From contig NZ_FOIJ01000011.1 of NCBI RefSeq assembly GCF_900111745.1, forward strand, positions 1 to 64,000: 64,000 nucleotides of DNA, given 5' to 3'. The translations under genes and the position numbers were made by a program. Under the pieces are notes generated by a model. It was not told the origin of the DNA, searched no databases, and was given only the letters and a program-made list of their open reading frames with translations. Position 1 is the first letter of the stretch, and every line of letters begins with the position of its first letter. Origin of the DNA: Stigmatella erecta (lineage in GTDB: Bacteria > Myxococcota > Myxococcia > Myxococcales > Myxococcaceae). Shown piece after piece: positions 1 to 64,000 of this stretch.

Positions 1-11
1 AACGCTCCATG

Positions 12-32
12 CGCCACCTCCGTGAGGTGGCG
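12..32. repeat. Perfect hairpin, 9-bp stem, 3-nt loop
   Basis: CGCCACCTC (12-20) and GAGGTGGCG (24-32) are exact reverse complements around CGT. It lies downstream of the leftward gene ending at 108, so it may act as a terminator or RNA-stabilising hairpin for that gene or for one outside the window. No T-run follows in either direction, so the role is inferred. Confidence 0.5.
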
Positions 33-107
33 ACCTGAACACGCGGCGACAGCCCGCGTCGATCCCCTGCCGCTTGCCTGCTCCCTCGCCGTAACCTGAT
101 CGGCGCT

Positions 108-1385
108 CTAGGGCAGCCGCTTGCACAGCGAGGCATTGCGGTACGGGCCCACCACATCACAGGGCGCATGCAGGAAGACCGTGACGGGATTCAGCCACAG
201 CTCGCTGGCGGAGCTCCGGCAGCCCTCGTAGTCCCCGTCCCCCACCACCTGGGGGCCGTCCTCCGTCGTGCACATCGAGCCCGGGAAGGTGGGCTGGGTG
301 GCCTCCAGGCACGGCCCCGTCACCTGGGCGGCGCAGTTGGAGCCGCTCGATGGCAGCGCGCAGACCCGGTGGGTGGCCTCCGCGGCGCCGTACAGCCACT
401 TCGCGTCGTAGCAGGAGTACATCTTCCGGTACACCGAGCCACTCACCGACGCCCCCGAGGCCGGTCCCAGCACCTGGTGGGTGTTCACGTCGACCGCTAC
501 CGGATGGCCCCCTTGCACGCGGATCTCGATGGCCAGCGCCTTCGCGTCGAGGATGTTCCCGTAGTAGGCGCCTTCCCGGACCGGGAAGACGTCCTTCTCG
601 GACAGGCGGTAGCTGGCCGGCGGCGCCACCTGCACCGTCGCCGACACCTGCGCGCTGCTGACCGACAGCGCCGTCATCACGTTGAAGTACCCCGAGGCGG
701 GACAGGTGAACGTCCCCACGGGAGGCACGCTGGGACCGCACGTGGCCGACAGGCTCAGCTTCGACGCATCGTCGCAGCTGGCGATGCTCCCGCACACCCG
801 GAGCACCGCCTGCCCGCTGCCCGTGGAGCCCAGCGCGGCGCCGCTGCAGGAGGCAGAGAGGGGGCCTCCTGCCCCCACACGCACCTGCGTCCCCGGCGAG
901 CACGCGCCGATGTAGTCCACCGACCAGCCGCAATTGCGGCTCGCGCCTGCCTGGGTGGACGTGCAGGACACGAGGCTCGCCACCGGCTGCGAGGAGGCCG
1001 GGTCATGGGAGAGGGGACGCGTCTGCAGCCCCAAGCTGAACGCCCCCGGGTTCGAGGCGTGCTGGCCTCGCAGGGACAGCTCGACCCGGCGGCCGAAGGG
1101 GTTATTGCGCGCCAGGACACAGGCGGACACGCGCTCCAGACAGGCCTGGGACGGCGCCTGCGTGGACCACTCGGGGCACAGCCCCGCCTCCCCTGCCCAG
1201 GTCCCCTGGGGATCCGCGCCCGGCTCCGGGCTGGGGTGGGTCCACGCGAGGGAAGCCCCGGCCGGCAGCGCACAGCCCACGAGGTAGGGCATGACCTTCC
1301 GGGCGTTGGGATCCATCAACTGGGTCTGGATGTAACCGTTTCCAGGCGAGGAGAAGAGTGCCGTCAGCGAGTTCGAAACGAGCAA
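108..1385 (-). CDS. Hypothetical exported-type myxobacterial protein, N-terminus missing or degenerate
   Basis: About 425 residues counted from a TTG codon at 1385. I do not recognise a catalytic domain. The sequence is rich in Ser, Gly and Cys, with many isolated cysteines spread through the length, as in large secreted myxobacterial proteins that form disulfides. An N-terminal stretch ending VMPYLVGCALP resembles a motif I associate with such secreted myxobacterial hypotheticals. The frame stays open upstream to a stop near 1498, and that extension (ending SLAFRDRGTLGTSQ) reads like real protein, yet contains no ATG, GTG or TTG and no signal peptide. The gene is therefore either 5'-truncated, frameshifted near 1500, or started at an unusual codon. 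No good RBS precedes the TTG. It stands alone, reading away from the peptide gene at 1642. Confidence 0.6.
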   Translation of the reverse strand: MLVSNSLTALFSSPGNGYIQTQLMDPNARKVMPYLVGCALPAGASLAWTHPSPEPGADPQGTWAGEAGLCPEWSTQAPSQACLERVSACVLARNNPFGRRVELSLRGQHASNPGAFSLGLQTRPLSHDPASSQPVASLVSCTSTQAGASRNCGWSVDYIGACSPGTQVRVGAGGPLSASCSGAALGSTGSGQAVLRVCGSIASCDDASKLSLSATCGPSVPPVGTFTCPASGYFNVMTALSVSSAQVSATVQVAPPASYRLSEKDVFPVREGAYYGNILDAKALAIEIRVQGGHPVAVDVNTHQVLGPASGASVSGSVYRKMYSCYDAKWLYGAAEATHRVCALPSSGSNCAAQVTGPCLEATQPTFPGSMCTTEDGPQVVGDGDYEGCRSSASELWLNPVTVFLHAPCDVVGPYRNASLCKRLP

Positions 1386-1568
1386 CTGGCTTGTGCCCAG
1401 CGTGCCCCTGTCTCGAAAGGCAAGAGACGCGCCACCGTCCGGGAGGGAGCCGCCCGAGGGGAGCGCTTCCCCGTGGGTCTCCCGCTGTAACGGAAAGGAT
1501 TACAAGCGCGGCCCGGCGTTAACCTCGCGCGCTACCTCGGGACCTCCACTCACAGTGAACTATTTGCC

Positions 1569-1598
1569 TTGACGGAATTGAATCGACAGCTTTAGGCT
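1569..1598 (+). promoter_or_regulatory. Sigma70-type promoter of the small peptide gene
   Basis: TTGACG (1569-1574), an 18-nt spacer, then TAGGCT (1593-1598). The surrounding bases are AT-rich against the GC-rich background. Transcription would start near 1605, about 37 nt before the ATG at 1642. Confidence 0.55.
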
Positions 1599-1641
1599 TA
1601 CTTATGCGGGGTCCCCCGCAGATCCAGAAGGAGTCAACGCC

Positions 1642-1743
1642 ATGTCCATGAAGAAGATCATCAAGGTTGAGACCGTGAAGTCCTCCCCTTCTTTCTACAA
1701 CTGGATCTGCGACATCTTCGATCCCCCCCCCACCCAGGCCTAG
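1642..1743 (+). CDS. 33-residue orphan peptide, possible RiPP precursor or signalling peptide
   Basis: ATG at 1642 follows a near-perfect Shine-Dalgarno AGAAGGAG (1626-1633) with 8-nt spacing, which strongly supports translation. The peptide starts MSMKK, has a basic N-terminal half (five Lys) with a VETVK stretch, and ends in the hydrophobic, aromatic segment FYNWICDIFDPPPTQA containing one Cys, one Trp and three consecutive Pro. That leader/core contrast is typical of ribosomal peptide precursors or secreted signal peptides, but no modification enzyme, protease or transporter gene sits beside it. There is no classical signal peptide or transmembrane segment. The gene has its own promoter (1569-1598) and an intrinsic terminator (1786-1823), giving a short monocistronic transcript of roughly 215 nt. 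The proline codons lie in a run of nine C (1723-1731). I do not recognise the family; the function is unknown. Confidence 0.72.
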   Translation: MSMKKIIKVETVKSSPSFYNWICDIFDPPPTQA

Positions 1744-1785
1744 TCCGCGCTTCTTAGCCAGAAGCGGTTCTTCACCTGAAAACAA

Positions 1786-1823
1786 GCCGATGCCTGGAAA
1801 CGGGTGTCGGCCTTTTCATTCTT
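1786..1823 (+). terminator. Intrinsic terminator after the peptide gene
   Basis: GCCGATGCCT (1786-1795) pairs with GGGTGTCGGC (1802-1811) across a GGAAAC loop, with G:T wobbles in the middle of the stem. C, TTTT and CATTCTT follow, so there is a genuine U-rich tail, which is rare in this GC-rich window. It starts 43 nt after the peptide stop codon. Confidence 0.65.
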
Positions 1824-1875
1824 AAAGCTGTCATCCTGCGGCACGGGTGACACGAAGCCTTTCGGGAGCGGCGGC

Positions 1876-3858
1876 TTGGCGCAATCAACAACCTGGCGTG
1901 GTTCTCTTCCCTCTCCCGCTGAAGTGCCATCGCCCGCGGTGCTCATCACGGAGGCCGAGCCAGGAGCGGCCCGGCAAGCCGCCCTGGACAGGTGGTTGCA
2001 AACGTTCTCTCCCCAGGAGACCCAGTCCTGGCACGTCCCAGCGGACTTCGATGAAGGCGGCTCCTGGGCGGGGCTCCAGGATTTGCTTTCCAGCCTCCTG
2101 CCCCAGCTTCGCTCCACGGCCCCTGGCCTGATGCGGAAGCATGCCTACGAGCTCTGCAACGTGCTCCCCTCGCTGCGGCGGGAGCTGGATGTTCAGAGCT
2201 TCGCCCTCACGGACAACGCCATGGGGGAAGAGAAGGTAAGGCACTATGCCCCCGACCGCGCCTTTCGCATCGTTCATGGGTTGATTGATCTGCTCGCGGC
2301 TTGGCATCCGCACGCGCCCGCGAGCCGGTGGGTGCTCGCGCTCGACGGCTTTGACCGGGCGAGCAACATCGTGCGGTATTTTGCCCAGCAGCTCGTCCGC
2401 CGCAGAGGCGCCGCGCTGCACCTCACGCTGGTGCTTTCCGTGTCCCCTGGCAGGGGAGAAGAGGCCGCGGCGCAGTTTCAGCCTCTGGGCGTTTCACTCT
2501 CGCGGGTGCGGCTCGAACTGCCACCCGGCACCGGGGCCACGCTCTCCGCCGGGGAGGCCGCCCAGCGCGCCGAGGAGATCGAACAGCGCACCGGCCTGAG
2601 TGTCAGCGAGCTGGAGCCCCATCTGCCGAGTCTCGTCAGCCTTTGGAGGAAGGCTGGACGCGAGGACAAGCTCGCCAGAGCCCGTGCGTGGGCGATGAGC
2701 CTGGCGATTCACCGGGGACTGTACGACGACGCCATGCGGCATGGCGCCGCGCTCGCAGACAAGCTGGAGCTGCTGCGCCAGCAGTCCCACAAGCTGTACT
2801 GGGGGACCGTTTTCAACCTGATTTATGGCCACATGGCCCAGCGAGAGCCTGAGCAAGCACTCGCGCTGGCGCTGAAGGTGGAGCCGCTCGTAGACCTGCC
2901 GGAAATGCGCATCCGGCTGTTTTACAATCTCGCGATGCTTCATGCGCGCTTCCTGCCCCGGTCCGATCTGGCGAAGGCCGAGGAGTACCTGGACGCCGCG
3001 GTCAAGGAGCTCGATCAAGCAGACTTGCCGGAGGACCAGAAGCATTTCGTCTATGTCTTCAACCGCAACGGATTGGCCCTGGTCCGGCTCAAGCAAGGCA
3101 GGCTTCAGGACGCGATCAGCCTCTGCCAGCTGGGATTCAAACGGCTCACGGAAGAGCTGGCGGCCGACCGGCACAAGCTGCACCGCTCTGTCCTGCTGTA
3201 CAACATCGCTCAAGTCTACTCGGGACTGGGCGAGCACGAGGCCGCGCTTTCGCACTACACGGCCGCCATCCAGTTGGATCCCAACTACTCGGAGTATTAC
3301 AACGAGAGGGGGGCGATCCTGATGAAGCAGGGCCAGTTCGATGCGGCGGTGAAGGATCTCCAAAAGGCGCTCCAGCTCAGCCCTCCCTACCCGGAGGTCC
3401 GGATCAACCTCGGCCAGTGCTACCGCCTGGAGGGGAAGCTGGCGGAGGCAGTGGAGGAATACACCTGTGCGTTGGATCTGGACCCGAACAACGCCGCCGC
3501 GCTCCGCGGGCGCGGTGGCGCCTACGATGATCTGGGCCAGGCCGGCCCCGCGATGGCGGATTACAACCTCGCGTTGAAGCTCGATCCCGCCCAGCCCATC
3601 GTGCTGGCGAGCCGTGCCATCCTGCACTACTCCGCCGGCAAGCTGCATGAGTCGCTGGAGGATCTCGATCTCGCTGTCTCGCTGGCCCCCAAGATGCCCG
3701 ACCTGTACCGCAACCGGGCGGTCGCGCTCTTCGAGCTAGGCCGGCCCCAGGAGGCGGTTCGAGACCTTCAACTCTATCTGCAGTGCGAGCCCCAGGCGGA
3801 GGATCGCCCAGAGATCGAAGCCCGGATCCGTGCGGCCCAGGCCGCGCCCCGGGCCTGA
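1876..3858 (+). CDS. TPR protein with degenerate STAND/AAA-like N-terminal domain
   Basis: About 660 residues if started at TTG 1876, which has GGGAG at 1864-1868. GTG 1804 in the same frame would add 24 residues, but it lies inside the terminator hairpin and lacks an RBS. Near the N-terminus, VLITEAEPGAARQAALDRW aligns by eye with an ATPase P-loop strand (VLITGEPGxGKS) but has lost the Lys-Ser/Thr, while RWVLALDGFD further on looks like a Walker B strand. The middle is helical. The last 230 residues hold about six canonical tetratricopeptide repeats (for example LGEHEAALSHYTAAIQLDPN), a protein- or peptide-binding scaffold. No signal peptide or membrane segment, so probably cytoplasmic. By its layout it looks like a STAND-type sensor that no longer binds or hydrolyses nucleotide in the usual way. 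It follows the peptide gene in the same direction; TPR proteins bind peptides elsewhere (RRNPP family), but a link here is only a guess. Confidence 0.8.
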   Translation: MAQSTTWRGSLPSPAEVPSPAVLITEAEPGAARQAALDRWLQTFSPQETQSWHVPADFDEGGSWAGLQDLLSSLLPQLRSTAPGLMRKHAYELCNVLPSLRRELDVQSFALTDNAMGEEKVRHYAPDRAFRIVHGLIDLLAAWHPHAPASRWVLALDGFDRASNIVRYFAQQLVRRRGAALHLTLVLSVSPGRGEEAAAQFQPLGVSLSRVRLELPPGTGATLSAGEAAQRAEEIEQRTGLSVSELEPHLPSLVSLWRKAGREDKLARARAWAMSLAIHRGLYDDAMRHGAALADKLELLRQQSHKLYWGTVFNLIYGHMAQREPEQALALALKVEPLVDLPEMRIRLFYNLAMLHARFLPRSDLAKAEEYLDAAVKELDQADLPEDQKHFVYVFNRNGLALVRLKQGRLQDAISLCQLGFKRLTEELAADRHKLHRSVLLYNIAQVYSGLGEHEAALSHYTAAIQLDPNYSEYYNERGAILMKQGQFDAAVKDLQKALQLSPPYPEVRINLGQCYRLEGKLAEAVEEYTCALDLDPNNAAALRGRGGAYDDLGQAGPAMADYNLALKLDPAQPIVLASRAILHYSAGKLHESLEDLDLAVSLAPKMPDLYRNRAVALFELGRPQEAVRDLQLYLQCEPQAEDRPEIEARIRAAQAAPRA

Positions 3859-3878
3859 CCGCACGGCGCCTCCAGGCG

Positions 3879-5567
3879 TCAGCGGGCGCGGAGGACCACC
3901 GCCTGGTAGGGCTTCAGCCGCAGCACGCCGGTGCCCTCCAGCGAGGTGTAGTTGTTGCTGAGCACCTCGCCCCCCACGAACGCCTGGGGAAGCGCATACG
4001 TCCCGGGCTGGCGGCTGAAGTGGCCCACCACCAGCAACCGCGTGTGCCCGTCGTCCCGGAGGTAGCTGAAGAGCGTGGGGTGCTCGGCCTCCAGCAGCGT
4101 GAAGGTGCCGTCCCGCACCACCGGCAGGGCTTTGCGCAGCGCGATGGTGTCCCGGTAGTGGTGCCAGACCGAGCCCGGATCCGCCTCGGCCACCGTGGCG
4201 TTGATGTCCGGGTAGTTCGGGTTCAGGGCAATCCACGGCATGCCGTCGGTGAACCCCGCGTTCTTCTCCCCGGACCAGTGCATGGGCGTGCGCGCGTTGT
4301 CCCGCCCCCGGCCGTACACGCCCGCCAGGATGCGCGCCGTGTCCCAGCCGTGCTCGTCGCGCAGCACCTTGAAGGCATTGAGCGTCTCGATGTCCTTGTA
4401 GTGCTCGATGCTCTCGAAGGACACGTTCGTCATGCCCAGTTCCTGCCCCTGGTAGATGTAGGGCGTGCCCTGCATGAACAGCAGCACCGTGCAGAGCATC
4501 TTCGCGCTCTCCACCCGGTACTCCCGGTCATCGCCAAAGCGGGACACCGCGCGCGGCTGATCGTGGTTGTCCCAGTACAGGCTGTTCCAGCCCTTGCCGT
4601 GCAGCTCCGTCTGCCAGCGCGCCAGCACGCGCTTCATGGCCGGCAGCGACAGCGGCGGGTTGCTCCACTTGCCGCGCTCGGCCGTCTCGTCGCCGACGAA
4701 CACGTGCTCGAAGTGGAACACCATGTTCAGCTCGCCCCGCGCCTCGCCGCAGTACAGCGCGCCCTCCGCCGGCGTCACCCCCGGCGTCTCCCCCACCGTC
4801 ATCACGTCGTAGTGCGCGAGCACCTCGCGGTGCATCTCCTGGAGGTACTCGTGGATGCGCGGGCCGTTCAGGAAGTACGGCTGGCCCTCGGTGAGCGAGG
4901 AGCCCCGGATGGGCCGGCCTTCCGGGTAGTCCGGCGGCTTGCTCAGCATGTTGATGGTGTCCATGCGCCAGCCGTCCACGCCCTTGTCGAGCCAGAAGCG
5001 CATCATGCTGTACACCTCGTGCCGCACCTGGGGGTTCTCCCAGTTCAGGTCCGGCTGCTTGCGGCTGAACAGGTGCAGGTAGTACTCGCCGCTCCGCGCG
5101 TCCTTTTCCCAGACGGAGCCGCTGAAGAACGACTCCCACCGCGTGGGCGGCTGGCCGTCCTTCCCCTTCTTCCAGATGTAGTAGTCGCGCTTGCTGGACT
5201 GAGGGCTCGACCGGGACTCGATGAACCACGGGTGCTCATCGCTCGTGTGGTTCACCACCAGGTCGAGCATGATCTTCAGCCCCCGCGCGTGCGCCTCCCG
5301 GAGCAGTTCCTCGAAGTCGGCCATGGTGCCGAACTCGGGCATGATGGCCCGGTAGTCGGAGATGTCGTAGCCGTTGTCGTCGTTGGGCGAGGCGTAGATG
5401 GGCGACAGCCAGAGGACGTCCACGCCCAGGCGCTTGAGGTAATCGAGCCGCTGGAGGATGCCGCGCAGGTCGCCGATGCCGTCCCCGTTGCTGTCCTGAA
5501 AGCTGCGGGGATAAATCTGGTAGACGACCGCGTCCTTCCACCAGGGAATGTGCTCAGGGGGGGCCAT
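3879..5567 (-). CDS. GH13 alpha-glucosidase (maltase/oligo-1,6-glucosidase family)
   Basis: 562 residues, the usual length for the family. It hydrolyses terminal alpha-glucosidic bonds of maltose or isomaltose-type sugars. The N-terminus WWKDAVVYQIYPRSF is diagnostic. Region I is LDLVVNHTSDEHPWF, region V QPDLNWENP, region II GWRMDTIN with the nucleophile Asp, region III VGETPG with the acid/base Glu, and region IV WDNHDQPR with the stabilising Asp. The residue after the nucleophile is Thr. In characterised enzymes Thr at this position goes with alpha-1,4 (maltase) preference and Val with alpha-1,6, so maltase activity is inferred. There is no signal peptide, so it acts in the cytoplasm. It is preceded by the FAD-dehydrogenase gene with an 11-nt gap, probably one transcript. 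The gene is convergent with the TPR gene. Confidence 0.93.
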   Translation of the reverse strand: MAPPEHIPWWKDAVVYQIYPRSFQDSNGDGIGDLRGILQRLDYLKRLGVDVLWLSPIYASPNDDNGYDISDYRAIMPEFGTMADFEELLREAHARGLKIMLDLVVNHTSDEHPWFIESRSSPQSSKRDYYIWKKGKDGQPPTRWESFFSGSVWEKDARSGEYYLHLFSRKQPDLNWENPQVRHEVYSMMRFWLDKGVDGWRMDTINMLSKPPDYPEGRPIRGSSLTEGQPYFLNGPRIHEYLQEMHREVLAHYDVMTVGETPGVTPAEGALYCGEARGELNMVFHFEHVFVGDETAERGKWSNPPLSLPAMKRVLARWQTELHGKGWNSLYWDNHDQPRAVSRFGDDREYRVESAKMLCTVLLFMQGTPYIYQGQELGMTNVSFESIEHYKDIETLNAFKVLRDEHGWDTARILAGVYGRGRDNARTPMHWSGEKNAGFTDGMPWIALNPNYPDINATVAEADPGSVWHHYRDTIALRKALPVVRDGTFTLLEAEHPTLFSYLRDDGHTRLLVVGHFSRQPGTYALPQAFVGGEVLSNNYTSLEGTGVLRLKPYQAVVLRAR

Positions 5568-5577
5568 GGTCTGCTCC

Positions 5578-6981
<1,404 letters not shown>

Positions 6982-7050
6982 GCTCCTTGGCGTATTGCAG
7001 GCGCCTCACGCTGACAAGGGGCAGCCCGGCCTGTCCGGTACTCCCGTTGA

Positions 7051-7575
7051 CTACCGGGGGGCCGGCCCGGGCGCCCCCCGCTCCTGGAAGTGCAGCTCGT
7101 AGGTGACGGCGGCGGGCTTTTCCCGGCCGATGATGTCCTCCAGCAGCGCGCGGTGGGGCCGCAGCTCCGCGGGGGCGCGCAGGCAGATGTGGAAGGGCCG
7201 GGGCGTGCCGTCCGGCCCCGGCACGCGCTCGTCCAGCTCGAAGTCCCGGCGCCCCGTGGCCGTGGACAGGAAGAGCAGGAGCCCCCGCGCCGTGCCCCGC
7301 CACTGGGACAGCTCCGCCCCGGCGGCCACCAGCTCCCGCAGCCGCCCCAGCCCCGTCGACACCGGCAGGTCCAGGTCCATCCACCGCGCCAGCACGGGCA
7401 CGAAGCCCTCCGGCGTCCGGCGCGGATCGAACAGCGCGTCCAGCTCCGCGAGCACCGCCTCGTCCGGCGCGTGGAACCCCTCCATCGCGTCCAGCAGCGC
7501 CCTGAGCCGGCCGCCGAGCCCGGGGGCCGCCTGGAACACCCCGGGCAGCAGCTGGACGAGCTCAGCGCTCCTCAT
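7051..7575 (-). CDS. Phage tail protein I-like baseplate component
   Basis: 174 residues matching the tail protein I (P2 gpI-like) proteins of contractile-tail loci. They begin with a helical part (here LVQLLPGVFQAAPG...LRALLDAME) and carry an LFDPRRTPEGFVPVLARWMDL segment, then a Gly/Arg turn (QWRGTARGL). In phage and extracellular injection systems this protein joins the baseplate wedge at the tail tip. The start overlaps the end of the upstream baseplate gene by 14 nt, so translation is coupled. It is the last gene of the four-gene leftward tail module. No sheath gene follows; the next gene is unrelated. Confidence 0.78.
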   Translation of the reverse strand: MRSAELVQLLPGVFQAAPGLGGRLRALLDAMEGFHAPDEAVLAELDALFDPRRTPEGFVPVLARWMDLDLPVSTGLGRLRELVAAGAELSQWRGTARGLLLFLSTATGRRDFELDERVPGPDGTPRPFHICLRAPAELRPHRALLEDIIGREKPAAVTYELHFQERGAPGPAPR

Positions 7576-10123
7576 CGTCCCCTCCCACCTCCACCTCGTG
7601 GAAGCCGGAGCACAGCAGCCAGCTGGGCGGCACCGTCACCTCCTCCGAGAACTCCCGCGGCGCGCACGGCATGTCCTCTGCGCCCTCCGTGGCGCGGCGG
7701 AACACCCCCTGGGGCCCGCCGGACAGCAGGGGCATCGCGCCCGTCTGGACCGCCAGGGCCTGCACGGGCGGGGAGCGGCCCGCCTCCGTCCGCCGCCAGG
7801 CCGCCGCCGCCTGGCCTCCGGCCAGCGCCAGCACCCCCGCCTCCTGCGTGCCCGCGTAGACCGTGCCCCCCGCGAAGGCGAGCGCCAGGCAGCCGCCGCC
7901 CGTCCAGCCCTGGCCGAAGCCCCGCCAGCCGCCCGGAGGGGGCTCGCCCCCCGACAGCTCCCAGCTCATGCACCCCTGGCCCGCTCCATCCTCAGGGCCC
8001 GTCCCCAGCCCCGCCCAGAGAAAGGCGCTGGCGCCCTCGCGCTGCACCTCCAGCACGCGCACCTCCTGCCCCCGCAGCCCCAGGTGCCAGAAGGTGCCCG
8101 GGCGCCCTTCCCGGTCCGACAGGAGCACGCCCGCCCGGTCCATCGCCGCCACCGCCACGCACGCCCCGCCGCCCGCCTCCCCTGTGGCCGCCACCGCGCA
8201 GAAGCCCAGCCTCGGGTGCGACGGGTCCACGAGCACCGGCCGGGGCAGCGTCCCGGGCCGCATCACCCACTCGAAGAGCCCCGCCACCGTGGCGAGCAGC
8301 AGCACGGGCGTGCCCTCCCGCACCGTCCACGCCAAGTCTTTCACCCCCTCCAGCGTGGCGGTGCCCGGCTCCCACGTCTCGCAGCAGTCGCGCGAGAGGG
8401 ACACGCGCGAGTGCAGGAACAGGCTGCCCCGCGGCCGGGAGGCCACCGCCACCCACCCCGCGCGCGCCGGGTGCGCCGCCACCACGTCCACCTGCTCCCC
8501 GGAGAAGCGCCCCACGGCCTCCCACCCCTCCCCCGCGTTCCCCGTGCGGAAGAGCAGCTCGTCCGCCCCCGCATAGAAGGTGCGGGGCTGCGAGGCATCC
8601 GCCGCCAGCGTGCGCACCTCGCGCGGCACCTCGTCCACCCGCACCCGCACCCGCGCCACCGCGCGGACGCCGGGCTCGGCCAGGAGCATGTCCCTCACCT
8701 GCGCGGTGCGCAGCGGCTGCCCGAAGCCCCACCCGCCCGGGTGCCCCCCCGAGGCGAGCGGCGAGAGCGTCCGGTAGAGCCGCTCCAGCAGGCGCAGCTT
8801 CAGGGCCTCCGCGTCCTGCGTGGGCTGCGCCACCACGCGCGCCACCACGCTCACGGTCTTGTAGCGCGCCCAGGCCACCTCCACCTCCGTGCCCAGCGGC
8901 CGGCGCGCCTCCAGCTCCCGCTGCACCTGGGCCCGCACCTCCTCGGCCTGGTGCCGGCGCAGCCGCCCCGCCGTCACCCCCTCGCCATGGCAGCCCTGCA
9001 GCTCCGGGGGCAGGTGCGGCACCAGCAGCACCTGCACCGTCCCGGGCGCCGCATGCACCCAGCCCTGCGCCAGGGTGAGGGCCTTGGCGCGCGCCACCGC
9101 GCCCGAGGCGCGCAGCGCCAGCAGCTCGAAGTCCCCGGCGGTGATGGCCCGCCGCAGCGAGTGCCGCTCCTGGGGGCCGCGCACGAGCGCGTTCTCCAGC
9201 GTCTCCGCGTCCCGGCCGCCCATGGCCGGCCGGGGGTTGGTCACCTTCACGCCGGGCAGGGGCTCCTCGAGCACCTCCAGGCGGTGGGCGGAGACGTTGC
9301 CCCGCGCGCCCCCGCCGCGCCGGTACCAGACCCGGATGGCCCGGCCCGCGGGGGGCACGGCCGCCAGCGCCCGGGCCTCCCCCAGCGCCCCCTCGTCCCC
9401 CAGGATTCGCGCCGCCGGGGCGAAGGTGAGCGTGCCCGTGGCCCGGTCCACCCGGTACGCGGGCTCGTTGGGCGCCAGGTACGCGAAGTCCTCCACCTCC
9501 CACCACATGCGGTACAGGCGGCCCTCGTGCCGGCGCGCGGGCACGCGGCCCTCCAGCTCCCCGGGCTCCGCCTCCACGCCCACCACCACATCCAGCCCAT
9601 CTCCCGTGGGGGCCACGAGCGGCGGCCGCCCCAGCCGCACGGTGAGCCCGGGCTGGCCGGTGCCGTACCCCACCAGCTCCGCCTCCACGTGCTCACAGTG
9701 GTAGGCCAGCACCCGCACCTCCGAGGCCCCCGGGAGGATGCGCACCGCCTCGGCGGTGGAGAAGACCACCGGCTCGGTGCCCCCCTCCGCGCGCGCCGTG
9801 GCGACGCGCGTGCCCCGGGGAATGTCCACCGGGTGCCCGGCCGGCGCCTCCAGGCCGAAGCGCAGCGACACCGAGGCGGCCGAGGGCGGCTGGAGCCGCA
9901 CCCCCAAGAGCCGCAGGAATTCCACGTAGGCCTTGTCCGGCAGGCGGTTGAGCCGGTGCAGCATCATCTCCGTCAGGTGGGCGAAGGCCTCCAGCAGCAC
10001 CTTCTCCGGCTCCTGCGGGCTCAGCGCGCCCCACTCCGGGCACTTCCCGGCCATGCGCACGTGCGCCTCGTCCAGGAGCTGGCGGAAGGTACGGTCGTCC
10101 AACTGCGGGGACGGAAGTGACAT
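7562..10123 (-). CDS. Putative baseplate assembly protein (gpJ-like) with C-terminal propeller-like region
   Basis: 853 residues. Roughly residues 1-520 match the putative baseplate assembly proteins (P2 gpJ/Afp11-12-like wedge proteins) of contractile injection loci, including an N-terminal helix LTEMMLHRLNRLPDKAYVEFLRLLGV, a PRGTRVATA strand and a VKVTNPRPAMGGRDAETLE segment that is very typical. Residues about 530-853 are different: repeated short beta motifs with Trp and Gly (FYAGADELLFRTG, GWEAVGRFSG, VYAGTQEAGVLALAGG) suggest a beta-propeller like those of BNR/sialidase or exo-beta repeats. ATG at 10123 has an AGGAGAG ribosome site about 10 nt upstream. The extra domain could serve for surface or target recognition, or for docking in the cell; that is inference. 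Confidence 0.82.
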   Translation of the reverse strand: MSLPSPQLDDRTFRQLLDEAHVRMAGKCPEWGALSPQEPEKVLLEAFAHLTEMMLHRLNRLPDKAYVEFLRLLGVRLQPPSAASVSLRFGLEAPAGHPVDIPRGTRVATARAEGGTEPVVFSTAEAVRILPGASEVRVLAYHCEHVEAELVGYGTGQPGLTVRLGRPPLVAPTGDGLDVVVGVEAEPGELEGRVPARRHEGRLYRMWWEVEDFAYLAPNEPAYRVDRATGTLTFAPAARILGDEGALGEARALAAVPPAGRAIRVWYRRGGGARGNVSAHRLEVLEEPLPGVKVTNPRPAMGGRDAETLENALVRGPQERHSLRRAITAGDFELLALRASGAVARAKALTLAQGWVHAAPGTVQVLLVPHLPPELQGCHGEGVTAGRLRRHQAEEVRAQVQRELEARRPLGTEVEVAWARYKTVSVVARVVAQPTQDAEALKLRLLERLYRTLSPLASGGHPGGWGFGQPLRTAQVRDMLLAEPGVRAVARVRVRVDEVPREVRTLAADASQPRTFYAGADELLFRTGNAGEGWEAVGRFSGEQVDVVAAHPARAGWVAVASRPRGSLFLHSRVSLSRDCCETWEPGTATLEGVKDLAWTVREGTPVLLLATVAGLFEWVMRPGTLPRPVLVDPSHPRLGFCAVAATGEAGGGACVAVAAMDRAGVLLSDREGRPGTFWHLGLRGQEVRVLEVQREGASAFLWAGLGTGPEDGAGQGCMSWELSGGEPPPGGWRGFGQGWTGGGCLALAFAGGTVYAGTQEAGVLALAGGQAAAAWRRTEAGRSPPVQALAVQTGAMPLLSGGPQGVFRRATEGAEDMPCAPREFSEEVTVPPSWLLCSGFHEVEVGGDDEER

Positions 10124-10163
10124 CGGACAGGCTCTCCTCGGGTTGGGATTCCACGCCGGGGGC

Positions 10164-10667
10164 TCACTCGCCCCACGGCTCCAGCTCCAGCCACCGCAGG
10201 CGCGCCCACTGGTGCAGCAGCGCCACCGTGTCCCTCGGCTCGGGCTCGGCCGCCTCGGACGGCTCGGGCCAGGGATAGAGGAGCGTCTCGCCCGGCTGCT
10301 CCCGCGCCGGGGGCGCCACCGGGGGTGGCACCGGGGCCTCCGCGAGCGGGAAGGGGACGGCGGCGCGTGGCCGCTGGCGGTGCAGGGGAATCACGGACGG
10401 GAAGCTCCGGGCCGAGAGCTCCCGCCCGCCCGGCGTCCGCGGGCCCCAGGAGGCCGCGGCGCCCGCCTGCATCGTCTGGACATCCTGGAGCCAGTGCGCC
10501 GGCCCCTCCCGTGGCACCCGCTGGGGCCCCTGCCCCGCTCCGGCCACGGACAGCTCCCGCCCGGGCAGCTCGGCTTCCTCCAGCACGGCGTCCGCCCAGG
10601 CCTTCATCCGGAGCGCCATGGAGCGCATCCATCCGCTTCGCGAGCGGCCCTTGAGCAGCTCATCCAC
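10164..10667 (-). CDS. Proline-rich hypothetical protein of the tail module
   Basis: 167 residues from GTG at 10667, whose first codons overlap the TGA of the tube gene (GTGGATGA), a classic coupling arrangement; GAGG lies about 9 nt upstream. An in-frame ATG at 10628 is a shorter option. The N-terminal third is helical (WMRSMALRMKAWADAVLEEAE), the middle is low-complexity Pro/Ala/Arg, and the C-terminal end is Trp-rich (LLHQWARLRWLELEPWGE). I recognise no domain. Its position between the tube and baseplate genes suggests a tube-baseplate linker, tape-measure-like or cap protein, but this is inferred only from context. Confidence 0.65.
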   Translation of the reverse strand: MDELLKGRSRSGWMRSMALRMKAWADAVLEEAELPGRELSVAGAGQGPQRVPREGPAHWLQDVQTMQAGAAASWGPRTPGGRELSARSFPSVIPLHRQRPRAAVPFPLAEAPVPPPVAPPAREQPGETLLYPWPEPSEAAEPEPRDTVALLHQWARLRWLELEPWGE

Positions 10668-11133
10668 GGCGGAGGGCCTCGAAGGACAGGACGAGCCGCG
10701 AGAGGGCCGCTTGCTGGCGCCGCGCATCGGCCGCCGCGCACTCCCAGTCCCGCAGCCAACACCCCAGCAGTTCGTACCGGAACACCTCGGTGATGCCGTC
10801 CACGCCCAGCATCAGGATGGAGACCGTCTTGCTGCGAGAGTGCCCCTCCATGGAGGCCAGGAACCAGTCCCACAGCTCCGCCGCGGTGCACAGCCCGTAG
10901 CTCAGCGACACGGAGCCCCTGCCCAGCGGCAGCGAGGGCTTGCGCACCACGGTGCGGTCCTCCTCCCGCAGGGGGATGACCTCCACGCGGGAGCGCAGGC
11001 CGGTGCACTGGGTGAAGTGCCCCTGGACCGAGCCCCCCATGAGCAACTTGAAGCTGTACGCCCGGAATGGGACCTGCAGCGCTCCCATGCGAGGGCCTTC
11101 CTCCATGCCTTTCAGGACCTTGGCTTCCGTCAT
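10660..11133 (-). CDS. Phage tail tube protein (T4 gp19 / TIGR02241-like)
   Basis: 157 residues, the normal size for a tube protomer (about 145-170). The strands VPFRAYSFKLLMGG, GHFTQCTGLRSRVEVIPLREE and TVSILMLGVDGITEVFRYELLGCWLRDWEC fit the conserved phage tail-region protein family, the inner-tube subunit of contractile injection systems. ATG at 11133 is preceded by GGAGG with about 8-nt spacing. It is the first gene of the four-gene leftward operon. Normally a sheath gene lies beside the tube gene; none is present here. Confidence 0.8.
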   Translation of the reverse strand: MTEAKVLKGMEEGPRMGALQVPFRAYSFKLLMGGSVQGHFTQCTGLRSRVEVIPLREEDRTVVRKPSLPLGRGSVSLSYGLCTAAELWDWFLASMEGHSRSKTVSILMLGVDGITEVFRYELLGCWLRDWECAAADARRQQAALSRLVLSFEALRRG

Positions 11134-11395
11134 TGCTCACCCTCCGACGAGGACCGGCACCCCCCGTCCCCCTGGCCCCCAACATTCGGCAACGCCAGGA
11201 AGACGTGAAACACGGCAGGCAACCTTGCAATCAATCCCAGCCGGGAACACTTGCCCTGAGGGCCCGCCGCACGTCATCCCGGCAACGGAAGTGGACAGGC
11301 CCCCGCCCCCTGCCTTTTTTCTCCAGCGCCCCTTCTCTTTCCACGAGCGCCCACGAATGATGCGCTCCTCCCCCCTTCGCGGAACGAGCCGCCCG

Positions 11396-12037
11396 ATGCC
11401 CCGACGCCCTTCCGTCCCCTCCCGCCCTGGCCTGGCGTGCGCGCTGGTGCTGGGCCTGGCCGGGCCGGCGCTGGCCCAGGAGCCGCTGCCCCCGCCAGGC
11501 CCCGCCGTGAGCGATGCGTCCGCCCCGGCCCCCGCCTTTCCCCGGCTCGGGCTGTCCCTGGATGCCGGCGTGCCCGATGGCGTCGGCGTCTCCGCGGTGG
11601 TGCGGCCCTGGCGGTGGCTGCGGCTGCATGGCGGGGTGACCTCCAACACGCTGAGCATCGGGCTGCGCGCGGGGGCCAGCTGGGTGCCGCTGGCCACCAC
11701 CGTCTCCCCGTCGCTCAACGTGGACGTGGGCCACTACTTCGACGCGAAGTACAACAAGCTCGTCGACCGGCTGGGCAGCAATCCCCTGAAGACGGACGCG
11801 CCCATCGAGGACGTGGGCTACGACTACGCCAGCGCGAGCGTAGGCGTGGAGGTGGGCAGCCCCCACCGCTTCGCCGCCTTCCTGCGCGTGGGCCTGAGCT
11901 ACAGCACCCTGCAGGTGGACGACGCGGAGGGCCTGCTCCAGGACGTGACGGACGAGCCGGACCTCACCTCCACGCCCCTGTCCATTCGCTTCACCAGCCC
12001 CGCCGTCAAGCTGGGCTTCCTCCTCTACTTCTTCTGA
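11396..12037 (+). CDS. Outer-membrane beta-barrel-like exported protein
   Basis: 213 residues from ATG 11396; an upstream in-frame ATG at 11357 would give 226. The shorter form has a compact Sec signal peptide (basic start, LACALVLGLAGPALA, cleavage before QEP). A Pro/Ala linker follows, then alternating hydrophobic strands (RLGLSLDAGV, GVSAVVRPWRWLRLHGG, RFAAFLRVGLSYSTL) and a C-terminal FLLYFF ending in Phe, which is the outer-membrane insertion signature of beta-barrels. I do not recognise a specific family. The next gene, a lipoprotein, starts 11 nt after the stop, so the pair is probably co-transcribed and acts together at the outer membrane. Confidence 0.72.
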   Translation: MPRRPSVPSRPGLACALVLGLAGPALAQEPLPPPGPAVSDASAPAPAFPRLGLSLDAGVPDGVGVSAVVRPWRWLRLHGGVTSNTLSIGLRAGASWVPLATTVSPSLNVDVGHYFDAKYNKLVDRLGSNPLKTDAPIEDVGYDYASASVGVEVGSPHRFAAFLRVGLSYSTLQVDDAEGLLQDVTDEPDLTSTPLSIRFTSPAVKLGFLLYFF

Positions 12038-12048
12038 GAGAGCCGACC

Positions 12049-12600
12049 ATGCGCCGCCTCCCCTTCCGCATCCCCGTGGCTTGCCTGGCGCTGCTGGGCA
12101 CCGGCTGTGGCCCCCTGTTCTTCCTCGAGGCCGAGACGCAGGAGACCTGCACAACGGAGCGGGGCCTCACCTTCCCCGCCGCGCTGCCCACCACCGTGAG
12201 CGTGAAGCAGACCGTCGTCTTTCCCCTGGAGGACATCGCCGATGCCCTGCCCGATGGGGACACCGAGGCCACGCTGCGCCTGAAGCGCTTCGAGCTGACA
12301 CCCACCCAGGGCAACCCGGATCTGCGCGGCATCGAGCGCGCCCTGGTGTCGCTGCGCAAGCCGGGGCAGACGGGCCTCACGCCCCTGCTGGAGTACCGGC
12401 GCCCCTCCACGCAGACGGCGCCCCCGAAGATCGCCGCCACCGGCACCGAGTCCGTGGACCTGGCGGAGCAAATCCGCGAGCAGGAGCTGGAGCTGGTGTT
12501 CGAGGCGCGCGGCTCGCTCCCCGCCCAGGAGTGGAAGGCGGACTTCCGCGCCTGCGCGGGCCTGCAGGTCAAGGTGGACTACCTCGACTGGGTGTTCTGA
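12049..12600 (+). CDS. Hypothetical lipoprotein
   Basis: 183 residues. The N-terminus MRRLPFRIPVACLALLGTGC is a lipoprotein signal with Cys at 20. The mature protein looks like a single beta-sandwich: TTVSVKQTVVFPLEDIADAL, ATLRLKRFELTPTQG and LELVFEARGSLP strands, ending QVKVDYLDWVF. I recognise no named family. GAGAG before ATG 12049 is the ribosome site. Coupled to the beta-barrel gene just upstream and convergent with the ferritin-like gene, whose stop is only 5 nt away, with no obvious terminator between. Confidence 0.75.
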   Translation: MRRLPFRIPVACLALLGTGCGPLFFLEAETQETCTTERGLTFPAALPTTVSVKQTVVFPLEDIADALPDGDTEATLRLKRFELTPTQGNPDLRGIERALVSLRKPGQTGLTPLLEYRRPSTQTAPPKIAATGTESVDLAEQIREQELELVFEARGSLPAQEWKADFRACAGLQVKVDYLDWVF

Positions 12601-12605
12601 GCCCC

Positions 12606-13145
12606 TCAGAGCTCGGTGGGCAGCTGCAGCGCGCCACCGAGCACCCGGCTCTCCGCGTAGCGCGCCATGGTCTGCCGGAGGAACTCCAGGTGGTCCTCCT
12701 CCTCGGCCAGGCGGATGCCGAAGGTGTCGAGCGCCTCGTCGTCGTCGGCGTCCTCCGCCAGCGAGACGAGCAAGTCCCACCCCGCGTTGTCCACCAGCTC
12801 CGCGGCCATCAGCGCGTGGAACAGGTGCGGCAGCTGGGGCGCCTGGCTCAGGATGACCTGCTCGATGCCCCGCGCCTCCTGCGTCACCAGCCGGGACAGC
12901 TCCGTCTCCCCGTTCACGTCCCCGCCCAGGGCGCGGATCTGCTCCTCCAGCCAGGCCTGGTGCTCGGCCTCCTCGTCCCGGTAGGCCTGCATCGTGTCCA
13001 GCATGCCGTGGATCTGCGGCTCGCCGGAGGAGGCCATCAGGGCCAGCACCCGGTCATAGAGCTTCACGCTCGTGCGCTCGAACGTGAGCCGCTCCTGCAG
13101 CAGGTCCACCAGCTTCTCCGGGTTCTTCGCCGCCAGCTTCCTCAT
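12606..13145 (-). CDS. Ferritin-like domain protein
   Basis: 179 residues forming an all-helical four-helix bundle. Carboxylate/His motifs ERTSVKLYDR, YRDEEAEHQAWLEEQ (ExxxH) and LAEEEDHLEFLRQTM (EExxH) are those of ferritin-like diiron proteins, so it probably binds two iron ions; storage, repair or peroxide consumption cannot be distinguished. No signal peptide. It lies 9 nt downstream of the membrane hydroxylase gene in the same direction, so both diiron proteins likely share a transcript controlled from the TetR operator at 13760. Confidence 0.82.
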   Translation of the reverse strand: MRKLAAKNPEKLVDLLQERLTFERTSVKLYDRVLALMASSGEPQIHGMLDTMQAYRDEEAEHQAWLEEQIRALGGDVNGETELSRLVTQEARGIEQVILSQAPQLPHLFHALMAAELVDNAGWDLLVSLAEDADDDEALDTFGIRLAEEEDHLEFLRQTMARYAESRVLGGALQLPTEL

Positions 13146-13154
13146 GACAGGAAG

Positions 13155-13709
13155 CTATGCACTGCGCCGGGCGGCCTCCGCCGGGACGCGGGCTTCCGCC
13201 TCGGGCGACACGCTTGCCTGCTCCTCGGGCGAGCGCCACGGCGCCTGCGTGCACACGAACTCTTTGCGCGTGCCCAGGACGATGTCGAAGAAGGGGTGCG
13301 TCACACACCAGTTCGCGTTCTGGTCCTTGCCCATGTGGTGGTCGTAGTGCCACGGCAGGTGCACCCGCGCCCACTGTGGATCCAGATGTGCCCGCCGGTG
13401 AACGAGGTAGTAGCGCACCGTCGAGTACCACACGGTGGCGGTGAAGAAGGGGGCCCGGGAGAACAGCGGCACGTGTCCCACCACGATGGCCGCCAGCCCC
13501 AGCAGCTCCTTGGCGTTGGTGGCCCAGCGCCCCCGGGGCTTCGTGTACTGGTCATCCACCATGGCGTTGCGCCGGGACGTCTGGTGGTGCTCGTGCCAGT
13601 GGAAGCGCCAGAAACTCTTCGGGTTCTTGCCCAACCCATGCAGCACGTACTTGTGGAGGAACCACTCCCCGAAATTGCAGTACGCAAGCCCCAGCGGAAT
13701 ACCGATCAT
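13155..13709 (-). CDS. Membrane fatty-acid hydroxylase superfamily protein
   Basis: 184 residues. Histidine clusters HKYVLH, HWHEHH, HRRAH and HYDHH form the eight-His diiron centre of the fatty acid hydroxylase/sterol desaturase superfamily. Hydrophobic segments around EWFLHKY and LLGLAAIVVGHVPLF place it in the membrane. It would oxygenate a lipid, fatty acid or carotenoid using O2; the substrate cannot be told. The C-terminal 30 residues are Ala/Glu/Pro-rich and probably disordered. It is short compared with typical sterol desaturases (over 250 residues). Divergent from the TetR gene 87 nt away, with the ferritin-like gene downstream. Confidence 0.85.
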   Translation of the reverse strand: MIGIPLGLAYCNFGEWFLHKYVLHGLGKNPKSFWRFHWHEHHQTSRRNAMVDDQYTKPRGRWATNAKELLGLAAIVVGHVPLFSRAPFFTATVWYSTVRYYLVHRRAHLDPQWARVHLPWHYDHHMGKDQNANWCVTHPFFDIVLGTRKEFVCTQAPWRSPEEQASVSPEAEARVPAEAARRSA

Positions 13710-13759
13710 CGCGCGTCTCCGGTGCTGCCTCCGGCCTCTTTCCCGGCCGCGGCGAATAA

Positions 13760-13773
13760 TGACTATTTGGTCA
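13760..13773. promoter_or_regulatory. Palindromic operator in the hydroxylase-TetR intergenic region
   Basis: TGACTATTTGGTCA is an inverted repeat with TGAC/GTCA arms in an AT-rich island, 23 nt before the TetR start and 50 nt before the divergent hydroxylase start. TGACC-type palindromes are common TetR targets, so autoregulation and control of the hydroxylase/ferritin-like pair are the likely function. Confidence 0.55.
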
Positions 13774-13796
13774 CTTTTTTTTGAGATCGCAACTCA

Positions 13797-14531
13797 ATGT
13801 GTCCCAAGCCCCGCTCGCCTCCCCCACCCGCTGTGCCTGCTCCCCCCACCCCGCCCCGCCGGCCCGGCCCCCAGGGGGGGCCCCGGGAGAAGAACCGGCG
13901 CGAGCGCATGAAGGGGCTGAGCGAGGCGGCCCTGCGCCTGTTCCTGGAGCGTGGGCTGGACGGTGTCACCATCGACGACATCACCCAGGCCTCGGCGGTG
14001 GCCAAGGGCACCTTCTACCGGTACTTCGAGGACAAGACGGCGCTGGTGGATGCGCTGCTGGAGCCGGTGCGGCGCGAGCTGCTCGATGGGCTGGAGGCGT
14101 GTGGCCGCGCGCTGTCCGGGGCGCGCGAGGTGGAGGCCATGTTCGAGGCGTACCGGGCCATGGCCGCGGTCATCGCCAGCGCGCTGCTCCAGTACCCGGG
14201 CGTGGTGCGGCTCTACCTCCAGGAGTGCCGGGGGCCCGCGGCGGGGGCGCGGATCAAAGTCGTGGAGCTCTCCCGGCTCGTGTCCCAGCACGCGGTGAGC
14301 ATCACCCAGAAGGCGCACACCCACGGGCTGCTGCGGCCCATCCGCCCGGCCGTCAGCGGGCTGGCGGTGGTGGGGGCCGTGGAGCGGCTGCTCCTGGCGG
14401 TGCTGAGCGAGGAGCCCATCGGCAACCCGCTGGAGCTGCCCGACGCGCTCACCACGCTGGTGCTGGATGGGCTGCGGCTGCCGCCCCCGGTGGCCCGCCG
14501 GAAGATGGACGGGAAGCCCGGACGCCCTTAA
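13797..14531 (+). CDS. TetR family transcriptional regulator
   Basis: 244 residues. After a Pro-rich, probably disordered, first 35 residues comes a TetR_N helix-turn-helix: ALRLFLERGLDGVTIDDITQASAVAKGTFYRYFEDKTALVDALL, the standard TetR pattern (quoted in part only: GTFYRYFEDKTALVDAL). The C-terminal part is helical and binds an unknown ligand. It is divergent from the hydroxylase gene and the operator at 13760-13773 lies between, which points to local regulation. A lytic transglycosylase gene starts 10 nt after the stop in the same direction, so it may be co-transcribed. Confidence 0.9.
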   Translation: MCPKPRSPPPPAVPAPPTPPRRPGPQGGPREKNRRERMKGLSEAALRLFLERGLDGVTIDDITQASAVAKGTFYRYFEDKTALVDALLEPVRRELLDGLEACGRALSGAREVEAMFEAYRAMAAVIASALLQYPGVVRLYLQECRGPAAGARIKVVELSRLVSQHAVSITQKAHTHGLLRPIRPAVSGLAVVGAVERLLLAVLSEEPIGNPLELPDALTTLVLDGLRLPPPVARRKMDGKPGRP

Positions 14532-14541
14532 GGGTAGGGCC

Positions 14542-15237
14542 GTGGCGCGCAAGCGGAGCCAGGCCGGGGTGCAAGTACCAGGGTGGGCGTGGTGGAGCTT
14601 GTGTGCGCTCATTCCCCTCGTCCTGCTCAACGGGGCCATCGCCTTCCTGGGGGACACCCAGGTGCCCCTGCTGTCGCTCTCCTTTCTGGCCGAGAAGGCG
14701 CACGCGCTGGGCGCGTACACCCAGCACCGCGCCGCGTGCCTGCTGGAAGAACACCCGCCGCTGGAGCCCCTCGTCGCCGAGGCCGAGCGCCGGCACCGCC
14801 TGCCCCCGGGGCTGCTCCAGGCCCTGGTGCAGGTGGAGTCCGAGGCGAAGGTGCACCGCATCTCGGCCGCCGGGGCCATGGGGCCTGGCCAGCTCATGCC
14901 CGGCACCGCGCGAATGCTGAAGGTGGAGGACCCCTTCGAGCCCGCCGCCGCCATCGACGGCAGCGCGCGGTACCTGGCGCGGCAGCTGGCGCACTACGGC
15001 GACGTGCGGCTGGCGGTGGCCGCCTACAACGCGGGGCCAGGCTCCGTGGGCACCCGGGTGCCGCGCAACGGGGAGACGGAGTTCTACGTGGCGAAGGTGC
15101 TCAGCGCCTATGCGCGCCTGCGCCCTCCCGCGCCGCCGCCCGCCGCCGCCCGGCCCCCGCGCCGGCCTGCCCAGGCCCCCGAGGCCCGTGCCCGGACGCA
15201 ACCCCGCCCGGCGCCCGGGAGCCCCCCGCATCCTTAA
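14542..15237 (+). CDS. Membrane-anchored lytic transglycosylase (SLT domain)
   Basis: 231 residues from GTG 14542, preceded by AAGGG/AGGG ribosome-site sequence. An N-terminal membrane anchor (WWSLCALIPLVLLNGAIAF) is followed by an SLT/lysozyme-like domain at about residues 80-195 with the catalytic Glu in LVQVESEAKVHR, then GAMGPGQLMPGTARML and the AAYNAGPGSVG motif, all standard for family 1 lytic transglycosylases. It cleaves murein with formation of 1,6-anhydroMurNAc ends in the periplasm. The last 45 residues are Pro/Ala/Arg-rich and disordered. It follows the TetR gene at close range. Confidence 0.88.
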   Translation: MARKRSQAGVQVPGWAWWSLCALIPLVLLNGAIAFLGDTQVPLLSLSFLAEKAHALGAYTQHRAACLLEEHPPLEPLVAEAERRHRLPPGLLQALVQVESEAKVHRISAAGAMGPGQLMPGTARMLKVEDPFEPAAAIDGSARYLARQLAHYGDVRLAVAAYNAGPGSVGTRVPRNGETEFYVAKVLSAYARLRPPAPPPAAARPPRRPAQAPEARARTQPRPAPGSPPHP

Positions 15238-15253
15238 ATAGGAACTTCGGGGC

Positions 15254-15991
15254 TCAGCGCTGCTCCAGGCCGCTGGCCGCGGCGCCGTCCAGCCACACCA
15301 CCACGTCCCGGTGGAGCTGAAGGAAGGAGGCCGGGCACTGGGGGCTGATGGGGCCGTGGAGCATGGCCGTCACCGCCGCCGCCTTGCTCGCCCCGAAGGC
15401 CAGCAGCAGCACCTGCCGGGCCTGCATCAGGGCCGCCATGCCCATGGTCAGCGCCGCCAGCGGCACGCGCGTGGCGTCATTGCCGAAGAACGCCGCCAGC
15501 CCCTGGCGCGTCTCGCGCGACAGGAGCGCCCGGTGGCACGTGGCCACCAGCGCGTCCCCGGGCTCGTTGAAGGCGATGTGGCCGTTGGGGCCAATGCCCA
15601 GCATCACCACGTCCAGGCCCCCCGCCTTCACCACGGCCGAGTCATAGCGCGCGCACTCCGACTCGGCCTCCGGGGCGCTCCCATCCAGGAAGTGGATGCG
15701 CTCGGGCAGCAGGTTCACGTGCTGGAAGAGGTGGCGCTCCATGTAGGCCCGGAAGCTGTTCGAGTCGTCCGGGGTCAGCCCCAGGAACTCATCCAGGTTG
15801 AAGGACGTGGCCCGGGCCAAGTCCAGCGCCCCCCGGGCGTGCAGCGCCACCAGCTCCCGGTAGACGTTGAGCGGGGAGCGCCCCGAGGGAAGCCCCAGGA
15901 CCAGCTCCGGCTTGGCGCGCACCTCGGTGGCGATGTGAGCCGCGCACGCGGCGGTGGCTTCCTGCTCGGAAGAGAAGACGCGAACTTTCAC
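15254..15991 (-). CDS. nagB: Glucosamine-6-phosphate deaminase
   Basis: 245 residues from GTG 15991 (VKVRVFSSEQEA); an in-frame TTG at 16021 would add ten residues that do not look native. It converts glucosamine-6-phosphate to fructose-6-phosphate and ammonia in the cytoplasm. LVLGLPSGRSPLNVYREL is the phosphate-binding turn, FNLDEFLGL carries the catalytic Asp, and GIGPNGHIAFNEPG is the NagB signature with the ring-opening His. No nagA or PTS genes are next to it. Monomer length is typical of the shorter NagB proteins without the E. coli C-terminal allosteric tail. Confidence 0.88.
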   Translation of the reverse strand: MKVRVFSSEQEATAACAAHIATEVRAKPELVLGLPSGRSPLNVYRELVALHARGALDLARATSFNLDEFLGLTPDDSNSFRAYMERHLFQHVNLLPERIHFLDGSAPEAESECARYDSAVVKAGGLDVVMLGIGPNGHIAFNEPGDALVATCHRALLSRETRQGLAAFFGNDATRVPLAALTMGMAALMQARQVLLLAFGASKAAAVTAMLHGPISPQCPASFLQLHRDVVVWLDGAAASGLEQR

Positions 15992-16077
15992 GGAGCGCCA
16001 TGTTTGGCCCAGCCAGGCCAAGAGAGGGGGCTTGTCACTTACCGCGAGAAGAAACCCCAGAAAAGGACTCTTCCGGT

Positions 16078-17517
16078 ATGGTCCTTCGCATGGACGCCTT
16101 CGCCTCCCTCGATGCCACCGCCCAGGCGGACCTCGTCCGCCGCAAGGATGTCCACCCGCGGGAGCTCGTGGAGGCGGCCATCGCCCGCATCGAGCGGCTC
16201 AACCCCCGCCTCAACGCCGTCATCGCCCCGCGCTTCGAGCAGGCCCGCGCGGAGGCCCGGGGGCCGCTGCCCGAGGGCCCCTTCCGGGGCGTGCCCTTTC
16301 TCCTCAAGGACCTGCTCGCCTCGTTCGCGGGCATGCCCCTCACCTCGGGCTCGCGCTACCTCACGGGCTTCGTCCCCCCGCACGACAGCGAGCTCGTCGC
16401 CCGCTACAAGCGCGCGGGCCTCGTCATCCTCGGCAAGACGAACCTCCCCGAGTTCGGCATCCTCTGCACCACCGAGCCGCGCCTCTTCGGCCCCACCCGC
16501 AACCCGTGGAACCCGGACCACACCACCGGGGGCTCCAGTGGCGGCGCGGCGGCGGCGGTGGCCAGCGGCATGGTGCCCTTCGCCCATGGCGGAGACGGGG
16601 CCGGCTCGCTGCGGATTCCCGCCTCGTGCTGCGGCCTGTTCGGGCTCAAGCCCTCCCGGGGGCGCATGCCCATGGGGCCGGACGTCGGCGATGTGATGCA
16701 CGGCCTGGTGACCGAGCACGCCCTCACCCGCTCCGTGCGCGACAGCGCCGCCCTGCTGGATGCCACCGATGGCGCCGATGTGGGCGCCCCCTACGCGGCC
16801 CCGCCCAAGGCCCGCCCCTATACCGAGGAGGTAGGAGCCCCCCCCGGAAAGCTGCGCATCGCCTATACCACCCGCTCCCACACGGGTGTCCCCATCGACC
16901 CGGAGTGCCAGGCGGCGGTGGACCAGACGGTGCGGCGGCTCACGGAGCTGGGGCACACCGTGGTGGAGGGCAGCCTGGAGGTGCCGGGCGAGGAGCTGCT
17001 GGCGCAGCACTTCATCGCCCTGTGGAGCACCGGCGTGGTGCTGGCCATCGACGGGCCCTCACTCCTGACCGGTCAGGAGCCGGCACCAGAGTTCTTCGAG
17101 CCGCTCACCTGGGCCCTCTATGAGATGGGGCGCCAGCAATCCGTGTCCCAGTACCTGCTGGCCCACCTGGCGCTCCAGGGCTTCGCCCGGGCCTTCGCCG
17201 CGAAGTTCTCGGACGTGGACGCCTGGCTGCTGCCCACCACCGCCGAGCCCCCTCCCCGCCTGGGCACCTTCGACTCCCCGCCGGAGGAGCCCCTGACGGG
17301 CCTGCTGCGCGCCGCCGCCTACACCCCGTTCACCCCCCTGGCCAACCTCACCGGTCATCCGGCCATGTCCGTCCCCCTGCACTGGACGGCCGGCCACCTG
17401 CCCGTGGGCGTGCAGTTCGTGGGCCGGTTCGGGGACGAGGCCACCCTTTTCCGGCTGGCCTCCCAGCTGGAAGCCGCCTTTCCCTGGAACTCGCGCCTGC
17501 CCGCCCTCTTTGCATGA
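16078..17517 (+). CDS. Amidase (amidase signature family)
   Basis: 479 residues from ATG 16078, preceded by AAAAGGA (16061-16067). Ser-cisSer-Lys triad: Lys in [11 protein letters not shown], the signature [14 protein letters not shown], and the nucleophile Ser in [16 protein letters not shown]. It hydrolyses a carboxylic amide; the exact substrate is unknown. It is not a standard GatA because no gatB or gatC is nearby and the C-terminal half is divergent. No signal peptide. The divergent nagB start is about 90 nt upstream, so the two promoters share that region; 6-phosphofructokinase follows 36 nt after the stop. Confidence 0.9.
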
Positions 17518-17553
17518 GACGAAGCCGGCCGCTCGCGCTAGAACGCGCATCTT

Positions 17554-18591
17554 ATGAAAGTTGCCGTTCTGACGGGCGGGGGTGACTGCCCCGGCCTCAA
17601 CGCGGTCATCCGCGCCGTTGTCCGCCGTGCCACCGAGCACGGCTTCGAAATGATGGGCTTGAGGGACGGCTGGAAGGGCCTCCTGGAGGACAACCACTTC
17701 CGCCTCACCCGGGAGACCACCTCCGGCATCCTCCACCGGGGTGGCACCATCCTGGGCACCTCGCGCGTCAACCCCTTCAAGGTCGAGAACGGCCTGGAGA
17801 AGGTGAAGCGCGCGGTGGAGCGCAACGGCATCCACGCCATCATCGCCATTGGCGGTGAGGGGACGCTGTCGGCCGCCACGCGCATGTCCCAGGAGGGGCT
17901 GCGCATCGTCGGCGTGCCGAAGACCATCGACAACGACTTGAACGGCACGGACTTCACCTTCGGCTTCGACACCGCGGTGACCATCGCCACCGACGCCATC
18001 GACCGGCTGCACTCCACCGCCGAGTCCCACAAGCGCGTCATCGTCTGCGAGGTGATGGGCCGCCATGTGGGGTGGATCGCCACCTACGCGGGCATCGCCG
18101 GCGGGGCGGACGTCATCCTGGTGCCCGAGATTCCCGCGGACCTGAAGAAGGTGGCCGAGCACATCCAGCGGCGCAATGCCTCGGGCCGCACGTTCTCCAT
18201 CGTGGTGGTGGCCGAAGGCACCCTGGTGAAGGCCTCTCCGGACCAGGACGAGCACCTCATCACCTCGGGCGCGCTGGACGAGGCGGGCCGGCCCCGGCTG
18301 GGCGGCGTGGGCAGCATCGTGGCGCAGCAAATCGAGCAGCGCACGGGCTTCGAGACGCGCGTGTCGGTGCTGGGCCACATCCAGCGCGGCGGCGTGCCCA
18401 CCGCGCACGACCGGGTGCTCGCCACGCGCTTCGGCGTGCACGCGTGCGACATGGTCGCCCGCGGCGAGTTCGGGCAGATGGCGGCCCTGCGCGGCAATGA
18501 CATCGTCAGCGTGGACCTGGCGCTGGCCACCAAGGAACTCAAGCGGGTGCCCGAGGAGTTCTTCAAGGTCGCCCAGGTGTTCTTCGGGTAG
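17554..18591 (+). CDS. pfkA: 6-phosphofructokinase
   Basis: 345 residues, normal for the bacterial enzyme. It phosphorylates fructose-6-phosphate at O1 in glycolysis. GGGDCPGLNAVIRA is the nucleotide-binding loop, IGGEGTLSAATRM the second phosphate loop, PKTIDNDLNGTDFTFGFDTA the catalytic segment with base Asp, and MGRHVGWIA follows. The loop reads GGEGT: Gly in the fourth position goes with ATP use, whereas PPi-dependent enzymes carry Asp there, so ATP dependence is inferred. Glu instead of Asp in the third position is typical of the group found in actinobacteria and relatives. No close pyk or fba gene. Confidence 0.93.
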   Translation: MKVAVLTGGGDCPGLNAVIRAVVRRATEHGFEMMGLRDGWKGLLEDNHFRLTRETTSGILHRGGTILGTSRVNPFKVENGLEKVKRAVERNGIHAIIAIGGEGTLSAATRMSQEGLRIVGVPKTIDNDLNGTDFTFGFDTAVTIATDAIDRLHSTAESHKRVIVCEVMGRHVGWIATYAGIAGGADVILVPEIPADLKKVAEHIQRRNASGRTFSIVVVAEGTLVKASPDQDEHLITSGALDEAGRPRLGGVGSIVAQQIEQRTGFETRVSVLGHIQRGGVPTAHDRVLATRFGVHACDMVARGEFGQMAALRGNDIVSVDLALATKELKRVPEEFFKVAQVFFG

Positions 18592-18615
18592 GCCGCGCGC
18601 GCCCGCGCTCCGCCC

Positions 18616-19386
18616 ATGGACCTCTACGCGGAAATGGCCGCCCTGGTGGCCCGGGGCGAGCCCTTCGTGCTGGCCACCGTCATCGAGAGCGCGGGCAGCA
18701 CGCCCCAGAAGCCGGGCTCGAAGATGGTGGTGCTCTCGGACGGCTCCCTGCGGGGCACGGTGGGCGGCGGCGCCATCGAGCTGCAAATCATCGAGGCGGC
18801 GCGGGAGCTGCTGGCGGCCCCGCGCCAGACGCGCCTGCTCGAGACGCACCTCACCCACGAGCTGGGCATGTGCTGCGGGGGGAGGATGACGGTGTTCCTG
18901 GAGAAGCACGGGGCGCCCCCCCAGCTCACCGTGTTCGGCGCGGGCCACGTGGCCCAGGCGCTCGCGGCGCTGGCGCTGAACGTGGGCTTCCGCGTGCGGG
19001 TGGTGGACAGCCGGGCCGAGTGGGCCACCGCGGAGCGCTTCCCGGGGTGCGAGGTGCGCCGGGAGGATCCGGCGGACCACGCGCGCGCGCTGGAAGGCGG
19101 CGCACGCGACTACTTCTGCGTCACCACGCACGACCACCCGCTGGACCAGGCCGTGGTGGAGGCGCTGCTCGCCAAGCCCGCGGCGTACCTGGGCGTCATC
19201 GGCAGCCGGCGCAAGGCGGAGCGCTTCCGGATGCGGCTGCAGGCGGCGGGCGCGGCCCCGGAGGCCCTGGACCGCATCCGCTCGCCCATGGGGCTGCCCA
19301 TCCACGCGCTGACGCCGGAGGAGATCGCCGTGTCCATCGTGGCGGAGCTCGTCCAGGTGCGGCGCGGCCAGGAGCCGCGCCGGTAG
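18616..19386 (+). CDS. xdhC: XdhC family molybdenum-cofactor maturation protein
   Basis: 256 residues. The N-terminal XdhC_CoxI domain has FVLATVIESAGSTPQKPG and GTVGGGAIE, with the Cys pair GMCCGGRM, and the C-terminal Rossmann domain starts FGAGHVAQALAALA and includes GVIGSRRKAERF. XdhC proteins bind and help sulfurate Moco and insert it into xanthine dehydrogenase-type hydroxylases in the cytoplasm. No xdhA/xdhB or cox genes are in the window, so the client enzyme must be encoded elsewhere. Starts 24 nt after pfkA and is convergent with the phosphatase lipoprotein gene. Confidence 0.9.
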   Translation: MDLYAEMAALVARGEPFVLATVIESAGSTPQKPGSKMVVLSDGSLRGTVGGGAIELQIIEAARELLAAPRQTRLLETHLTHELGMCCGGRMTVFLEKHGAPPQLTVFGAGHVAQALAALALNVGFRVRVVDSRAEWATAERFPGCEVRREDPADHARALEGGARDYFCVTTHDHPLDQAVVEALLAKPAAYLGVIGSRRKAERFRMRLQAAGAAPEALDRIRSPMGLPIHALTPEEIAVSIVAELVQVRRGQEPRR

Positions 19387-19398
19387 GCCCGGAGCGCC

Positions 19399-21216
19399 CT
19401 ACTCCATCAGGTCCGCCACGTCCTCCGGGCGGTCCGCGGGCGGCAGCTCCTGCCCGAAGCGCAGCGAGGCGGGCGGGTGGTTCGGATCATCCACCGGCCC
19501 CGGCGGCGTCTCCACGGAGGAGGCCGGGGACACCAGGAACGCGGAGGTGGCCGGCACCGTCTTCGTCAGCGAGAAGCTGTCGCGCACGGTGCCCGAGGGG
19601 TTGATGAACTGGGCGCTCAGCGTGCCGCCCTCCACCACGACGCTCAGGTAGCCCGCGTCGGTGTTGTTGCGGTAGGCCGTCCAGGCGGGCTGCGAGCCCT
19701 GGAAGGCGCGCAGGGTGGCGCCGCCGCTGCCCACCACCACGTAGGGGATGCCCTGCGTGCCCGAGGCCGCCACCGCGTCGCCCTTCATCGGCTTGGAGCG
19801 CTCGTAGTTGTGGTCGTGCCCGGTGAGGACGAGGTCCACGCCGGCCTGCTCGAAAATCGGGGCGAACTCGCGCCGCATGGCGAGCTGGGAGCCGTGCTCG
19901 CCGCTGGACCAGGGCGGGTGGTGGAAGAAGACCACCTTCCAGGGGCGGCTCGTGGCGGCCAGGTCCTGCTTCACCCAGCTCTTCTGGGCGGCCAGGGTGC
20001 ACCGGTCGGACGAGGCCAGGCCGATGGCGCAGTTGGAGTCCAGCGAGACGAAGTGCACGGGGCCCCAGTCGAACGAGTAGTAGCGCTCGGAGCCCGCGGG
20101 GTTGTTGGCGGGCATGTAGAGGTTGTCCAGGTAGGGCTGCCCCTGGTCCGTCACGTACTCATGGTTGCCGGGGGCGGCGAACAGGGGCACCTGGCGCAGC
20201 AGGGCCGCCATGGGCTTGAACATCCGGTCCTGGAACTCCTGCTCGGTGCCCGAGGAGTAGGCGTTGTCGCCCAGCGCCAGGATGAGCTCCCCGGCGTTGC
20301 TGCCCTGGGCCATGCGCGTGAGCACCTGGGACTGCAGGCTGCCGCCCGTGCCGAAGTCGCCCATGGCGGTGAAGTGCACGCGCGAGGTGCCCGCGCCGGA
20401 GGCGGTGCGGAACTGCCGCACGCCCGCCGTCGAGCCACATGCCTCGACGACGTAGCTGTACGTCTGGCCGGGGCTGAGGTTCTCCAGCTTCACCGCGTGG
20501 CGCCAGCCGGCCGCGGTGGCCGTGGCCGTTCGGGACAGGTCCGAGCCCGGGCCGAAGCGCACATAGGGCGTGCACGAGACGCCGGAGCGGAAGGCCACCA
20601 GCGCGCTCGTGGGCCCCACGCTCTGCAAATAGGGAAGGCGCGGCAGCGCGGGCCCGGAGTCCACCGAGGACACGGGCTGCACGCCGCACGCGCGCGTCTC
20701 GATGATGGAGGCCCAATCGTTGACGGTGTTGCCATTGACGGTGATGCGCACGTAGCGCCCGGAGCGCTGCGCGCCAAAGGCATACGTCTGCACGGCGGCG
20801 GACAGCGCGCTGGTGCCCGCGTAGGCCTGGGTGAAGCTGACGCCATCCTCGGAGGTGGAGAGCGTGAAGTGGTTCTGGCGCGTGGCGCCCTGGTGCCACG
20901 TCACCGCCACGCCCGTGAGGGCTTGGGAGCCGCCCAGGTCCATCGTGAGCCAGGCGCCCTTGCCGAGGCCACTCCAGCGCGTGGTGAGATCATCATCCTG
21001 GCTGTTGGCGGCCACGCTGCCCGCGCCATCGTCACCACTGGCGCTCACCTGAGCGGTGGTGAGCACGGCGCAGTTGGAGGCGGTGAGCGCCGGGGCGGCC
21101 GTGGGCACTTCCGGGGCGGGGGCTTCGGCGGAAGGCGCGGGGGGTATGGACTCCTCACACGCCGAGGTCAGCCACACCGTGAGCAACAAGGTGGAAAGAA
21201 GGGGGGATTTATTCAT
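19399..21216 (-). CDS. Metallophosphoesterase lipoprotein with F5/8 type C (discoidin) domain
   Basis: 605 residues from ATG 21216. The lipobox is WLTSAC near residue 20. Residues about 50-195 form a discoidin-like carbohydrate-binding domain (SQDDDLTTRWSGLGKGAWL, GRYVRITVNGNTVNDWASI). An Fn3-like strand set comes next (LPYLQSVGPTSALVAFRSG), as in purple acid phosphatases. The metallophosphoesterase core has GDFGTGG, LGDNAYSSG, GNHEY, FFHHPPWSSGEHG and GHDHNYER, a complete dinuclear-metal set. It should act on the cell surface as an acid phosphatase or phosphodiesterase tethered to a glycan. Divergent from the RNase gene; convergent with xdhC. Confidence 0.9.
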   Translation of the reverse strand: MNKSPLLSTLLLTVWLTSACEESIPPAPSAEAPAPEVPTAAPALTASNCAVLTTAQVSASGDDGAGSVAANSQDDDLTTRWSGLGKGAWLTMDLGGSQALTGVAVTWHQGATRQNHFTLSTSEDGVSFTQAYAGTSALSAAVQTYAFGAQRSGRYVRITVNGNTVNDWASIIETRACGVQPVSSVDSGPALPRLPYLQSVGPTSALVAFRSGVSCTPYVRFGPGSDLSRTATATAAGWRHAVKLENLSPGQTYSYVVEACGSTAGVRQFRTASGAGTSRVHFTAMGDFGTGGSLQSQVLTRMAQGSNAGELILALGDNAYSSGTEQEFQDRMFKPMAALLRQVPLFAAPGNHEYVTDQGQPYLDNLYMPANNPAGSERYYSFDWGPVHFVSLDSNCAIGLASSDRCTLAAQKSWVKQDLAATSRPWKVVFFHHPPWSSGEHGSQLAMRREFAPIFEQAGVDLVLTGHDHNYERSKPMKGDAVAASGTQGIPYVVVGSGGATLRAFQGSQPAWTAYRNNTDAGYLSVVVEGGTLSAQFINPSGTVRDSFSLTKTVPATSAFLVSPASSVETPPGPVDDPNHPPASLRFGQELPPADRPEDVADLME

Positions 21217-21466
21217 TGCGGCGCGCCCAACGAAGTCACCGCAAATCGCATTCCAATTTTGAACAGCAATGAAGCCACGGCCGCCTGCCCTCCCGGAGGC
21301 CTGCCAGGCCATGGCCGTCCAACCTCCTGAAGTGCCAAGCTCCCCCGCCCGCCCGGAGGACGGAGGGGCCTCCGGACGCGAGCCCTCCTGAAAGCGCATG
21401 GGACCGGGAGGAAGGAGGCGGCCAGGTTTCACGGAGCGAGTAGCATCCCCGGCCGGAATCACACCC

Positions 21467-23362
21467 ATGGACTCTCCTTTCCGCTCCCGTCCCGTCACCG
21501 GCCGCATCGACGTTCACCCCCGGGGCTTCGGCTTCCTCGTCGTGCAGCCGCCGCCATCCGGAGAAGTGCTCTCCGCTTTCATCCCCCCGCCCGAGCTGGC
21601 TACCTTCCTCGCCGACGACATCGTCTCGGCCACGGTGAGCCAGGGGCAGGATGGCCGGTGGACGGCCAGCGGGCTGTCGCTCCAGCAGCGCCCCCGCGAG
21701 CAAGTCTATGGCGAGGTGGTGCTGCGCAAGGGCGCCCCCTTCCTGCGCATCGACCGGGAGGTGGCCAGCACCGACTGGCCCCTGGAGGTGGCGGGCACGG
21801 CGGTCCAGGCCGGGGACGCGGTGGTGGCGCGCATCGGGGAGGGCAAAACCGTGCTGCTGCACCGGCTGGAGCCGGGGGTGGACCGCTCGGTGGCGCGCAT
21901 CATCGCCCGGCATGACCTGCGCCGGGACTTCCCGCCCGAGGTGGTGGAGGAGGCCCGCGCGGTGCGCACCGTGCCGCACGCGCTGGGGGCCCGGCGGGAC
22001 TTGCGCGCGCTGCCCACCGTCACGGTGGATGCGCCCTCCACGCGGGACATCGACGATGCCATCACGGTGCTGCCCGCGGGCGAGGACGGGGCGCTGCGCC
22101 TGCTCGTCTCCATCGCGGACGTGGCGGAGTTCGTCACCGAGGGCTCGGCGCTGGACCGGGCGGCGCGCGAGCGCGGCACGAGCGTGTACCTGGCGGGCCA
22201 CGTGCTGCCCATGCTGCCCGAGGAGCTGTCGGCGCACTGGCTGAGCCTGGTGCCCGGCGAGGACCGGCGCTGCCTCACGGTGGAGCTGCGCATCGACGCC
22301 GAGGGGCGCGTCACCGCGGCCGACGTGTCCGAGAGCCTCATCCGCTCCTGGGCCCGGCTGAACTACGACGAGGTGGCGGCCTACCTGGACACGGGGCGCG
22401 TGTCGGCAGCCATGGAGCCGGTGCGCGAGGCGATGCCCTGGTTCCGCGCGGCCTCGGCCCGGCTGGCGGTGGCCCGGGCGGGCCGGGGCGGCATGGAGAT
22501 GGCGCGCGAGGAGGCCCGCTTCACGTTCGACGCGGACACGGGCCAGGTGTCTGGCATCGAGAACACGCCGCCCACCACGGCGCACCAGTTGATTGAGCGC
22601 TTCATGGTGGCCGCCAACGAGGCCATCGCCACCTGGATGGAGGACCGGGGCCTGCCCGCCGTGTTCCGCGTGCAGGACGAGCCGGACCGGCAGCGGGTGG
22701 CGGACCTGGCGGCGTTCGCGCACCACTCGGGCTTCGCGGCGGGGTTCGGGGGCAGGCTCACCCCGCTGGCGCTGGGCGCGTTCGACCGGCAGATCTCCGG
22801 CGGCGCGGCGGAGCCCGCGCTGCGCTCGGTGCTGCGGCGCTCCCTGGGCTCGGCGCGCTACACGGTGGTGCCCTCGGGGCACTTCGGGCTGGGGGCGCGG
22901 CGCTACCTGCACTTCACCTCGCCCATCCGCCGGTACGCGGACCTGGCCGTCCACCGGATTTTGAAGCACTACCTGCACGGGCACCGGGACTTCCTCCACC
23001 AGGACCCGGCCGTGGAGCAGCTCGCCGCGCGGCTCAATGCCCGGGCGAAGGCGGCCTCCCGCGCCGAGCAGGACCGGCACCGGGTGCTCGAGGCGCGGCT
23101 CATGGCCAGCCACGTGGGCCAGCGCTACCCGGCGCGCATCACCCGGGTGAAGCCCTTTGGCCTGCTCATCCAGCTCGACGGCATGCTCGTGGAGGGCGTG
23201 GTGCCCGTGGACGCGCTGGGTGACGGCCCGTTCCGGCCCGATGCGCGGGAGACCTCGCTCGTGGGCCCCCAGAGAACCTTCACCATCGGCATGCCCCTGG
23301 TGGCCCAGGTGGTCTCCACCGACGAAGGGCTCGGCCGCATCGAGTTCGCCCTGGCAGAGTAG
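21467..23362 (+). CDS. rnr: RNase II/RNase R family 3'-5' exoribonuclease
   Basis: 631 residues from ATG 21467; shorter than E. coli RNase R (about 800). N-terminal cold-shock/OB folds (GRIDVHPRGFGFLVVQ), the RNB catalytic domain with the four-Asp motif VDAPSTRDIDDAI, the closing motif FTSPIRRYADLAVHRIL, and a C-terminal S1 domain (YPARITRVKPFGLLIQL). It degrades structured RNA from the 3' end in the cytoplasm. The basic C-terminal tail of E. coli RNase R is missing. The NHL lipoprotein gene starts 39 nt downstream. Confidence 0.92.
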   Translation: MDSPFRSRPVTGRIDVHPRGFGFLVVQPPPSGEVLSAFIPPPELATFLADDIVSATVSQGQDGRWTASGLSLQQRPREQVYGEVVLRKGAPFLRIDREVASTDWPLEVAGTAVQAGDAVVARIGEGKTVLLHRLEPGVDRSVARIIARHDLRRDFPPEVVEEARAVRTVPHALGARRDLRALPTVTVDAPSTRDIDDAITVLPAGEDGALRLLVSIADVAEFVTEGSALDRAARERGTSVYLAGHVLPMLPEELSAHWLSLVPGEDRRCLTVELRIDAEGRVTAADVSESLIRSWARLNYDEVAAYLDTGRVSAAMEPVREAMPWFRAASARLAVARAGRGGMEMAREEARFTFDADTGQVSGIENTPPTTAHQLIERFMVAANEAIATWMEDRGLPAVFRVQDEPDRQRVADLAAFAHHSGFAAGFGGRLTPLALGAFDRQISGGAAEPALRSVLRRSLGSARYTVVPSGHFGLGARRYLHFTSPIRRYADLAVHRILKHYLHGHRDFLHQDPAVEQLAARLNARAKAASRAEQDRHRVLEARLMASHVGQRYPARITRVKPFGLLIQLDGMLVEGVVPVDALGDGPFRPDARETSLVGPQRTFTIGMPLVAQVVSTDEGLGRIEFALAE

Positions 23363-23401
23363 GCCCGGGGCTGTTTTCACATCCTCAAGGGGAACATTCG
23401 C

Positions 23402-25105
23402 ATGCGAACGCGCATCAAGAGTCTGGGTTCGATGGGGCTGGCGGCGGGGGCTCTGGCCCTGGCCTGCGGGGGTGACGACACGCCCCCCGCCCCGGGGTCC
23501 TATACGGTGGGCGGAACCGTCTCGGGACTCGAAGGGAGCCTCACCCTGCAGCTCAACGGGGCGCAAACCCTCTCCCGGAGCGGGAACGGGGCCTTCACCT
23601 TCACGGAGTCCCTCCCGGACAAGAGCCGCTACGAGGTCAGCGTGACAGCCTCGCCCGGGGAACAGGAGTGCACCGTCCAGAACGGCACCGGCCAGGTGAG
23701 CGGCGCGAACGTCACCTCCGTGCAGGTGAGCTGCACGGAGCGGACCTACACCGTCGGGGGCACGGCGGAGGGGTTCACGGGAACGCTCCAGCTGCGGCTG
23801 AACGGCACGGAGAGCCTCTCCCTCACCGCGAGTGGCCCCTTCGCCTTCCCGGCCCGGCAGAAGCGCGGCAGCACCTATGCGGTGGACATCGCCGCCCAGC
23901 CCCAGGGCCACCGCTGCACGCTCACGGGCGCGAGCGGGACCGTGGCGGGCAATGTGGACACCGTGCGCGCCATCTGCACGCCGTGGTTTGCCTTCACCTC
24001 CTTCCAGAGCGCCCGCCGGGTCCTCGGCCAGAAGGACTTCACCCATAACAGCCCGGACCAGGGGGGCACCGCCGGGGCCCAGACCCTGAATGGCCCGTGG
24101 GGAAGCCCCGTGTTCGCGGGGGACACGCTCTACATCCCGGAGCTGGACTCGAACCGCATCCTCGGCTTCAACGGCCTGCCCACCCAGAACGGGGCAGCGG
24201 CGAACTTCGTGCTGGGACAGCCCAACTTCACGAGCACCGCGGAGGGTGGCGGGCGCACGGGGCTCTCCAGCCCCGAGGGCAGCTCTTCCGATGGCACCCG
24301 CCTGGCCGTGGTGGACAAGGGCAACAACCGCGTCCTCGTCTGGAACACCCTCCCCGCGAGCTCGGCCTCCCCGCCGGACCTCGTCGTCGGACAGCCAGAC
24401 TTCGACACCACCGAATTCCAATGTGACGCCCGCTCGCTCGGCCTTCCGGAGGATGTTTTCCTCGGCCACGGCAAGCTGCTCGTGGCGGACAGCTCCAACA
24501 ACCGCATCCTCGTCTGGAACAGCTTTCCCACCACGCCGGGCGCCCCTGCGGACCTGGTGCTCGGCCAGACCTCCCTCACCACCTGCGCCGCCAATGATGC
24601 CGATGGCGATGGCGTGAGGGACCTCACCGCCACGGCCTCGACGCTCTCCTCCCCCGCAGGGGTCTGGACGGACGGTACCCGGCTGTTGGTGGCTGATACC
24701 GGCAACAACCGGGTGTTGGTCTGGAATGAGTTTCCCACCGCCTCCGGACAGCCCGCGCAAGGCGTCCTCGGCCAGTCCAACTTCACCTCGCGCACCGCGG
24801 GCCTCGCGGCAAACCGGCTGAGCGCGCCCTACAGCGTCACCTCCACCGGCCAGCAAATCTTTGTCGCCGAATACCAGAACAACCGCGTGCTGCTCTGGAA
24901 TCAGTTCCCGGCGGCACCGGGTGCCCCCGCGGACACCGTTCTGGGCCAGCCCGACTTCACCTCCAACCTGCGCTTCGATCCGCCCAATGGGACGGCGCCC
25001 AGCGCCCGGAGCCTCTACCAGCCCGTGGGGCTCCGCCTTGCCGCGCCTTACCTGCTTGTCTCGGATTACGGCAACAATCGCTTGCTTGTCTTCGAGAGCC
25101 CCTGA
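23402..25105 (+). CDS. Lipoprotein with NHL beta-propeller and two Ig-like repeats
   Basis: 567 residues. AAGGGGAA precedes ATG 23402. The signal ends ALALACGG, giving a lipoprotein with Cys about residue 24. Residues 33-110 and 113-192 are two homologous beta-sandwich units, each starting YTVGGT and containing LQLxLNG. From about residue 200 there are NHL-type blades with recurrent NNRxLVWN and VLGQPxFT motifs, some five or six in all, probably a six-bladed propeller. Such proteins are cell-surface binding scaffolds; no catalytic residues are seen. Weakly linked to the RNase gene by position only. Confidence 0.85.
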   Translation: MRTRIKSLGSMGLAAGALALACGGDDTPPAPGSYTVGGTVSGLEGSLTLQLNGAQTLSRSGNGAFTFTESLPDKSRYEVSVTASPGEQECTVQNGTGQVSGANVTSVQVSCTERTYTVGGTAEGFTGTLQLRLNGTESLSLTASGPFAFPARQKRGSTYAVDIAAQPQGHRCTLTGASGTVAGNVDTVRAICTPWFAFTSFQSARRVLGQKDFTHNSPDQGGTAGAQTLNGPWGSPVFAGDTLYIPELDSNRILGFNGLPTQNGAAANFVLGQPNFTSTAEGGGRTGLSSPEGSSSDGTRLAVVDKGNNRVLVWNTLPASSASPPDLVVGQPDFDTTEFQCDARSLGLPEDVFLGHGKLLVADSSNNRILVWNSFPTTPGAPADLVLGQTSLTTCAANDADGDGVRDLTATASTLSSPAGVWTDGTRLLVADTGNNRVLVWNEFPTASGQPAQGVLGQSNFTSRTAGLAANRLSAPYSVTSTGQQIFVAEYQNNRVLLWNQFPAAPGAPADTVLGQPDFTSNLRFDPPNGTAPSARSLYQPVGLRLAAPYLLVSDYGNNRLLVFESP

Positions 25106-25139
25106 GACACCTCGAAGCCTGAGCTTGCAGCCAACCTGA

Positions 25140-25192
25140 CACATTGTCTGGCCATGAACTTGTGGAGCGGCCCAGGCTCGCTCCACAATGTG
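25140..25192. repeat. Nested inverted repeats upstream of the kinase operon
   Basis: TTGTGGAGCG (25160-25169) and CGCTCCACAA (25179-25188) are a perfect 10-bp inverted repeat around a 9-nt loop. An outer pair, CACATTGT (25140-25147) and ACAATGTG (25185-25192), is also exact and overlaps the inner right arm, so the two stems are mutually exclusive. It could be a terminator for the upstream lipoprotein gene or a switchable leader of the kinase gene; no T-run follows. Confidence 0.5.
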
Positions 25193-25227
25193 CCCAGGGG
25201 GGAGGCGCAAGGACCGCTTCGAAATCT

Positions 25228-28230
<3,003 letters not shown>

Positions 28231-28243
28231 GGAGAACCCGAGG

Positions 28244-29251
28244 ATGCTGAAGAGCTGGCCTTCGACGGCCCTGGCCCTGGTGTGGCTGCTGTGCTGGGCG
28301 GCGCCCGTATTCGCGCAGCAATTGCCCGCGGGCGCGGAGCGCCCCTGGGCGAAGGGCGTCTCCCCCGAGAAACAGAAGACGTCCCTGGAGCTGTTCCGCG
28401 CGGGCAACGCCCTGCTGAAGGAATCCATCTTCGTGCAGGCCGCGGAGAAGTACCGCCAGGCGCTCGCGCTCTGGGACCACCCCGCCATCCACTACAACAT
28501 GGCCCTGGCGCTGCTGAACCTCGACCAGCCCATCGAGGTCCACGAGCACCTGGAGGCAGCCATGCGCTACGGCGCCGCCCCGCTGGATGCCGAGAAGTTC
28601 GAGAACGCGCGCGCCTACAAGACGCTCGTGGAGAAGCAGCTCTCCCGGGTCCTCATCACCTGCGAGTCGCCGGGGGCCACCGTGACGATGGATGGCCGGG
28701 TGCTGTTCGTGGCCCCGGGCCGCTACGAGGGGCTCGTCCGCCCGGGCCAGCACACCCTGTTGGTCTCCCTGGAAGGCCACCCCACCACCGACCTGAGCCG
28801 CACCCTGCTGCCCGGGGAGACGACGCCCTTGGCGCTCAAGCTGTACACGGCCGAGGAGCTGACGCGGTACCGTCGGCACTGGGCCGCGTGGAAGCCCTGG
28901 GCCCTGATGGGCGCCGGGGTCGCGGTGGCGCTGGGCGGCGGGGCGCTCCACATGCAGTCCCGGGACAGCTACCGCGACTTCGACACCCAGGTCTCCGCGT
29001 GTGGCGGCTGTGTGCCCCCGCAGGGCGTCACCGACCTGCGCGTCCGGGGCGACAACTTCCAGCGCGCCGCGCTCGGCACCTATGCCCTGGGCGGCGCGGC
29101 GGTGATTACGGGCGCGGTGCTCGTCTACATCAACCGCCCCCAGCCCTACCGCGTCAATCCCGGCGCGGTGGAGAGCGAAACGCAGGCCGTGAACCTCGCG
29201 CCCCTGCTCGGCGGCCGTGAGCGCGGCATCCAGGCAACCTTCCGCTTCTGA
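28244..29251 (+). CDS. Periplasmic TPR / PEGA-type protein
   Basis: 335 residues. A Sec signal peptide (LVWLLCWAAPVFAQ) is followed by TPR-like helices (LFRAGNALLKESIFVQAAEKYRQAL, AIHYNMALALLNL), then a PEGA-like beta domain at about 140-205 (VLITCESPGATVTMDG ... VRPGQHTLLVSLEGH). Two hydrophobic segments (WALMGAGVAVALGGGAL and LGGAAVITGAVLVYI) follow, so it is probably anchored in the inner membrane. GAGG in front of ATG 28244. Tight 14-nt gap from the kinase gene shows shared transcription; it may receive or relay kinase signals, a role inferred from position only. Confidence 0.85.
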   Translation: MLKSWPSTALALVWLLCWAAPVFAQQLPAGAERPWAKGVSPEKQKTSLELFRAGNALLKESIFVQAAEKYRQALALWDHPAIHYNMALALLNLDQPIEVHEHLEAAMRYGAAPLDAEKFENARAYKTLVEKQLSRVLITCESPGATVTMDGRVLFVAPGRYEGLVRPGQHTLLVSLEGHPTTDLSRTLLPGETTPLALKLYTAEELTRYRRHWAAWKPWALMGAGVAVALGGGALHMQSRDSYRDFDTQVSACGGCVPPQGVTDLRVRGDNFQRAALGTYALGGAAVITGAVLVYINRPQPYRVNPGAVESETQAVNLAPLLGGRERGIQATFRF

Positions 29252-29259
29252 GGTCTTCG

Positions 29260-31473
29260 ATGCACCGAAACGCCCTTTCCTCCCGCCTGCGCCTCCCGCT
29301 GTGGCTGCTCCTGGCCCTTCCGCTCGTCTCCTGCTTCGAGCCCGCGAGCGTGCTCTGCCCCTCGGGCCTCGTGTGTCCCGAGGGCCAGGCGTGCGCCGCC
29401 AACCAGGCCGTCTGCATCAAGACACCGTGCGGCGATGGCATCGTCCAGGAGGATGAGACCTGTGACGACGGCAACATCCTGGACGGGGACGGCTGCAGCC
29501 GGGACTGCACATCCAACGAGTCCTGCGGCAACCGCACCATCGACCTGAGCATTGGCGAGGTCTGCGACGACGGGAACACCACGGACCTGGACGGCTGCAG
29601 CGCCGACTGCAAGTCGAGCGAGCTGTGCGGCAACGGCGTCACCGACACCACCGTGGGCGAGGTGTGCGACGACAAGAACCTCGAGGACAAGGATGGCTGC
29701 AGCGCCAACTGCCGCTCCAACGAGCGCTGTGGCAACCGCGTCACCGATACCCTCCTGGGCGAGGTGTGTGACGACGGGAACACCGTGGACGGCGATGGCT
29801 GCAGCGCGGACTGCCGCTCAGGGGAGGGCTGCGGCAACGGCACCCGGGACTCCGACGAGGAGTGCGACGACGGCAACCGCAGCAACGAGGATAACTGCGT
29901 GGAGGTGAGCCTCCAGTGCGTCCTGGCCCGGTGCGGGGATGGCTTCGTGGACGCCCAGGAGCCGCGCGTGGAGGCCTGCGACACCCAAGGCGAGTCGGCC
30001 ACCTGTAACACCAACTGCACCCTCGTCTCTTGCGGTGACGGCATCGTGAACACCAGCGCGGGCGAGCAGTGCGACAACCGGGGCGGAGGCGAGACCCTCA
30101 CCTGCGACCGCAACTGCACGATTGCCTTCTGCGGCGACGGCGACACGAACACCACCCGGGGCGAGCAGTGCGACACGGCGGGCAACTCCGCCACCTGCGA
30201 TGACGACTGCACCCCCTCCCTCTGTGGCGACGGCCTTGTCAACAACCAAGCCAACGAGCAATGCGACACCCAGGGCAACACCTTGGGCTGTGACGCGGAC
30301 TGCACGAATGCCTACTGCGGCGACGGCTTCGTCAACAACCAGGCCAACGAGACGTGTGATACCCGGGGCAACTCCGCCACCTGCGACTCCGACTGCACCC
30401 CCGCGGCATGTGGCGATGGCTTCCTCAACAGTCTTGCCAACGAAGCGTGTGACACCCGGGGCAACTCCGCCACCTGCGATGCCGACTGTACAGCCCCCAC
30501 ATGCGGCGACGGCTTCGTGAACCCGGCCGCCAACGAGGAATGCGATGACGGCGTGAACAACAGCGCCACGGGCAACTGCCTGCCCATCACGTGCAAGCTC
30601 AACCGCTGCGGCGACAACTTCCTGGACCAGGCCGAGCCCCGTAAGGAGGTCTGCGACGATGGCAACACCATCACCGAGACCACGTGCAACTACGGGCAGC
30701 AGACCTGCCAGGGCTGCCGGGCGGACTGCATGGAAATCAGGCAGCTCGTGGGCTCCTACTGCGGCGATGGCACCAAGAACATCCCCGAGGAGGTCTGCGA
30801 CGACGGCAACCAGGAGACCGAGAACGCCTGCCCCTATGGCACGCCCACCTGCACCGCTTGCCGGTCGGACTGCCAGAAGGCTCTACCCCTGGCGGGCGCC
30901 TACTGCGGGGATGGGGTTATCAACGGCGCCGAGAAGTGCGATGACGGCAACAACGATTCCTGCGGGACGTGCAGCGCCGCGTGTACTCAGAGCCAGTTCG
31001 AGAAGGCCTCGGGGCGCATCACCGTGCGAAACGCCGACAACATCCGGGACCGGAACGTCTTCCTTATCAGCGACGGCATCCACCCCGTGGTGACCTTCGA
31101 GTTCGACACCAACGAGGAATGGTACGACTTCAGCATTCCCATCAAGCTGGCCGGCTCGGACACCACCACCACCATCGCCCAGAAGATCAGCAACGCCATC
31201 AACAACGCCAATGTCTCACTCGATATCACGGCCACGCAGAGCGGCAACGTCGTGACCCTCACTCATGAGCTGATCGGTTCCTTCGGCAACCAGCGGATCG
31301 CCTCCTTCATCAACGATAACTATCTCTTGACGGAGGGAATGCGTGGCGGCGCGGGCGCTAGCTGTGGCGAGAACACCCGGTGCATGCGCAACGAGGACTG
31401 CCAGCCCGGGTTGATCTGCCAGGCCAACAAGACCTGTGGAGAAGAGGCCCCGCCCCCTGTGGACAAGGGCTGA
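29260..31473 (+). CDS. DUF4215 cysteine-repeat surface lipoprotein
   Basis: 737 residues. Lipobox LPLVSC near residue 25. From about residue 50 to 575 there are some 15 units of the form CGDGxVxxxxEQCDDGN...CxxDC (DUF4215 repeats), each with six or so cysteines expected to pair in disulfides, as in many myxobacterial surface proteins. A beta-rich region (residues 580-700, VTFEFDTNEEWYDFSI) and a final Cys-rich EGF-like turn (RNEDCQPGLICQANKTC) follow. It is third in the operon with the kinase and TPR/PEGA protein. Likely a long, rigid, disulfide-stapled outer-surface rod used in contact or adhesion; function not demonstrated. Confidence 0.9.
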   Translation: MHRNALSSRLRLPLWLLLALPLVSCFEPASVLCPSGLVCPEGQACAANQAVCIKTPCGDGIVQEDETCDDGNILDGDGCSRDCTSNESCGNRTIDLSIGEVCDDGNTTDLDGCSADCKSSELCGNGVTDTTVGEVCDDKNLEDKDGCSANCRSNERCGNRVTDTLLGEVCDDGNTVDGDGCSADCRSGEGCGNGTRDSDEECDDGNRSNEDNCVEVSLQCVLARCGDGFVDAQEPRVEACDTQGESATCNTNCTLVSCGDGIVNTSAGEQCDNRGGGETLTCDRNCTIAFCGDGDTNTTRGEQCDTAGNSATCDDDCTPSLCGDGLVNNQANEQCDTQGNTLGCDADCTNAYCGDGFVNNQANETCDTRGNSATCDSDCTPAACGDGFLNSLANEACDTRGNSATCDADCTAPTCGDGFVNPAANEECDDGVNNSATGNCLPITCKLNRCGDNFLDQAEPRKEVCDDGNTITETTCNYGQQTCQGCRADCMEIRQLVGSYCGDGTKNIPEEVCDDGNQETENACPYGTPTCTACRSDCQKALPLAGAYCGDGVINGAEKCDDGNNDSCGTCSAACTQSQFEKASGRITVRNADNIRDRNVFLISDGIHPVVTFEFDTNEEWYDFSIPIKLAGSDTTTTIAQKISNAINNANVSLDITATQSGNVVTLTHELIGSFGNQRIASFINDNYLLTEGMRGGAGASCGENTRCMRNEDCQPGLICQANKTCGEEAPPPVDKG

Positions 31474-31483
31474 ACGCGCCTAA

Positions 31484-31518
31484 CCTGCCCCCCTCTCACG
31501 AAGGAGAAAGGGGGCAGG
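31484..31518. terminator. Bidirectional hairpin between convergent genes
   Basis: CCTGCCCCC (31484-31492) pairs exactly with GGGGGCAGG (31510-31518), 11 nt after the stop of the DUF4215 gene and 18 nt before that of the convergent lipoprotein. Position and 9-bp G/C stem fit a bidirectional terminator; T-tract absent. Confidence 0.55.
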
Positions 31519-31536
31519 CCCCGGCCGGAGCCGCTG

Positions 31537-33372
31537 CTACCAGGGGCAGTTGACGACGTTCACGGTGCGCGTGAGGGGCGGGGCACTGTTCCCACCGCTG
31601 TCCGTCAGCGAGTACGTCACCGTGTACGTGCCCACGGCCCACCCGTTCACCGTGCCCGAGCGCCACACCTGCGCGGTGAGGTTCCCGTAGCACGCGTCCT
31701 GGGCCTCCACGCCGGGGTCCACCCACTGGCTGCCGCACGTGTGGGTCATCTGCGTGGCCCCCTTGAGCGTCAGCGTGGGAGGCGTCCGGTCGTCCACCGT
31801 CACCGTCCGGACAGCGCTCGACATGATGCCGCTCGCGTCCTTCGCGGTGTAGGAGACGTGGTAGGTGCCCTCGTTGCGCAGGCTGGGGCCCGGTCCGCTG
31901 GAATCGGCGCCGGTGTTGTAGCCCTGCACCGGCAGGCTGCGGCCACACGCATCGAACGCCTGCGCGCCCAAGTCCTGGTACACGCCCGGCCCGCACTCCA
32001 GCGTCACCGCCGCGCCGCCGGTGAGCACGATGGACGGCGCCTCCGGGCCACACGCATCCGCCACGAGCCGCATCCACGGCCGGCGCACGCCCGCGGGATC
32101 CGCCCCCTGATACACGGACAGGAGGAGGCCCGCGCCCACCGAGGCGATGGCGCCCCGCTCCACGAAGCTGTCGGTGGACACGCCGGCGAGCACCAGCTCC
32201 GCATCCACCGCCCCCTCCGGCTTCACGCGCGTGACCAGCGCCTTGCGGGCACCGCCCCGGGTGGCCTGCCAGGCCACCCAGTAGTTCACGGCGTCGAACG
32301 TCACCTCGGCGGGGGCCACCCCGTCCGCGCCCAGGAAGAGGTCCGCGGAGCCCAGCTTGGCGCCGTCCGAGGCCCGCACCCGCCGGCCCCACAGCCCCTT
32401 GTCCGCGCCCGTCCAGACCGCCAGGAACTCCCCCTGCCGCGCGGCCACGGCCGGGCTGCCTTCAACGCCGGTCCCTGCCGTCAGGCTCAAGGCCACCGTG
32501 TCCAGCACCTGTCCCGAGGAAGCCGCCACGCGCGCGGCCTTGATGTCACCGCCCTGCTCCCAGGCCACCAGATAGTGGCCGTCCGCGTACGCCACGCGGG
32601 ACTTGCCGTACCCCGGGCTCCAGTTCCCGCTCACCAGGGCGATTGGGAAGCCGGTGGGCTCCAGGGGGACACCATCCGAGGCCCCCACGCGGATGCCCAT
32701 GATGCCGCGGCCATAGCCCTGATGCGTGGACCACTCGCCATCCCAGACCACCAGGTAGTTGGTTCCATCGAACGCCACCGCGGGTCTCATCGCGTACTGC
32801 AAGCCGGAGTCATAGGGCGGAGGACCGCTGAGCGGGCGGCTGATGAGCCGCGGCGTGGCATCCAGCACCGCGCCATCCGAGGCCCTCACGCGGGCGCCAC
32901 GGATGATCGGGTAGGCGCCGATGTCCGACCAGACCACCAGGAAGTTCGTGCCGTCGAAGGCCACGGCGGGATCCAACTGAACGCTTGCGCCTCCCAGGGC
33001 GATGAAGAAGGGGCTCGCATCCAGCGCGGCGCCATCCGAGGCCCTCACGCGCAGGCCGAAGAGCTTCGGACTGTTGTTGGCGATTTCCCACCAGACCAGC
33101 AGGTAGAGGCCCGGGCCCGCCGTGGCCACCACCTGCTGCTGGAGGGTGAACTCCGGGGTCTGGCCCGCCGAGGGCACGGGCAGCGCGGGCGACAGCTGGG
33201 GTGCCGTGGACAGCGCCTGCGCCGCCGGAGCGGACACCGGCTCGCCGGAGCCGGAGGGCGCCTCACTGCACGCGGCCAGCACCGCGCACAGGGCGGCCAG
33301 GGAAGTGAAAACCGTCCTGCGGGGGCTGGCGCGTCCGGGAAGCGCGGTGTCGAGAGGGTTGACAACCGTCAT
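31537..33372 (-). CDS. Large lipoprotein with beta-propeller-like and DUF5011/HYR-like repeats
   Basis: 611 residues. Lipobox LCAVLAACS. The body (residues 85-430) is made of repeated units with VAFDGTNFLVVWSD or similar and GxRVRASDGAxLD strands, about six in number, probably a beta-propeller. The C-terminal 180 residues hold two Ig-like DUF5011/HYR modules (VTLECGPGVYQDLGAQAFDACG, DPGVEAQDACYGNL). Extracellular surface protein of unknown binding partner. Myxobacteria carry many paralogues. The gene stands alone and is followed by the hairpin at 31484-31518. Confidence 0.85.
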   Translation of the reverse strand: MTVVNPLDTALPGRASPRRTVFTSLAALCAVLAACSEAPSGSGEPVSAPAAQALSTAPQLSPALPVPSAGQTPEFTLQQQVVATAGPGLYLLVWWEIANNSPKLFGLRVRASDGAALDASPFFIALGGASVQLDPAVAFDGTNFLVVWSDIGAYPIIRGARVRASDGAVLDATPRLISRPLSGPPPYDSGLQYAMRPAVAFDGTNYLVVWDGEWSTHQGYGRGIMGIRVGASDGVPLEPTGFPIALVSGNWSPGYGKSRVAYADGHYLVAWEQGGDIKAARVAASSGQVLDTVALSLTAGTGVEGSPAVAARQGEFLAVWTGADKGLWGRRVRASDGAKLGSADLFLGADGVAPAEVTFDAVNYWVAWQATRGGARKALVTRVKPEGAVDAELVLAGVSTDSFVERGAIASVGAGLLLSVYQGADPAGVRRPWMRLVADACGPEAPSIVLTGGAAVTLECGPGVYQDLGAQAFDACGRSLPVQGYNTGADSSGPGPSLRNEGTYHVSYTAKDASGIMSSAVRTVTVDDRTPPTLTLKGATQMTHTCGSQWVDPGVEAQDACYGNLTAQVWRSGTVNGWAVGTYTVTYSLTDSGGNSAPPLTRTVNVVNCPW

Positions 33373-33487
33373 AGGTGTTTCTGCCTGGGAATCCCTGCCC
33401 AGGCATTGGGCAGGGGGCGCGAAACACTCTATGGGATGGTGAATCAGGACTCACTCAGGGTCTGGGGTTTTGCGACCCTTTCCTGGC

Positions 33488-34849
33488 TCACCCGTCCTCC
33501 AGCGCCCCCCCGAGAATCCACGCCTCGATGTCGGCGAGCTGCTCCGGGGGCAACGTGCGGTTGCCATTGAGCGGGTCCACCGGCATGCGGGCGCCCAGGA
33601 TGCTGCCGTCGCCCGAGAGCTTCAGCCACAGGTAGCTCGTCTCCGGCCGGCCCGAGTCGATGAGCTTGAGGTTGGGGTTCTGGGCGGAGGGCTGGCGCAG
33701 GCGCGCCCACGTGCCCGCCGAGAGCAGGTCCAACCCGCCCTGGGGGCTGGAGCCGCCATGGCAACCGCCGCAGCTGGACTGGAGGATGGGCTGCACGCGC
33801 TGGCGCCACGTCACGCCCGTGCCCACCAGGCTCAGCGCCTGCGGGTTGGCGGAGTAGGAGCACCGCGCGTAGTCGATGGAGGAGGAGAGGTTCCACTGCG
33901 TGGCCGCGGGGTCCAACCCCTCGATGAAGCACATGAGCGCCAGCATGTCCGGAATGGACGGCGGCTGGTTGGCCAGCGGCATGCGGGAGCCGGGAATGGC
34001 CTCGCCCTGCATGTGGCCGCGCATGCGGGCCACCAGGTAGCTCTCCTCGGGCTTGCCCGGGTTGAGGAGCGGCACGGACTTGCCCTCGCGCGCGCCGAAG
34101 ACGCCGTTGCGGTTCTGGTCCCCCTGGAGGATGCCCACCGAGAGCAGCGCATCCACCGCGTCGCGCTGGTAGTCGCGCACCTCGCCGAAGAGGTGGCGCC
34201 CATCACCCAGCACCCACCAGCGCGTGTTGTAGCTGGCGAAGGACAGGGCCTCCACGTTGCCCTGGGCGTTGATGAAGTTGCGGATGAAGGTGCCCGTGCC
34301 CCAGTGCGCCTTGCCCTGCGCCAGCGGCACCGGATCCCTCAGGTGGATGTGGAAGCCAGGCGCGTCGTCGGGCGGGGTGAACTGATCGGGGTACTCCTCG
34401 TACGCCCCGAGGATGACGGCGTACCAGCCGATCTCGATTTCCTTGAAGGACTGCTCGGTGAACTTGAAGCGGTCCCCGAGCCGCTCGCACCGGTCGTACA
34501 CGCCCTCGTAGCTGCCCGCCTGCACGTTGCAGGGCGCGTTGATGGCGGCGGCGAAGGTACCGGCGGTGTGCAGGTCCGGATACTCCTTCTGGTTGTGGCA
34601 CACGCCGTTGGTGGGGCCGCAGGTGCGCAGCACCACCTTGCGCTGCAGGTCCGCGCCCGTGCTCAGCCGCGACTGGGCCTCCAGCACCAGCGGGTCCTCG
34701 CCCGTGTAGGGCGCGACGCCCACCGGCGTGCCCGGGGTGGGCCGCTGGGGCTCGAAGGGGATGTTTCCCGAAGGGCCCGTGTAGGGGCCAGAACCGCCAC
34801 ACCCGGCCACGAGCAGGGCCAGGACACCCGCGAGCGAAGCGCGCATCAT
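33488..34849 (-). CDS. c-type haem lipoprotein of the DUF1501 operon
   Basis: 453 residues. The lipobox is LLVAGC. Paired Cys occur in LRTCGPTNGVCHNQ and a proper CxxCH haem-binding motif in SSCGGCHGG (about residue 360), where a haem c would attach. The first part has CGP...CHN, also haem-like but with a long spacer. The arrangement resembles planctomycete-type cytochrome C (PSCyt) proteins that accompany DUF1501 proteins. It overlaps the upstream DUF1501 gene by 4 nt (ATGA), so it is translationally coupled. Its role may be electron transfer or structural at the cell surface; unknown. Confidence 0.8.
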   Translation of the reverse strand: MMRASLAGVLALLVAGCGGSGPYTGPSGNIPFEPQRPTPGTPVGVAPYTGEDPLVLEAQSRLSTGADLQRKVVLRTCGPTNGVCHNQKEYPDLHTAGTFAAAINAPCNVQAGSYEGVYDRCERLGDRFKFTEQSFKEIEIGWYAVILGAYEEYPDQFTPPDDAPGFHIHLRDPVPLAQGKAHWGTGTFIRNFINAQGNVEALSFASYNTRWWVLGDGRHLFGEVRDYQRDAVDALLSVGILQGDQNRNGVFGAREGKSVPLLNPGKPEESYLVARMRGHMQGEAIPGSRMPLANQPPSIPDMLALMCFIEGLDPAATQWNLSSSIDYARCSYSANPQALSLVGTGVTWRQRVQPILQSSCGGCHGGSSPQGGLDLLSAGTWARLRQPSAQNPNLKLIDSGRPETSYLWLKLSGDGSILGARMPVDPLNGNRTLPPEQLADIEAWILGGALEDG

Positions 34850-36255
34850 GTGAAGAGATCCTCGATGGGGTTGTCCGCGGGGAAGATGCCGCTGTGGTCC
34901 GCGCCCAGCAGATCCAGCATCGTCTTCATCACCGCGCGGTAGGAATACACCTTGCCCTCGGCCTTGAGGTCCGAGCCTCGCGTGTGGCCGAGCAGCCGCC
35001 CGCCCTTGCCCGCCTCGGAGATGACCCCGCCCATCATCGGCATGGACATCCAGCGCGTGGCCAGGTCGCTGTTGTGGTCGCTGCCCTTGGCGGAGTTGAA
35101 GCGCTTGCCGCCCGTGGTGCGGCCAAACTCGCTGCCCACCACCACGAGCGTCTTGTCCCAGTAGGACAGGCCCGTGGGGTCCTTCATGCGCTTGAGCGCC
35201 GCGCGCAGGCCGCTGAGCAGCCGGTTCGCCTGGTCAATCTCCCCCGACAGCCCCTCCTCCTCGTCGGAGTGGAAGTCGTAGAAGCCCTGGTTGAGGAAGA
35301 CGGCCGGGCAGCCGAAGTGGAACAGCCGCAGCGCGAGCGCCGCCTGCCGTCCCGTGGGGGTGTCCCCGAGCATCGTCACCAGTTCCTGGTTGGTGATGCC
35401 ATCGGCCGCGTCCTGCGAGTAGGGCCCGATGCGCAGCAGCGGATCCCGGAAAATCTTCCCGTAGGAGCGCGTGGCCTCGCGGCTCTGCTGGTAGACCTCC
35501 ACGTTGTTGCGCAGCCGCAGGTGGAGCCGGTCGCGCATGCGGCTGTCCATCTTCCCCGCCAGCGTGCGGGCCCACTCGGGCACCCCGGAGTCCGGGTCGA
35601 AGCTGAAGCGCTCGAAGCCGCTGCCATCCAGCACCGGCGGCCGGTACCCGGCGTAGGCGCCCGCGCCCAGCGCCATGCCGGCCTCGCCGAGGCTGAAGGC
35701 GGGCAGCACCGTGCGGCCCGCGGCCGTCTCCTGCGCCACCCGCTCGCGCAGCCCGTAGTTGATGAAGGTGAAGAAGCTGGTGGTGCCGCCCACGAAGCCG
35801 GTGAGGAAGCGCTCCAGGCCGGTGCCGTGGTTGCCGTCCGCGCGCGCGGAGAAGGGCTCGTGGTCCACGCACGGCAGCACGCAGATCTCATTGGAGAAGG
35901 CGCTCACCGGCTGCATGCCCAGGTCGGCCCGGGCGGCGCCCTCCTCCTCCTCCAGCCAGGAGGCACGCTCCAAGAGCTTGCCCACGCCCCACTCGGTGCC
36001 GGAGGCGCGCTGGCTGGAGCGGCCAAAGGGGTTGAACTCCTCGGCGCTGTCCGCGTTGAAGGCGGTGGTGAAGCGGAAGCCGCCCGACAGGCGGATGTAG
36101 ATGAGGTGCTGCACGCTGTTGCGCCCGGACGTCTGCGCATAGGCGGAGCGGGGCAGCCACAGGGTGGGCAGGGCCAGCGCGGTGGCGCTGGCGCCCAGTC
36201 CCTGGAGCAACCCGCGGCGGCCGAACGTGAGGGGCTTCTTCGTGTCGTCGGACAT
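34846..36255 (-). CDS. DUF1501 protein with Tat signal
   Basis: 469 residues from ATG 36255. A twin-arginine signal (FGRRGLLQGLGASATALALP) shows export in folded form. The DUF1501 fold is of the alkaline-phosphatase/sulfatase superfamily; family landmarks here include YIRLSGGFRFTTAFNA, CVDHEPFSARADGNHGTG, VVGSEFGRTTGGKRFN and a conserved SDHN motif. Metal ligands seem partly conserved (D, H, N), but no activity is proven for the family. Central gene of a four-gene operon; overlaps the cytochrome-like gene by 4 nt and starts 20 nt downstream of the DUF1549-like lipoprotein gene. Confidence 0.88.
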   Translation of the reverse strand: MSDDTKKPLTFGRRGLLQGLGASATALALPTLWLPRSAYAQTSGRNSVQHLIYIRLSGGFRFTTAFNADSAEEFNPFGRSSQRASGTEWGVGKLLERASWLEEEEGAARADLGMQPVSAFSNEICVLPCVDHEPFSARADGNHGTGLERFLTGFVGGTTSFFTFINYGLRERVAQETAAGRTVLPAFSLGEAGMALGAGAYAGYRPPVLDGSGFERFSFDPDSGVPEWARTLAGKMDSRMRDRLHLRLRNNVEVYQQSREATRSYGKIFRDPLLRIGPYSQDAADGITNQELVTMLGDTPTGRQAALALRLFHFGCPAVFLNQGFYDFHSDEEEGLSGEIDQANRLLSGLRAALKRMKDPTGLSYWDKTLVVVGSEFGRTTGGKRFNSAKGSDHNSDLATRWMSMPMMGGVISEAGKGGRLLGHTRGSDLKAEGKVYSYRAVMKTMLDLLGADHSGIFPADNPIEDLFT

Positions 36256-36275
36256 GGACAGGGGTTCCCGTGAAC

Positions 36276-38075
36276 TCAGTAGAAGAGGCGCTCGGCGCTG
36301 GAGAGCATCGCGAAGCACAACGGCCGGGCGAACTCCTCGGCCGAGCAGCGGGTGGTCATGCACTGGGTGCCGGCCTCCTGGGCCTCGGCCAGCTCCTCGG
36401 CGCTGGGGGCGCGGCCCAGGAGCGCGCGGTACTGGTGCACCACCACGTCCCGGGCCAGCTCGGCTGTCAGCGCGCGCGCGCCCTCCACCCCTTCGGGCAG
36501 CAGGCGCTCGATGGGGGCGGCCGTCTTCGACGGCTCCAGCGTGGGGTTGCACAGCTCGTTGACGAACGACAGCTGCGTGCCCGTGGTGAGGATGCTCACC
36601 ACCTTGAAGCGTCCGCCCACGATGTTCTCGGGGCAGCCGCCCAGGGTGCGCGCCAGGTTCGCGTAGCGGGTGTCCACCTTGCCCTGCGCATCGAGGCTCC
36701 AGCGCGAGTTCTCCAGCACCCGGTACGTGGAGAGGCTGCCGGCGCGCAGCAGGTTCTCCGGCTGGCTGAGCCGGTGGTCACACGTGGAGGTGGTGTAGCC
36801 GGTGTTGCCCGCCAGCGAGTCGATCCACACCTCGGCCTCCAGCTGCTTCAGCGGGCCATACGTCCAGCGGTAGGCGGTGGGCGTCTCGCCCTCGTGGGAC
36901 TGGAGGTAGGCGGCGGAGGTGAGCACCGCGTGGTGCACGGAGCGGAGGTCGCCCTGGTGGTCCAGCAGCCAGCGCACCAGCTCGGAGCGGACCTCCGGCA
37001 CCTGCGCGGACACGTCGTAGCCCAGGTACAGCATCAGCACGTCGTCCACGGCGCGCTCCCAGAAGGCCACCTCCTGGGACAGCACGCGGCCGGGCATCTG
37101 GAGCTGGCCCCACTCGTCCGGCGAGAGCAGGCCGTTCCACACCGTCAGCTCGTTGATCTGCCGGTCCTGGGAGGAGCGCAGGTCCGGGGTGAGCACCAGC
37201 TCGTGGTAGCCCCAGAGCACGCTGGTGCACTCGCCCTTCTTCACCGGATCCACCTCGCCCTCCTTCGTCAGGCAGCGGAAGCGGATGAAGGCGTCCGGCA
37301 GGCGCGAGCCCAGCTGCGGGTGGTCGTAGTAGCCCGAGTGCCACAGCCAGTAGAGCCGCGACATGTCCGCCTTCTCGTGCTCGAAGGGGGGCCGGCCCAG
37401 GAACAGGCGGAAGAGCGCCTCCACCTTGTCCCCCGGGGCCGCATGGCGGCGGGTGAGCACCGGGTGGGCGCTCACCACGGCGGCGAACTGGTCATACGGC
37501 ACCTTGCCCCGGTAGAGCTTCTCCACCAGCCGGTCCATGTCGTAGATGGACTGAAGGTTCACCACCTCGTTGCTGTAGAGGAACCGGTCGGCGGCGCGGC
37601 GCTGGTTGACGAAGATGAACGCGTCGCTGTTCATCAGCTCCTTCACCGTGGCATCCCAGTTGCCGGTGCAGGTGGCCTCGGCCTCCTCGGCCGTGGGCAT
37701 GCGCCCCGTCATGTCCACGAAGAGCCGGCGGCACGCCTCGGCTTGCTGAATGGGCCGGGTCGAGAGCCCCACGCCCCACAGGCTGCGGCACAGCCCCCGG
37801 TTGACCGGGTTGTGCAGGTTGGCGGCGTTGCAATACGCCACGCACTGTCCATCGCAGTCCGGCGGGCGGGAGTCGTCCGGCAGCGGCGCCTCGCGGGCCG
37901 CGGGCAGCACGTCGTTGCCGCCCGCGAAGTCGCCATCGGTGATGGGCGGGCCGTTGCCCACGAGCCCGCCGGGCCCCACGGCGAGGTGCTCCGGATCAAA
38001 GCCCTTGTCGCGGGAGCAGGAGGCCAGCACCAGGGCCAGGGCGGCGAGAACCAGCTTGAACGAGGAAGAAGGCAT
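36276..38075 (-). CDS. Large lipoprotein partner of DUF1501 (DUF1549/DUF1588-like)
   Basis: 599 residues from ATG 38075. Lipobox ALVLASC near residue 20. Cys-rich start (CDGQCVAYCNAANLHN). It resembles the DUF1549/DUF1553/DUF1588-type proteins that accompany DUF1501 proteins in planctomycetes and myxobacteria: FVDMTGRMPTAEEAEATC in the N-terminal third and YRALLGRAPSAEELAEA near the C-terminus are two copies of an R-x-P-x-x-E-E helix motif, with a similar FLGRPPFEHEKADM in the middle. Function unknown. Starts 8 nt after the beta-barrel gene, so co-transcribed. Confidence 0.8.
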   Translation of the reverse strand: MPSSSFKLVLAALALVLASCSRDKGFDPEHLAVGPGGLVGNGPPITDGDFAGGNDVLPAAREAPLPDDSRPPDCDGQCVAYCNAANLHNPVNRGLCRSLWGVGLSTRPIQQAEACRRLFVDMTGRMPTAEEAEATCTGNWDATVKELMNSDAFIFVNQRRAADRFLYSNEVVNLQSIYDMDRLVEKLYRGKVPYDQFAAVVSAHPVLTRRHAAPGDKVEALFRLFLGRPPFEHEKADMSRLYWLWHSGYYDHPQLGSRLPDAFIRFRCLTKEGEVDPVKKGECTSVLWGYHELVLTPDLRSSQDRQINELTVWNGLLSPDEWGQLQMPGRVLSQEVAFWERAVDDVLMLYLGYDVSAQVPEVRSELVRWLLDHQGDLRSVHHAVLTSAAYLQSHEGETPTAYRWTYGPLKQLEAEVWIDSLAGNTGYTTSTCDHRLSQPENLLRAGSLSTYRVLENSRWSLDAQGKVDTRYANLARTLGGCPENIVGGRFKVVSILTTGTQLSFVNELCNPTLEPSKTAAPIERLLPEGVEGARALTAELARDVVVHQYRALLGRAPSAEELAEAQEAGTQCMTTRCSAEEFARPLCFAMLSSAERLFY

Positions 38076-38083
38076 GGTCAGGC

Positions 38084-38785
38084 TCAGAGGGAGAACTCGG
38101 CGCCGAGCGTCAGGCCCAGGCGCAATCCAAAGGTGTCCCAGTTCTTGTCGAACTGGATGCCGTCGATCTTCTGGCTCGTGGAGAACAGGTAGAGCTTCTC
38201 GAACTGCCCGGCGAGGTCCGCGCGCAGGAAGATCTTCTCGCTCATGCGCCGCCGGGCCCCCAGCGACATGCCCAGCAGCCAGCCCACGCGCGGCAGGCTC
38301 CACACGCTGACACCGTCATCCTGGAGCCGGTCAATCTCGTCGCTGAACTCGCGGCCGGGCAGCAGCAGGGTCAGCCCGCCGCGCAGCCCCACCAGGGCCT
38401 CCATCCGGTCCGCCACGGGCAGGCCATACTCGCCACTGACGAAGGCCTGGTTGAGCAGGCCCAGGCCAAACAGCTTGCCCTCGTTCTCGGTGCCGTAGTT
38501 GCCGAACAGCCGCACCCCGCCGCCCAGGCGGGCCCGCTCCCGCGCGAAGGGGGCGGGCACCGTCATGGTGAGCGTGGCCGACAGGACGCTGGTGCTGCCA
38601 TAGTCGAAGGACTCATCCCGCCGCGAGAGGTTGATGGCCTGCTCCCCGGTCAGGTGCGAGTTCTCGGTGAAGAGATCCAACCCCACGCCGATGCGCGGCT
38701 GCGCCTGGGCAGGCAGCGCGCACAGCAACAGGGGCACGGACAGAAGGGCCTTCCAGAGGGCAGGACGAACGAGCGCAGAGACCAT
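38084..38785 (-). CDS. Outer-membrane beta-barrel protein, first gene of DUF1501 operon
   Basis: 233 residues. Sec signal peptide (LLSVPLLLCALPAQAQ). The mature part has about eight amphipathic strands alternating with turns, for example RIGVGLDLFTEN, TSVLSATLTMTVPAPF, LGGGVRLFGNYG, AFVSGEYGLPV and a last strand TFGLRLGLTLGAEFSL that ends in Leu rather than Phe. Probably a small 8-strand barrel. Leads the four-gene operon of barrel, large lipoprotein, DUF1501 protein and c-haem lipoprotein and may anchor the others at the outer membrane; this is inference. Confidence 0.78.
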   Translation of the reverse strand: MVSALVRPALWKALLSVPLLLCALPAQAQPRIGVGLDLFTENSHLTGEQAINLSRRDESFDYGSTSVLSATLTMTVPAPFARERARLGGGVRLFGNYGTENEGKLFGLGLLNQAFVSGEYGLPVADRMEALVGLRGGLTLLLPGREFSDEIDRLQDDGVSVWSLPRVGWLLGMSLGARRRMSEKIFLRADLAGQFEKLYLFSTSQKIDGIQFDKNWDTFGLRLGLTLGAEFSL

Positions 38786-38953
38786 ACGAGGCCCGGGGCG
38801 AGGGAGTTGGGGCGGAGCCTACTCCAGAATCCCCACGGTCCCGAGGCCCCCCTCCCAGGTGGTCATGACACCTACGCGCCGGGGCCCTGGGTGCGTCTGG
38901 GCTAAGGTGCGGGGCCCGGCTCTTCCCATGGAAAGACTTCACGAGGGTTGCAC

Positions 38954-39478
38954 ATGCGTTGGGTAGGCCTCTGGCTCCTGGGAGCCATCTGCCTCGGCTT
39001 CTCCGCGGGAGCCGTTGCGTTCGGCGTGAAGGCCGCCGGCTTCACGGCCCACTCCGTGAGCGTCCCGGGCGTGATCAGCGGCTACACGCCGCTGACCTGC
39101 ACGTCCACGGACAAGGACAAGCGGAAGTATTCCTACACGTGTTACCAGTACCGCGTGCGCTACGCGCTGCAGGGCGTCTCGCACGAGGCCCCCGTCGAGC
39201 AGGACCGCCCCTCCACCACGGACCGGCTGGGCGAGACCGTGGAGCTGCGCGTGGACCCGCGCACGAACACGGTGTACTTCCCGGGCGTGGGGCCCTGGCT
39301 GGGCTGCATCTTCTTCGCGGTCTTTGGACTCTTGAGCCTCGCCGGCACGGTCCTGTACTTCAGGTCCAATCACGCGGACTCGGCACAGCGTCTGGCAGCC
39401 TTGCGCGAGAAGCTCGTCCTCGCCGTGAAGCAGCGGGCCCGCCCCGCGGGAACCGCCCCCGGGGACTCACGGGGATGA
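38954..39478 (+). CDS. DUF3592-like membrane protein
   Basis: 174 residues from ATG 38954 with GAGGG about 8 nt upstream (TTG 38948 is an alternative). It has two transmembrane segments (LWLLGAICLGFSAGAVAFGV and WLGCIFFAVFGLLSLAGTVLYF) flanking an extracytoplasmic beta-rich domain with YSYTCYQYRVRYALQGVSH and VELRVDPRTNTVYFPG. This is the DUF3592 layout: helix, OB-like domain, helix. No known function. Single-gene unit, convergent with a barrel gene across the hairpin at 39483. Confidence 0.78.
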   Translation: MRWVGLWLLGAICLGFSAGAVAFGVKAAGFTAHSVSVPGVISGYTPLTCTSTDKDKRKYSYTCYQYRVRYALQGVSHEAPVEQDRPSTTDRLGETVELRVDPRTNTVYFPGVGPWLGCIFFAVFGLLSLAGTVLYFRSNHADSAQRLAALREKLVLAVKQRARPAGTAPGDSRG

Positions 39479-39482
39479 AACA

Positions 39483-39510
39483 GCGCGCCGGGAAACGCTC
39501 CCCGGCGCGC
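39483..39510. terminator. Strong hairpin between convergent genes
   Basis: GCGCGCCGGG (39483-39492) and CCCGGCGCGC (39501-39510) are perfect 10-bp complements around an 8-nt loop, 4 nt after the DUF3592 stop and 17 nt before that of the leftward barrel gene. Probably a bidirectional GC-rich terminator. Confidence 0.6.
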
Positions 39511-39527
39511 GGCCTGCCTTCAACGGC

Positions 39528-40082
39528 TTAGAAGTGGCCACCCAGCAGCGTGGACACCTGGAGCGTCGCGGAGGTGTCATCGCCCAGCTCGGTGATGAGC
39601 GCCGGGCCCGCGCCGATGAAGAAGCTGGAGGTCAGGTGCACGAGGAAGGGCGCATCGAGGCTGATCGACAGGAACGTGCGGTCGCCGATGCCGTAGTCCT
39701 CGTGGTTCACGCCCAGGCCCAGCCGGGGCCACACCGACACCGTCTCGTTCAGCCAGATGTTGTAGCCGCCGCGCACGCCCAGGCCGGCCTGGACCGCGTT
39801 GGGCCCCTCCTGGAAGACGGTGGCCAGCGTCACGTAGCCACCCAGCGAGAGGTTCTCCTTGAGGAAGTAGTCCCCCGCGGGCTGCAGGGAGATGAAGAAC
39901 TGGCCATCGCCGGCGCTCCGGTAGCCGATGCTGCCCGAGAGGTCCGAGCTGAGGACGATCTCTCCGGCCGAGCCAAAGCGGCCCACACCGCCACGGCGAA
40001 CCTCTTGCGCGGACGCCTCCACGGTGAAAACGAGACCCGCCACGAGCGCCAACATCGGCCACTGCATTCCGTTCCGCTTCAT
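39528..40082 (-). CDS. Outer-membrane beta-barrel protein
   Basis: 184 residues from ATG 40082, preceded by GAAGGAG with a good spacing. The signal peptide is MLALVAGLVFTVEASAQ. The mature protein consists of regular amphipathic strands: GEIVLSSDLSGSIGYR, GQFFISLQPAGDYF, LSLGGYVTLATVF, AGLGVRGGYNIWL, SVWPRLGLGVNH, TFLSISLDAPFLVHL and a C-terminal TLQVSTLLGGHF ending in Phe, a complete eight-strand barrel signature. Transport or stability role unknown. Confidence 0.8.
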   Translation of the reverse strand: MKRNGMQWPMLALVAGLVFTVEASAQEVRRGGVGRFGSAGEIVLSSDLSGSIGYRSAGDGQFFISLQPAGDYFLKENLSLGGYVTLATVFQEGPNAVQAGLGVRGGYNIWLNETVSVWPRLGLGVNHEDYGIGDRTFLSISLDAPFLVHLTSSFFIGAGPALITELGDDTSATLQVSTLLGGHF

Positions 40083-40230
40083 CACAAGCACTCCTTCAAT
40101 TCGGTGCCAGTCCGGGACCGTCCCGGTACGCGGAGCGCGTTGTAGCCAAACCGCCTGCAAGAGGCAGGGCTTTTCGGGGGAAGCGTTCGGTTCCCATCCT
40201 CCGGGAAAAACTCCTGTAAACTCGCTTTTG

Positions 40231-41211
40231 ATGGCGTCTCCTGCTTCGCGCACCTGCCCCCGGTGCGGCGCCCCCCGTGCGCCCGCCCCGGAATGCCCCC
40301 AGTGCGGCGTCTACTACGCCAAGGCGGAGGCCCGGGCCACGGCGGAGGCGGCCCTCACGCCCCCTCCCGAGGAGCCCCCCGGCTCCGTCCTGACCGAAGC
40401 CCTGCGCCCGGAGCCCTCCCCCCGCGTCTGGCGGGGCGCGGCCGAGGATGCCGCGCGGGAGTTCTACATCCGCGCGTTCGCCCTGCCCGGGGCCCTGCTC
40501 GGCCTGGGGCTCCTGTGCTCCTCCGGAATGGGGCGGACCCTGGCGCGCATCTTCTTCTCGATGTGGCTGCACGAGGCCGGACACGCCCTCACCGCCTGGC
40601 TCTGCGGCTACAAAGCCTTCCCCGGCCCCTGGGCCACCTCGGTGGACGAGGTGCGCTCGCCCTTCTTCTCGGTGCTGCTGGCGGGGGCCTTCGGGCTGCT
40701 CGTCGTCCGCGGCTGGCAACGCGCGCACCGGCCCCTGCTCATCGGGGGCCTCGTGCTGCTGGGCCTGCAGTTCGTGGGGACCGTCCTGGTGCCCTCCCAC
40801 GTGGCGCGCGCCCTCATCTACTTCAACGGGGACGGGGGCGGGCTCGTCCTGGCCACCGTGCTGATGGCCACCCTCTACGCCCCCCCGGGCAGCCCGCTGC
40901 ACGAGGGGTGGCTGCGCTGGGGGTTTCTCGTCATCGGCGCGGCGGCCTTCGTGGACATCTTCACGGTCTGGTGGGACGCGCGGCGCAACTTCGGCTCCAT
41001 CCCCTTTGGCCACAACGAGGGCAGCGGGCCGAGCGACCCTTCCGCCCTCACCGATCTGTTCGGCTGGAGCGTCAACACGCTGGTCTCCCGCTACATGAGC
41101 CTGGCCTGGCTCTGCCTGGCCGTGCTCGGGGGGCTCTATGCCCTGGGGCTGTACCGCGCCCACGCGGCCTGGCGCCTCACCCGCGGCGCGGCAGGCGCGG
41201 CCGGCCCGTGA
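40231..41211 (+). CDS. Zinc-ribbon multi-pass membrane protein with HEAGH motif
   Basis: 326 residues from ATG 40231. Residues 9-30 are a zinc ribbon (CPRCGAPRAPAPECPQCG). A Pro-rich linker precedes about seven membrane helices. The second helix carries MWLHEAGHALTAWLCG, the HExxH zinc site of membrane metallopeptidases (M50 site-2 type). The second M50 motif (NxxPxxxLDG) is not obvious; IYFNGDGGGLVLA and VDIFTVWWD might substitute. So either a divergent membrane protease or a family that has kept only the HEAGH helix. The last 35 nt overlap the convergent gene at 41177. Confidence 0.72.
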   Translation: MASPASRTCPRCGAPRAPAPECPQCGVYYAKAEARATAEAALTPPPEEPPGSVLTEALRPEPSPRVWRGAAEDAAREFYIRAFALPGALLGLGLLCSSGMGRTLARIFFSMWLHEAGHALTAWLCGYKAFPGPWATSVDEVRSPFFSVLLAGAFGLLVVRGWQRAHRPLLIGGLVLLGLQFVGTVLVPSHVARALIYFNGDGGGLVLATVLMATLYAPPGSPLHEGWLRWGFLVIGAAAFVDIFTVWWDARRNFGSIPFGHNEGSGPSDPSALTDLFGWSVNTLVSRYMSLAWLCLAVLGGLYALGLYRAHAAWRLTRGAAGAAGP

Positions 41212-41659
41212 GGGCCCCCGGGGCCGAGGGCTCCGGGCGCACCGGCTCGGCCTCCACCACCACCGCCCCCTGCGGGGAGAGCGGCGGCCCCAGCGCCACC
41301 ACCAGCTGCCGGTAGGCCTCCTCGAGCCGCCGGTGCAGGACGATGAACGTCTGCTGGACGGTGCCGGGCATGTCCTCGGTGTAGGTGAAGTACCAGCGCA
41401 GCTCGTCCAGCCGCTCGTGAAAGCCATGCACCACGGCCTGCTCCTTCTCGGGCAGGTGCACCAGATCGTGGAACGTGGCGCTGGTGAAGCGGGTGGCCAG
41501 CGTGGTGAGCATGGGCTCGCGGCTGCGCAGGCGCGAGAACAGGACGAACATCTCGTCCCGGCGCGCCTCCAGCCGCCGCATGATCAACGCCGCATCCAGG
41601 GCAATCAGGTTGCGGACGCGGCGGGTGCTCTCGTCCTCCGGCTTCTTGCGGCGGGCCAT
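41177..41659 (-). CDS. Hypothetical helical protein
   Basis: 160 residues, charged (many Arg and Glu) and mostly helical, with a Pro-rich tail. Motif-like segments: LIALDAALIMRRLEARRDEMFVL and VLHRRLEEAYRQLVVAL, probably coiled coils. I recognise no family. It is preceded, with a 12-nt gap, by the methyltransferase gene in the same direction and itself overlaps the zinc-ribbon gene by 35 nt tail to tail. The whole set 45121 to 41177 (histidine kinase, methyltransferase, this protein) has only 3-12 nt gaps, consistent with one operon. Confidence 0.7.
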   Translation of the reverse strand: MARRKKPEDESTRRVRNLIALDAALIMRRLEARRDEMFVLFSRLRSREPMLTTLATRFTSATFHDLVHLPEKEQAVVHGFHERLDELRWYFTYTEDMPGTVQQTFIVLHRRLEEAYRQLVVALGPPLSPQGAVVVEAEPVRPEPSAPGALTGRPRLPRRG

Positions 41660-41671
41660 GTGCGCCCCAGC

Positions 41672-42238
41672 CTACCGGGCCGGACGCACCGCCACCAGCC
41701 GGGCCTCGTGCGTCCCCGCCTCCGTCCACCCTTCCGTGTACGAGACGGCCTCCAGGCCCTGGAGCAGCCCGGGCAGCTCGCCGTCCTCCAGGAGGAACCG
41801 GGCGGACGGATGCCGGTGGCGCTGGAGGTTGCTCCGGGTCGGCTGCGCGAAGATGAACACCCCGCCGGGCGAGAGCCTGTCGGCCACGGCGGCGAACAGC
41901 GGCCGGTGGAGGAAGTTCAGACAGAGCACCACGTCGAACGGCCCCGGCGGCAGGGCCTCCGTCTCCAGGTCCACCTGCCGCGTCTGGAGGCCCACGCCCG
42001 CCTCGCGCGCCGCGGCCTCCGCCTGGACGAGCGCCACCTCCGAGATGTCCACCAGGGTGACCTCCAGCCCCCGCCGCGCCAGCCACAGGGCCTCGTGGCC
42101 CCGCCCGCCCGCCACATCGAGCGCCCGGCCCCGCGCCGGCAACCGGGGCCCGAGCGCCTGGAGAAACCGCGAGGGCGCCCCGCTGCCCCCCGGCTCCCGG
42201 TAGCGCTGGTTCCACTTCTGACGGTCTTCCTCGGCCAT
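41672..42238 (-). CDS. Class I SAM-dependent methyltransferase
   Basis: 188 residues. SAM motif I is ALDVAGGRGHEALWLARRG, motif II LEVTLVDISEVAL, motif III PFDVVLCLNFLHRPLF, and motif post I is SPGGVFIFAQ. Similar in length to TehB/UbiE-type enzymes; substrate unknown. The gene sits 3 nt downstream of the hybrid histidine kinase gene in the same direction, a coupling often seen for small partners. Confidence 0.87.
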   Translation of the reverse strand: MAEEDRQKWNQRYREPGGSGAPSRFLQALGPRLPARGRALDVAGGRGHEALWLARRGLEVTLVDISEVALVQAEAAAREAGVGLQTRQVDLETEALPPGPFDVVLCLNFLHRPLFAAVADRLSPGGVFIFAQPTRSNLQRHRHPSARFLLEDGELPGLLQGLEAVSYTEGWTEAGTHEARLVAVRPAR

Positions 42239-42241
42239 GGC

Positions 42242-45121
42242 CTACTCCCGGCCCAGGGCGAACCGGCCGGACAGCGAGGCCAGCACCGCGAGCAGCTCCA
42301 CCGGCTCCACGGGCTTGGGCACATGGCTGTGGAAGCCCGCCAGCAGGACCCGCGCCCGGTCCTCCATCCGCGCGTAGGCGGTGAGCGCCACGGCGGGCGT
42401 CCGCCCCCCCTGCTCGGCGCTCAGGGCCCGCACCCGGGCGATGAAGCCATAGCCATCCACCCCGGGCATGCCGATGTCGGAGACGAGCAGGTCGGGCCGC
42501 TTCGCCATGAGCGTGGCGAGCCCCTCCTCGGCCGAGGCCGCGGTGAAGATCGTCACCTGGCACCCCTCGAGCAACGTGCGCAGCAGCTCCCGCGTGTCCT
42601 CCTCGTCATCCACGATGAGCACGCGCAGGTGCGCCAGCTCCGGCGGACACTGAAGCCCCCGGGACAGGCCCGGCGCGAGCGAGCGCGGGATGATCACCTC
42701 CCGGCGCATCGCCACGGACAAGGGCAAGGTGACGATGAAGGTGGCCCCCTTGCCCTCCCCCTCGCTCAGGGCATTCACGGTACCGCCGTGCAGCTCCACC
42801 AGGTGGCGGACGATGGACAGCCCCAGCCCCAGCCCCCCCGCGCTGCGCGTGGAGCTGCCGTCGGCTTGCCGGAACCGGTCGAACACGTGCGGCAGGAACT
42901 TCTCCGGAATGCCCCGGCCCGTGTCGGCCACGGTGATGTCGACCGCGGAGTCGCGCCGCTCGACGAGCACCTGGATGCGCCCCCCCTTGGCGGTGAACTT
43001 CACCGCGTTCGAGAGCAGGTTCCAGACCACCTGCTGCAGCCGCTGGGCATCCCCCATGACGTGGCCGGTGGAGTCCAACGCAGCCTGGATGCGGATGTCC
43101 TTGGCATCCGCGGCGGGCTGCACGCTCTCGAGCGCCTGCTCCACGACGGCGCTCACCTCCACGGGCGCCACCTCCAGCTTGAGCTTGCCGGACATGATGC
43201 GGCTCACGTCCAGCAAGTCCTCGATGAGCTGGCCCTGGGCCCGGGCATTGCGCTCCACCGTCTCCAGGGCCCGGGCATGCTTGGCGGCCGGCAAGCTGCC
43301 CATGCGCAGCATCTGCACCCAGCCGAGCATCGCCGTGAGCGGCGTGCGCAGCTCGTGGCTCACGGTGGCCAGAAACTCGTCCTTGAGCCGGTTGGCCTCC
43401 TCGGCTTCCTGGCGGGCCTCGCTCTCGCGCGCCAGCAACTCCTCCCGTTCGACCTCGGCCTGCTTGCGATCCGAGATGTCGATGAGGCTGCCGATGTAGC
43501 CCAGGAACTCGCCGTCCGGGGTGAACCGGGGCGAGGCCGAGTCGATCATCCAGCGGTATTCCCCCTCCTTGCTCCGCAGCCGGTAATCCAGCCGGAACGC
43601 CTCCTTCCTCGCATTGGCGGCCAGGAACACTTCGCTGGAGCGCTTCGCGTCGTCCGGGTGAACCCTCGACAGCCACCCGAACCCCAGTCCCTCGGCCTCG
43701 CTCTGGCCGGTGAAGTCGTACCACCCCTTGCTGAGGTACGAGCAGAGCGCGGAGGGCTCCGTCACCCACAGCATGACGGGGGCATGGTCCGCCATGTTGC
43801 GGAAGCGCGCCTCGCTCTCCTGCAGCCGCACCATCAGGCGCTCCCGCTCCTCCTGCACCGCCTTGAGCCGGGAGGTGTCGAGCATCAGTGCCAGGCCGCG
43901 CCCCTGCCCCTCATCGAGCGCGAACCCACTGATGAGCAGGTCCACCTGGCGGCCATCCTCGCGCCCGTAGCGGGCCTCGAAGGGCGGCAACACGCCGGTC
44001 TCCTTCAGCTGCTTCAGGGCCTCCGGGCTCCCAGCCGCCAGGCGCTTCCAGAGGCCGAAGCCCGGGGCCAGCGCGGCCCCGCGGGTGAGCCCCAGCAGGC
44101 CCAGCAAGGCGTCATTGACCGCGGTGATGGCCCCGTCCGCCTTCCACTCCAGCATGCCGAAGACGCCCGAGTCGGCCAGCCGCCGGTAGCGGAACTCACT
44201 CTGGCGCAGGGCTTCCTCGGCGGCATGGCGGGCCGTCACGTCCTGCATCGACCCCACCATGCGCAGCGCCCGACCCCCCGCGTCCCGTACCAGGTAGCCC
44301 CGGTCCTCGACGGCCGCGTAGGTGCCGTCCCCGCGGCGGAACCGGTACTCCTCGCGCCAGAAGGACTCCTTGCCGTCGATGACGCTGTGAATGCTCTCCG
44401 AGATGCGCTCGCGCGCCTCCGGGTGGATGTGCTCCAGCCACCACGCCGCGGACGTGAGGTACAGCCCCGAGCCGAGGGCCTGGGGCGCGTGGCCGAGCAC
44501 CAGCCGCACCGCCTCGTTCCACACCACCTCGTTCGAGATGAGATCCCAATCCCACACCACATCGTTCGTGGCCAGCATCACCAGGCGGTAGCGCGCCGCG
44601 GAGAGCTGCTCTCCGTCCGCGGCCGAGACCTGCGTCGCCGAGCTGAACTGGGAGAGGGCCTCCCGCGTCCCGGTGTCGATGCAGCGCGAGAGCAGCCGCA
44701 GCTGCGCCAGGGACGGCTGCAGGCCGCGCTGCTGGATCCACTCGAAGAGGCAATCGCGCAGCAGCGCGAACTCCCGCACCACCAGCGCCGCGTCGAACCC
44801 CAGGCGGACCCGGTGCCGGCCATGCGCCACGGCCACGTGGCTCTGCCCGGGCAGGGGCGAGCCGCCAGGGCCCCCCGCCTCCTGCCGCAAGGCGCCGGTC
44901 ATTTCCTCCAGGAAGCGCGGCAGCGCGCCGATGAGCACCTCGTCCGGGAGCGTCTGGGTCGCGCCCAGCAAGCGGGCCTGCTGAACCCAGTGCTGGAAGA
45001 AGGCGGGCTGGCCCGCGTCCAGGAGCTCCGGCAGGGCCATCAGGGGCTTCGCGGAGGAATCCCCATCATCCCGAGGTGGCGAGGGGTTCCTGCGGGCGTC
45101 CTCTGAAAGCGGCGAGCTCAT
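42242..45121 (-). CDS. Soluble hybrid sensor histidine kinase with three PAS domains and receiver
   Basis: 959 residues from ATG 45121. N-terminal helical domain of RsbR-sensor type (about 15-170), three PAS domains (roughly 175-300, 320-430, 440-560; typical end motifs MQDVTARHAAEEAL and SLIDISDRKQAEV), HisKA with the phospho-His in VSHELRTPLTAML (about 588), HATPase_c with WNLLSNAVKF, DTGRGIPEKF and GGLGLGLSIV, and a C-terminal receiver (VLIVDDEEDTRELL, phospho-Asp in LVSDIGMPGVDG about residue 877, Lys in HVPKPVE). No transmembrane segment, so it is a cytoplasmic sensor, probably of redox, gas or small ligand. No DNA-binding output domain, hence it would signal through another phosphorelay protein. 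Confidence 0.93.
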   Translation of the reverse strand: MSSPLSEDARRNPSPPRDDGDSSAKPLMALPELLDAGQPAFFQHWVQQARLLGATQTLPDEVLIGALPRFLEEMTGALRQEAGGPGGSPLPGQSHVAVAHGRHRVRLGFDAALVVREFALLRDCLFEWIQQRGLQPSLAQLRLLSRCIDTGTREALSQFSSATQVSAADGEQLSAARYRLVMLATNDVVWDWDLISNEVVWNEAVRLVLGHAPQALGSGLYLTSAAWWLEHIHPEARERISESIHSVIDGKESFWREEYRFRRGDGTYAAVEDRGYLVRDAGGRALRMVGSMQDVTARHAAEEALRQSEFRYRRLADSGVFGMLEWKADGAITAVNDALLGLLGLTRGAALAPGFGLWKRLAAGSPEALKQLKETGVLPPFEARYGREDGRQVDLLISGFALDEGQGRGLALMLDTSRLKAVQEERERLMVRLQESEARFRNMADHAPVMLWVTEPSALCSYLSKGWYDFTGQSEAEGLGFGWLSRVHPDDAKRSSEVFLAANARKEAFRLDYRLRSKEGEYRWMIDSASPRFTPDGEFLGYIGSLIDISDRKQAEVEREELLARESEARQEAEEANRLKDEFLATVSHELRTPLTAMLGWVQMLRMGSLPAAKHARALETVERNARAQGQLIEDLLDVSRIMSGKLKLEVAPVEVSAVVEQALESVQPAADAKDIRIQAALDSTGHVMGDAQRLQQVVWNLLSNAVKFTAKGGRIQVLVERRDSAVDITVADTGRGIPEKFLPHVFDRFRQADGSSTRSAGGLGLGLSIVRHLVELHGGTVNALSEGEGKGATFIVTLPLSVAMRREVIIPRSLAPGLSRGLQCPPELAHLRVLIVDDEEDTRELLRTLLEGCQVTIFTAASAEEGLATLMAKRPDLLVSDIGMPGVDGYGFIARVRALSAEQGGRTPAVALTAYARMEDRARVLLAGFHSHVPKPVEPVELLAVLASLSGRFALGRE

Positions 45122-45249
45122 GGGGTCCTCGATGAGGATGTTCACCCCCGAACCAGGGGCAACCCTCCATCCAGGACTCTTTCCCCTCGAAACCTCCGGC
45201 AGGCAAGCAGGCTGAGGCCCGGGGGGCCTCGAAACCGGCACCTGCCCAC

Positions 45250-45283
45250 GCGCGCCGGGGGCGCCAAAGGCCCCCGGGCGCGC
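45250..45283 (-). terminator. GC-rich hairpin after the DsbA gene
   Basis: GCGCGCCGGGGGC (45250-45262) pairs with GCCCCCGGGCGCGC (45270-45283) with one bulged C, giving a very stable stem 25 nt after the stop of the leftward tandem-DsbA gene. No U-tract. Probable terminator separating it from the histidine kinase operon. Confidence 0.5.
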
Positions 45284-45307
45284 CCACTGCGGGGGGCCCT
45301 CGCGCGG

Positions 45308-46639
45308 TTAGCGGGCGGCCACGCCCGCCTTGCGCAGCTCGTCATCGATGACGCGGCGGAAGTTCTCGATGGGCTTGGCGCCCACGATGGGCCGGCCGTT
45401 CACGAAGAAGGTCGGCGTGCCGGCGGCGCCAATCTGGTGGCCCTGGGCGGAGTCCGCGGAGATCTGCGCGTCGAACTTGTTGGAGTCGAGCGCCGACTTG
45501 AACTTGCCCATGTCCAGCTTCAGCTCCTCGGCGTAGCGCTCCAGCGCGGCCCGGTCCAGCGCCGTCTGGTTGGCGAAGAGCTTGTCGTGGTACTCCCAGA
45601 ACTTGCCCTGCTCGTTGGCGGCCAGCGAGGCGGCCGCGGCCAGCTTCGCGTTGGCGTGCCGGGGCAGCGGCTGGTGCTTGAAGGCCACGCGCAGCTTGCC
45701 CTGGTACTCGCCCTCCAGCTGCTTCACGGTGTTCGCCGCGCGCGAGCAGAACGGGCACTCGAAGTCCGAGAAGGCCACGAGCGTGACGGGCGCGTCGCTG
45801 GGGCCCTTGGCCGGCGCGGTGCCCAGATCCACCTTCTGCGCGGGCGGCTCGGGCGGCGGCGGCGGCGCGCTCACCCCGTGGGCGAGGACCGAGGCGTACA
45901 CGTCCGAAGGCTTCATGCCCTCCTTCACCAGCAGGGACGCCTTGCCCAGTTCCTCCTCGATGACGGCGCGGAACACCTCGATGGGCTGCGCGCCCGAGAA
46001 GAAGCGGCCGTTGACGAAGAAGCCCGGCGTGCCCCCGGCGCCCAGCGACACCGCCAGCGCCGTGTCCCGGTCCACCGCCTGGGCCAGCTTCGGATCCGCC
46101 AGGCTCTTCTTCCAGCGCTTGATGTCCAGCCCCACTTCCTTCGCGTACGTCTCCAGGCTGGCGTCATCCAGCGCCTTCTGGTTGGCGAAGAGCTTGTCGT
46201 GGTACTCGAAGAACTTGCCCTGCTCGTGCGCCGCCAGCGCCGCCAGCGCCGCCGGGCGCGCGCGCGCGTGGAAGGCCAGCGGGTGCTGCTTGATGACCAC
46301 GCGCAGCTGCCCCTGGTAGTCCTCCATCACCTGCTTCACGGAGGCGCTCGCCCGGGAACAGAACGGGCACTGGAAGTCGGTGAACTCCACCAGCGTCACC
46401 AGCGCGTCGGCGGGGCCCTGGGTGGGCGAGTCCTCCAGGGGGACCTTGAAGACGGTGGACGACACCAGCGGACGCTGCGGCGCCGCCTGCGGGGCCGCCG
46501 CGGGCGCTGCGGGCGCCGCGGCGGCCTGGGCGGTCTCGGCCTTCGCGCTATCGGCTGGGGCGCCACGGCTCCAGAGGGCCCCTGCCACGCCCAGTCCCAC
46601 CAACAGGCCCACAACCAGGCCCAACACACCTGTCTTCAT
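45308..46639 (-). CDS. Tandem DsbA-type thioredoxin-fold protein
   Basis: 443 residues from ATG 46639, with GGAG about 10 nt before. An N-terminal membrane anchor or signal (LGLVVGLLVGLGVAGALW) is followed by an Ala/Pro linker and two homologous DsbA domains joined by a Pro-rich linker. Each has VTLVxFxDFxCPFCSR, the redox-active CPFC pair, and a cis-Pro motif GTPGFFVNGR or GTPTFFVNGR. A thiol-disulfide oxidoreductase or isomerase in the periplasm, or a VKOR-type partner; direction of redox cannot be told. Internal duplication is plain: EQGKF(F/W)EYHDKLFANQ appears in both halves. Relevant to the many disulfide-rich exported proteins in this window. Confidence 0.9.
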   Translation of the reverse strand: MKTGVLGLVVGLLVGLGVAGALWSRGAPADSAKAETAQAAAAPAAPAAAPQAAPQRPLVSSTVFKVPLEDSPTQGPADALVTLVEFTDFQCPFCSRASASVKQVMEDYQGQLRVVIKQHPLAFHARARPAALAALAAHEQGKFFEYHDKLFANQKALDDASLETYAKEVGLDIKRWKKSLADPKLAQAVDRDTALAVSLGAGGTPGFFVNGRFFSGAQPIEVFRAVIEEELGKASLLVKEGMKPSDVYASVLAHGVSAPPPPPEPPAQKVDLGTAPAKGPSDAPVTLVAFSDFECPFCSRAANTVKQLEGEYQGKLRVAFKHQPLPRHANAKLAAAASLAANEQGKFWEYHDKLFANQTALDRAALERYAEELKLDMGKFKSALDSNKFDAQISADSAQGHQIGAAGTPTFFVNGRPIVGAKPIENFRRVIDDELRKAGVAAR

Positions 46640-46898
46640 CAATACACTCCACTAGGGGGTTTGAAGCTACCCGGGTTCCGAGACCCGCGAGCCGGGGAAC
46701 TCTACTCAAGAGTGAACAGAAAGGCTTTGAGGTTTCAGGGACTTCTCGTTTGCCTCCCGGGCAGCCCCTCGGACAAGCCCCAGGTAGGATTCTCGCCTTC
46801 ACCCTCGGCGCCCCGCTGCCGCCTGGGCGGAATGGGCTATGACAGACAGGGACGGACAGGCCGGAGATCCGTGGACCGCTGAGCGCGTACGACGAGCC

Positions 46899-48323
46899 AT
46901 GAACGGACGACGGATGAGGCGGTACGGAACACTGATGGGGTGCCTGTGGGTGTCCCTGGCCAGCGCCCAGGAAGCCTCCCCCCTCCCGGAGGAGCCCCTC
47001 TTCCCGGACCTGGCGCTCCCGGCAACGCCTACCTCCACACAGGTGGTGGGAGAAGTGACCGTGCTGGGGGCGGAGAAGACGCGCCCGGAGACTGTCCAAG
47101 CCTACTCGCGGCTGGATGCGGGCGATGCCGTCTCGCAGGAGGAGCTCACCCGGGTGGAGCGGCGCCTGGTGGCCACGGGCCTGTTCCAGGAGGTGCGCGT
47201 CAGCACGCAGCCCATGGCGGAGGGCCAGGTGCGGGTGCTGCTCGAGGTGAAGGACAAGGCCTCCTGGGTCATCGCCCCCACCTTCTCGCTCTCCAACTCG
47301 AACATCGGCGGCGGCGTGCTGTACGCGGAGAGCAACCTGTGGGGCCGCAGCAAGAAGTTCGTGGCGGGCGCGCAGGTGAGCACCGCGGAGACGGGCCTGT
47401 TCGTGGGCTACCTGGACCCCAACCTCTTCGGCTTTCCGCCGCTGCGGCTGAGCCTGGAGGGGCAGCTGCGCAGTGACCGGGTGGAGGAGTTCCGCCCGGA
47501 CGCGAGCCAGGAAGACCCCGAGGTGCTGCGCCGGACGCGGCTCAACTCGGCCTCCGTGACGGGGGAGCTGGCGGCGATGATCGCCGAGCGGGTGCGCGTG
47601 GCGGCCAAGTACCGGCTGATGCTCATCGACGCCCGGCCCCCCTCCACGGACACGGAGGTGGTGGAGCCCGCCTTCGAGCCCGGCCCGGCGCAGCGCGACA
47701 CCTCGCTGCGGCTGATGGTGGGGCTCGACACGCGGCAGAACCTCCACGCGGTGATGGAGGGCCTCAACCTCGAAGCCTCGTGGGAGCTGTCCTCGCCCAG
47801 CGTGTGGAGCGACTTCCGCTACCAGCGCGCCGGGATGCTCTACCGGCACGGCATCCGCTTCTTCCAGGAGCACAACCTGGTGCTGCGCGCCGAGGCCAGC
47901 CTGGGCCAGGACCTGCCGTTCCACCAGGAGCTGGTCGCGGGCGCCGGCTCGCTGCGCGGCTTCCTGTACCGGCAGTTCCGCGGCGACACCCGCCTGTCCT
48001 TCACCGCCGAGTACCACTTTCCCCTGTTCACCATCCGCTCCCTGTCCTTCCGGGGCGTGGGCTTCTCGGACTCGGGCCTGCTGATGTGGCGCTCGCTGCC
48101 CGAGGACAAGAAGCGGAGGGACCTCACGGGCCGGGTGGTGCGCGGCTACCTGCCGGAGGCCCAGAGCGGGTTGGAGCACGCCACCGTGGCGCAGGGCGTG
48201 GGCGCGGGGCTGCGGCTGTACCTGCGCAGCGTCGTCCTGCCGCTGCTGGGCGTGGATGTGGCCTACGGCGTCAACTCGAACGAGTTCCGCTTCTACCTGG
48301 TGGCCGGGGTGAGCCCCACCTGA
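46899..48323 (+). CDS. Omp85-family outer-membrane protein with one POTRA domain
   Basis: 474 residues from ATG 46899; ATG 46914 is a close alternative. Signal peptide ends about VSLASAQ. One POTRA-like domain (residues 55-135: GEVTVLGAEKTRPETVQAYSRL ... LFQEVRVSTQP; quoted in part) precedes a 16-strand barrel of the bacterial surface antigen type, with the L6 motif in GAGSLRGFLYRQFRGD (RGF) and the closing strand FRFYLVAGVSPT. It is shorter than BamA (about 800, five POTRA) and TamA (about 580, three), so it is a minimal Omp85 protein, possibly a myxobacterial TamA/BamA variant or a patatin-less PlpD barrel. No partner gene. Confidence 0.85.
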   Translation: MNGRRMRRYGTLMGCLWVSLASAQEASPLPEEPLFPDLALPATPTSTQVVGEVTVLGAEKTRPETVQAYSRLDAGDAVSQEELTRVERRLVATGLFQEVRVSTQPMAEGQVRVLLEVKDKASWVIAPTFSLSNSNIGGGVLYAESNLWGRSKKFVAGAQVSTAETGLFVGYLDPNLFGFPPLRLSLEGQLRSDRVEEFRPDASQEDPEVLRRTRLNSASVTGELAAMIAERVRVAAKYRLMLIDARPPSTDTEVVEPAFEPGPAQRDTSLRLMVGLDTRQNLHAVMEGLNLEASWELSSPSVWSDFRYQRAGMLYRHGIRFFQEHNLVLRAEASLGQDLPFHQELVAGAGSLRGFLYRQFRGDTRLSFTAEYHFPLFTIRSLSFRGVGFSDSGLLMWRSLPEDKKRRDLTGRVVRGYLPEAQSGLEHATVAQGVGAGLRLYLRSVVLPLLGVDVAYGVNSNEFRFYLVAGVSPT

Positions 48324-48347
48324 TCCCCGCCCCTCAGGAGCGGCCCG

Positions 48348-49502
48348 TCAGTAGAGCAGCCCGTCAATGGGCTGCACCGGCGGGGGCAGCTCCGTCTCCC
48401 CCAGGGACTGGCGCAGGTTGATCTCGATGGTGCGCGAGAGCGCCGTCATCGGCGTGTCGCTGAAGCTGTTCTCGAACGGGGTCTCCACGTCGTGCCCCAC
48501 CGCGTCCATCGCGATGAACATGAACGCGATGATGGCGGTGACGGGAGGGGTGAGCCACCCCAGGTCGCTCACCACCCCCAGCGGCAGCATCGCCAGGTAA
48601 GCCCGCACCATGGCCCGGGGCAGGATGTCGTACTGCCGGGGCAGGGGGGTGTTCTTGATGCGCTCGCACGCGCCGAGGATGTTCGTCAGCTCATTGAGGG
48701 TGTTGTTCAGCGCCACCAGCAGGAACACCTTCTCCTCCCCATGGAGCTGGCCAAAGAGCAGCCGCAGGCGCGTTCCAATCCAGAGCAGGATCGCCGCGGG
48801 CACGTTGTGCTCGTCGCGCAGGGCCTCGAGCACCGAGGGCCGGAAGAAGGGAGCAATTTCTGGAAACGGATCCTGGCGCCGCAGGTGGCAGCGCAGCGCG
48901 TTCACGAAGCCCATCTGCGCATACACCAGCTCCCGCGCCTCATCGGTGATGCCCTCGAACAGGCCGGTGATGACGCCGCGGGAAGTCCCCGGCGCCTCGT
49001 TCGGCATCTCCAGGGACACGAGCCGCGCCGGCAGCGAGTCCGGGGGATAGGCCTCGTACGCCTTGCCGAGCCGGTCCCGGACGGCGCCATCGCTCGTCAC
49101 GGACCAGAAGGAGAGCCGGGAGGTCGACGAGGGCTCTTTCGCCGTCTGCATCAGGCGCGGGGTCTTTTCAGCCCCCTCCGTCCCCCCTTGGAGCGTCCGG
49201 TGAATGGGGGCCGGCAGGAACGTGAGCACTTGGCGGGCGAACGAGCGCGAGGTATTCACCAACCCCCCCCACAGCGTGCGGGCTTCCCACCATCGGTCGT
49301 AGGCGGAGTTGTTGCGAAAGGCCAGCAGGACCCCCAGCGCGGCGGCGAGCACGGTCACGGGGAGCGCGGGAACCGCCAGCCAGGTGGCGCCCAACACCTC
49401 ATAGGCGGCGGCAATGCCCAGGGCGAGCAGCACATGCAGCGCGACTGGCCGGCCCGTGTATCGGATCACGATACGCCAGGACAGCATCCGTCCAACGATC
49501 AT
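48348..49502 (-). CDS. Bestrophin family anion channel
   Basis: 384 residues from ATG 49502, AAGGA about 9 nt upstream. Bestrophin/RFP-TM layout: first membrane helices IAAAYEVLGATWLAVPALPV and VLAAALGVLLAFRNNSAYDRWWEAR, where the AFRNNSAYDRWWEAR signature is strongly conserved in bacterial bestrophins (YneE type). Later helices FLLVALNNTLNELTNILGACERI and YLAMLPLGVVSDLGWLTPPVTAIIAF. An insertion of about 75 residues after the second helix (AEKTPRLMQTAKEP...) is unusual. Expected to form a pentameric cation or anion channel in the inner membrane. Divergent from the SDR gene. Confidence 0.88.
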   Translation of the reverse strand: MIVGRMLSWRIVIRYTGRPVALHVLLALGIAAAYEVLGATWLAVPALPVTVLAAALGVLLAFRNNSAYDRWWEARTLWGGLVNTSRSFARQVLTFLPAPIHRTLQGGTEGAEKTPRLMQTAKEPSSTSRLSFWSVTSDGAVRDRLGKAYEAYPPDSLPARLVSLEMPNEAPGTSRGVITGLFEGITDEARELVYAQMGFVNALRCHLRRQDPFPEIAPFFRPSVLEALRDEHNVPAAILLWIGTRLRLLFGQLHGEEKVFLLVALNNTLNELTNILGACERIKNTPLPRQYDILPRAMVRAYLAMLPLGVVSDLGWLTPPVTAIIAFMFIAMDAVGHDVETPFENSFSDTPMTALSRTIEINLRQSLGETELPPPVQPIDGLLY

Positions 49503-49620
49503 CTCGAGTGTTCCTTCACGGGTTGAGCGGGCTTGCCATGTAACATGCCCTGCAACCCTCAGGACCTTCCCCTGTTCCGGACGATGTCCGGGAATGAGCA
49601 GCCGCTCCAAGGATCTCCCC

Positions 49621-50382
49621 ATGCACACCCTTCACGGATGGACAGCCCTCGTCACCGGGGCCAGCTCGGGTATCGGCGAAGCCTGTGCCCTCTCCTTGTC
49701 CCAGGCAGGCGCACGCCTCGTCCTGGTGGGCCGGCGCGAAGACCGGTTGCGGACACTGGCCTCGAAGCTCGCGGTGCCCGCCCACCCGCTCGTGCTGGAC
49801 GTGCGCTCGCGCCCCGAGGTCGAGGCCGCCCTGGCCTCCCTGCCGGCGGAGTTCGCCGCCGTGGACCTCCTCGTCAACAACGCGGGCCTGGCCCTGGGCA
49901 CGGACGCCGCGCACGAGGCCTCCCTCGATGACTGGGAGACGATGATCGACACCAACTGCAAGGGGCTCGTCTACCTCACGCACGCCCTGCTCCCCGGCAT
50001 GGTGCGGCGCAACCGCGGCCACATCGTCAACCTGGGCTCGGTGGCCGCCACCTACCCGTACCCCGGCGGCAACATCTACGGCGCCACCAAGGCCTTCCTG
50101 CACCAGTTCTCGCAGAACCTGAAGGCGGACCTCGTGGGCACGCGCGTGCGGGTCACCGACGTGCAGCCGGGCATGGTGGAAACGGAGTTCTCGCAGGTGC
50201 GGTTCCGGGGTGACGCCCAGCGCGCCAGCAAGCTCTACGAGGGCATGGAGCCCCTCACGGCGGCCGACATCGCGGACGTGGTGCAGTGGTGTGTCACCCG
50301 GCCCGCCCACGTGAACATCAACGCCGTCGAGCTCATGCCCGCGGACCAGGCCTTCGGGCCCTTCGCCGTCAAGCGGCGCTGA
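49621..50382 (+). CDS. Short-chain dehydrogenase/reductase (YdfG-like)
   Basis: 253 residues from ATG 49621 with AAGGA about 9 nt before. Classical [28 protein letters not shown], catalytic Ser in [20 protein letters not shown], and YGATK with the catalytic Tyr and Lys. C-terminal [18 protein letters not shown] matches YdfG-type (L-allo-threonine / 3-hydroxy acid dehydrogenase) proteins. It may be housekeeping, or reduce the cyclitol ketone of the neighbouring cluster. It is convergent with the cyclase gene and overlaps it by 14 nt tail to tail, so it lies on the edge of the cluster. Confidence 0.88.
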
Positions 50383-51574
50383 CGGGCACCGCGGACAGCG
50401 GGCCCTCGCGCCCGCGCTGGGCGCGCTCCGCCATGCGGCGGATGGCTCGCCCCAGCGCCTCGCGGGGGACATCCTCCAGCCCGTGCAGGAACATCCCCTC
50501 GCCGATGCGGGCGGGAATCACCAGGTTGACGCGGTGCCCCCGGTGCACGTTCACCTCCATCAGCGCCTGCCACATCGCATCCACCGAGCAGAGCGAGGCG
50601 TCGAACACCGGCAGCCCCACCACCTCCAGCAGCGAGAGGATCCGCTCGAACTCGGCCTGCGCGAGGATGCCCAGCTCGTTGCTCAGGCAGGCCGACAGCG
50701 CCATGTCCATGGCCACCGCCTCCCCGTGGGCATGGGCATAGCCGCTCGCCGTCTCCAGGCTCATGCTGAAGGTGTGCCCGAAGTCGACCAGGCGCTCGAG
50801 GTTCAGCTCGAACAGGTTGGGCTGCAGCTCTTCGATCATCCGGACCATGGCGCCCACCACCGCCTCCTGCGGCAGGGGGTGCTCCAGGCGCCGGTTCAGG
50901 GGCGGCAGGAAGTGGCGCTCCAGGGCGGCGAAGATCTCCGAATCACACACCAGCCCCATCTTGATGATCTCCGCCAGCCCGCAGCGCAGCTCGCGGGGCG
51001 GCAGGGTGGACAGGAACCCCCGGTCGTTGAGGGTCGCGTACGCGGGGTAGTACGTGCCGATGAGGTTCTTCGAACCGGCCAGGTTCACCCCCGTCTTCAC
51101 CCCCACGGCCACGTCCACCTGGCCCACCAGCGTGGTGGGCACCTTGATGTAGCGGATGCCCCGCCGGTAGATGGACGCGGCGAAGCCTACCGTGTCCAGG
51201 ACGATGCCGCCGCCGATGGCGACCAAGAGCCCGTGACGGTCCAGGCTGAAGGACTTGGCGGCCTCGCAGAGGCGCAGCACGCTCTCGATCGACTTGTTCG
51301 ACTCCGAGGTGCTCAGCACCAGGAAGCGGTACTGCTCCGGCGCGAAGTGGGCGCGGAAGTACTGGCGGATGCGCTCCCCATGCAGCCGGTCCACGGAGGG
51401 GCTGATGCACACCAGCATGCGCGCGTCGCGGCACAGCCCGGGCAGCAGCGTGCTGCCCGGCTCGAAGAGCCCGTCCTCGTTGTGCACGCCGTAGCCGAAG
51501 TCCGCCTGCGCGGCGACCTGCAGCGTGGTGCCCAGAACGCTCGTACCGCCACCCACCACCTTGATATGCGCCAT
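50369..51574 (-). CDS. Sedoheptulose-7-phosphate cyclase (2-epi-valiolone or 2-epi-5-epi-valiolone synthase)
   Basis: 401 residues from ATG 51574 (TTG 51589 overlaps the previous stop). A sugar phosphate cyclase of the DHQ-synthase superfamily: NAD loop [60 protein letters not shown], then zinc ligands in [11 protein letters not shown] (Glu), DFGHTFSM (His) and [11 protein letters not shown] (His). The KTGVN and KNLIGTYYP segments are those of the C7-cyclitol branch (EEVS/EVS), not of DHQ synthase. It converts sedoheptulose 7-phosphate to a C7 cyclitol, the first step to aminocyclitols. A 2-epi-valiolone synthase was reported from Stigmatella aurantiaca; I infer that this may be an orthologue, which sequence inspection cannot settle. 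Last gene of the leftward arm. Confidence 0.92.
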
Positions 51575-51585
51575 GATGTCGTCAC

Positions 51586-52317
51586 TCAACCCGCGTAGTT
51601 CACTCGCCCATTTCGATAGATGCCCACGGAGGTCTGCTTTCGATCCAACGCGCCGTTGCGGAAGCGCATGTTGATCGACATGCGGTCCCGGCCCGAGGTG
51701 TTGTGGTTCACCTTATGGAACAGGGTGCAATCGGTGATGACCAGGTCGCCGGCCTTCGGGCACAGCTGCTTCTGGCCCGGCAAGTCGCCGTGGGGCTCGC
51801 CGGACGGCAGGCGCTTGTTCCCGTGGCTGCCCTCCACCACGTGCAGGGCGCCGGACTCCAGCGAGGTGTCGAACGGGTAGAGCAGGAAGTTGAACATCTG
51901 CCCGGCCCCCACGGTCTCCGGATCGATGTCCTGGTGCCAGGGGATGGCCTGCCCCTCCCCGGCCTTGTGGTACTGCACCAGCGAGGCGTGGAAGCGCCCG
52001 TCCTCGGGCAGCAGCTCGCGCACGATGTGGCGCAGGCGGGGGTGCTCGATGAGCGCCGCGAGGGTGGGCACGTGCTCGTGCCGGTCCACGTAGCAGTAGC
52101 TCGTGGACTGGTACTTCTTGAAGAAGTGCTCGGAGCCCTCGCGGGGCACCATGAGCGCTGGGTTGGAGATGAGCGCCAGCACCTCGGCCTGGAGCGCCGC
52201 CAGCTCGGCGCCGTGGACGAAGGACGGCAGGTGGATGTAGCCCTGCGCCTGGAAACGGGACTTGTCGAACAGCCAGCGTGTGTTGTCCACCGACGGGCTC
52301 TCCATGGGGCACTCCAT
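51586..52317 (-). CDS. PhyH-family 2-oxoglutarate/Fe(II) oxygenase
   Basis: 243 residues; ATG 52317, or ATG 52305 which has GGAG 6 nt upstream and may be the real start (239 residues). Phytanoyl-CoA dioxygenase family: iron ligands HxD in IPWHQDIDP and the second His in [21 protein letters not shown], whose Arg binds 2-oxoglutarate. [23 protein letters not shown] is the jelly-roll core. In natural-product clusters such enzymes hydroxylate, epoxidise or desaturate. It lies 11 nt upstream of the cyclase gene in the same operon, so a C7 cyclitol-derived substrate is likely. Possible parallel to the 2OG-dependent hydroxylation in validamycin (VldW). Confidence 0.9.
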
Positions 52318-52329
52318 GACGTTCGCCGG

Positions 52330-53613
52330 TCACGGCGAAGGGGATAGGGGTTTGATCACCGGGTCCACCTGGGACAGGGCGGAGAAGTAGGCCTGGACCG
52401 CGCGGTGGTCCTGAATCATCGGGTTCACCAGGCAGGCGCGCAGCACCCGCTGGGGCGAGCGCTCCAGGATGGCTCCCAGCAGCTCCCCCTCGGCTTGCTT
52501 CATCTGCTTGACGAACGTGAACTCGGGGAGGCGGGCCACGTGCTCCGGCGGCGCGAACGCCACGGGGCCCCCGCCGTCCATGCGCGCGTTGGTCTCGACG
52601 ACACACGTGCGGCAGCCCAGGCCAAACGGGTCCGGGACTCCCAGGTTGAGGATCAACGGGTCGCGGGTGAGCTGAAGCAGGTTCGAGAGCACGGGGGTGA
52701 CGATGAGATCGTACCAATCGCACCGCCGCGCGGCCAGCCGTTCCAGGAAGGGCTCCGGCGACAGGGCCTCCCGGGGCGTGTGTCTCACCTGGTCGGCCAG
52801 TTCCTGCTCCAGCGCATACAGGAACGAGGCCCGGTTGGGCTTCTGCCGCTGCCCTTCCCAGACCGCGTTCCGGTTGAAGATCAAGTCCCAGGCGGGAATG
52901 ACGATCGACTCGAAGGCCCGGTGGTACGCGGGCGCCAGGGCGCACGCATCGAGGCGCTCCTTGAGCTCCGAGAAGATGCTCCGGCCCGACAGCCGCACGT
53001 CATGGACGAAGCCGAAGTGGTTGACGCCAAAGTACTGAATGTCGACCGCCTCGCGCGGCTGCTGAAGCAGCCCGGCATACGCGGAGCGCAGGACCTCCGG
53101 GTAGTCACAGATGCCCACCACGGGCAGCCCGAACCGCTCCAGCATGTACTGGGTGACGATGCTGCACGGGTTGGTGAAGTTTACCAGGGTGTAGGGCCCG
53201 GTCTTGCCCCGGAGCGTCTCTAGGAAGGGCGTCAGCCCCACGACGGTCCGGATGGCGTTGCTGACCCCCACCATGCCCAGGGTCTCGTCGGCCACCAGCC
53301 CCTGGGCCAGGGCGATCTTCTCATCCAGGTCGCGGGCGGCCATGCCCCCGAAGCGGAGCTGGTTGAAGACGAGGCCGTACTCCCCATCCAGACAGGCCTC
53401 GAAGTCCGTGGTGAAGTCCGTCACGAGCGCCGAGGCGCGCGTCAGCTGCCCGCACATCCGCGCCACGGCCTCGAGCCGCTGCTGGTCGCGGCCGAACAGG
53501 GTGATGCGGCGCAGGTGCGAAGTCACCCCCGCGCGGTGCAGCGACTCCACCAGCAGCAGCGTGTAGAAGCTGCTGCCGCCCAGGATGAACAGGCTGGTCT
53601 GTGCGCCGCTCAC
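52330..53613 (-). CDS. GH4-like NAD-dependent sugar enzyme
   Basis: 427 residues from GTG 53613. Glycoside hydrolase family 4 fold: Rossmann start LFILGGSSFYTLLLVESL (the GGSxxYT motif binds NAD), then GVSNAIRT, the metal-binding Cys in FTNPCSIVTQYMLERF and the His in YFGVNHFGFV, and the tail ETNARMDGGGPVAFA. GH4 enzymes use NAD+ and a divalent metal to oxidise sugar C3, then eliminate at C1-C2; conserved Cys and His suggest the chemistry is retained. Family members include 6-phospho-glucosidases, alpha-glucosidases and alpha-glucuronidases. In this cluster it may dehydrogenate, epimerise or dehydrate a phosphorylated cyclitol, an inference from position only. Confidence 0.85.
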   Translation of the reverse strand: MSGAQTSLFILGGSSFYTLLLVESLHRAGVTSHLRRITLFGRDQQRLEAVARMCGQLTRASALVTDFTTDFEACLDGEYGLVFNQLRFGGMAARDLDEKIALAQGLVADETLGMVGVSNAIRTVVGLTPFLETLRGKTGPYTLVNFTNPCSIVTQYMLERFGLPVVGICDYPEVLRSAYAGLLQQPREAVDIQYFGVNHFGFVHDVRLSGRSIFSELKERLDACALAPAYHRAFESIVIPAWDLIFNRNAVWEGQRQKPNRASFLYALEQELADQVRHTPREALSPEPFLERLAARRCDWYDLIVTPVLSNLLQLTRDPLILNLGVPDPFGLGCRTCVVETNARMDGGGPVAFAPPEHVARLPEFTFVKQMKQAEGELLGAILERSPQRVLRACLVNPMIQDHRAVQAYFSALSQVDPVIKPLSPSP

Positions 53614-53632
53614 GGGGGTGCTCGCAGGGGCC

Positions 53633-54736
53633 TCAGCTCGTGGGGAGCTGATACTCCACGGCCTTGGCCCTCAGCTCCTGATACTTGAGGATGAGCTCAT
53701 CCTGCGTCTTCGTCTCGTCGCCAAAGAACAGGCCGTTCTCCTCGCGCAGGAGCGTGAAGTGCTCGCGCAGGGTGTTCACGGCGAACTCGGCCTTCTTGAG
53801 CGTGATGGGCGTGCAGGACTTGCCATGCAGGTCATCGAACAGGTCCAGCACGTTGGAGCGGAAGGACTCGATCAAGTACAGCTTGTGAAGACTGTCATTG
53901 CCGCGCAGGGCCTGCCGCCAGCGCTGGTTGATGGCCCCTTGCCATTGCAAGACGGGCTCGACGGCCTTCATGGCCTCCAGCCGCTGAAGCTTGTTCTCGT
54001 AGTGCTTCAGCGCGTATGTCTTTTCCTCGCGGTAGACGCCGAAGAGCCCCTGCGCATCCAGGCCGTGGGGGTTTCGCAGGAGGTGGTCGAAGAAGTTGCG
54101 CGTCTCGAACCGCTCCACGCCGTGAAACAACGGGGTCGCGAAGCCGTTGTTGTTGTAGTGCTGGCGCGGATCGAACCGGTACATGTACCCGAAGTCGAAC
54201 AGGAAGATCTTCCGGCCGTCGTCCAGGACATTGCCCGGGCAGAAGTCCCACTCGAACAGGCCGTGCAGCTCCAGGTTCACGATGGTGCTGAAGAGCTGAT
54301 CATACACCCGGCCATCGAAGCGCTGGAGCCGCTCCCCTTCGATCCAGGGCGAGAGGATGACCCCATCCAGGAAGGAGGCGTACTGGGTCTCGACGATGTG
54401 GGTGAACAGCGGGGCCGTCTCCGGGTTGCGCTGGAGCGCGGTGATGTCGCGGCGGCGCTGGACCTCGTTGAGAAATGATGTCTGGCCATCCACATTCTTC
54501 ACCAGACTCTCGGCCCGCTTGCGCTTGAGCGTCCAGTGGCGGCCCCCGGCCTGGAGCCGGTAGACATAGGCCGTCAATCCAGACTCGATTGCCTTGACCA
54601 CATACTCGCTGTGGGCCGTGGTGTGGGCCAATTGCTCCAGGGGCAGCGGCAGGGCGGACTTCTCGCCCACCTCGATTTGCTGGCCGCTTGCCTGGAACGC
54701 AAGCTGGGACTGTTGCCTCTCCTTTTCCAGACTCAT
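53633..54736 (-). CDS. Protein-kinase-fold phosphotransferase
   Basis: 367 residues. Kinase-like elements: HWTLKRKRAESL with the ATP-binding Lys, a hinge near ILSPWIEGERLQRFDG, a catalytic loop LFEWDFCPGNVLDDG (EWDFCPGN replaces HRDxxxxN) and DFG in IFLFDFGYMYRFD. The C-lobe is helical. It is thus a member of the kinase-like superfamily, close to small-molecule or protein kinases, not of the ROK or GHMP types known for cyclitol 7-kinases. Leads the leftward arm, divergent from the ABC exporter genes. Possible jobs: phosphorylating the cyclitol early in the pathway, or phosphorylating the finished product for self-protection. Confidence 0.78.
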   Translation of the reverse strand: MSLEKERQQSQLAFQASGQQIEVGEKSALPLPLEQLAHTTAHSEYVVKAIESGLTAYVYRLQAGGRHWTLKRKRAESLVKNVDGQTSFLNEVQRRRDITALQRNPETAPLFTHIVETQYASFLDGVILSPWIEGERLQRFDGRVYDQLFSTIVNLELHGLFEWDFCPGNVLDDGRKIFLFDFGYMYRFDPRQHYNNNGFATPLFHGVERFETRNFFDHLLRNPHGLDAQGLFGVYREEKTYALKHYENKLQRLEAMKAVEPVLQWQGAINQRWRQALRGNDSLHKLYLIESFRSNVLDLFDDLHGKSCTPITLKKAEFAVNTLREHFTLLREENGLFFGDETKTQDELILKYQELRAKAVEYQLPTS

Positions 54737-54798
54737 GGGGGCCTTCTACCGTAGATTTCCCAGGGTCGCCAGCCCTGCCCGGGCCCCCGGGACTTCCG

Positions 54799-54827
54799 TT
54801 GACACGGCATTTTGACCCACCTAAAAT
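54799..54827 (+). promoter_or_regulatory. Consensus sigma70 promoter of the exporter/biosynthesis operon
   Basis: TTGACA (54799-54804), 17-nt spacer, TAAAAT (54822-54827): nearly perfect sigma70 elements, rare in this GC-rich genome. Transcription would begin near 54834, 29 nt before GTG 54863, after which AAGGA gives the ribosome site. Confidence 0.78.
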
Positions 54828-54839
54828 CCAATGAATTGG
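54828..54839. promoter_or_regulatory. CCAAT-GA-ATTGG palindrome at the transcription start
   Basis: CCAAT (54828-54832) and ATTGG (54835-54839) form a perfect inverted repeat immediately after the -10 box, spanning the expected start site. A repressor bound here would block the strong promoter. No regulator gene is seen in the cluster within the window. Confidence 0.5.
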
Positions 54840-54862
54840 TGCCGTGCCGTAAGGATTAACCT

Positions 54863-56713
54863 GTGTCATTGCTGTCCATCCTCGAGCGTCATCGCCTGCT
54901 GGACAGCGAAGCCCTCGCCCACATCCGCCGGTTGCAGCGAGACAAGGGCTACCTGATCGAAGAAGCCCTGAAGGAGCTGGGGCCCGCGCACGCGGGGGCC
55001 GCCGAGAGCGCCGCGGCCCTGCTGGAGCGCGAGCGGCGCCGGGCGCTGAACGTGAAGGGGCTGCGCCGGGTCTTCTCCGAGCTGAGCCGGCACCGGGGCG
55101 CCGCGGCGCTGCTGTTCGTGTTGAGCGCGGGCAGCGCGGTCTTCAGCTTTCCCTTCGCGTTCGCCTGGTATCTGGGCACCGTGTTGCAACACCTGCGATA
55201 CAGCCATGATACCTCGTCGCTGTGGGTGTTGACGGCGGTGGCCGCCACCGTGCTGGTGACAGGAACGTTGCTTGAATTCCTGCTCAACACGTGGGCTGCG
55301 CGATGCAACTTCCACATCACCCAGGGGCTGGTGATGCGTTGCTGGGAGCGTTTGCTCCACATGCCCTATGTGCTCTACCGGCGCCAGGAGCAGGGGCGGC
55401 TGCTGAGCCACCTCACGGATGTGCTGGAAGGCTTGCAGAAACACCAGCTCTACACGTTGCGGAACCTGCTGCGCTCCCTGTGTCTCATCGGGGTCTCCGC
55501 CGTGGCGCTGCTCTCGTTTCACGTCGCGTTTGTGCTCATCGTCGTGCCGGCGGTGGTGCTGACGTGCGGGGTTCCCATCCTGCTCTCGGACCGGGCCACC
55601 CCCTCCCTGCGGCAAGAGCCGAAGCTCATGGGGCGGCTCAGCGGCTTTCTCAAGGCCGCGTTCGCCTCCCACTGGCTGCTGCGCTTCCAGGGCGCGGAGG
55701 CGGTGGAGCGCAGGCTCGCCCACATCGCCGCCGGGCATTTCAACAACCAAGCCCGGAAATGGCTGACCTGGAACCTGGCGTACAACAGCCGCGTCACCCT
55801 GACGCTGCTCAGCTTCTTGTCGGTGCTGTGGATTGGCGGCTCGCTGTATCTGGCGGGCACCATCAGCCTGGGGGACCTGGTCACCGCCTACGTGCTCGTC
55901 ACCATGGTCACCCCGAAGCTGGACGACGTGTACCGCATCTACGTGTACGGCCAGTCCATGCAGGCCAACTACGACATCCTCGACGAGCTGATGAGCGCGC
56001 CGGTCCCGGAGGCCCCGGGCCCGCGAGAGGGGGAAGCCCCGCGCATCACCTCCTTGAGGCTGGAAGGGGTGAGCTTCCGCTACCGGCCCGGGGAGCCCGA
56101 CGTGCTGCGGGACGTCTCCCTGGAGCTGCGCCGGGGGCAGCACTGCGCCCTCCAGGGGGAGAGCGGCGCGGGCAAGAGCACACTCGTGGATGTGCTCCTG
56201 GGCCTGCTCCACCCCGACACGGGCCGCCTGCTCGTGAATGGCCAGCCCCTCCACCCCGCGGAGCTGCCGGGCTTCTGGCGCCGGGTGGCGCTGCACGACC
56301 AGAACAACTTCGTCTTCCTGGACCGCAGCGCCGCGGCCAACGCCACCCCCGACCGGGGGGATGCCGGGCCCACCGAGGAGTGGCAGCGGCTGGCGGACCG
56401 GCTGGGCCTGCCCCTCTGGGGCCACAAGCGCCCCGCCGAGCTGTCGGGCGGGGAGCGGCAGCGCATCTGCCTGCTCCGGACCCTGGCCACCCCCGCGGAC
56501 CTCTACATCTTCGACGAGCCCACCTCGGCCCTGGACGAGGCCAACGCGCGGCTGGTGCTGGACAGCATCCTGGCCCTGCGGGACGCCCTCGTCCTCGTCA
56601 TCAGCCACTCCCCGGAGGTCCTCCAGCGCTTCGAGCAGGTCCTGAGCGTCGAGCAGGGCCGCGTCACGCGGAGCCCGGCCGCCCCGGGGCATGAGCAGGA
56701 GCCGGCGGCGTGA
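54863..56713 (+). CDS. ABC exporter, fused permease and ATPase (first half-transporter)
   Basis: 616 residues from GTG 54863, AAGGA 9 nt upstream. The first 70 residues are a helical cytoplasmic extension (LLDSEALAHIRRLQRDKGYLIEEAL) that looks like a short MshEN-type regulatory element. Six transmembrane helices follow (for example LLFVLSAGSAVFSFPFAFAW, LWVLTAVAATVLVTGTLLEF). The nucleotide-binding domain starts about 394: Walker A GESGAGKSTLV, signature LSGGERQRICLLR, Walker B DLYIFDEPTS, H-loop VISHSP. No C39 peptidase. It overlaps the second half-transporter by 4 nt, so the two probably pair as a heterodimer that exports the cluster product across the inner membrane. Confidence 0.92.
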   Translation: MSLLSILERHRLLDSEALAHIRRLQRDKGYLIEEALKELGPAHAGAAESAAALLERERRRALNVKGLRRVFSELSRHRGAAALLFVLSAGSAVFSFPFAFAWYLGTVLQHLRYSHDTSSLWVLTAVAATVLVTGTLLEFLLNTWAARCNFHITQGLVMRCWERLLHMPYVLYRRQEQGRLLSHLTDVLEGLQKHQLYTLRNLLRSLCLIGVSAVALLSFHVAFVLIVVPAVVLTCGVPILLSDRATPSLRQEPKLMGRLSGFLKAAFASHWLLRFQGAEAVERRLAHIAAGHFNNQARKWLTWNLAYNSRVTLTLLSFLSVLWIGGSLYLAGTISLGDLVTAYVLVTMVTPKLDDVYRIYVYGQSMQANYDILDELMSAPVPEAPGPREGEAPRITSLRLEGVSFRYRPGEPDVLRDVSLELRRGQHCALQGESGAGKSTLVDVLLGLLHPDTGRLLVNGQPLHPAELPGFWRRVALHDQNNFVFLDRSAAANATPDRGDAGPTEEWQRLADRLGLPLWGHKRPAELSGGERQRICLLRTLATPADLYIFDEPTSALDEANARLVLDSILALRDALVLVISHSPEVLQRFEQVLSVEQGRVTRSPAAPGHEQEPAA

Positions 56714-58344
56714 AGGCCCTGCTGCGCTACCTGCGCACCGGCTACGGGGCCTACTGGGCGAGCCTGCTGGGGCTGATCGCCTTCGTCTCCCTGTTCTCGT
56801 TCGTGATTCCCAGCACCTTCAAGGTGGTGGTCGACTCCTTGCTGCCGTGGGGCAGCACCCGCCAGTTCCACCTGTTCTGCCTCTTCGTCCTGCTGCTGGT
56901 GCTCAACCGCACGGTGCTCAATGCGTTGCAGGACTACCTGTTCCTGCGCCTGCGGCAGCTCATCGAGAAAGGCCTGCTGAAGCGCTACTTCGAGTCCGTC
57001 ATCACCCTGCCCATCCCGCGCCTGGCCACGCTGGGGGAAGGCGAGCTGGTCAATCGCATCTCGTTGATCCTCACCAACTTCCAGATGCTGATGCCCGAGT
57101 TCGTCTACTACTGCGCCTACGCCCTGTGTGTGTCCCTGGCGGTGATGGTTGTGCTGTACCTGGTGAACCCGGTCTTCCTGCTCATCAGCCTGGGGTTCCT
57201 CCTCCTCCACGCCTTCAACTTCGCCCTGCACCACACCGCCAGCCGCCGCTTCTCGACGGCCTACGTCACCACCAAAGGACAGCTGGCCAGCACGTACGTG
57301 GACATCTTCAAGGGGCGCAAGCTCATCACCCTGACGGGCACCGAGCAGACGATCCTCCAGTCCCTGGAGCAGGACAACCGGGCCCTCCACCAGGCGGCGT
57401 TCCGGCGCGACCTGGCCGAGAGCGGCCAGGCCCTGTGGCAGCAGATGCTCCACGGGGCCACCTACCTGGCGCTGGTGTCCCTGGGCGCGCTGGCCATGTT
57501 CGAGGGGCGCCTGACGGCGGGAGACCTGGCCCTGAGCCTGCTGCTGGTGGGCTTCGCCTACGAGCCGGTCTACCGGCTGAGCCGGCTGTCCAAGGCGCTG
57601 GCGGAGGCGGATGCCCAGTTCGCCCGGGTGCTGCCCGTGCTGGCGGAGTCCTCCCGCCGCGCCCTCAAGACCGTGAGCCCTGGGCGCCTGGAGCGGCTGG
57701 AGCTGAAGGGCGTGACGTTCGAGCGGGCGGGCCGGGAGCTGCTGCGCTCGGTGGACTGCGCGTTCCTGCCAGGCCATGTCTATGTCATCCAGGGGCCGAG
57801 CGGCGGCGGGAAGACCACCCTCTTCCACCTGCTCTCGGGGCTCGTGCGGCCTACCCAGGGCCAGGTGCTGTGGAATGGCCGGGATGTGAGCACGCTGTCA
57901 CCGGCGGAGCTGTCCCAGTGGATGACGTACTGCCCCCAGCAGAGCCTGCTGCTGGATGGCACCGTGGAGGAGAACATCACCCTCTTCGACAGCACGCCCC
58001 ACCGGGCACGTCTGGTGGAAGCCTTGCACCGGTCTACCGCTGGCCTCTTCGTGCGTGCGGATCAAGCCGCGTCCTGGAAGGTCGAGAACGAGGGCACGAA
58101 CTTCTCGGGCGGGCAGAAGCAGCGGCTGCACCTGGCACGCGCGTGGTACCATGCGGCACCCGTGATGCTGTTCGATGAGCCCACCGCCAGCCTGGACACA
58201 GACACCGAGGAACTCTTCTTTCAACGCCTCTCCGAAGCCGCCACGGACCGCATCGTCTTGATCATCTCGCACCGCCCTGGGGCGCATCGCCACGCCAGCC
58301 AGGTGTTGCAGCTGGCGCAGGGCACCCTGCGGCGCCTGGAGTAG
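56710..58344 (+). CDS. ABC exporter, fused permease and ATPase (second half-transporter)
   Basis: 544 residues; start GTG 56710 overlaps the previous TGA. Six transmembrane helices (LLGLIAFVSLFSFVIPSTF, FHLFCLFVLLLVLNRTVL and others), then an NBD with Walker A IQGPSGGGKTTLFHLLS (about 363), Q-loop YCPQQSLLLDG, signature NFSGGQKQRLHLAR (about 465), Walker B VMLFDEPTASLD and an H-loop IISHRPG. All catalytic residues are intact, unlike some heterodimeric exporters where one site is degenerate. Second gene of the rightward arm; stop followed 3 nt later by the adaptor gene. Confidence 0.92.
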   Translation: MKALLRYLRTGYGAYWASLLGLIAFVSLFSFVIPSTFKVVVDSLLPWGSTRQFHLFCLFVLLLVLNRTVLNALQDYLFLRLRQLIEKGLLKRYFESVITLPIPRLATLGEGELVNRISLILTNFQMLMPEFVYYCAYALCVSLAVMVVLYLVNPVFLLISLGFLLLHAFNFALHHTASRRFSTAYVTTKGQLASTYVDIFKGRKLITLTGTEQTILQSLEQDNRALHQAAFRRDLAESGQALWQQMLHGATYLALVSLGALAMFEGRLTAGDLALSLLLVGFAYEPVYRLSRLSKALAEADAQFARVLPVLAESSRRALKTVSPGRLERLELKGVTFERAGRELLRSVDCAFLPGHVYVIQGPSGGGKTTLFHLLSGLVRPTQGQVLWNGRDVSTLSPAELSQWMTYCPQQSLLLDGTVEENITLFDSTPHRARLVEALHRSTAGLFVRADQAASWKVENEGTNFSGGQKQRLHLARAWYHAAPVMLFDEPTASLDTDTEELFFQRLSEAATDRIVLIISHRPGAHRHASQVLQLAQGTLRRLE

Positions 58345-58347
58345 ACC

Positions 58348-59031
58348 GTGCTCGAGTTCCTCTACCGCCTGTACGAACGCGACGTGGGCTCCGGGGACTC
58401 CCGCGGCACCTTGTTGCTGGCCTTCGGCGTGGTGGCCTCCGGCATCGGCCTGCTGGCCACGCTGGCCACCCGGCCCTTGCATGAGGTCTACACGGCGGAC
58501 GGGCGCGTCGAGCCGGGCCGGCTGGAACGGTTCCACAGCGAGGCGGACGGCCTCATCCAGCAGAACCGCCTCCAGCTGGGCACGGTCTATGCGCCGGGCG
58601 AGCCGGTGTTCACGGCGGCCCCGGCGGGCAGCGGGGGCACGCCCCGCGTCTATGCCGCCCCCTGCCGGTGCGTGGTGATCCGCTCGGACCTGCTCCACCG
58701 CACCACGGGGCCCGTGCGGGCCGGAGAGCTGGTGGCGGAGTTCGCGGACACCACGCGCTGGAAGGTGCGCTTTCCCCTGGAGGGTCGCTGGCGGGACGGC
58801 ATCGCGCCCGGGGCCCGGGTCCACGTGCTCGACGGAGACCGGGCGTCGCTGGTGGGCTCGGTTGAACGCGTGTATTCCATTCCCGGGGAGGCGTCCCACG
58901 GCGAGGCGTCCGTCCCGGTCCCGGGCGGCCAGACGCTGGCGCCCGGCCACCGGGTGACGGTGAAGGTGGAGATGCCACCGGTGTCCCTGTGGCGGCTCTT
59001 CGTGGAGAGCCTGGGGCGGCCTGCCCGATGA
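58348..59031 (+). CDS. Short HlyD-like adaptor protein of the exporter
   Basis: 227 residues from GTG 58348. One N-terminal membrane helix (LLLAFGVVASGIGLLATLA), then a periplasmic beta-barrel/lipoyl-like region (HEVYTADGRVEPGRLERF, VYAAPCRCVVIRSDLL, PVRAGELVAEFADTTRWKVRFPL, PGHRVTVKVEMPPVSLW). It resembles bacteriocin/HlyD membrane fusion proteins shortened by loss of the long coiled-coil hairpin, so it could not reach a TolC channel in the classical way. Co-translated position after both ABC genes marks it as part of the export machine. A distant alternative is a stand-alone periplasmic chaperone. Confidence 0.72.
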   Translation: MLEFLYRLYERDVGSGDSRGTLLLAFGVVASGIGLLATLATRPLHEVYTADGRVEPGRLERFHSEADGLIQQNRLQLGTVYAPGEPVFTAAPAGSGGTPRVYAAPCRCVVIRSDLLHRTTGPVRAGELVAEFADTTRWKVRFPLEGRWRDGIAPGARVHVLDGDRASLVGSVERVYSIPGEASHGEASVPVPGGQTLAPGHRVTVKVEMPPVSLWRLFVESLGRPAR

Positions 59032-59086
59032 AACCCACGCATCCCTTGCCGGGTGCGAGTCTTGAGCGAGCTGAACGGGAGCGACA

Positions 59087-59452
59087 ATGCGCACGAACAT
59101 GCTGCAGGAACTGATGAAGCAGGAGCATGGGTGTCATGGAGGCGAGGGATTCATCCATGTCTTCCGCGCCTTCACGCGCAAGGACTCCCCCGTCCAGGTG
59201 GACTTCATCGACTTCGTCATCATCCCCAGCGGGGCCACCATTGGCCGCCACCGGCATGGCGACAACCGCGAGTGGTACGTCATCATCAACGGCCACTGCG
59301 AGATGCTGTTCGGCAACGAGCGCGTTCAGGTCAAGCCGTGGGACGTGCTGGTGAATCCGCCCTCGGGCGAGCACGCCCTGTACAACAACTCCGGCCAGGA
59401 CGTGACGCTGGTGGTGTTCCAGGTGAGCAAGGACGGCGACAGTGAGCACTGA
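59087..59452 (+). CDS. Cupin-domain protein
   Basis: 121 residues. GGGAG before ATG 59087. Complete single cupin: motif 1 GRHRHGDNREWYVIING (HxH...E metal ligands) and motif 2 WDVLVNPPSGEHALYNNSG with the fourth ligand His. Binds a metal and may isomerise, epimerise or act on the polar product, as in sugar isomerase-type cupins. Overlaps the next gene (aminotransferase GTG at 59442) by 11 nt, so translated together with it and probably working on the same intermediate. Confidence 0.88.
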   Translation: MRTNMLQELMKQEHGCHGGEGFIHVFRAFTRKDSPVQVDFIDFVIIPSGATIGRHRHGDNREWYVIINGHCEMLFGNERVQVKPWDVLVNPPSGEHALYNNSGQDVTLVVFQVSKDGDSEH

Positions 59453-60734
59453 GGACATCCTCCAGACGGAGCGCCGCTACCTCAACCAGGGCATCTCCGA
59501 GGAGGCGGCGCTGGGCGGCGTGGCCTTCACCCACGGCCAGGGCACGCTGCTGTTCGACGCGGAAGGCAAGCAGTACCTGGACATGTCCGCGGGCATCTTC
59601 ACCCAGTCCACCGGGCATGGGCACCCGCATGTGACTCGCAGCATGCACCGCCAGCTGGACCGGCTGTGGAACGTGCACGACTTTCCCACCGACGCGCGCG
59701 CCGCCCTCTGCGAGAAGCTGGCGCAGCACTTCCCCGAGCACCTGCAGACCTTCGCCTTCTTCACCACGGGCGCCGAGGCCATCGAGGCCGCCATCCGGGC
59801 CGTGTTCGGCGCCGTACCGCCGCAGCGCCAGCGGCTGGCGGCCCTGCGCTACGGCTTCCATGGCAAGACCCAGGGGGCCCGGATGCTGGTGCACTGGGAC
59901 GTGGGCACCACGTCCTTCTCCGGCAACTCGGTGCTGGGCTATCCGGGGTACTGCTACCGCTGCCCGCTGGGCCGCACCTACCCGAGCTGCGAGATGCAGT
60001 GCGCCCAGCTCGTGAACAAGCACATCAGCAGCAAGAAGAACATCGCGGCCCTGTTCTTCGAGCCCATCCAGGGCGCGGCGGGCGTCATCGTTCCCCCGCT
60101 GGAGTACTGGCCGATGATTCAGGAGGAGTGCCGCAAGAACGGGGTGCTGCTCGTCGCGGATGAAATCGTCACGGGCGGGGGCAGGACGGGCGAGTTCCTC
60201 GCGTGCTCCCTCTTCAACGTCCAGCCGGACATCGTGGCCGCCGCCAAGGGGCTCTCCTCGGGCTTTCCTTTCTCCATGCTGGCGGGGCGCAAGAGCCTGC
60301 TGAACGAGGGGGAGTTCGCCCAGGGCGGCGCGGCCTCCTCCACCTTCGGCGGCAACCCCCTGAGCATGACGGCGGCCCGGGCCACCCTGGAGGTGCTGGA
60401 GTCCGAGCAGCTCCTGGACCGGGTGAAGCGGCTGGGCGCCCGGCTCCGGGAGGGGCTGCTGGCGCTCCAGGCGGACTTCCCCTTCGTCGGGGACGCGCGG
60501 GGCGTGGGGCTGCTCTATGCCCTGGAGTTCGTGACGACGCCCCAGGGCAAGGAGCCGGACGCGGCCAAGGCCCGGTTCTTCTTCCGGCGCTGCATGGAGC
60601 TGGGGGTGAAGACGTGTGTGGGGGGCCACATCATCCGCCTGGGGCCGCCCTTCACCGTGAGCGAGCAGGAGCTGGACCAGGCCCTGGGCGTGTTCGGCCA
60701 GGTGCTCAAGCAAATGCATGACCAGAAGGTCTGA
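59442..60734 (+). CDS. Class III PLP-dependent aminotransferase
   Basis: 430 residues from GTG 59442. Fold-type I, class III (GABA/ornithine family): FFTTGAEAIEAAIRA binds phosphate, LLVADEIVTGGGRTGEF holds the pyridine Asp, and IVAAAKGLSSGFP carries the Schiff-base Lys (about residue 268). A Cys cluster GYCYRCPLGRTYPSCEMQC (CxxC, then two more Cys) recalls the [2Fe-2S] ligand region of GABA aminotransferase. In aminocyclitol pathways such an enzyme (for example AcbV-like class III in acarbose) converts a cyclitol ketone to an amine. Embedded in the operon between cupin and kinase genes, it should introduce the nitrogen of the product. Confidence 0.92.
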   Translation: MSTEDILQTERRYLNQGISEEAALGGVAFTHGQGTLLFDAEGKQYLDMSAGIFTQSTGHGHPHVTRSMHRQLDRLWNVHDFPTDARAALCEKLAQHFPEHLQTFAFFTTGAEAIEAAIRAVFGAVPPQRQRLAALRYGFHGKTQGARMLVHWDVGTTSFSGNSVLGYPGYCYRCPLGRTYPSCEMQCAQLVNKHISSKKNIAALFFEPIQGAAGVIVPPLEYWPMIQEECRKNGVLLVADEIVTGGGRTGEFLACSLFNVQPDIVAAAKGLSSGFPFSMLAGRKSLLNEGEFAQGGAASSTFGGNPLSMTAARATLEVLESEQLLDRVKRLGARLREGLLALQADFPFVGDARGVGLLYALEFVTTPQGKEPDAAKARFFFRRCMELGVKTCVGGHIIRLGPPFTVSEQELDQALGVFGQVLKQMHDQKV

Positions 60735-60752
60735 GCTTCCGAGGCGCGCGCC

Positions 60753-62264
60753 ATGACACGTCAGGTCTCCCGTCCCCAACTCGAGGCGAACCGCTCCCGG
60801 TTGCTCCAATCCTTCCAGGGCCAGCGCTGGCTGAGTGAGCCCAGCGGCCGGGACGGGGGGCTCGACATCGAGGACTTCGTGCAGCTGCCCGGAGAGGCCA
60901 GCCCCTTCGTGCTCACGCTCCTGCGCGTCCACGGCTCGGGCAACCGCTACTTCGTGCCCCTGCGCGTCACCCTCTCCGCCGGGCAGGAGGCGCAGCTGAG
61001 CGATGCGTCCTACGACGCGGGGTTCATCACCGCGCTGCTGCAGTGCATGCGCGAGCAGCGGACGCTCACCACCGAGAAGCAGCGCGCCCTCCATTGCCGG
61101 GCCCAGGCGCCCTCGCCGGGGGCGCCCGCCCTGGAGGTCACCCCCTTCAAGGTGGACATGTCGTCCAACTGCCTCAGCGAGCTGCGCCACGGGGAGGAGC
61201 GCTGGGTCTGCAAGCTCTACAAGCGCCTGAGCACCGACGGCGGCAATGAGCTCCGGGCCTTGCAGCTGCTGGCGGGCAGCGGCCTGGCCCCGGAGCTGCT
61301 GGGCTCCATCACCTACGAGGATGGCGCCGGGCTCCAGGCGCTGGGGGCCCTGACGGCGCTGGTCGAGGGCGAGCCCATCTATCTGCCGCTCAGCCGCCAC
61401 ATCAAAGCCCTCATCGCGCAGGTGGTGGCGGCCCCGGGAGAGGTCAGCCCCCTCACCCGGAACGGGCTCGCGGAGCTCGAGCCGCTGTGCCGCAGGCTCG
61501 GCGAGCAGCTGCTGCTCTTCCACCAGCGCCTGAACCAGGGCGCTTCGACGGGCGAGCCTGCCCTCTTCCAGCTCGCCCCCTACCTCGACACCCACCGGGC
61601 CCGCTGGGAGCGGCTCCATGCCGCCGTGGAGCAGGACGCGTCCCTGCCCGCCCCCCTGCGCGCCTCAGTCCTGCGGCAACTCCAGCGGGTGTCAAACGCC
61701 CTGCTGGCCCCTGGGAAGCTGCGCCACCTGCCCCCGCTGCCCGCCACCATCGCCCACGGGGACCTGCACCTCTCGCACATCCTCGTCGCCGCTTCGGAGG
61801 GCGGGGCGCCCCGGCTCTCCATCCTCGATGTCTCCCCGCGCAGCCTTGACGCCCAGGCCCCCGCCTTCCTCACGCAGACCGTGTTGCAGGATCTGCTCAG
61901 CCTGCTGCGCGCCATCCAGTACTTCGCCTTCGACGAGATTCTGGATGGCATCAAGGACGTGCTGGGCAACACCCAGCTGGAGGCCACCCGGCTCGTGCTG
62001 GAGAATCCCGCCAGCCTGCCGCCCTCCTGCCAGGCCCAGCTCACGGTGCTCTCGGATTGGAGCAAGGGGCTCTTCGGCTGCATCGAGCGCGCGTACCTGA
62101 GGGCCTTCGAGCGCGGCACCGCGCTGGACATCCATCCCAGCCATGCGCGGCTGTTCTACGTCTGCCGGCTGCTCCAGGAGCTGGAATACAACTACAGCTA
62201 CAACCGCGGCTTCTTCAAGTACTGCGACTTCTACTACCTGCTCCACCTGGAAGGGCTCGAATAG
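60753..62264 (+). CDS. Maltokinase-like sugar/cyclitol kinase
   Basis: 503 residues; GAGG 8 nt before ATG 60753. The length and N-terminal cap domain (about 1-130) match maltokinase/Pep2 and the related glucosamine kinases. ATP site: RWVCKLYKRLSTDGGNEL with the Lys; catalytic loop IAHGDLHLSHILVA (HGDLH); metal-binding Asp in RLSILDVSPRSLD (LDVSP where LDFE is usual). The family phosphorylates maltose or glucosamine at C1 or C6. In this cluster the substrate could be the cyclitol or aminocyclitol. The substitution in the DFE-like motif is odd and may mean altered metal binding or specificity. Follows the aminotransferase by 18 nt, precedes the glycosyltransferase by 13 nt. Confidence 0.85.
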   Translation: MTRQVSRPQLEANRSRLLQSFQGQRWLSEPSGRDGGLDIEDFVQLPGEASPFVLTLLRVHGSGNRYFVPLRVTLSAGQEAQLSDASYDAGFITALLQCMREQRTLTTEKQRALHCRAQAPSPGAPALEVTPFKVDMSSNCLSELRHGEERWVCKLYKRLSTDGGNELRALQLLAGSGLAPELLGSITYEDGAGLQALGALTALVEGEPIYLPLSRHIKALIAQVVAAPGEVSPLTRNGLAELEPLCRRLGEQLLLFHQRLNQGASTGEPALFQLAPYLDTHRARWERLHAAVEQDASLPAPLRASVLRQLQRVSNALLAPGKLRHLPPLPATIAHGDLHLSHILVAASEGGAPRLSILDVSPRSLDAQAPAFLTQTVLQDLLSLLRAIQYFAFDEILDGIKDVLGNTQLEATRLVLENPASLPPSCQAQLTVLSDWSKGLFGCIERAYLRAFERGTALDIHPSHARLFYVCRLLQELEYNYSYNRGFFKYCDFYYLLHLEGLE

Positions 62265-62277
62265 AGCGACGACGTCA

Positions 62278-64000
62278 TGCACATCCTCGAGTGCTATCTG
62301 GAATGCGGTGGTTTTGATTACAGCTTCATCAAGGGCGGCATCTCCGTCTACACCTGGAACCTGGCCAGCGCCTTCCGGGACGAGGGGCACCAGGTCTCCG
62401 TGCTCACCGCCGCGCACGGCCGCCTCGACTACCTCAAGAAGAACTACCCCGTGGAGGAGCTGCCCTACCGGCGGCGCTACACGCTGCCCCTCCAGCTGGA
62501 TCCGCGCGTGTGGCGCGGCTTCGAGCCCCGGCAGGAGCTGGAGCTGGAGACCCGGGCCTACCGGATCCGCCACCAGGGCGTGGACCTGTACTTCCTGTGC
62601 AATGACATGCTGGACCGGTACAGCGACACCTTCTACCCGCCCTACGAGAGCAAGGGAAAGGACCTGGGCTTCTTCAAGCCGCTGGTGTTCCAGATGGACA
62701 TGGTGCTCTTCATCCGCGAGTTCTTCGCGGACGAGAAGCTGCTCATCCACGCCCACGAGCCCTTCTATCAGTACCTGCTGCCGCTCGCCTTCCGGGACGA
62801 CGCCAACAAGCGCATGGTGAGCACCGTGCAGAGCAACATGCCGGTCAACAAGAAGGTGTACCGGCCCGAGCTGCAGGCGCAGCTGGACTTCCTGGGCATC
62901 CGCGCCGACCTGGCGCCCTTCGACGATGCGCCGCAGACCGATGCCTTCGGCCGCTGCCTGAATGGGTACCTGCCCGAGACCCACCTGCACTACCCCTACC
63001 CGGACGACTACATCGCCTTCTACCCGTTGCTGCTCGAGTACAGCGACGCCGTCGACTTCCTGTCCGAGGGGCACCTGGCGTTCTACCGGAACTTCGAGGG
63101 CACGGCCTTCAAGGCCATGTTCCGGCGGCTGAAGGTGGCCGAAGTCACCCAGCGCAACGCGCAGAAGATGTTCGTGGGCTGGTGCGCCATCAGCGGCCGC
63201 TGGCACCAGACGGACTTCAGCCAGTACCGGCGGGAGGACGTGCTGCGCGGGCTGGGGCTGCGGCCCGAGCTGCCCACCTTCTTCCACAACGCCCGCTACG
63301 CGGTGCACCACAAGGGGCAGAACGAGCTGGTGCGCGCGGCGCGCAAGGTGCTGGAGACGGGAGCACCGTGCAACTTCATCCTCCGCTGCCTGTCGGGCAA
63401 CGGCATCCCGGATCCGGCCTACCACGCCCTGGCGAAGGACTTCCCGGAGCAGGTCCGCCTGGAGTGGCACAACCGGCCCGAGGAGGACCTCGTGGCCATG
63501 GCGGCGGCGGCGGACTTCGGCCTCTTCCCCTCGAAGTTCGAGATGGACACCTTCCTCATCGCCCAGGGCGAGGCCATGCTCGCCGGCTGCGTCCCCATCG
63601 CCAGCCGGCAGCTCGGCATGAAGCACTGGCGGCACAGCCGCGCGTTCTGCGAGGCGCCCAGCCAGGTGACGGGGCTGGATGTGATTCGCTCCTTCCTGGC
63701 CAATGACGAGACGCTGGTGGACTCACTGGTCCGCGCGCTGCAAGAGGCGCTGGCGCTGTACCAGAACCGTCCCCGCTACGAGCAGCTCTCCCAGCGGGCC
63801 CGGGCCCGGGCCCAGGAGTTCACCTGGAAGATGAGCGCGCAGGCCCACCTCAAGGTCATGGAGCCGCTCTGGAAGGCGCCCCGGACGGTGGGCACCGCCG
63901 CCCCCGGCTCCCGGCCCGCGCCGGAGCCCGCGAAGGACTGGAAGGCCGCCATCAGCACCGAGGGCGAGCTGCTCGGCCTGCGCCGGCGCGAGCCCAGCTC
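62278..64000 (+). CDS. Glycogen-synthase-like glycosyltransferase (partial, runs off the right edge)
   Basis: 574 codons visible from ATG 62278 with no stop, so the gene continues past 64000. GT-B fold of GT5/GT4 type: the N-terminal loop FIKGGISVYTWNLASAF resembles the KVGGLGDV loop of glycogen synthases, VSVLTAAHGRL is the next strand, and the C-domain has FHNARYAVHHKGQNELVRAA and the donor motif LFPSKFEMDTFLIAQGEAMLAGCVP with the retaining-type E-x7-E. The residues after about 530 look like a linker (Pro/Ala), so a further domain may follow. In acarbose and validamycin pathways GT-B enzymes join cyclitols or sugars; here it likely glycosylates the C7 aminocyclitol or forms the pseudo-glycosidic link. 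Last visible gene of the rightward operon. Confidence 0.88.

Follow-up and report, generated by a model that had tools for sequence, protein, structure and literature searches.

Compounds of the acarbose type inhibit the enzymes that digest starch and matter in medicine, acarbose itself being a diabetes drug. The locus at the end of the 64,000-nucleotide stretch of Stigmatella erecta DNA analysed here (the window) raises the question of whether a myxobacterium carries a gene set of the same kind and what that set would make. An acarbose-like set of about fifteen genes is intact at this locus, and four Stigmatella-type bacteria carry it. Judging from the sequences, the carriers probably make a sugar-mimicking compound, and an acarbose-family C7N pseudo-oligosaccharide is the likely product of the cluster. 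The initial annotation of this DNA had already read the genes as one set with pseudo-oligosaccharide logic. This reading gains support from collinear conservation and from actinobacterial homologues. No myxobacterial product was found for the cluster in the literature searches made, in agreement with what had been stated before.

The cluster starts with the cyclase gene (50369) and ends beyond the window, at contig position 67293 and probably at 68891. The cyclase, PhyH, GH4, aminotransferase, cupin, glycosyltransferase and ABC genes that had been grouped at the outset are all present with Pfam support; the grouping is incomplete in that the cluster goes on beyond the window end at 64000. It consists of two divergent gene sets that are tightly packed, with several overlaps of 4–11 bases. 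The minus strand encodes the predicted sedoheptulose-7-phosphate cyclase with the DHQ_synthase fold (50369–51589; PF01761, 8e-37), a PhyH-type Fe(II)/2OG oxygenase (51586–52317; PF05721, 2.4e-19), a GH4-like NAD/metal enzyme (52330–53613; PF02056, 1.4e-18) and a weak kinase-fold protein (53633–54736; no Pfam match at E ≤ 0.01). The plus strand encodes two ABC exporter subunits (54863–56713 and 56710–58344; both PF00005 and PF00664), an HlyD-type adaptor (58348–59031; PF13437, 4.4e-10), a cupin (59087–59452; PF07883, 3e-10), a class III aminotransferase, the GacV/AcbV counterpart (59442–60734; PF00202, 1.3e-85), an APH/maltokinase-like kinase in the gacU position (60753–62264; PF01636, 4.7e-09) and a glycosyltransferase of the AcbS/AcbI family by likeness (62277–64250, cut by the window end). 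Past the window, in contig positions, lie the genes for a GlgC-like nucleotidyltransferase (64243–65325), a ROK kinase (65339–66355), a PfkB kinase (66352–67293) and a GH77 amylomaltase (67266–68891). In the divergent intergenic region, a promoter-like TTGACA-17-TAAAAT on the plus strand (54799–54827) is the sole match in 49600–64000, where 0.6 were expected, and both of its hexamers are invariant in all four genomes carrying the cluster. The two gene sets are probably co-regulated. A flanking SDR gene (49414–50382) adjoins the cyclase in genome G003, lies about 1.7 kb off in G004 and falls outside the stretch taken from G005; because of this variable position, it was not counted as a cluster member. 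A PhoX-family gene (68806–69951), which borders the amylomaltase here and in G004 is a direct neighbour of PfkB, was not counted either.

Conservation within the genus follows the whole set. Fourteen genes are collinear in three of the six other genomes, so the grouping is above chance, and the cyclase is thus conserved together with its neighbours in related genomes, as the check proposed in the initial annotation had asked. The cyclase, glycosyltransferase, GH4 and kinase-like genes are all present in the same 4/7 genus genomes, and none of these four had a match in the other 3/7 at E cut-offs of 1e-20, 1e-30, 1e-10 and 1e-5, respectively, with only a few candidates scored per genome. The bestrophin gene that flanks the cluster had no match in G001, G002 and G006, the genus genomes considered for an empty-site comparison. 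Across the phylum, the glycosyltransferase was matched in 4 of 195 sampled genomes. Genome G005, which is apparently S. aurantiaca DW4/3-1, carries the cluster with a cyclase that is 89–90% identical.

At both fingerprint positions compared, the cyclase has residues of the EEVS type, and it would be the AcbC/GacC counterpart. The equivalents of D281 and H360 are kept in the alignment in all four Stigmatella sequences, its own included, and the best solved relative is ValA (4p53, E 1.2e-73). Where a desmethyl-4-deoxygadusol synthase would have A and T, it has D and H. It does not group with DHQS, lacks N at the D281 site and scores 224.7 bits against the aroB profile (cut-off 305). The valiolone-type assignment made earlier is supported; the cyclase resembles a 3-dehydroquinate synthase neither in residues nor in the tree. 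In that tree, which leaves out rows L145 and L146 because of wrongly extracted frames and does not include the AroB row from L003, the cyclase clade groups with EEVS/DDGS relatives and is separate from ValA. We know of no assayed member of this clade. The Stigmatella cyclases also have Met at a nearby site that is Pro in every other valiolone-type row, and Streptomyces-type relatives have R at the EEVS H360 site. These two features and the separation from ValA count against the acarbose-family reading.

The glycosyltransferase is glycogen-synthase-like (GT5-like). It gave tblastn scores of 504–587 bits to the first glycosyltransferase of actinobacterial clusters with a gac-like set and of 374–444 bits to the second, and this likeness to cluster enzymes, rather than a comparison with the AcbS and AcbI sequences themselves, suggests that it belongs to the AcbS/AcbI family. 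It is a probable pseudoglycosyltransferase. In a tree that does not include AcbS itself, the Stigmatella enzymes fall into neither of the two paired Streptomyces groups and connect to a long branch; they are at most candidate AcbS orthologues, and this placement counts against the acarbose-family reading. No AcbI partner was seen: each carrier genome gave a single glycosyltransferase match at E ≤ 1e-30 (6–8 candidates scored).

The initial annotation held that the enzyme set is not the actinobacterial one. This is only partly right, since most of the set recurs in Streptomyces acarbose-type loci. The acarbose core genes are printed as gac A,V,W,X,Y,U,S,R,K,I,Q,C,J,M,O (PMC13240717), and these letters were assigned to the Stigmatella genes by position and family. 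The Streptomyces gac-type clusters (acarbose, acarviostatin, trestatin) share homologues of C, M, R, the AcbS/I-type glycosyltransferase, U, V, K and Q, as well as a cupin beside the cyclase. A valiolone-type cyclase, ROK kinase and GlgC-like nucleotidyltransferase thus occur together as in acarbose-type clusters, along with a V-type aminotransferase, U-type kinase, K-type PfkB and Q-type amylomaltase. Cupin, ROK and nucleotidyltransferase homologues were found in 33/33 related loci that have both the glycosyltransferase and a cyclase at least 44% identical, a cut chosen after the data were seen; of three S. alfalfae contigs with identical matches, only one was counted, L055 and L056 being left out. 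Within the available flanks, the same loci have the maltokinase in 25 cases, GH77 in 27, PfkB in 20 and the aminotransferase in 6. In S. caeruleatus (L061/L150), the homologue order is AT-ABC-maltoK-GT-NTase-PfkB-GT2-GH77-cyclase-cupin-ROK. Identity to the Streptomyces and Kitasatospora aminotransferases is 52–54%, and cross-group matches to Streptomyces clusters are 25–32% for PfkB and 28–32% for the amylomaltase.

The differences are also clear. The Stigmatella cluster adds the GH4, PhyH and weak kinase-like proteins and a type-I ABC/HlyD exporter, and neither the second GT-HAD (I) nor the RmlA-like A nor the ABC-2 exporter was found in it. The exporter type and the GH4 and PhyH enzymes, which differ from what acarbose clusters have, count against the acarbose-family reading. 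Among the 18 cluster-region proteins scanned, there were no dTDP-4-amino-4,6-dideoxyglucose genes (A/B) and no HAD phosphatase (AcbJ role), the latter also counting against it; in the Streptomyces clusters, the second glycosyltransferase carries a fused HAD phosphatase. The neighbours scanned include neither an amylase nor an amylase-inhibitor peptide; Streptomyces sp. JHA26, the acarbose BGC of which is discussed in PMC13240717, carries a CBM25/alpha-amylase, and S. coelicoflavus NBRC 15399 (not the strain of that paper) an alpha-amylase-inhibitor-domain peptide. With Actinoplanes sp. SE50/110, as far as the available text of PMC9200736 goes, the cluster shares the logic of cyclase, 7-kinase, 1-kinase, NDP-cyclitol and pseudoglycosyl transfer; no AcbL, AcbN, AcbO, AcbJ or AcbI counterpart was identified, the Actinoplanes sequences not being compared directly. 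Validamycin clusters have the valiolone-type cyclase, ROK kinase and GlgC-like transferase in common with it, but their pseudoglycosyltransferase (VldE/ValL) is a GT20 enzyme, which the cluster lacks; a VldE homologue stands at a separate locus of the genome. A GH4-like gene also lies close to the cyclase, in most cases together with cupin and ROK, at loci of Eremiobacterota, Geminicoccaceae, distant myxobacteria and an unclassified bacterium, but this GH4 is only about 28–32% identical and no AcbS-type glycosyltransferase was matched there.

Two kinase-fold proteins had been proposed, one of them, like the GH4-like enzyme, as a replacement of the usual enzyme. The GH4-like enzyme does differ. 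The APH/maltokinase-like protein is confirmed as a kinase-fold protein, and it has homologues (26–31% over most of the length) at the gacU position of Streptomyces clusters rather than being a replacement. This low identity across two groups counts against the acarbose-family reading. Its TreS_Cterm maltokinase match (1.6e-07) is weak and far below the cut-off, one Streptomyces counterpart matches no Pfam family, and the one match to a solved structure, a ribokinase (E 0.071), supports nothing. The 53633–54736 protein shows only weak APH/ABC1-kinase signals (APH E 0.022). In its family, 7/8 members have an APH signal (best E 3.9e-5), a profile search against solved structures yielded no more than weak protein-kinase matches (best E 0.054), and the predicted structure has a mean pLDDT of 39.8. 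A homologue stands alone in a neighbouring genus, which makes a role in the pathway doubtful.

The GH4-like enzyme has both PF02056 and PF11975 above the cut-off and keeps, in alignments, the Cys and Asn-His motifs, presumably the metal site. The column that we take to hold the GH4 catalytic Tyr is Trp in 4/4 Stigmatella sequences and Tyr in L047 and the solved 1s6y. In PhyH, HxD and the distal H were seen by eye; the protein is 92–97% identical in the three other genus genomes and was found in 0/78 related loci outside the genus. The cupin, a proposed cyclitol epimerase/isomerase, is a regular neighbour of the cyclase clade and has homologues in at least 53 of these 78 loci, the flanks of which reach 10 kb at most, so that presence counts are lower bounds.

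We infer the product and every reaction from homologues. The cyclase would convert sedoheptulose 7-phosphate to 2-epi-5-epi-valiolone, to which the ROK kinase (AcbM role) would add the 7-phosphate. Epimerisation, redox and dehydration (the AcbO/AcbL/AcbN steps in Actinoplanes) may then fall to the cupin together with the GH4-like NAD enzyme and would lead to valienol 7-phosphate. C1 would be phosphorylated by the maltokinase-like enzyme (AcbU role), the GlgC-like enzyme (AcbR role) would give the NDP-cyclitol, and the single GT5-like enzyme (AcbS role) would join it to an amino acceptor, supplied by the aminotransferase, through a C-N bond. The amylomaltase may add glucose units and PhyH may hydroxylate the product, which PfkB (AcbK role) would phosphorylate for self-protection and the ABC/HlyD system would export. 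The roles of AcbM, AcbU (valienol-7-P 1-kinase), AcbR, AcbS and AcbK are described as characterised in the available part of PMC9200736; the same text reports AcbQ as unnecessary for acarbose, which counts against an acarbose-family route. Acarbose itself is not the expected product, because no AcbI and no dTDP-sugar gene were found in the cluster. More tentatively, the cluster might represent a new pseudo-oligosaccharide branch, in which a GH4-type NAD/metal enzyme that has lost the glycosidase Tyr supplies either the unsaturated cyclitol or the keto-sugar to be transaminated, the C-N bond is formed by an AcbS-family enzyme without a partner, and PhyH decorates the product.

Other readings start from the same genes. 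The glycosyltransferase could form an ordinary O-glycosidic bond, with ADP-glucose from the GlgC-like enzyme, to give a glycosylated C7-aminocyclitol. Its glycogen-synthase likeness, its place outside both paired Streptomyces groups and the membership of GlgC in a sugar nucleotidyltransferase family agree with this. It is nevertheless unlikely: in all 33 selected relatives, cyclase, ROK and cupin are accompanied by the same glycosyltransferase-nucleotidyltransferase pair, and the available part of PMC9200736 takes AcbS/AcbI homologues that occur unpaired alongside acbC and acbR to be pseudoglycosyltransferases. We give still less credence to a role of the cyclase product in supplying a carbasugar or cyclitol for a glycan exported to the cell surface instead of for a diffusible inhibitor. 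The MsbA/CydCD-like ABC pair with HlyD, as opposed to the ABC-2-type components in Streptomyces clusters, and the nearby amylomaltase and glycogen-synthase-like enzyme would fit such a glycan, but the 18 annotated proteins include no polymerase, flippase or initiating transferase, and both the aminotransferase and PfkB suggest the logic of a small-molecule pathway.

A 2-epi-valiolone synthase has reportedly been published from S. aurantiaca, and the initial annotation tied it to the class of the cluster cyclase. Were the two the same, the pathway would start from 2-epi-valiolone, and the cluster with its 89–90% identical cyclase in the apparent DW4/3-1 genome speaks for this. We regard it as improbable. 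A second, DHQS-like cyclase lies elsewhere in the same genome, beside a VldE-type pseudoglycosyltransferase, and groups with DHQS in the tree, whereas the cluster cyclase groups with EEVS/DDGS relatives. The second cyclase was matched at E ≤ 1e-70 (42–43% identity) in 3/297 sampled genomes from the family of the Amycolatopsis genome of L129, to which Actinosynnema also belongs; no A. mirum genome was identified among them. According to a figure legend in PMC5133447, the confirmed EVS clade would be taken for DHQS. Tree and residues suggest that the published enzyme is more likely this paralogue than the cluster cyclase, contrary to the earlier link.

In the part of a 2019 survey available to us (PMC6616573), only three saccharide BGCs (aminoglycoside and aminocyclitol subtypes included) are listed for the sequenced myxobacteria covered, with no sequence similarities seen for them. 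Why bacteria make acarbose-type compounds is left open in the available text of PMC9200736. The cluster offers uncharacterised enzymes, namely the GH4-like enzyme, the cupin, PhyH and the unpaired glycosyltransferase, and with the separate VldE-type locus, a single myxobacterium might use pseudoglycosyltransferases of two kinds in parallel. As an intact cluster conserved in fruiting Gram-negatives, apparently including S. aurantiaca DW4/3-1, it makes the question of biological purpose testable outside the actinobacteria.

All the genes named in the initial annotation are present in the window. The cluster runs beyond the window, which covers the start (64 kb) of a contig of 266,924 bases in a genome of 9.2 Mb. 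The glycosyltransferase ends (3') at contig position 64250; after it come genes for a GlgC-like nucleotidyltransferase (64243-65325), for a ROK and a PfkB kinase and then, in convergent orientation, for a GH77 amylomaltase. The genes are tightly packed, with overlaps of 4-11 bases at several junctions, and form two divergent sets: cyclase (50369-51589), PhyH, GH4-like and kinase-like genes on the minus strand, and the exporter through PfkB on the plus strand. The 126-base intergenic stretch between them contains TTGACA-17-TAAAAT, the only sigma-70-like match in 49600-64000 (0.6 expected from shuffling), and both hexamers are invariant in 4/4 genomes.

The cyclase is present in four of the seven genus genomes, S. 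erecta included (88-100% identity). In each of the three other carriers the whole run of 14 genes that starts with the cyclase and ends with PfkB is collinear (74-100% identity), so the cyclase is co-conserved with its neighbours. Searches of the three non-carriers for the glycosyltransferase (E 1e-30), the kinase-like gene (1e-5) and GH4 (1e-10) gave no match. The glycosyltransferase was found in 4/144 relatives and in 4/195 genomes sampled from the phylum. The amylomaltase is probably a cluster member that was lost in the carrier G004, because close copies occur only in the carriers G003 and G005 (93% and 84%), and the best copies in G004 and the three non-carriers reach 34-35% identity. The G005 genome is a single contig of 10,260,756 bases. 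A PhoX-family gene (C11:68806-69951, past the window) borders the amylomaltase; in G004, which lacks the amylomaltase, it adjoins PfkB. The kinase-like gene also stands alone in four genomes of another genus (L141-L144, 71-75% identity); its pathway role in the cluster is therefore doubtful, and it may have a function of its own.

Outside the genus, the best 80 of 331 relatives from one scan of named genomes were taken, and 78 loci remained after two S. alfalfae contigs with matches identical to those of a third were dropped. As lower bounds, since only flanks of at most 10 kb were covered, these 78 loci contain cupin (53), ROK (65), nucleotidyltransferase (36), glycosyltransferase (35), maltokinase-like (26), aminotransferase (15) and GH4 (4) genes; within the same flanks, PhyH and the kinase-like gene were found in none. 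In the 33 loci that combine the glycosyltransferase with a cyclase at 44% identity or above, cupin, ROK and nucleotidyltransferase are each present in 33/33, amylomaltase in 27, maltokinase-like in 25, PfkB in 20, aminotransferase in six and, within flanks, GH4 in none. Firmicutes and Thermoplasmatota loci (L053, L057, L058, L067, L097, L099) have a cupin-cyclase-ROK trio, and 5/6 also show a distant match for a class III aminotransferase.

In S. caeruleatus (L061 + L150) the genes are arranged as aminotransferase (54%), ABC exporter, maltokinase-like, glycosyltransferase, nucleotidyltransferase, PfkB, a fusion of a second glycosyltransferase with a HAD phosphatase, amylomaltase, cyclase, cupin and ROK, with a second, divergent NTP-transferase (RmlA-like by eye) ahead of the aminotransferase. 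S. alfalfae (L149/L054) is similar, with PfkB located elsewhere. The S. caeruleatus order closely matches the acarbose core genes printed as A,V,W,X,Y,U,S,R,K,I,Q,C,J,M,O in PMC13240717, a list not stated there to be a gene order; gac letters were assigned by position and family, for genes other than the cupin. One Streptomyces U-position protein had no Pfam family at E<=0.001. Locus L069 belongs to Streptomyces sp. JHA26, whose acarbose BGC is discussed in the same text, and encodes a CBM25/alpha-amylase; L093 (S. coelicoflavus NBRC 15399) encodes an alpha-amylase-inhibitor domain protein, the acarviostatin strain of PMC13240717 being ZG0656, not NBRC 15399. In our judgement, the nearest set in content to the Stigmatella cluster would be that of S. 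griseofuscus (L063) and similar loci, namely cyclase-cupin-aminotransferase-exporter-maltokinase-like-glycosyltransferase-nucleotidyltransferase-ROK, with a PfkB/GMC oxidoreductase pair farther out. A second glycosyltransferase is absent from the further 20 kb read there, with no amylomaltase match; a related locus (L081/L151) does carry a second one. Judged from sequence, the window genes form a genuine and conserved myxobacterial cluster of the acarbose family, in which redox, tailoring and export genes have been swapped.

The Stigmatella glycosyltransferases fall outside both the first and the second glycosyltransferase groups of paired clusters and join a long branch (L111), a join that the tree program warns may be false. 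By tblastn they are nearer the first glycosyltransferase, at 504-587 bits and 42-55% identity, against 374-444 bits and 38-44% for the second. Unpaired AcbS/AcbI homologues whose BGCs also contain acbC and acbR are described in PMC9200736 (242 sequences) and predicted there to be pseudoglycosyltransferases for other pseudo-oligosaccharides.

The best solved relative of the window cyclase is ValA (E 1.2e-73). In the alignment, the metal ligands and two EEVS/DDGS-separating residues are EEVS-like in all four Stigmatella cyclases, the position numbers being those reported in Kean 2014. Such a pair of sites is described in PMC4426668, where the full fingerprint comprises 14 residues. In the tree, the ValA/DDGS branch (support 99/97) excludes the window cyclase, which is placed with weak support (82/86) among Firmicutes, archaeal, cyanobacterial, Eremiobacterota, Geminicoccaceae and Streptomyces-type enzymes, with no resolved sister of the Stigmatella cyclases inside this assembly. 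The H360 site is R in 8/8 Streptomyces/Kitasatospora/Nocardiopsis rows of the assembly and in two archaeal rows, and the four Stigmatella cyclases alone have Met at a position occupied by Pro in DDGS and in the remaining valiolone-type rows. Because of these substitutions, we only infer a valiolone-type product. Two neighbouring genera have other cyclases about 40% identical to the window cyclase (L040-L046, L052), at loci free of other cluster genes save a 30% ROK match in L043.

The S. erecta genome encodes a further cyclase (C7:191872-192936), with like matches in four of the seven genus genomes. This second aminocyclitol locus (C7:191872-196326, L050; 5231-12308 of L049 in G005) combines a DHQS-like cyclase with a VldE/ValL-type GT20 pseudoglycosyltransferase, an aminotransferase of class III, a TIM-barrel protein and a GlgC-like transferase. 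Near the G005 cyclase the TIM barrel is xylose-isomerase-like, the GT20 matches VldE at E 1.7e-161, and an RmlD-like protein is encoded as well as the class III aminotransferase and the GlgC-like transferase. A VldE-like protein occurs in 5/144 genomes, each time close to such a cyclase: the four genus genomes with the window cluster and one of another genus. The initial annotation mentions a 2-epi-valiolone synthase reported from S. aurantiaca. That enzyme is more likely the second cyclase, since the latter clusters with DHQS (support 100/100) and, according to a figure legend in PMC5133447, the enzymes confirmed as EVS form a clade that would be mistaken for DHQS.

The GH4-like enzyme has retained the metal-site Cys and Asn-His motifs of GH4; Trp is present in 4/4 Stigmatella sequences at a column that is Tyr in L047 and in the solved 6-phospho-beta-glucosidase 1s6y. 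Distant GH4-like genes lie close to related cyclases in four of the 78 best loci and in two distant myxobacteria. In the latter (L047 5513-11388, L048), GH4-like, Gfo/Idh-type oxidoreductase, cyclase and cupin genes are adjacent, with ROK nearby in L047. The enzyme may perform redox or dehydration of the cyclitol, by analogy with AcbL, shown to dehydrate, and AcbN, shown to reduce (PMC7081202), or may make a keto-sugar for the aminotransferase.

Full-text search found no paper naming acarbose together with Stigmatella, describing a sedoheptulose 7-phosphate cyclase in myxobacteria, or joining epi-valiolone synthase with S. aurantiaca; this is weak evidence of novelty, because most subscription papers lie outside the search. 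A survey of myxobacteria lists three saccharide BGCs, aminoglycoside and aminocyclitol subtypes included (PMC6616573), and a word search of the main text of a 2023 paper on myxobacterial BGCs (PMC10435759) gave none of six saccharide/aminocyclitol-type words.
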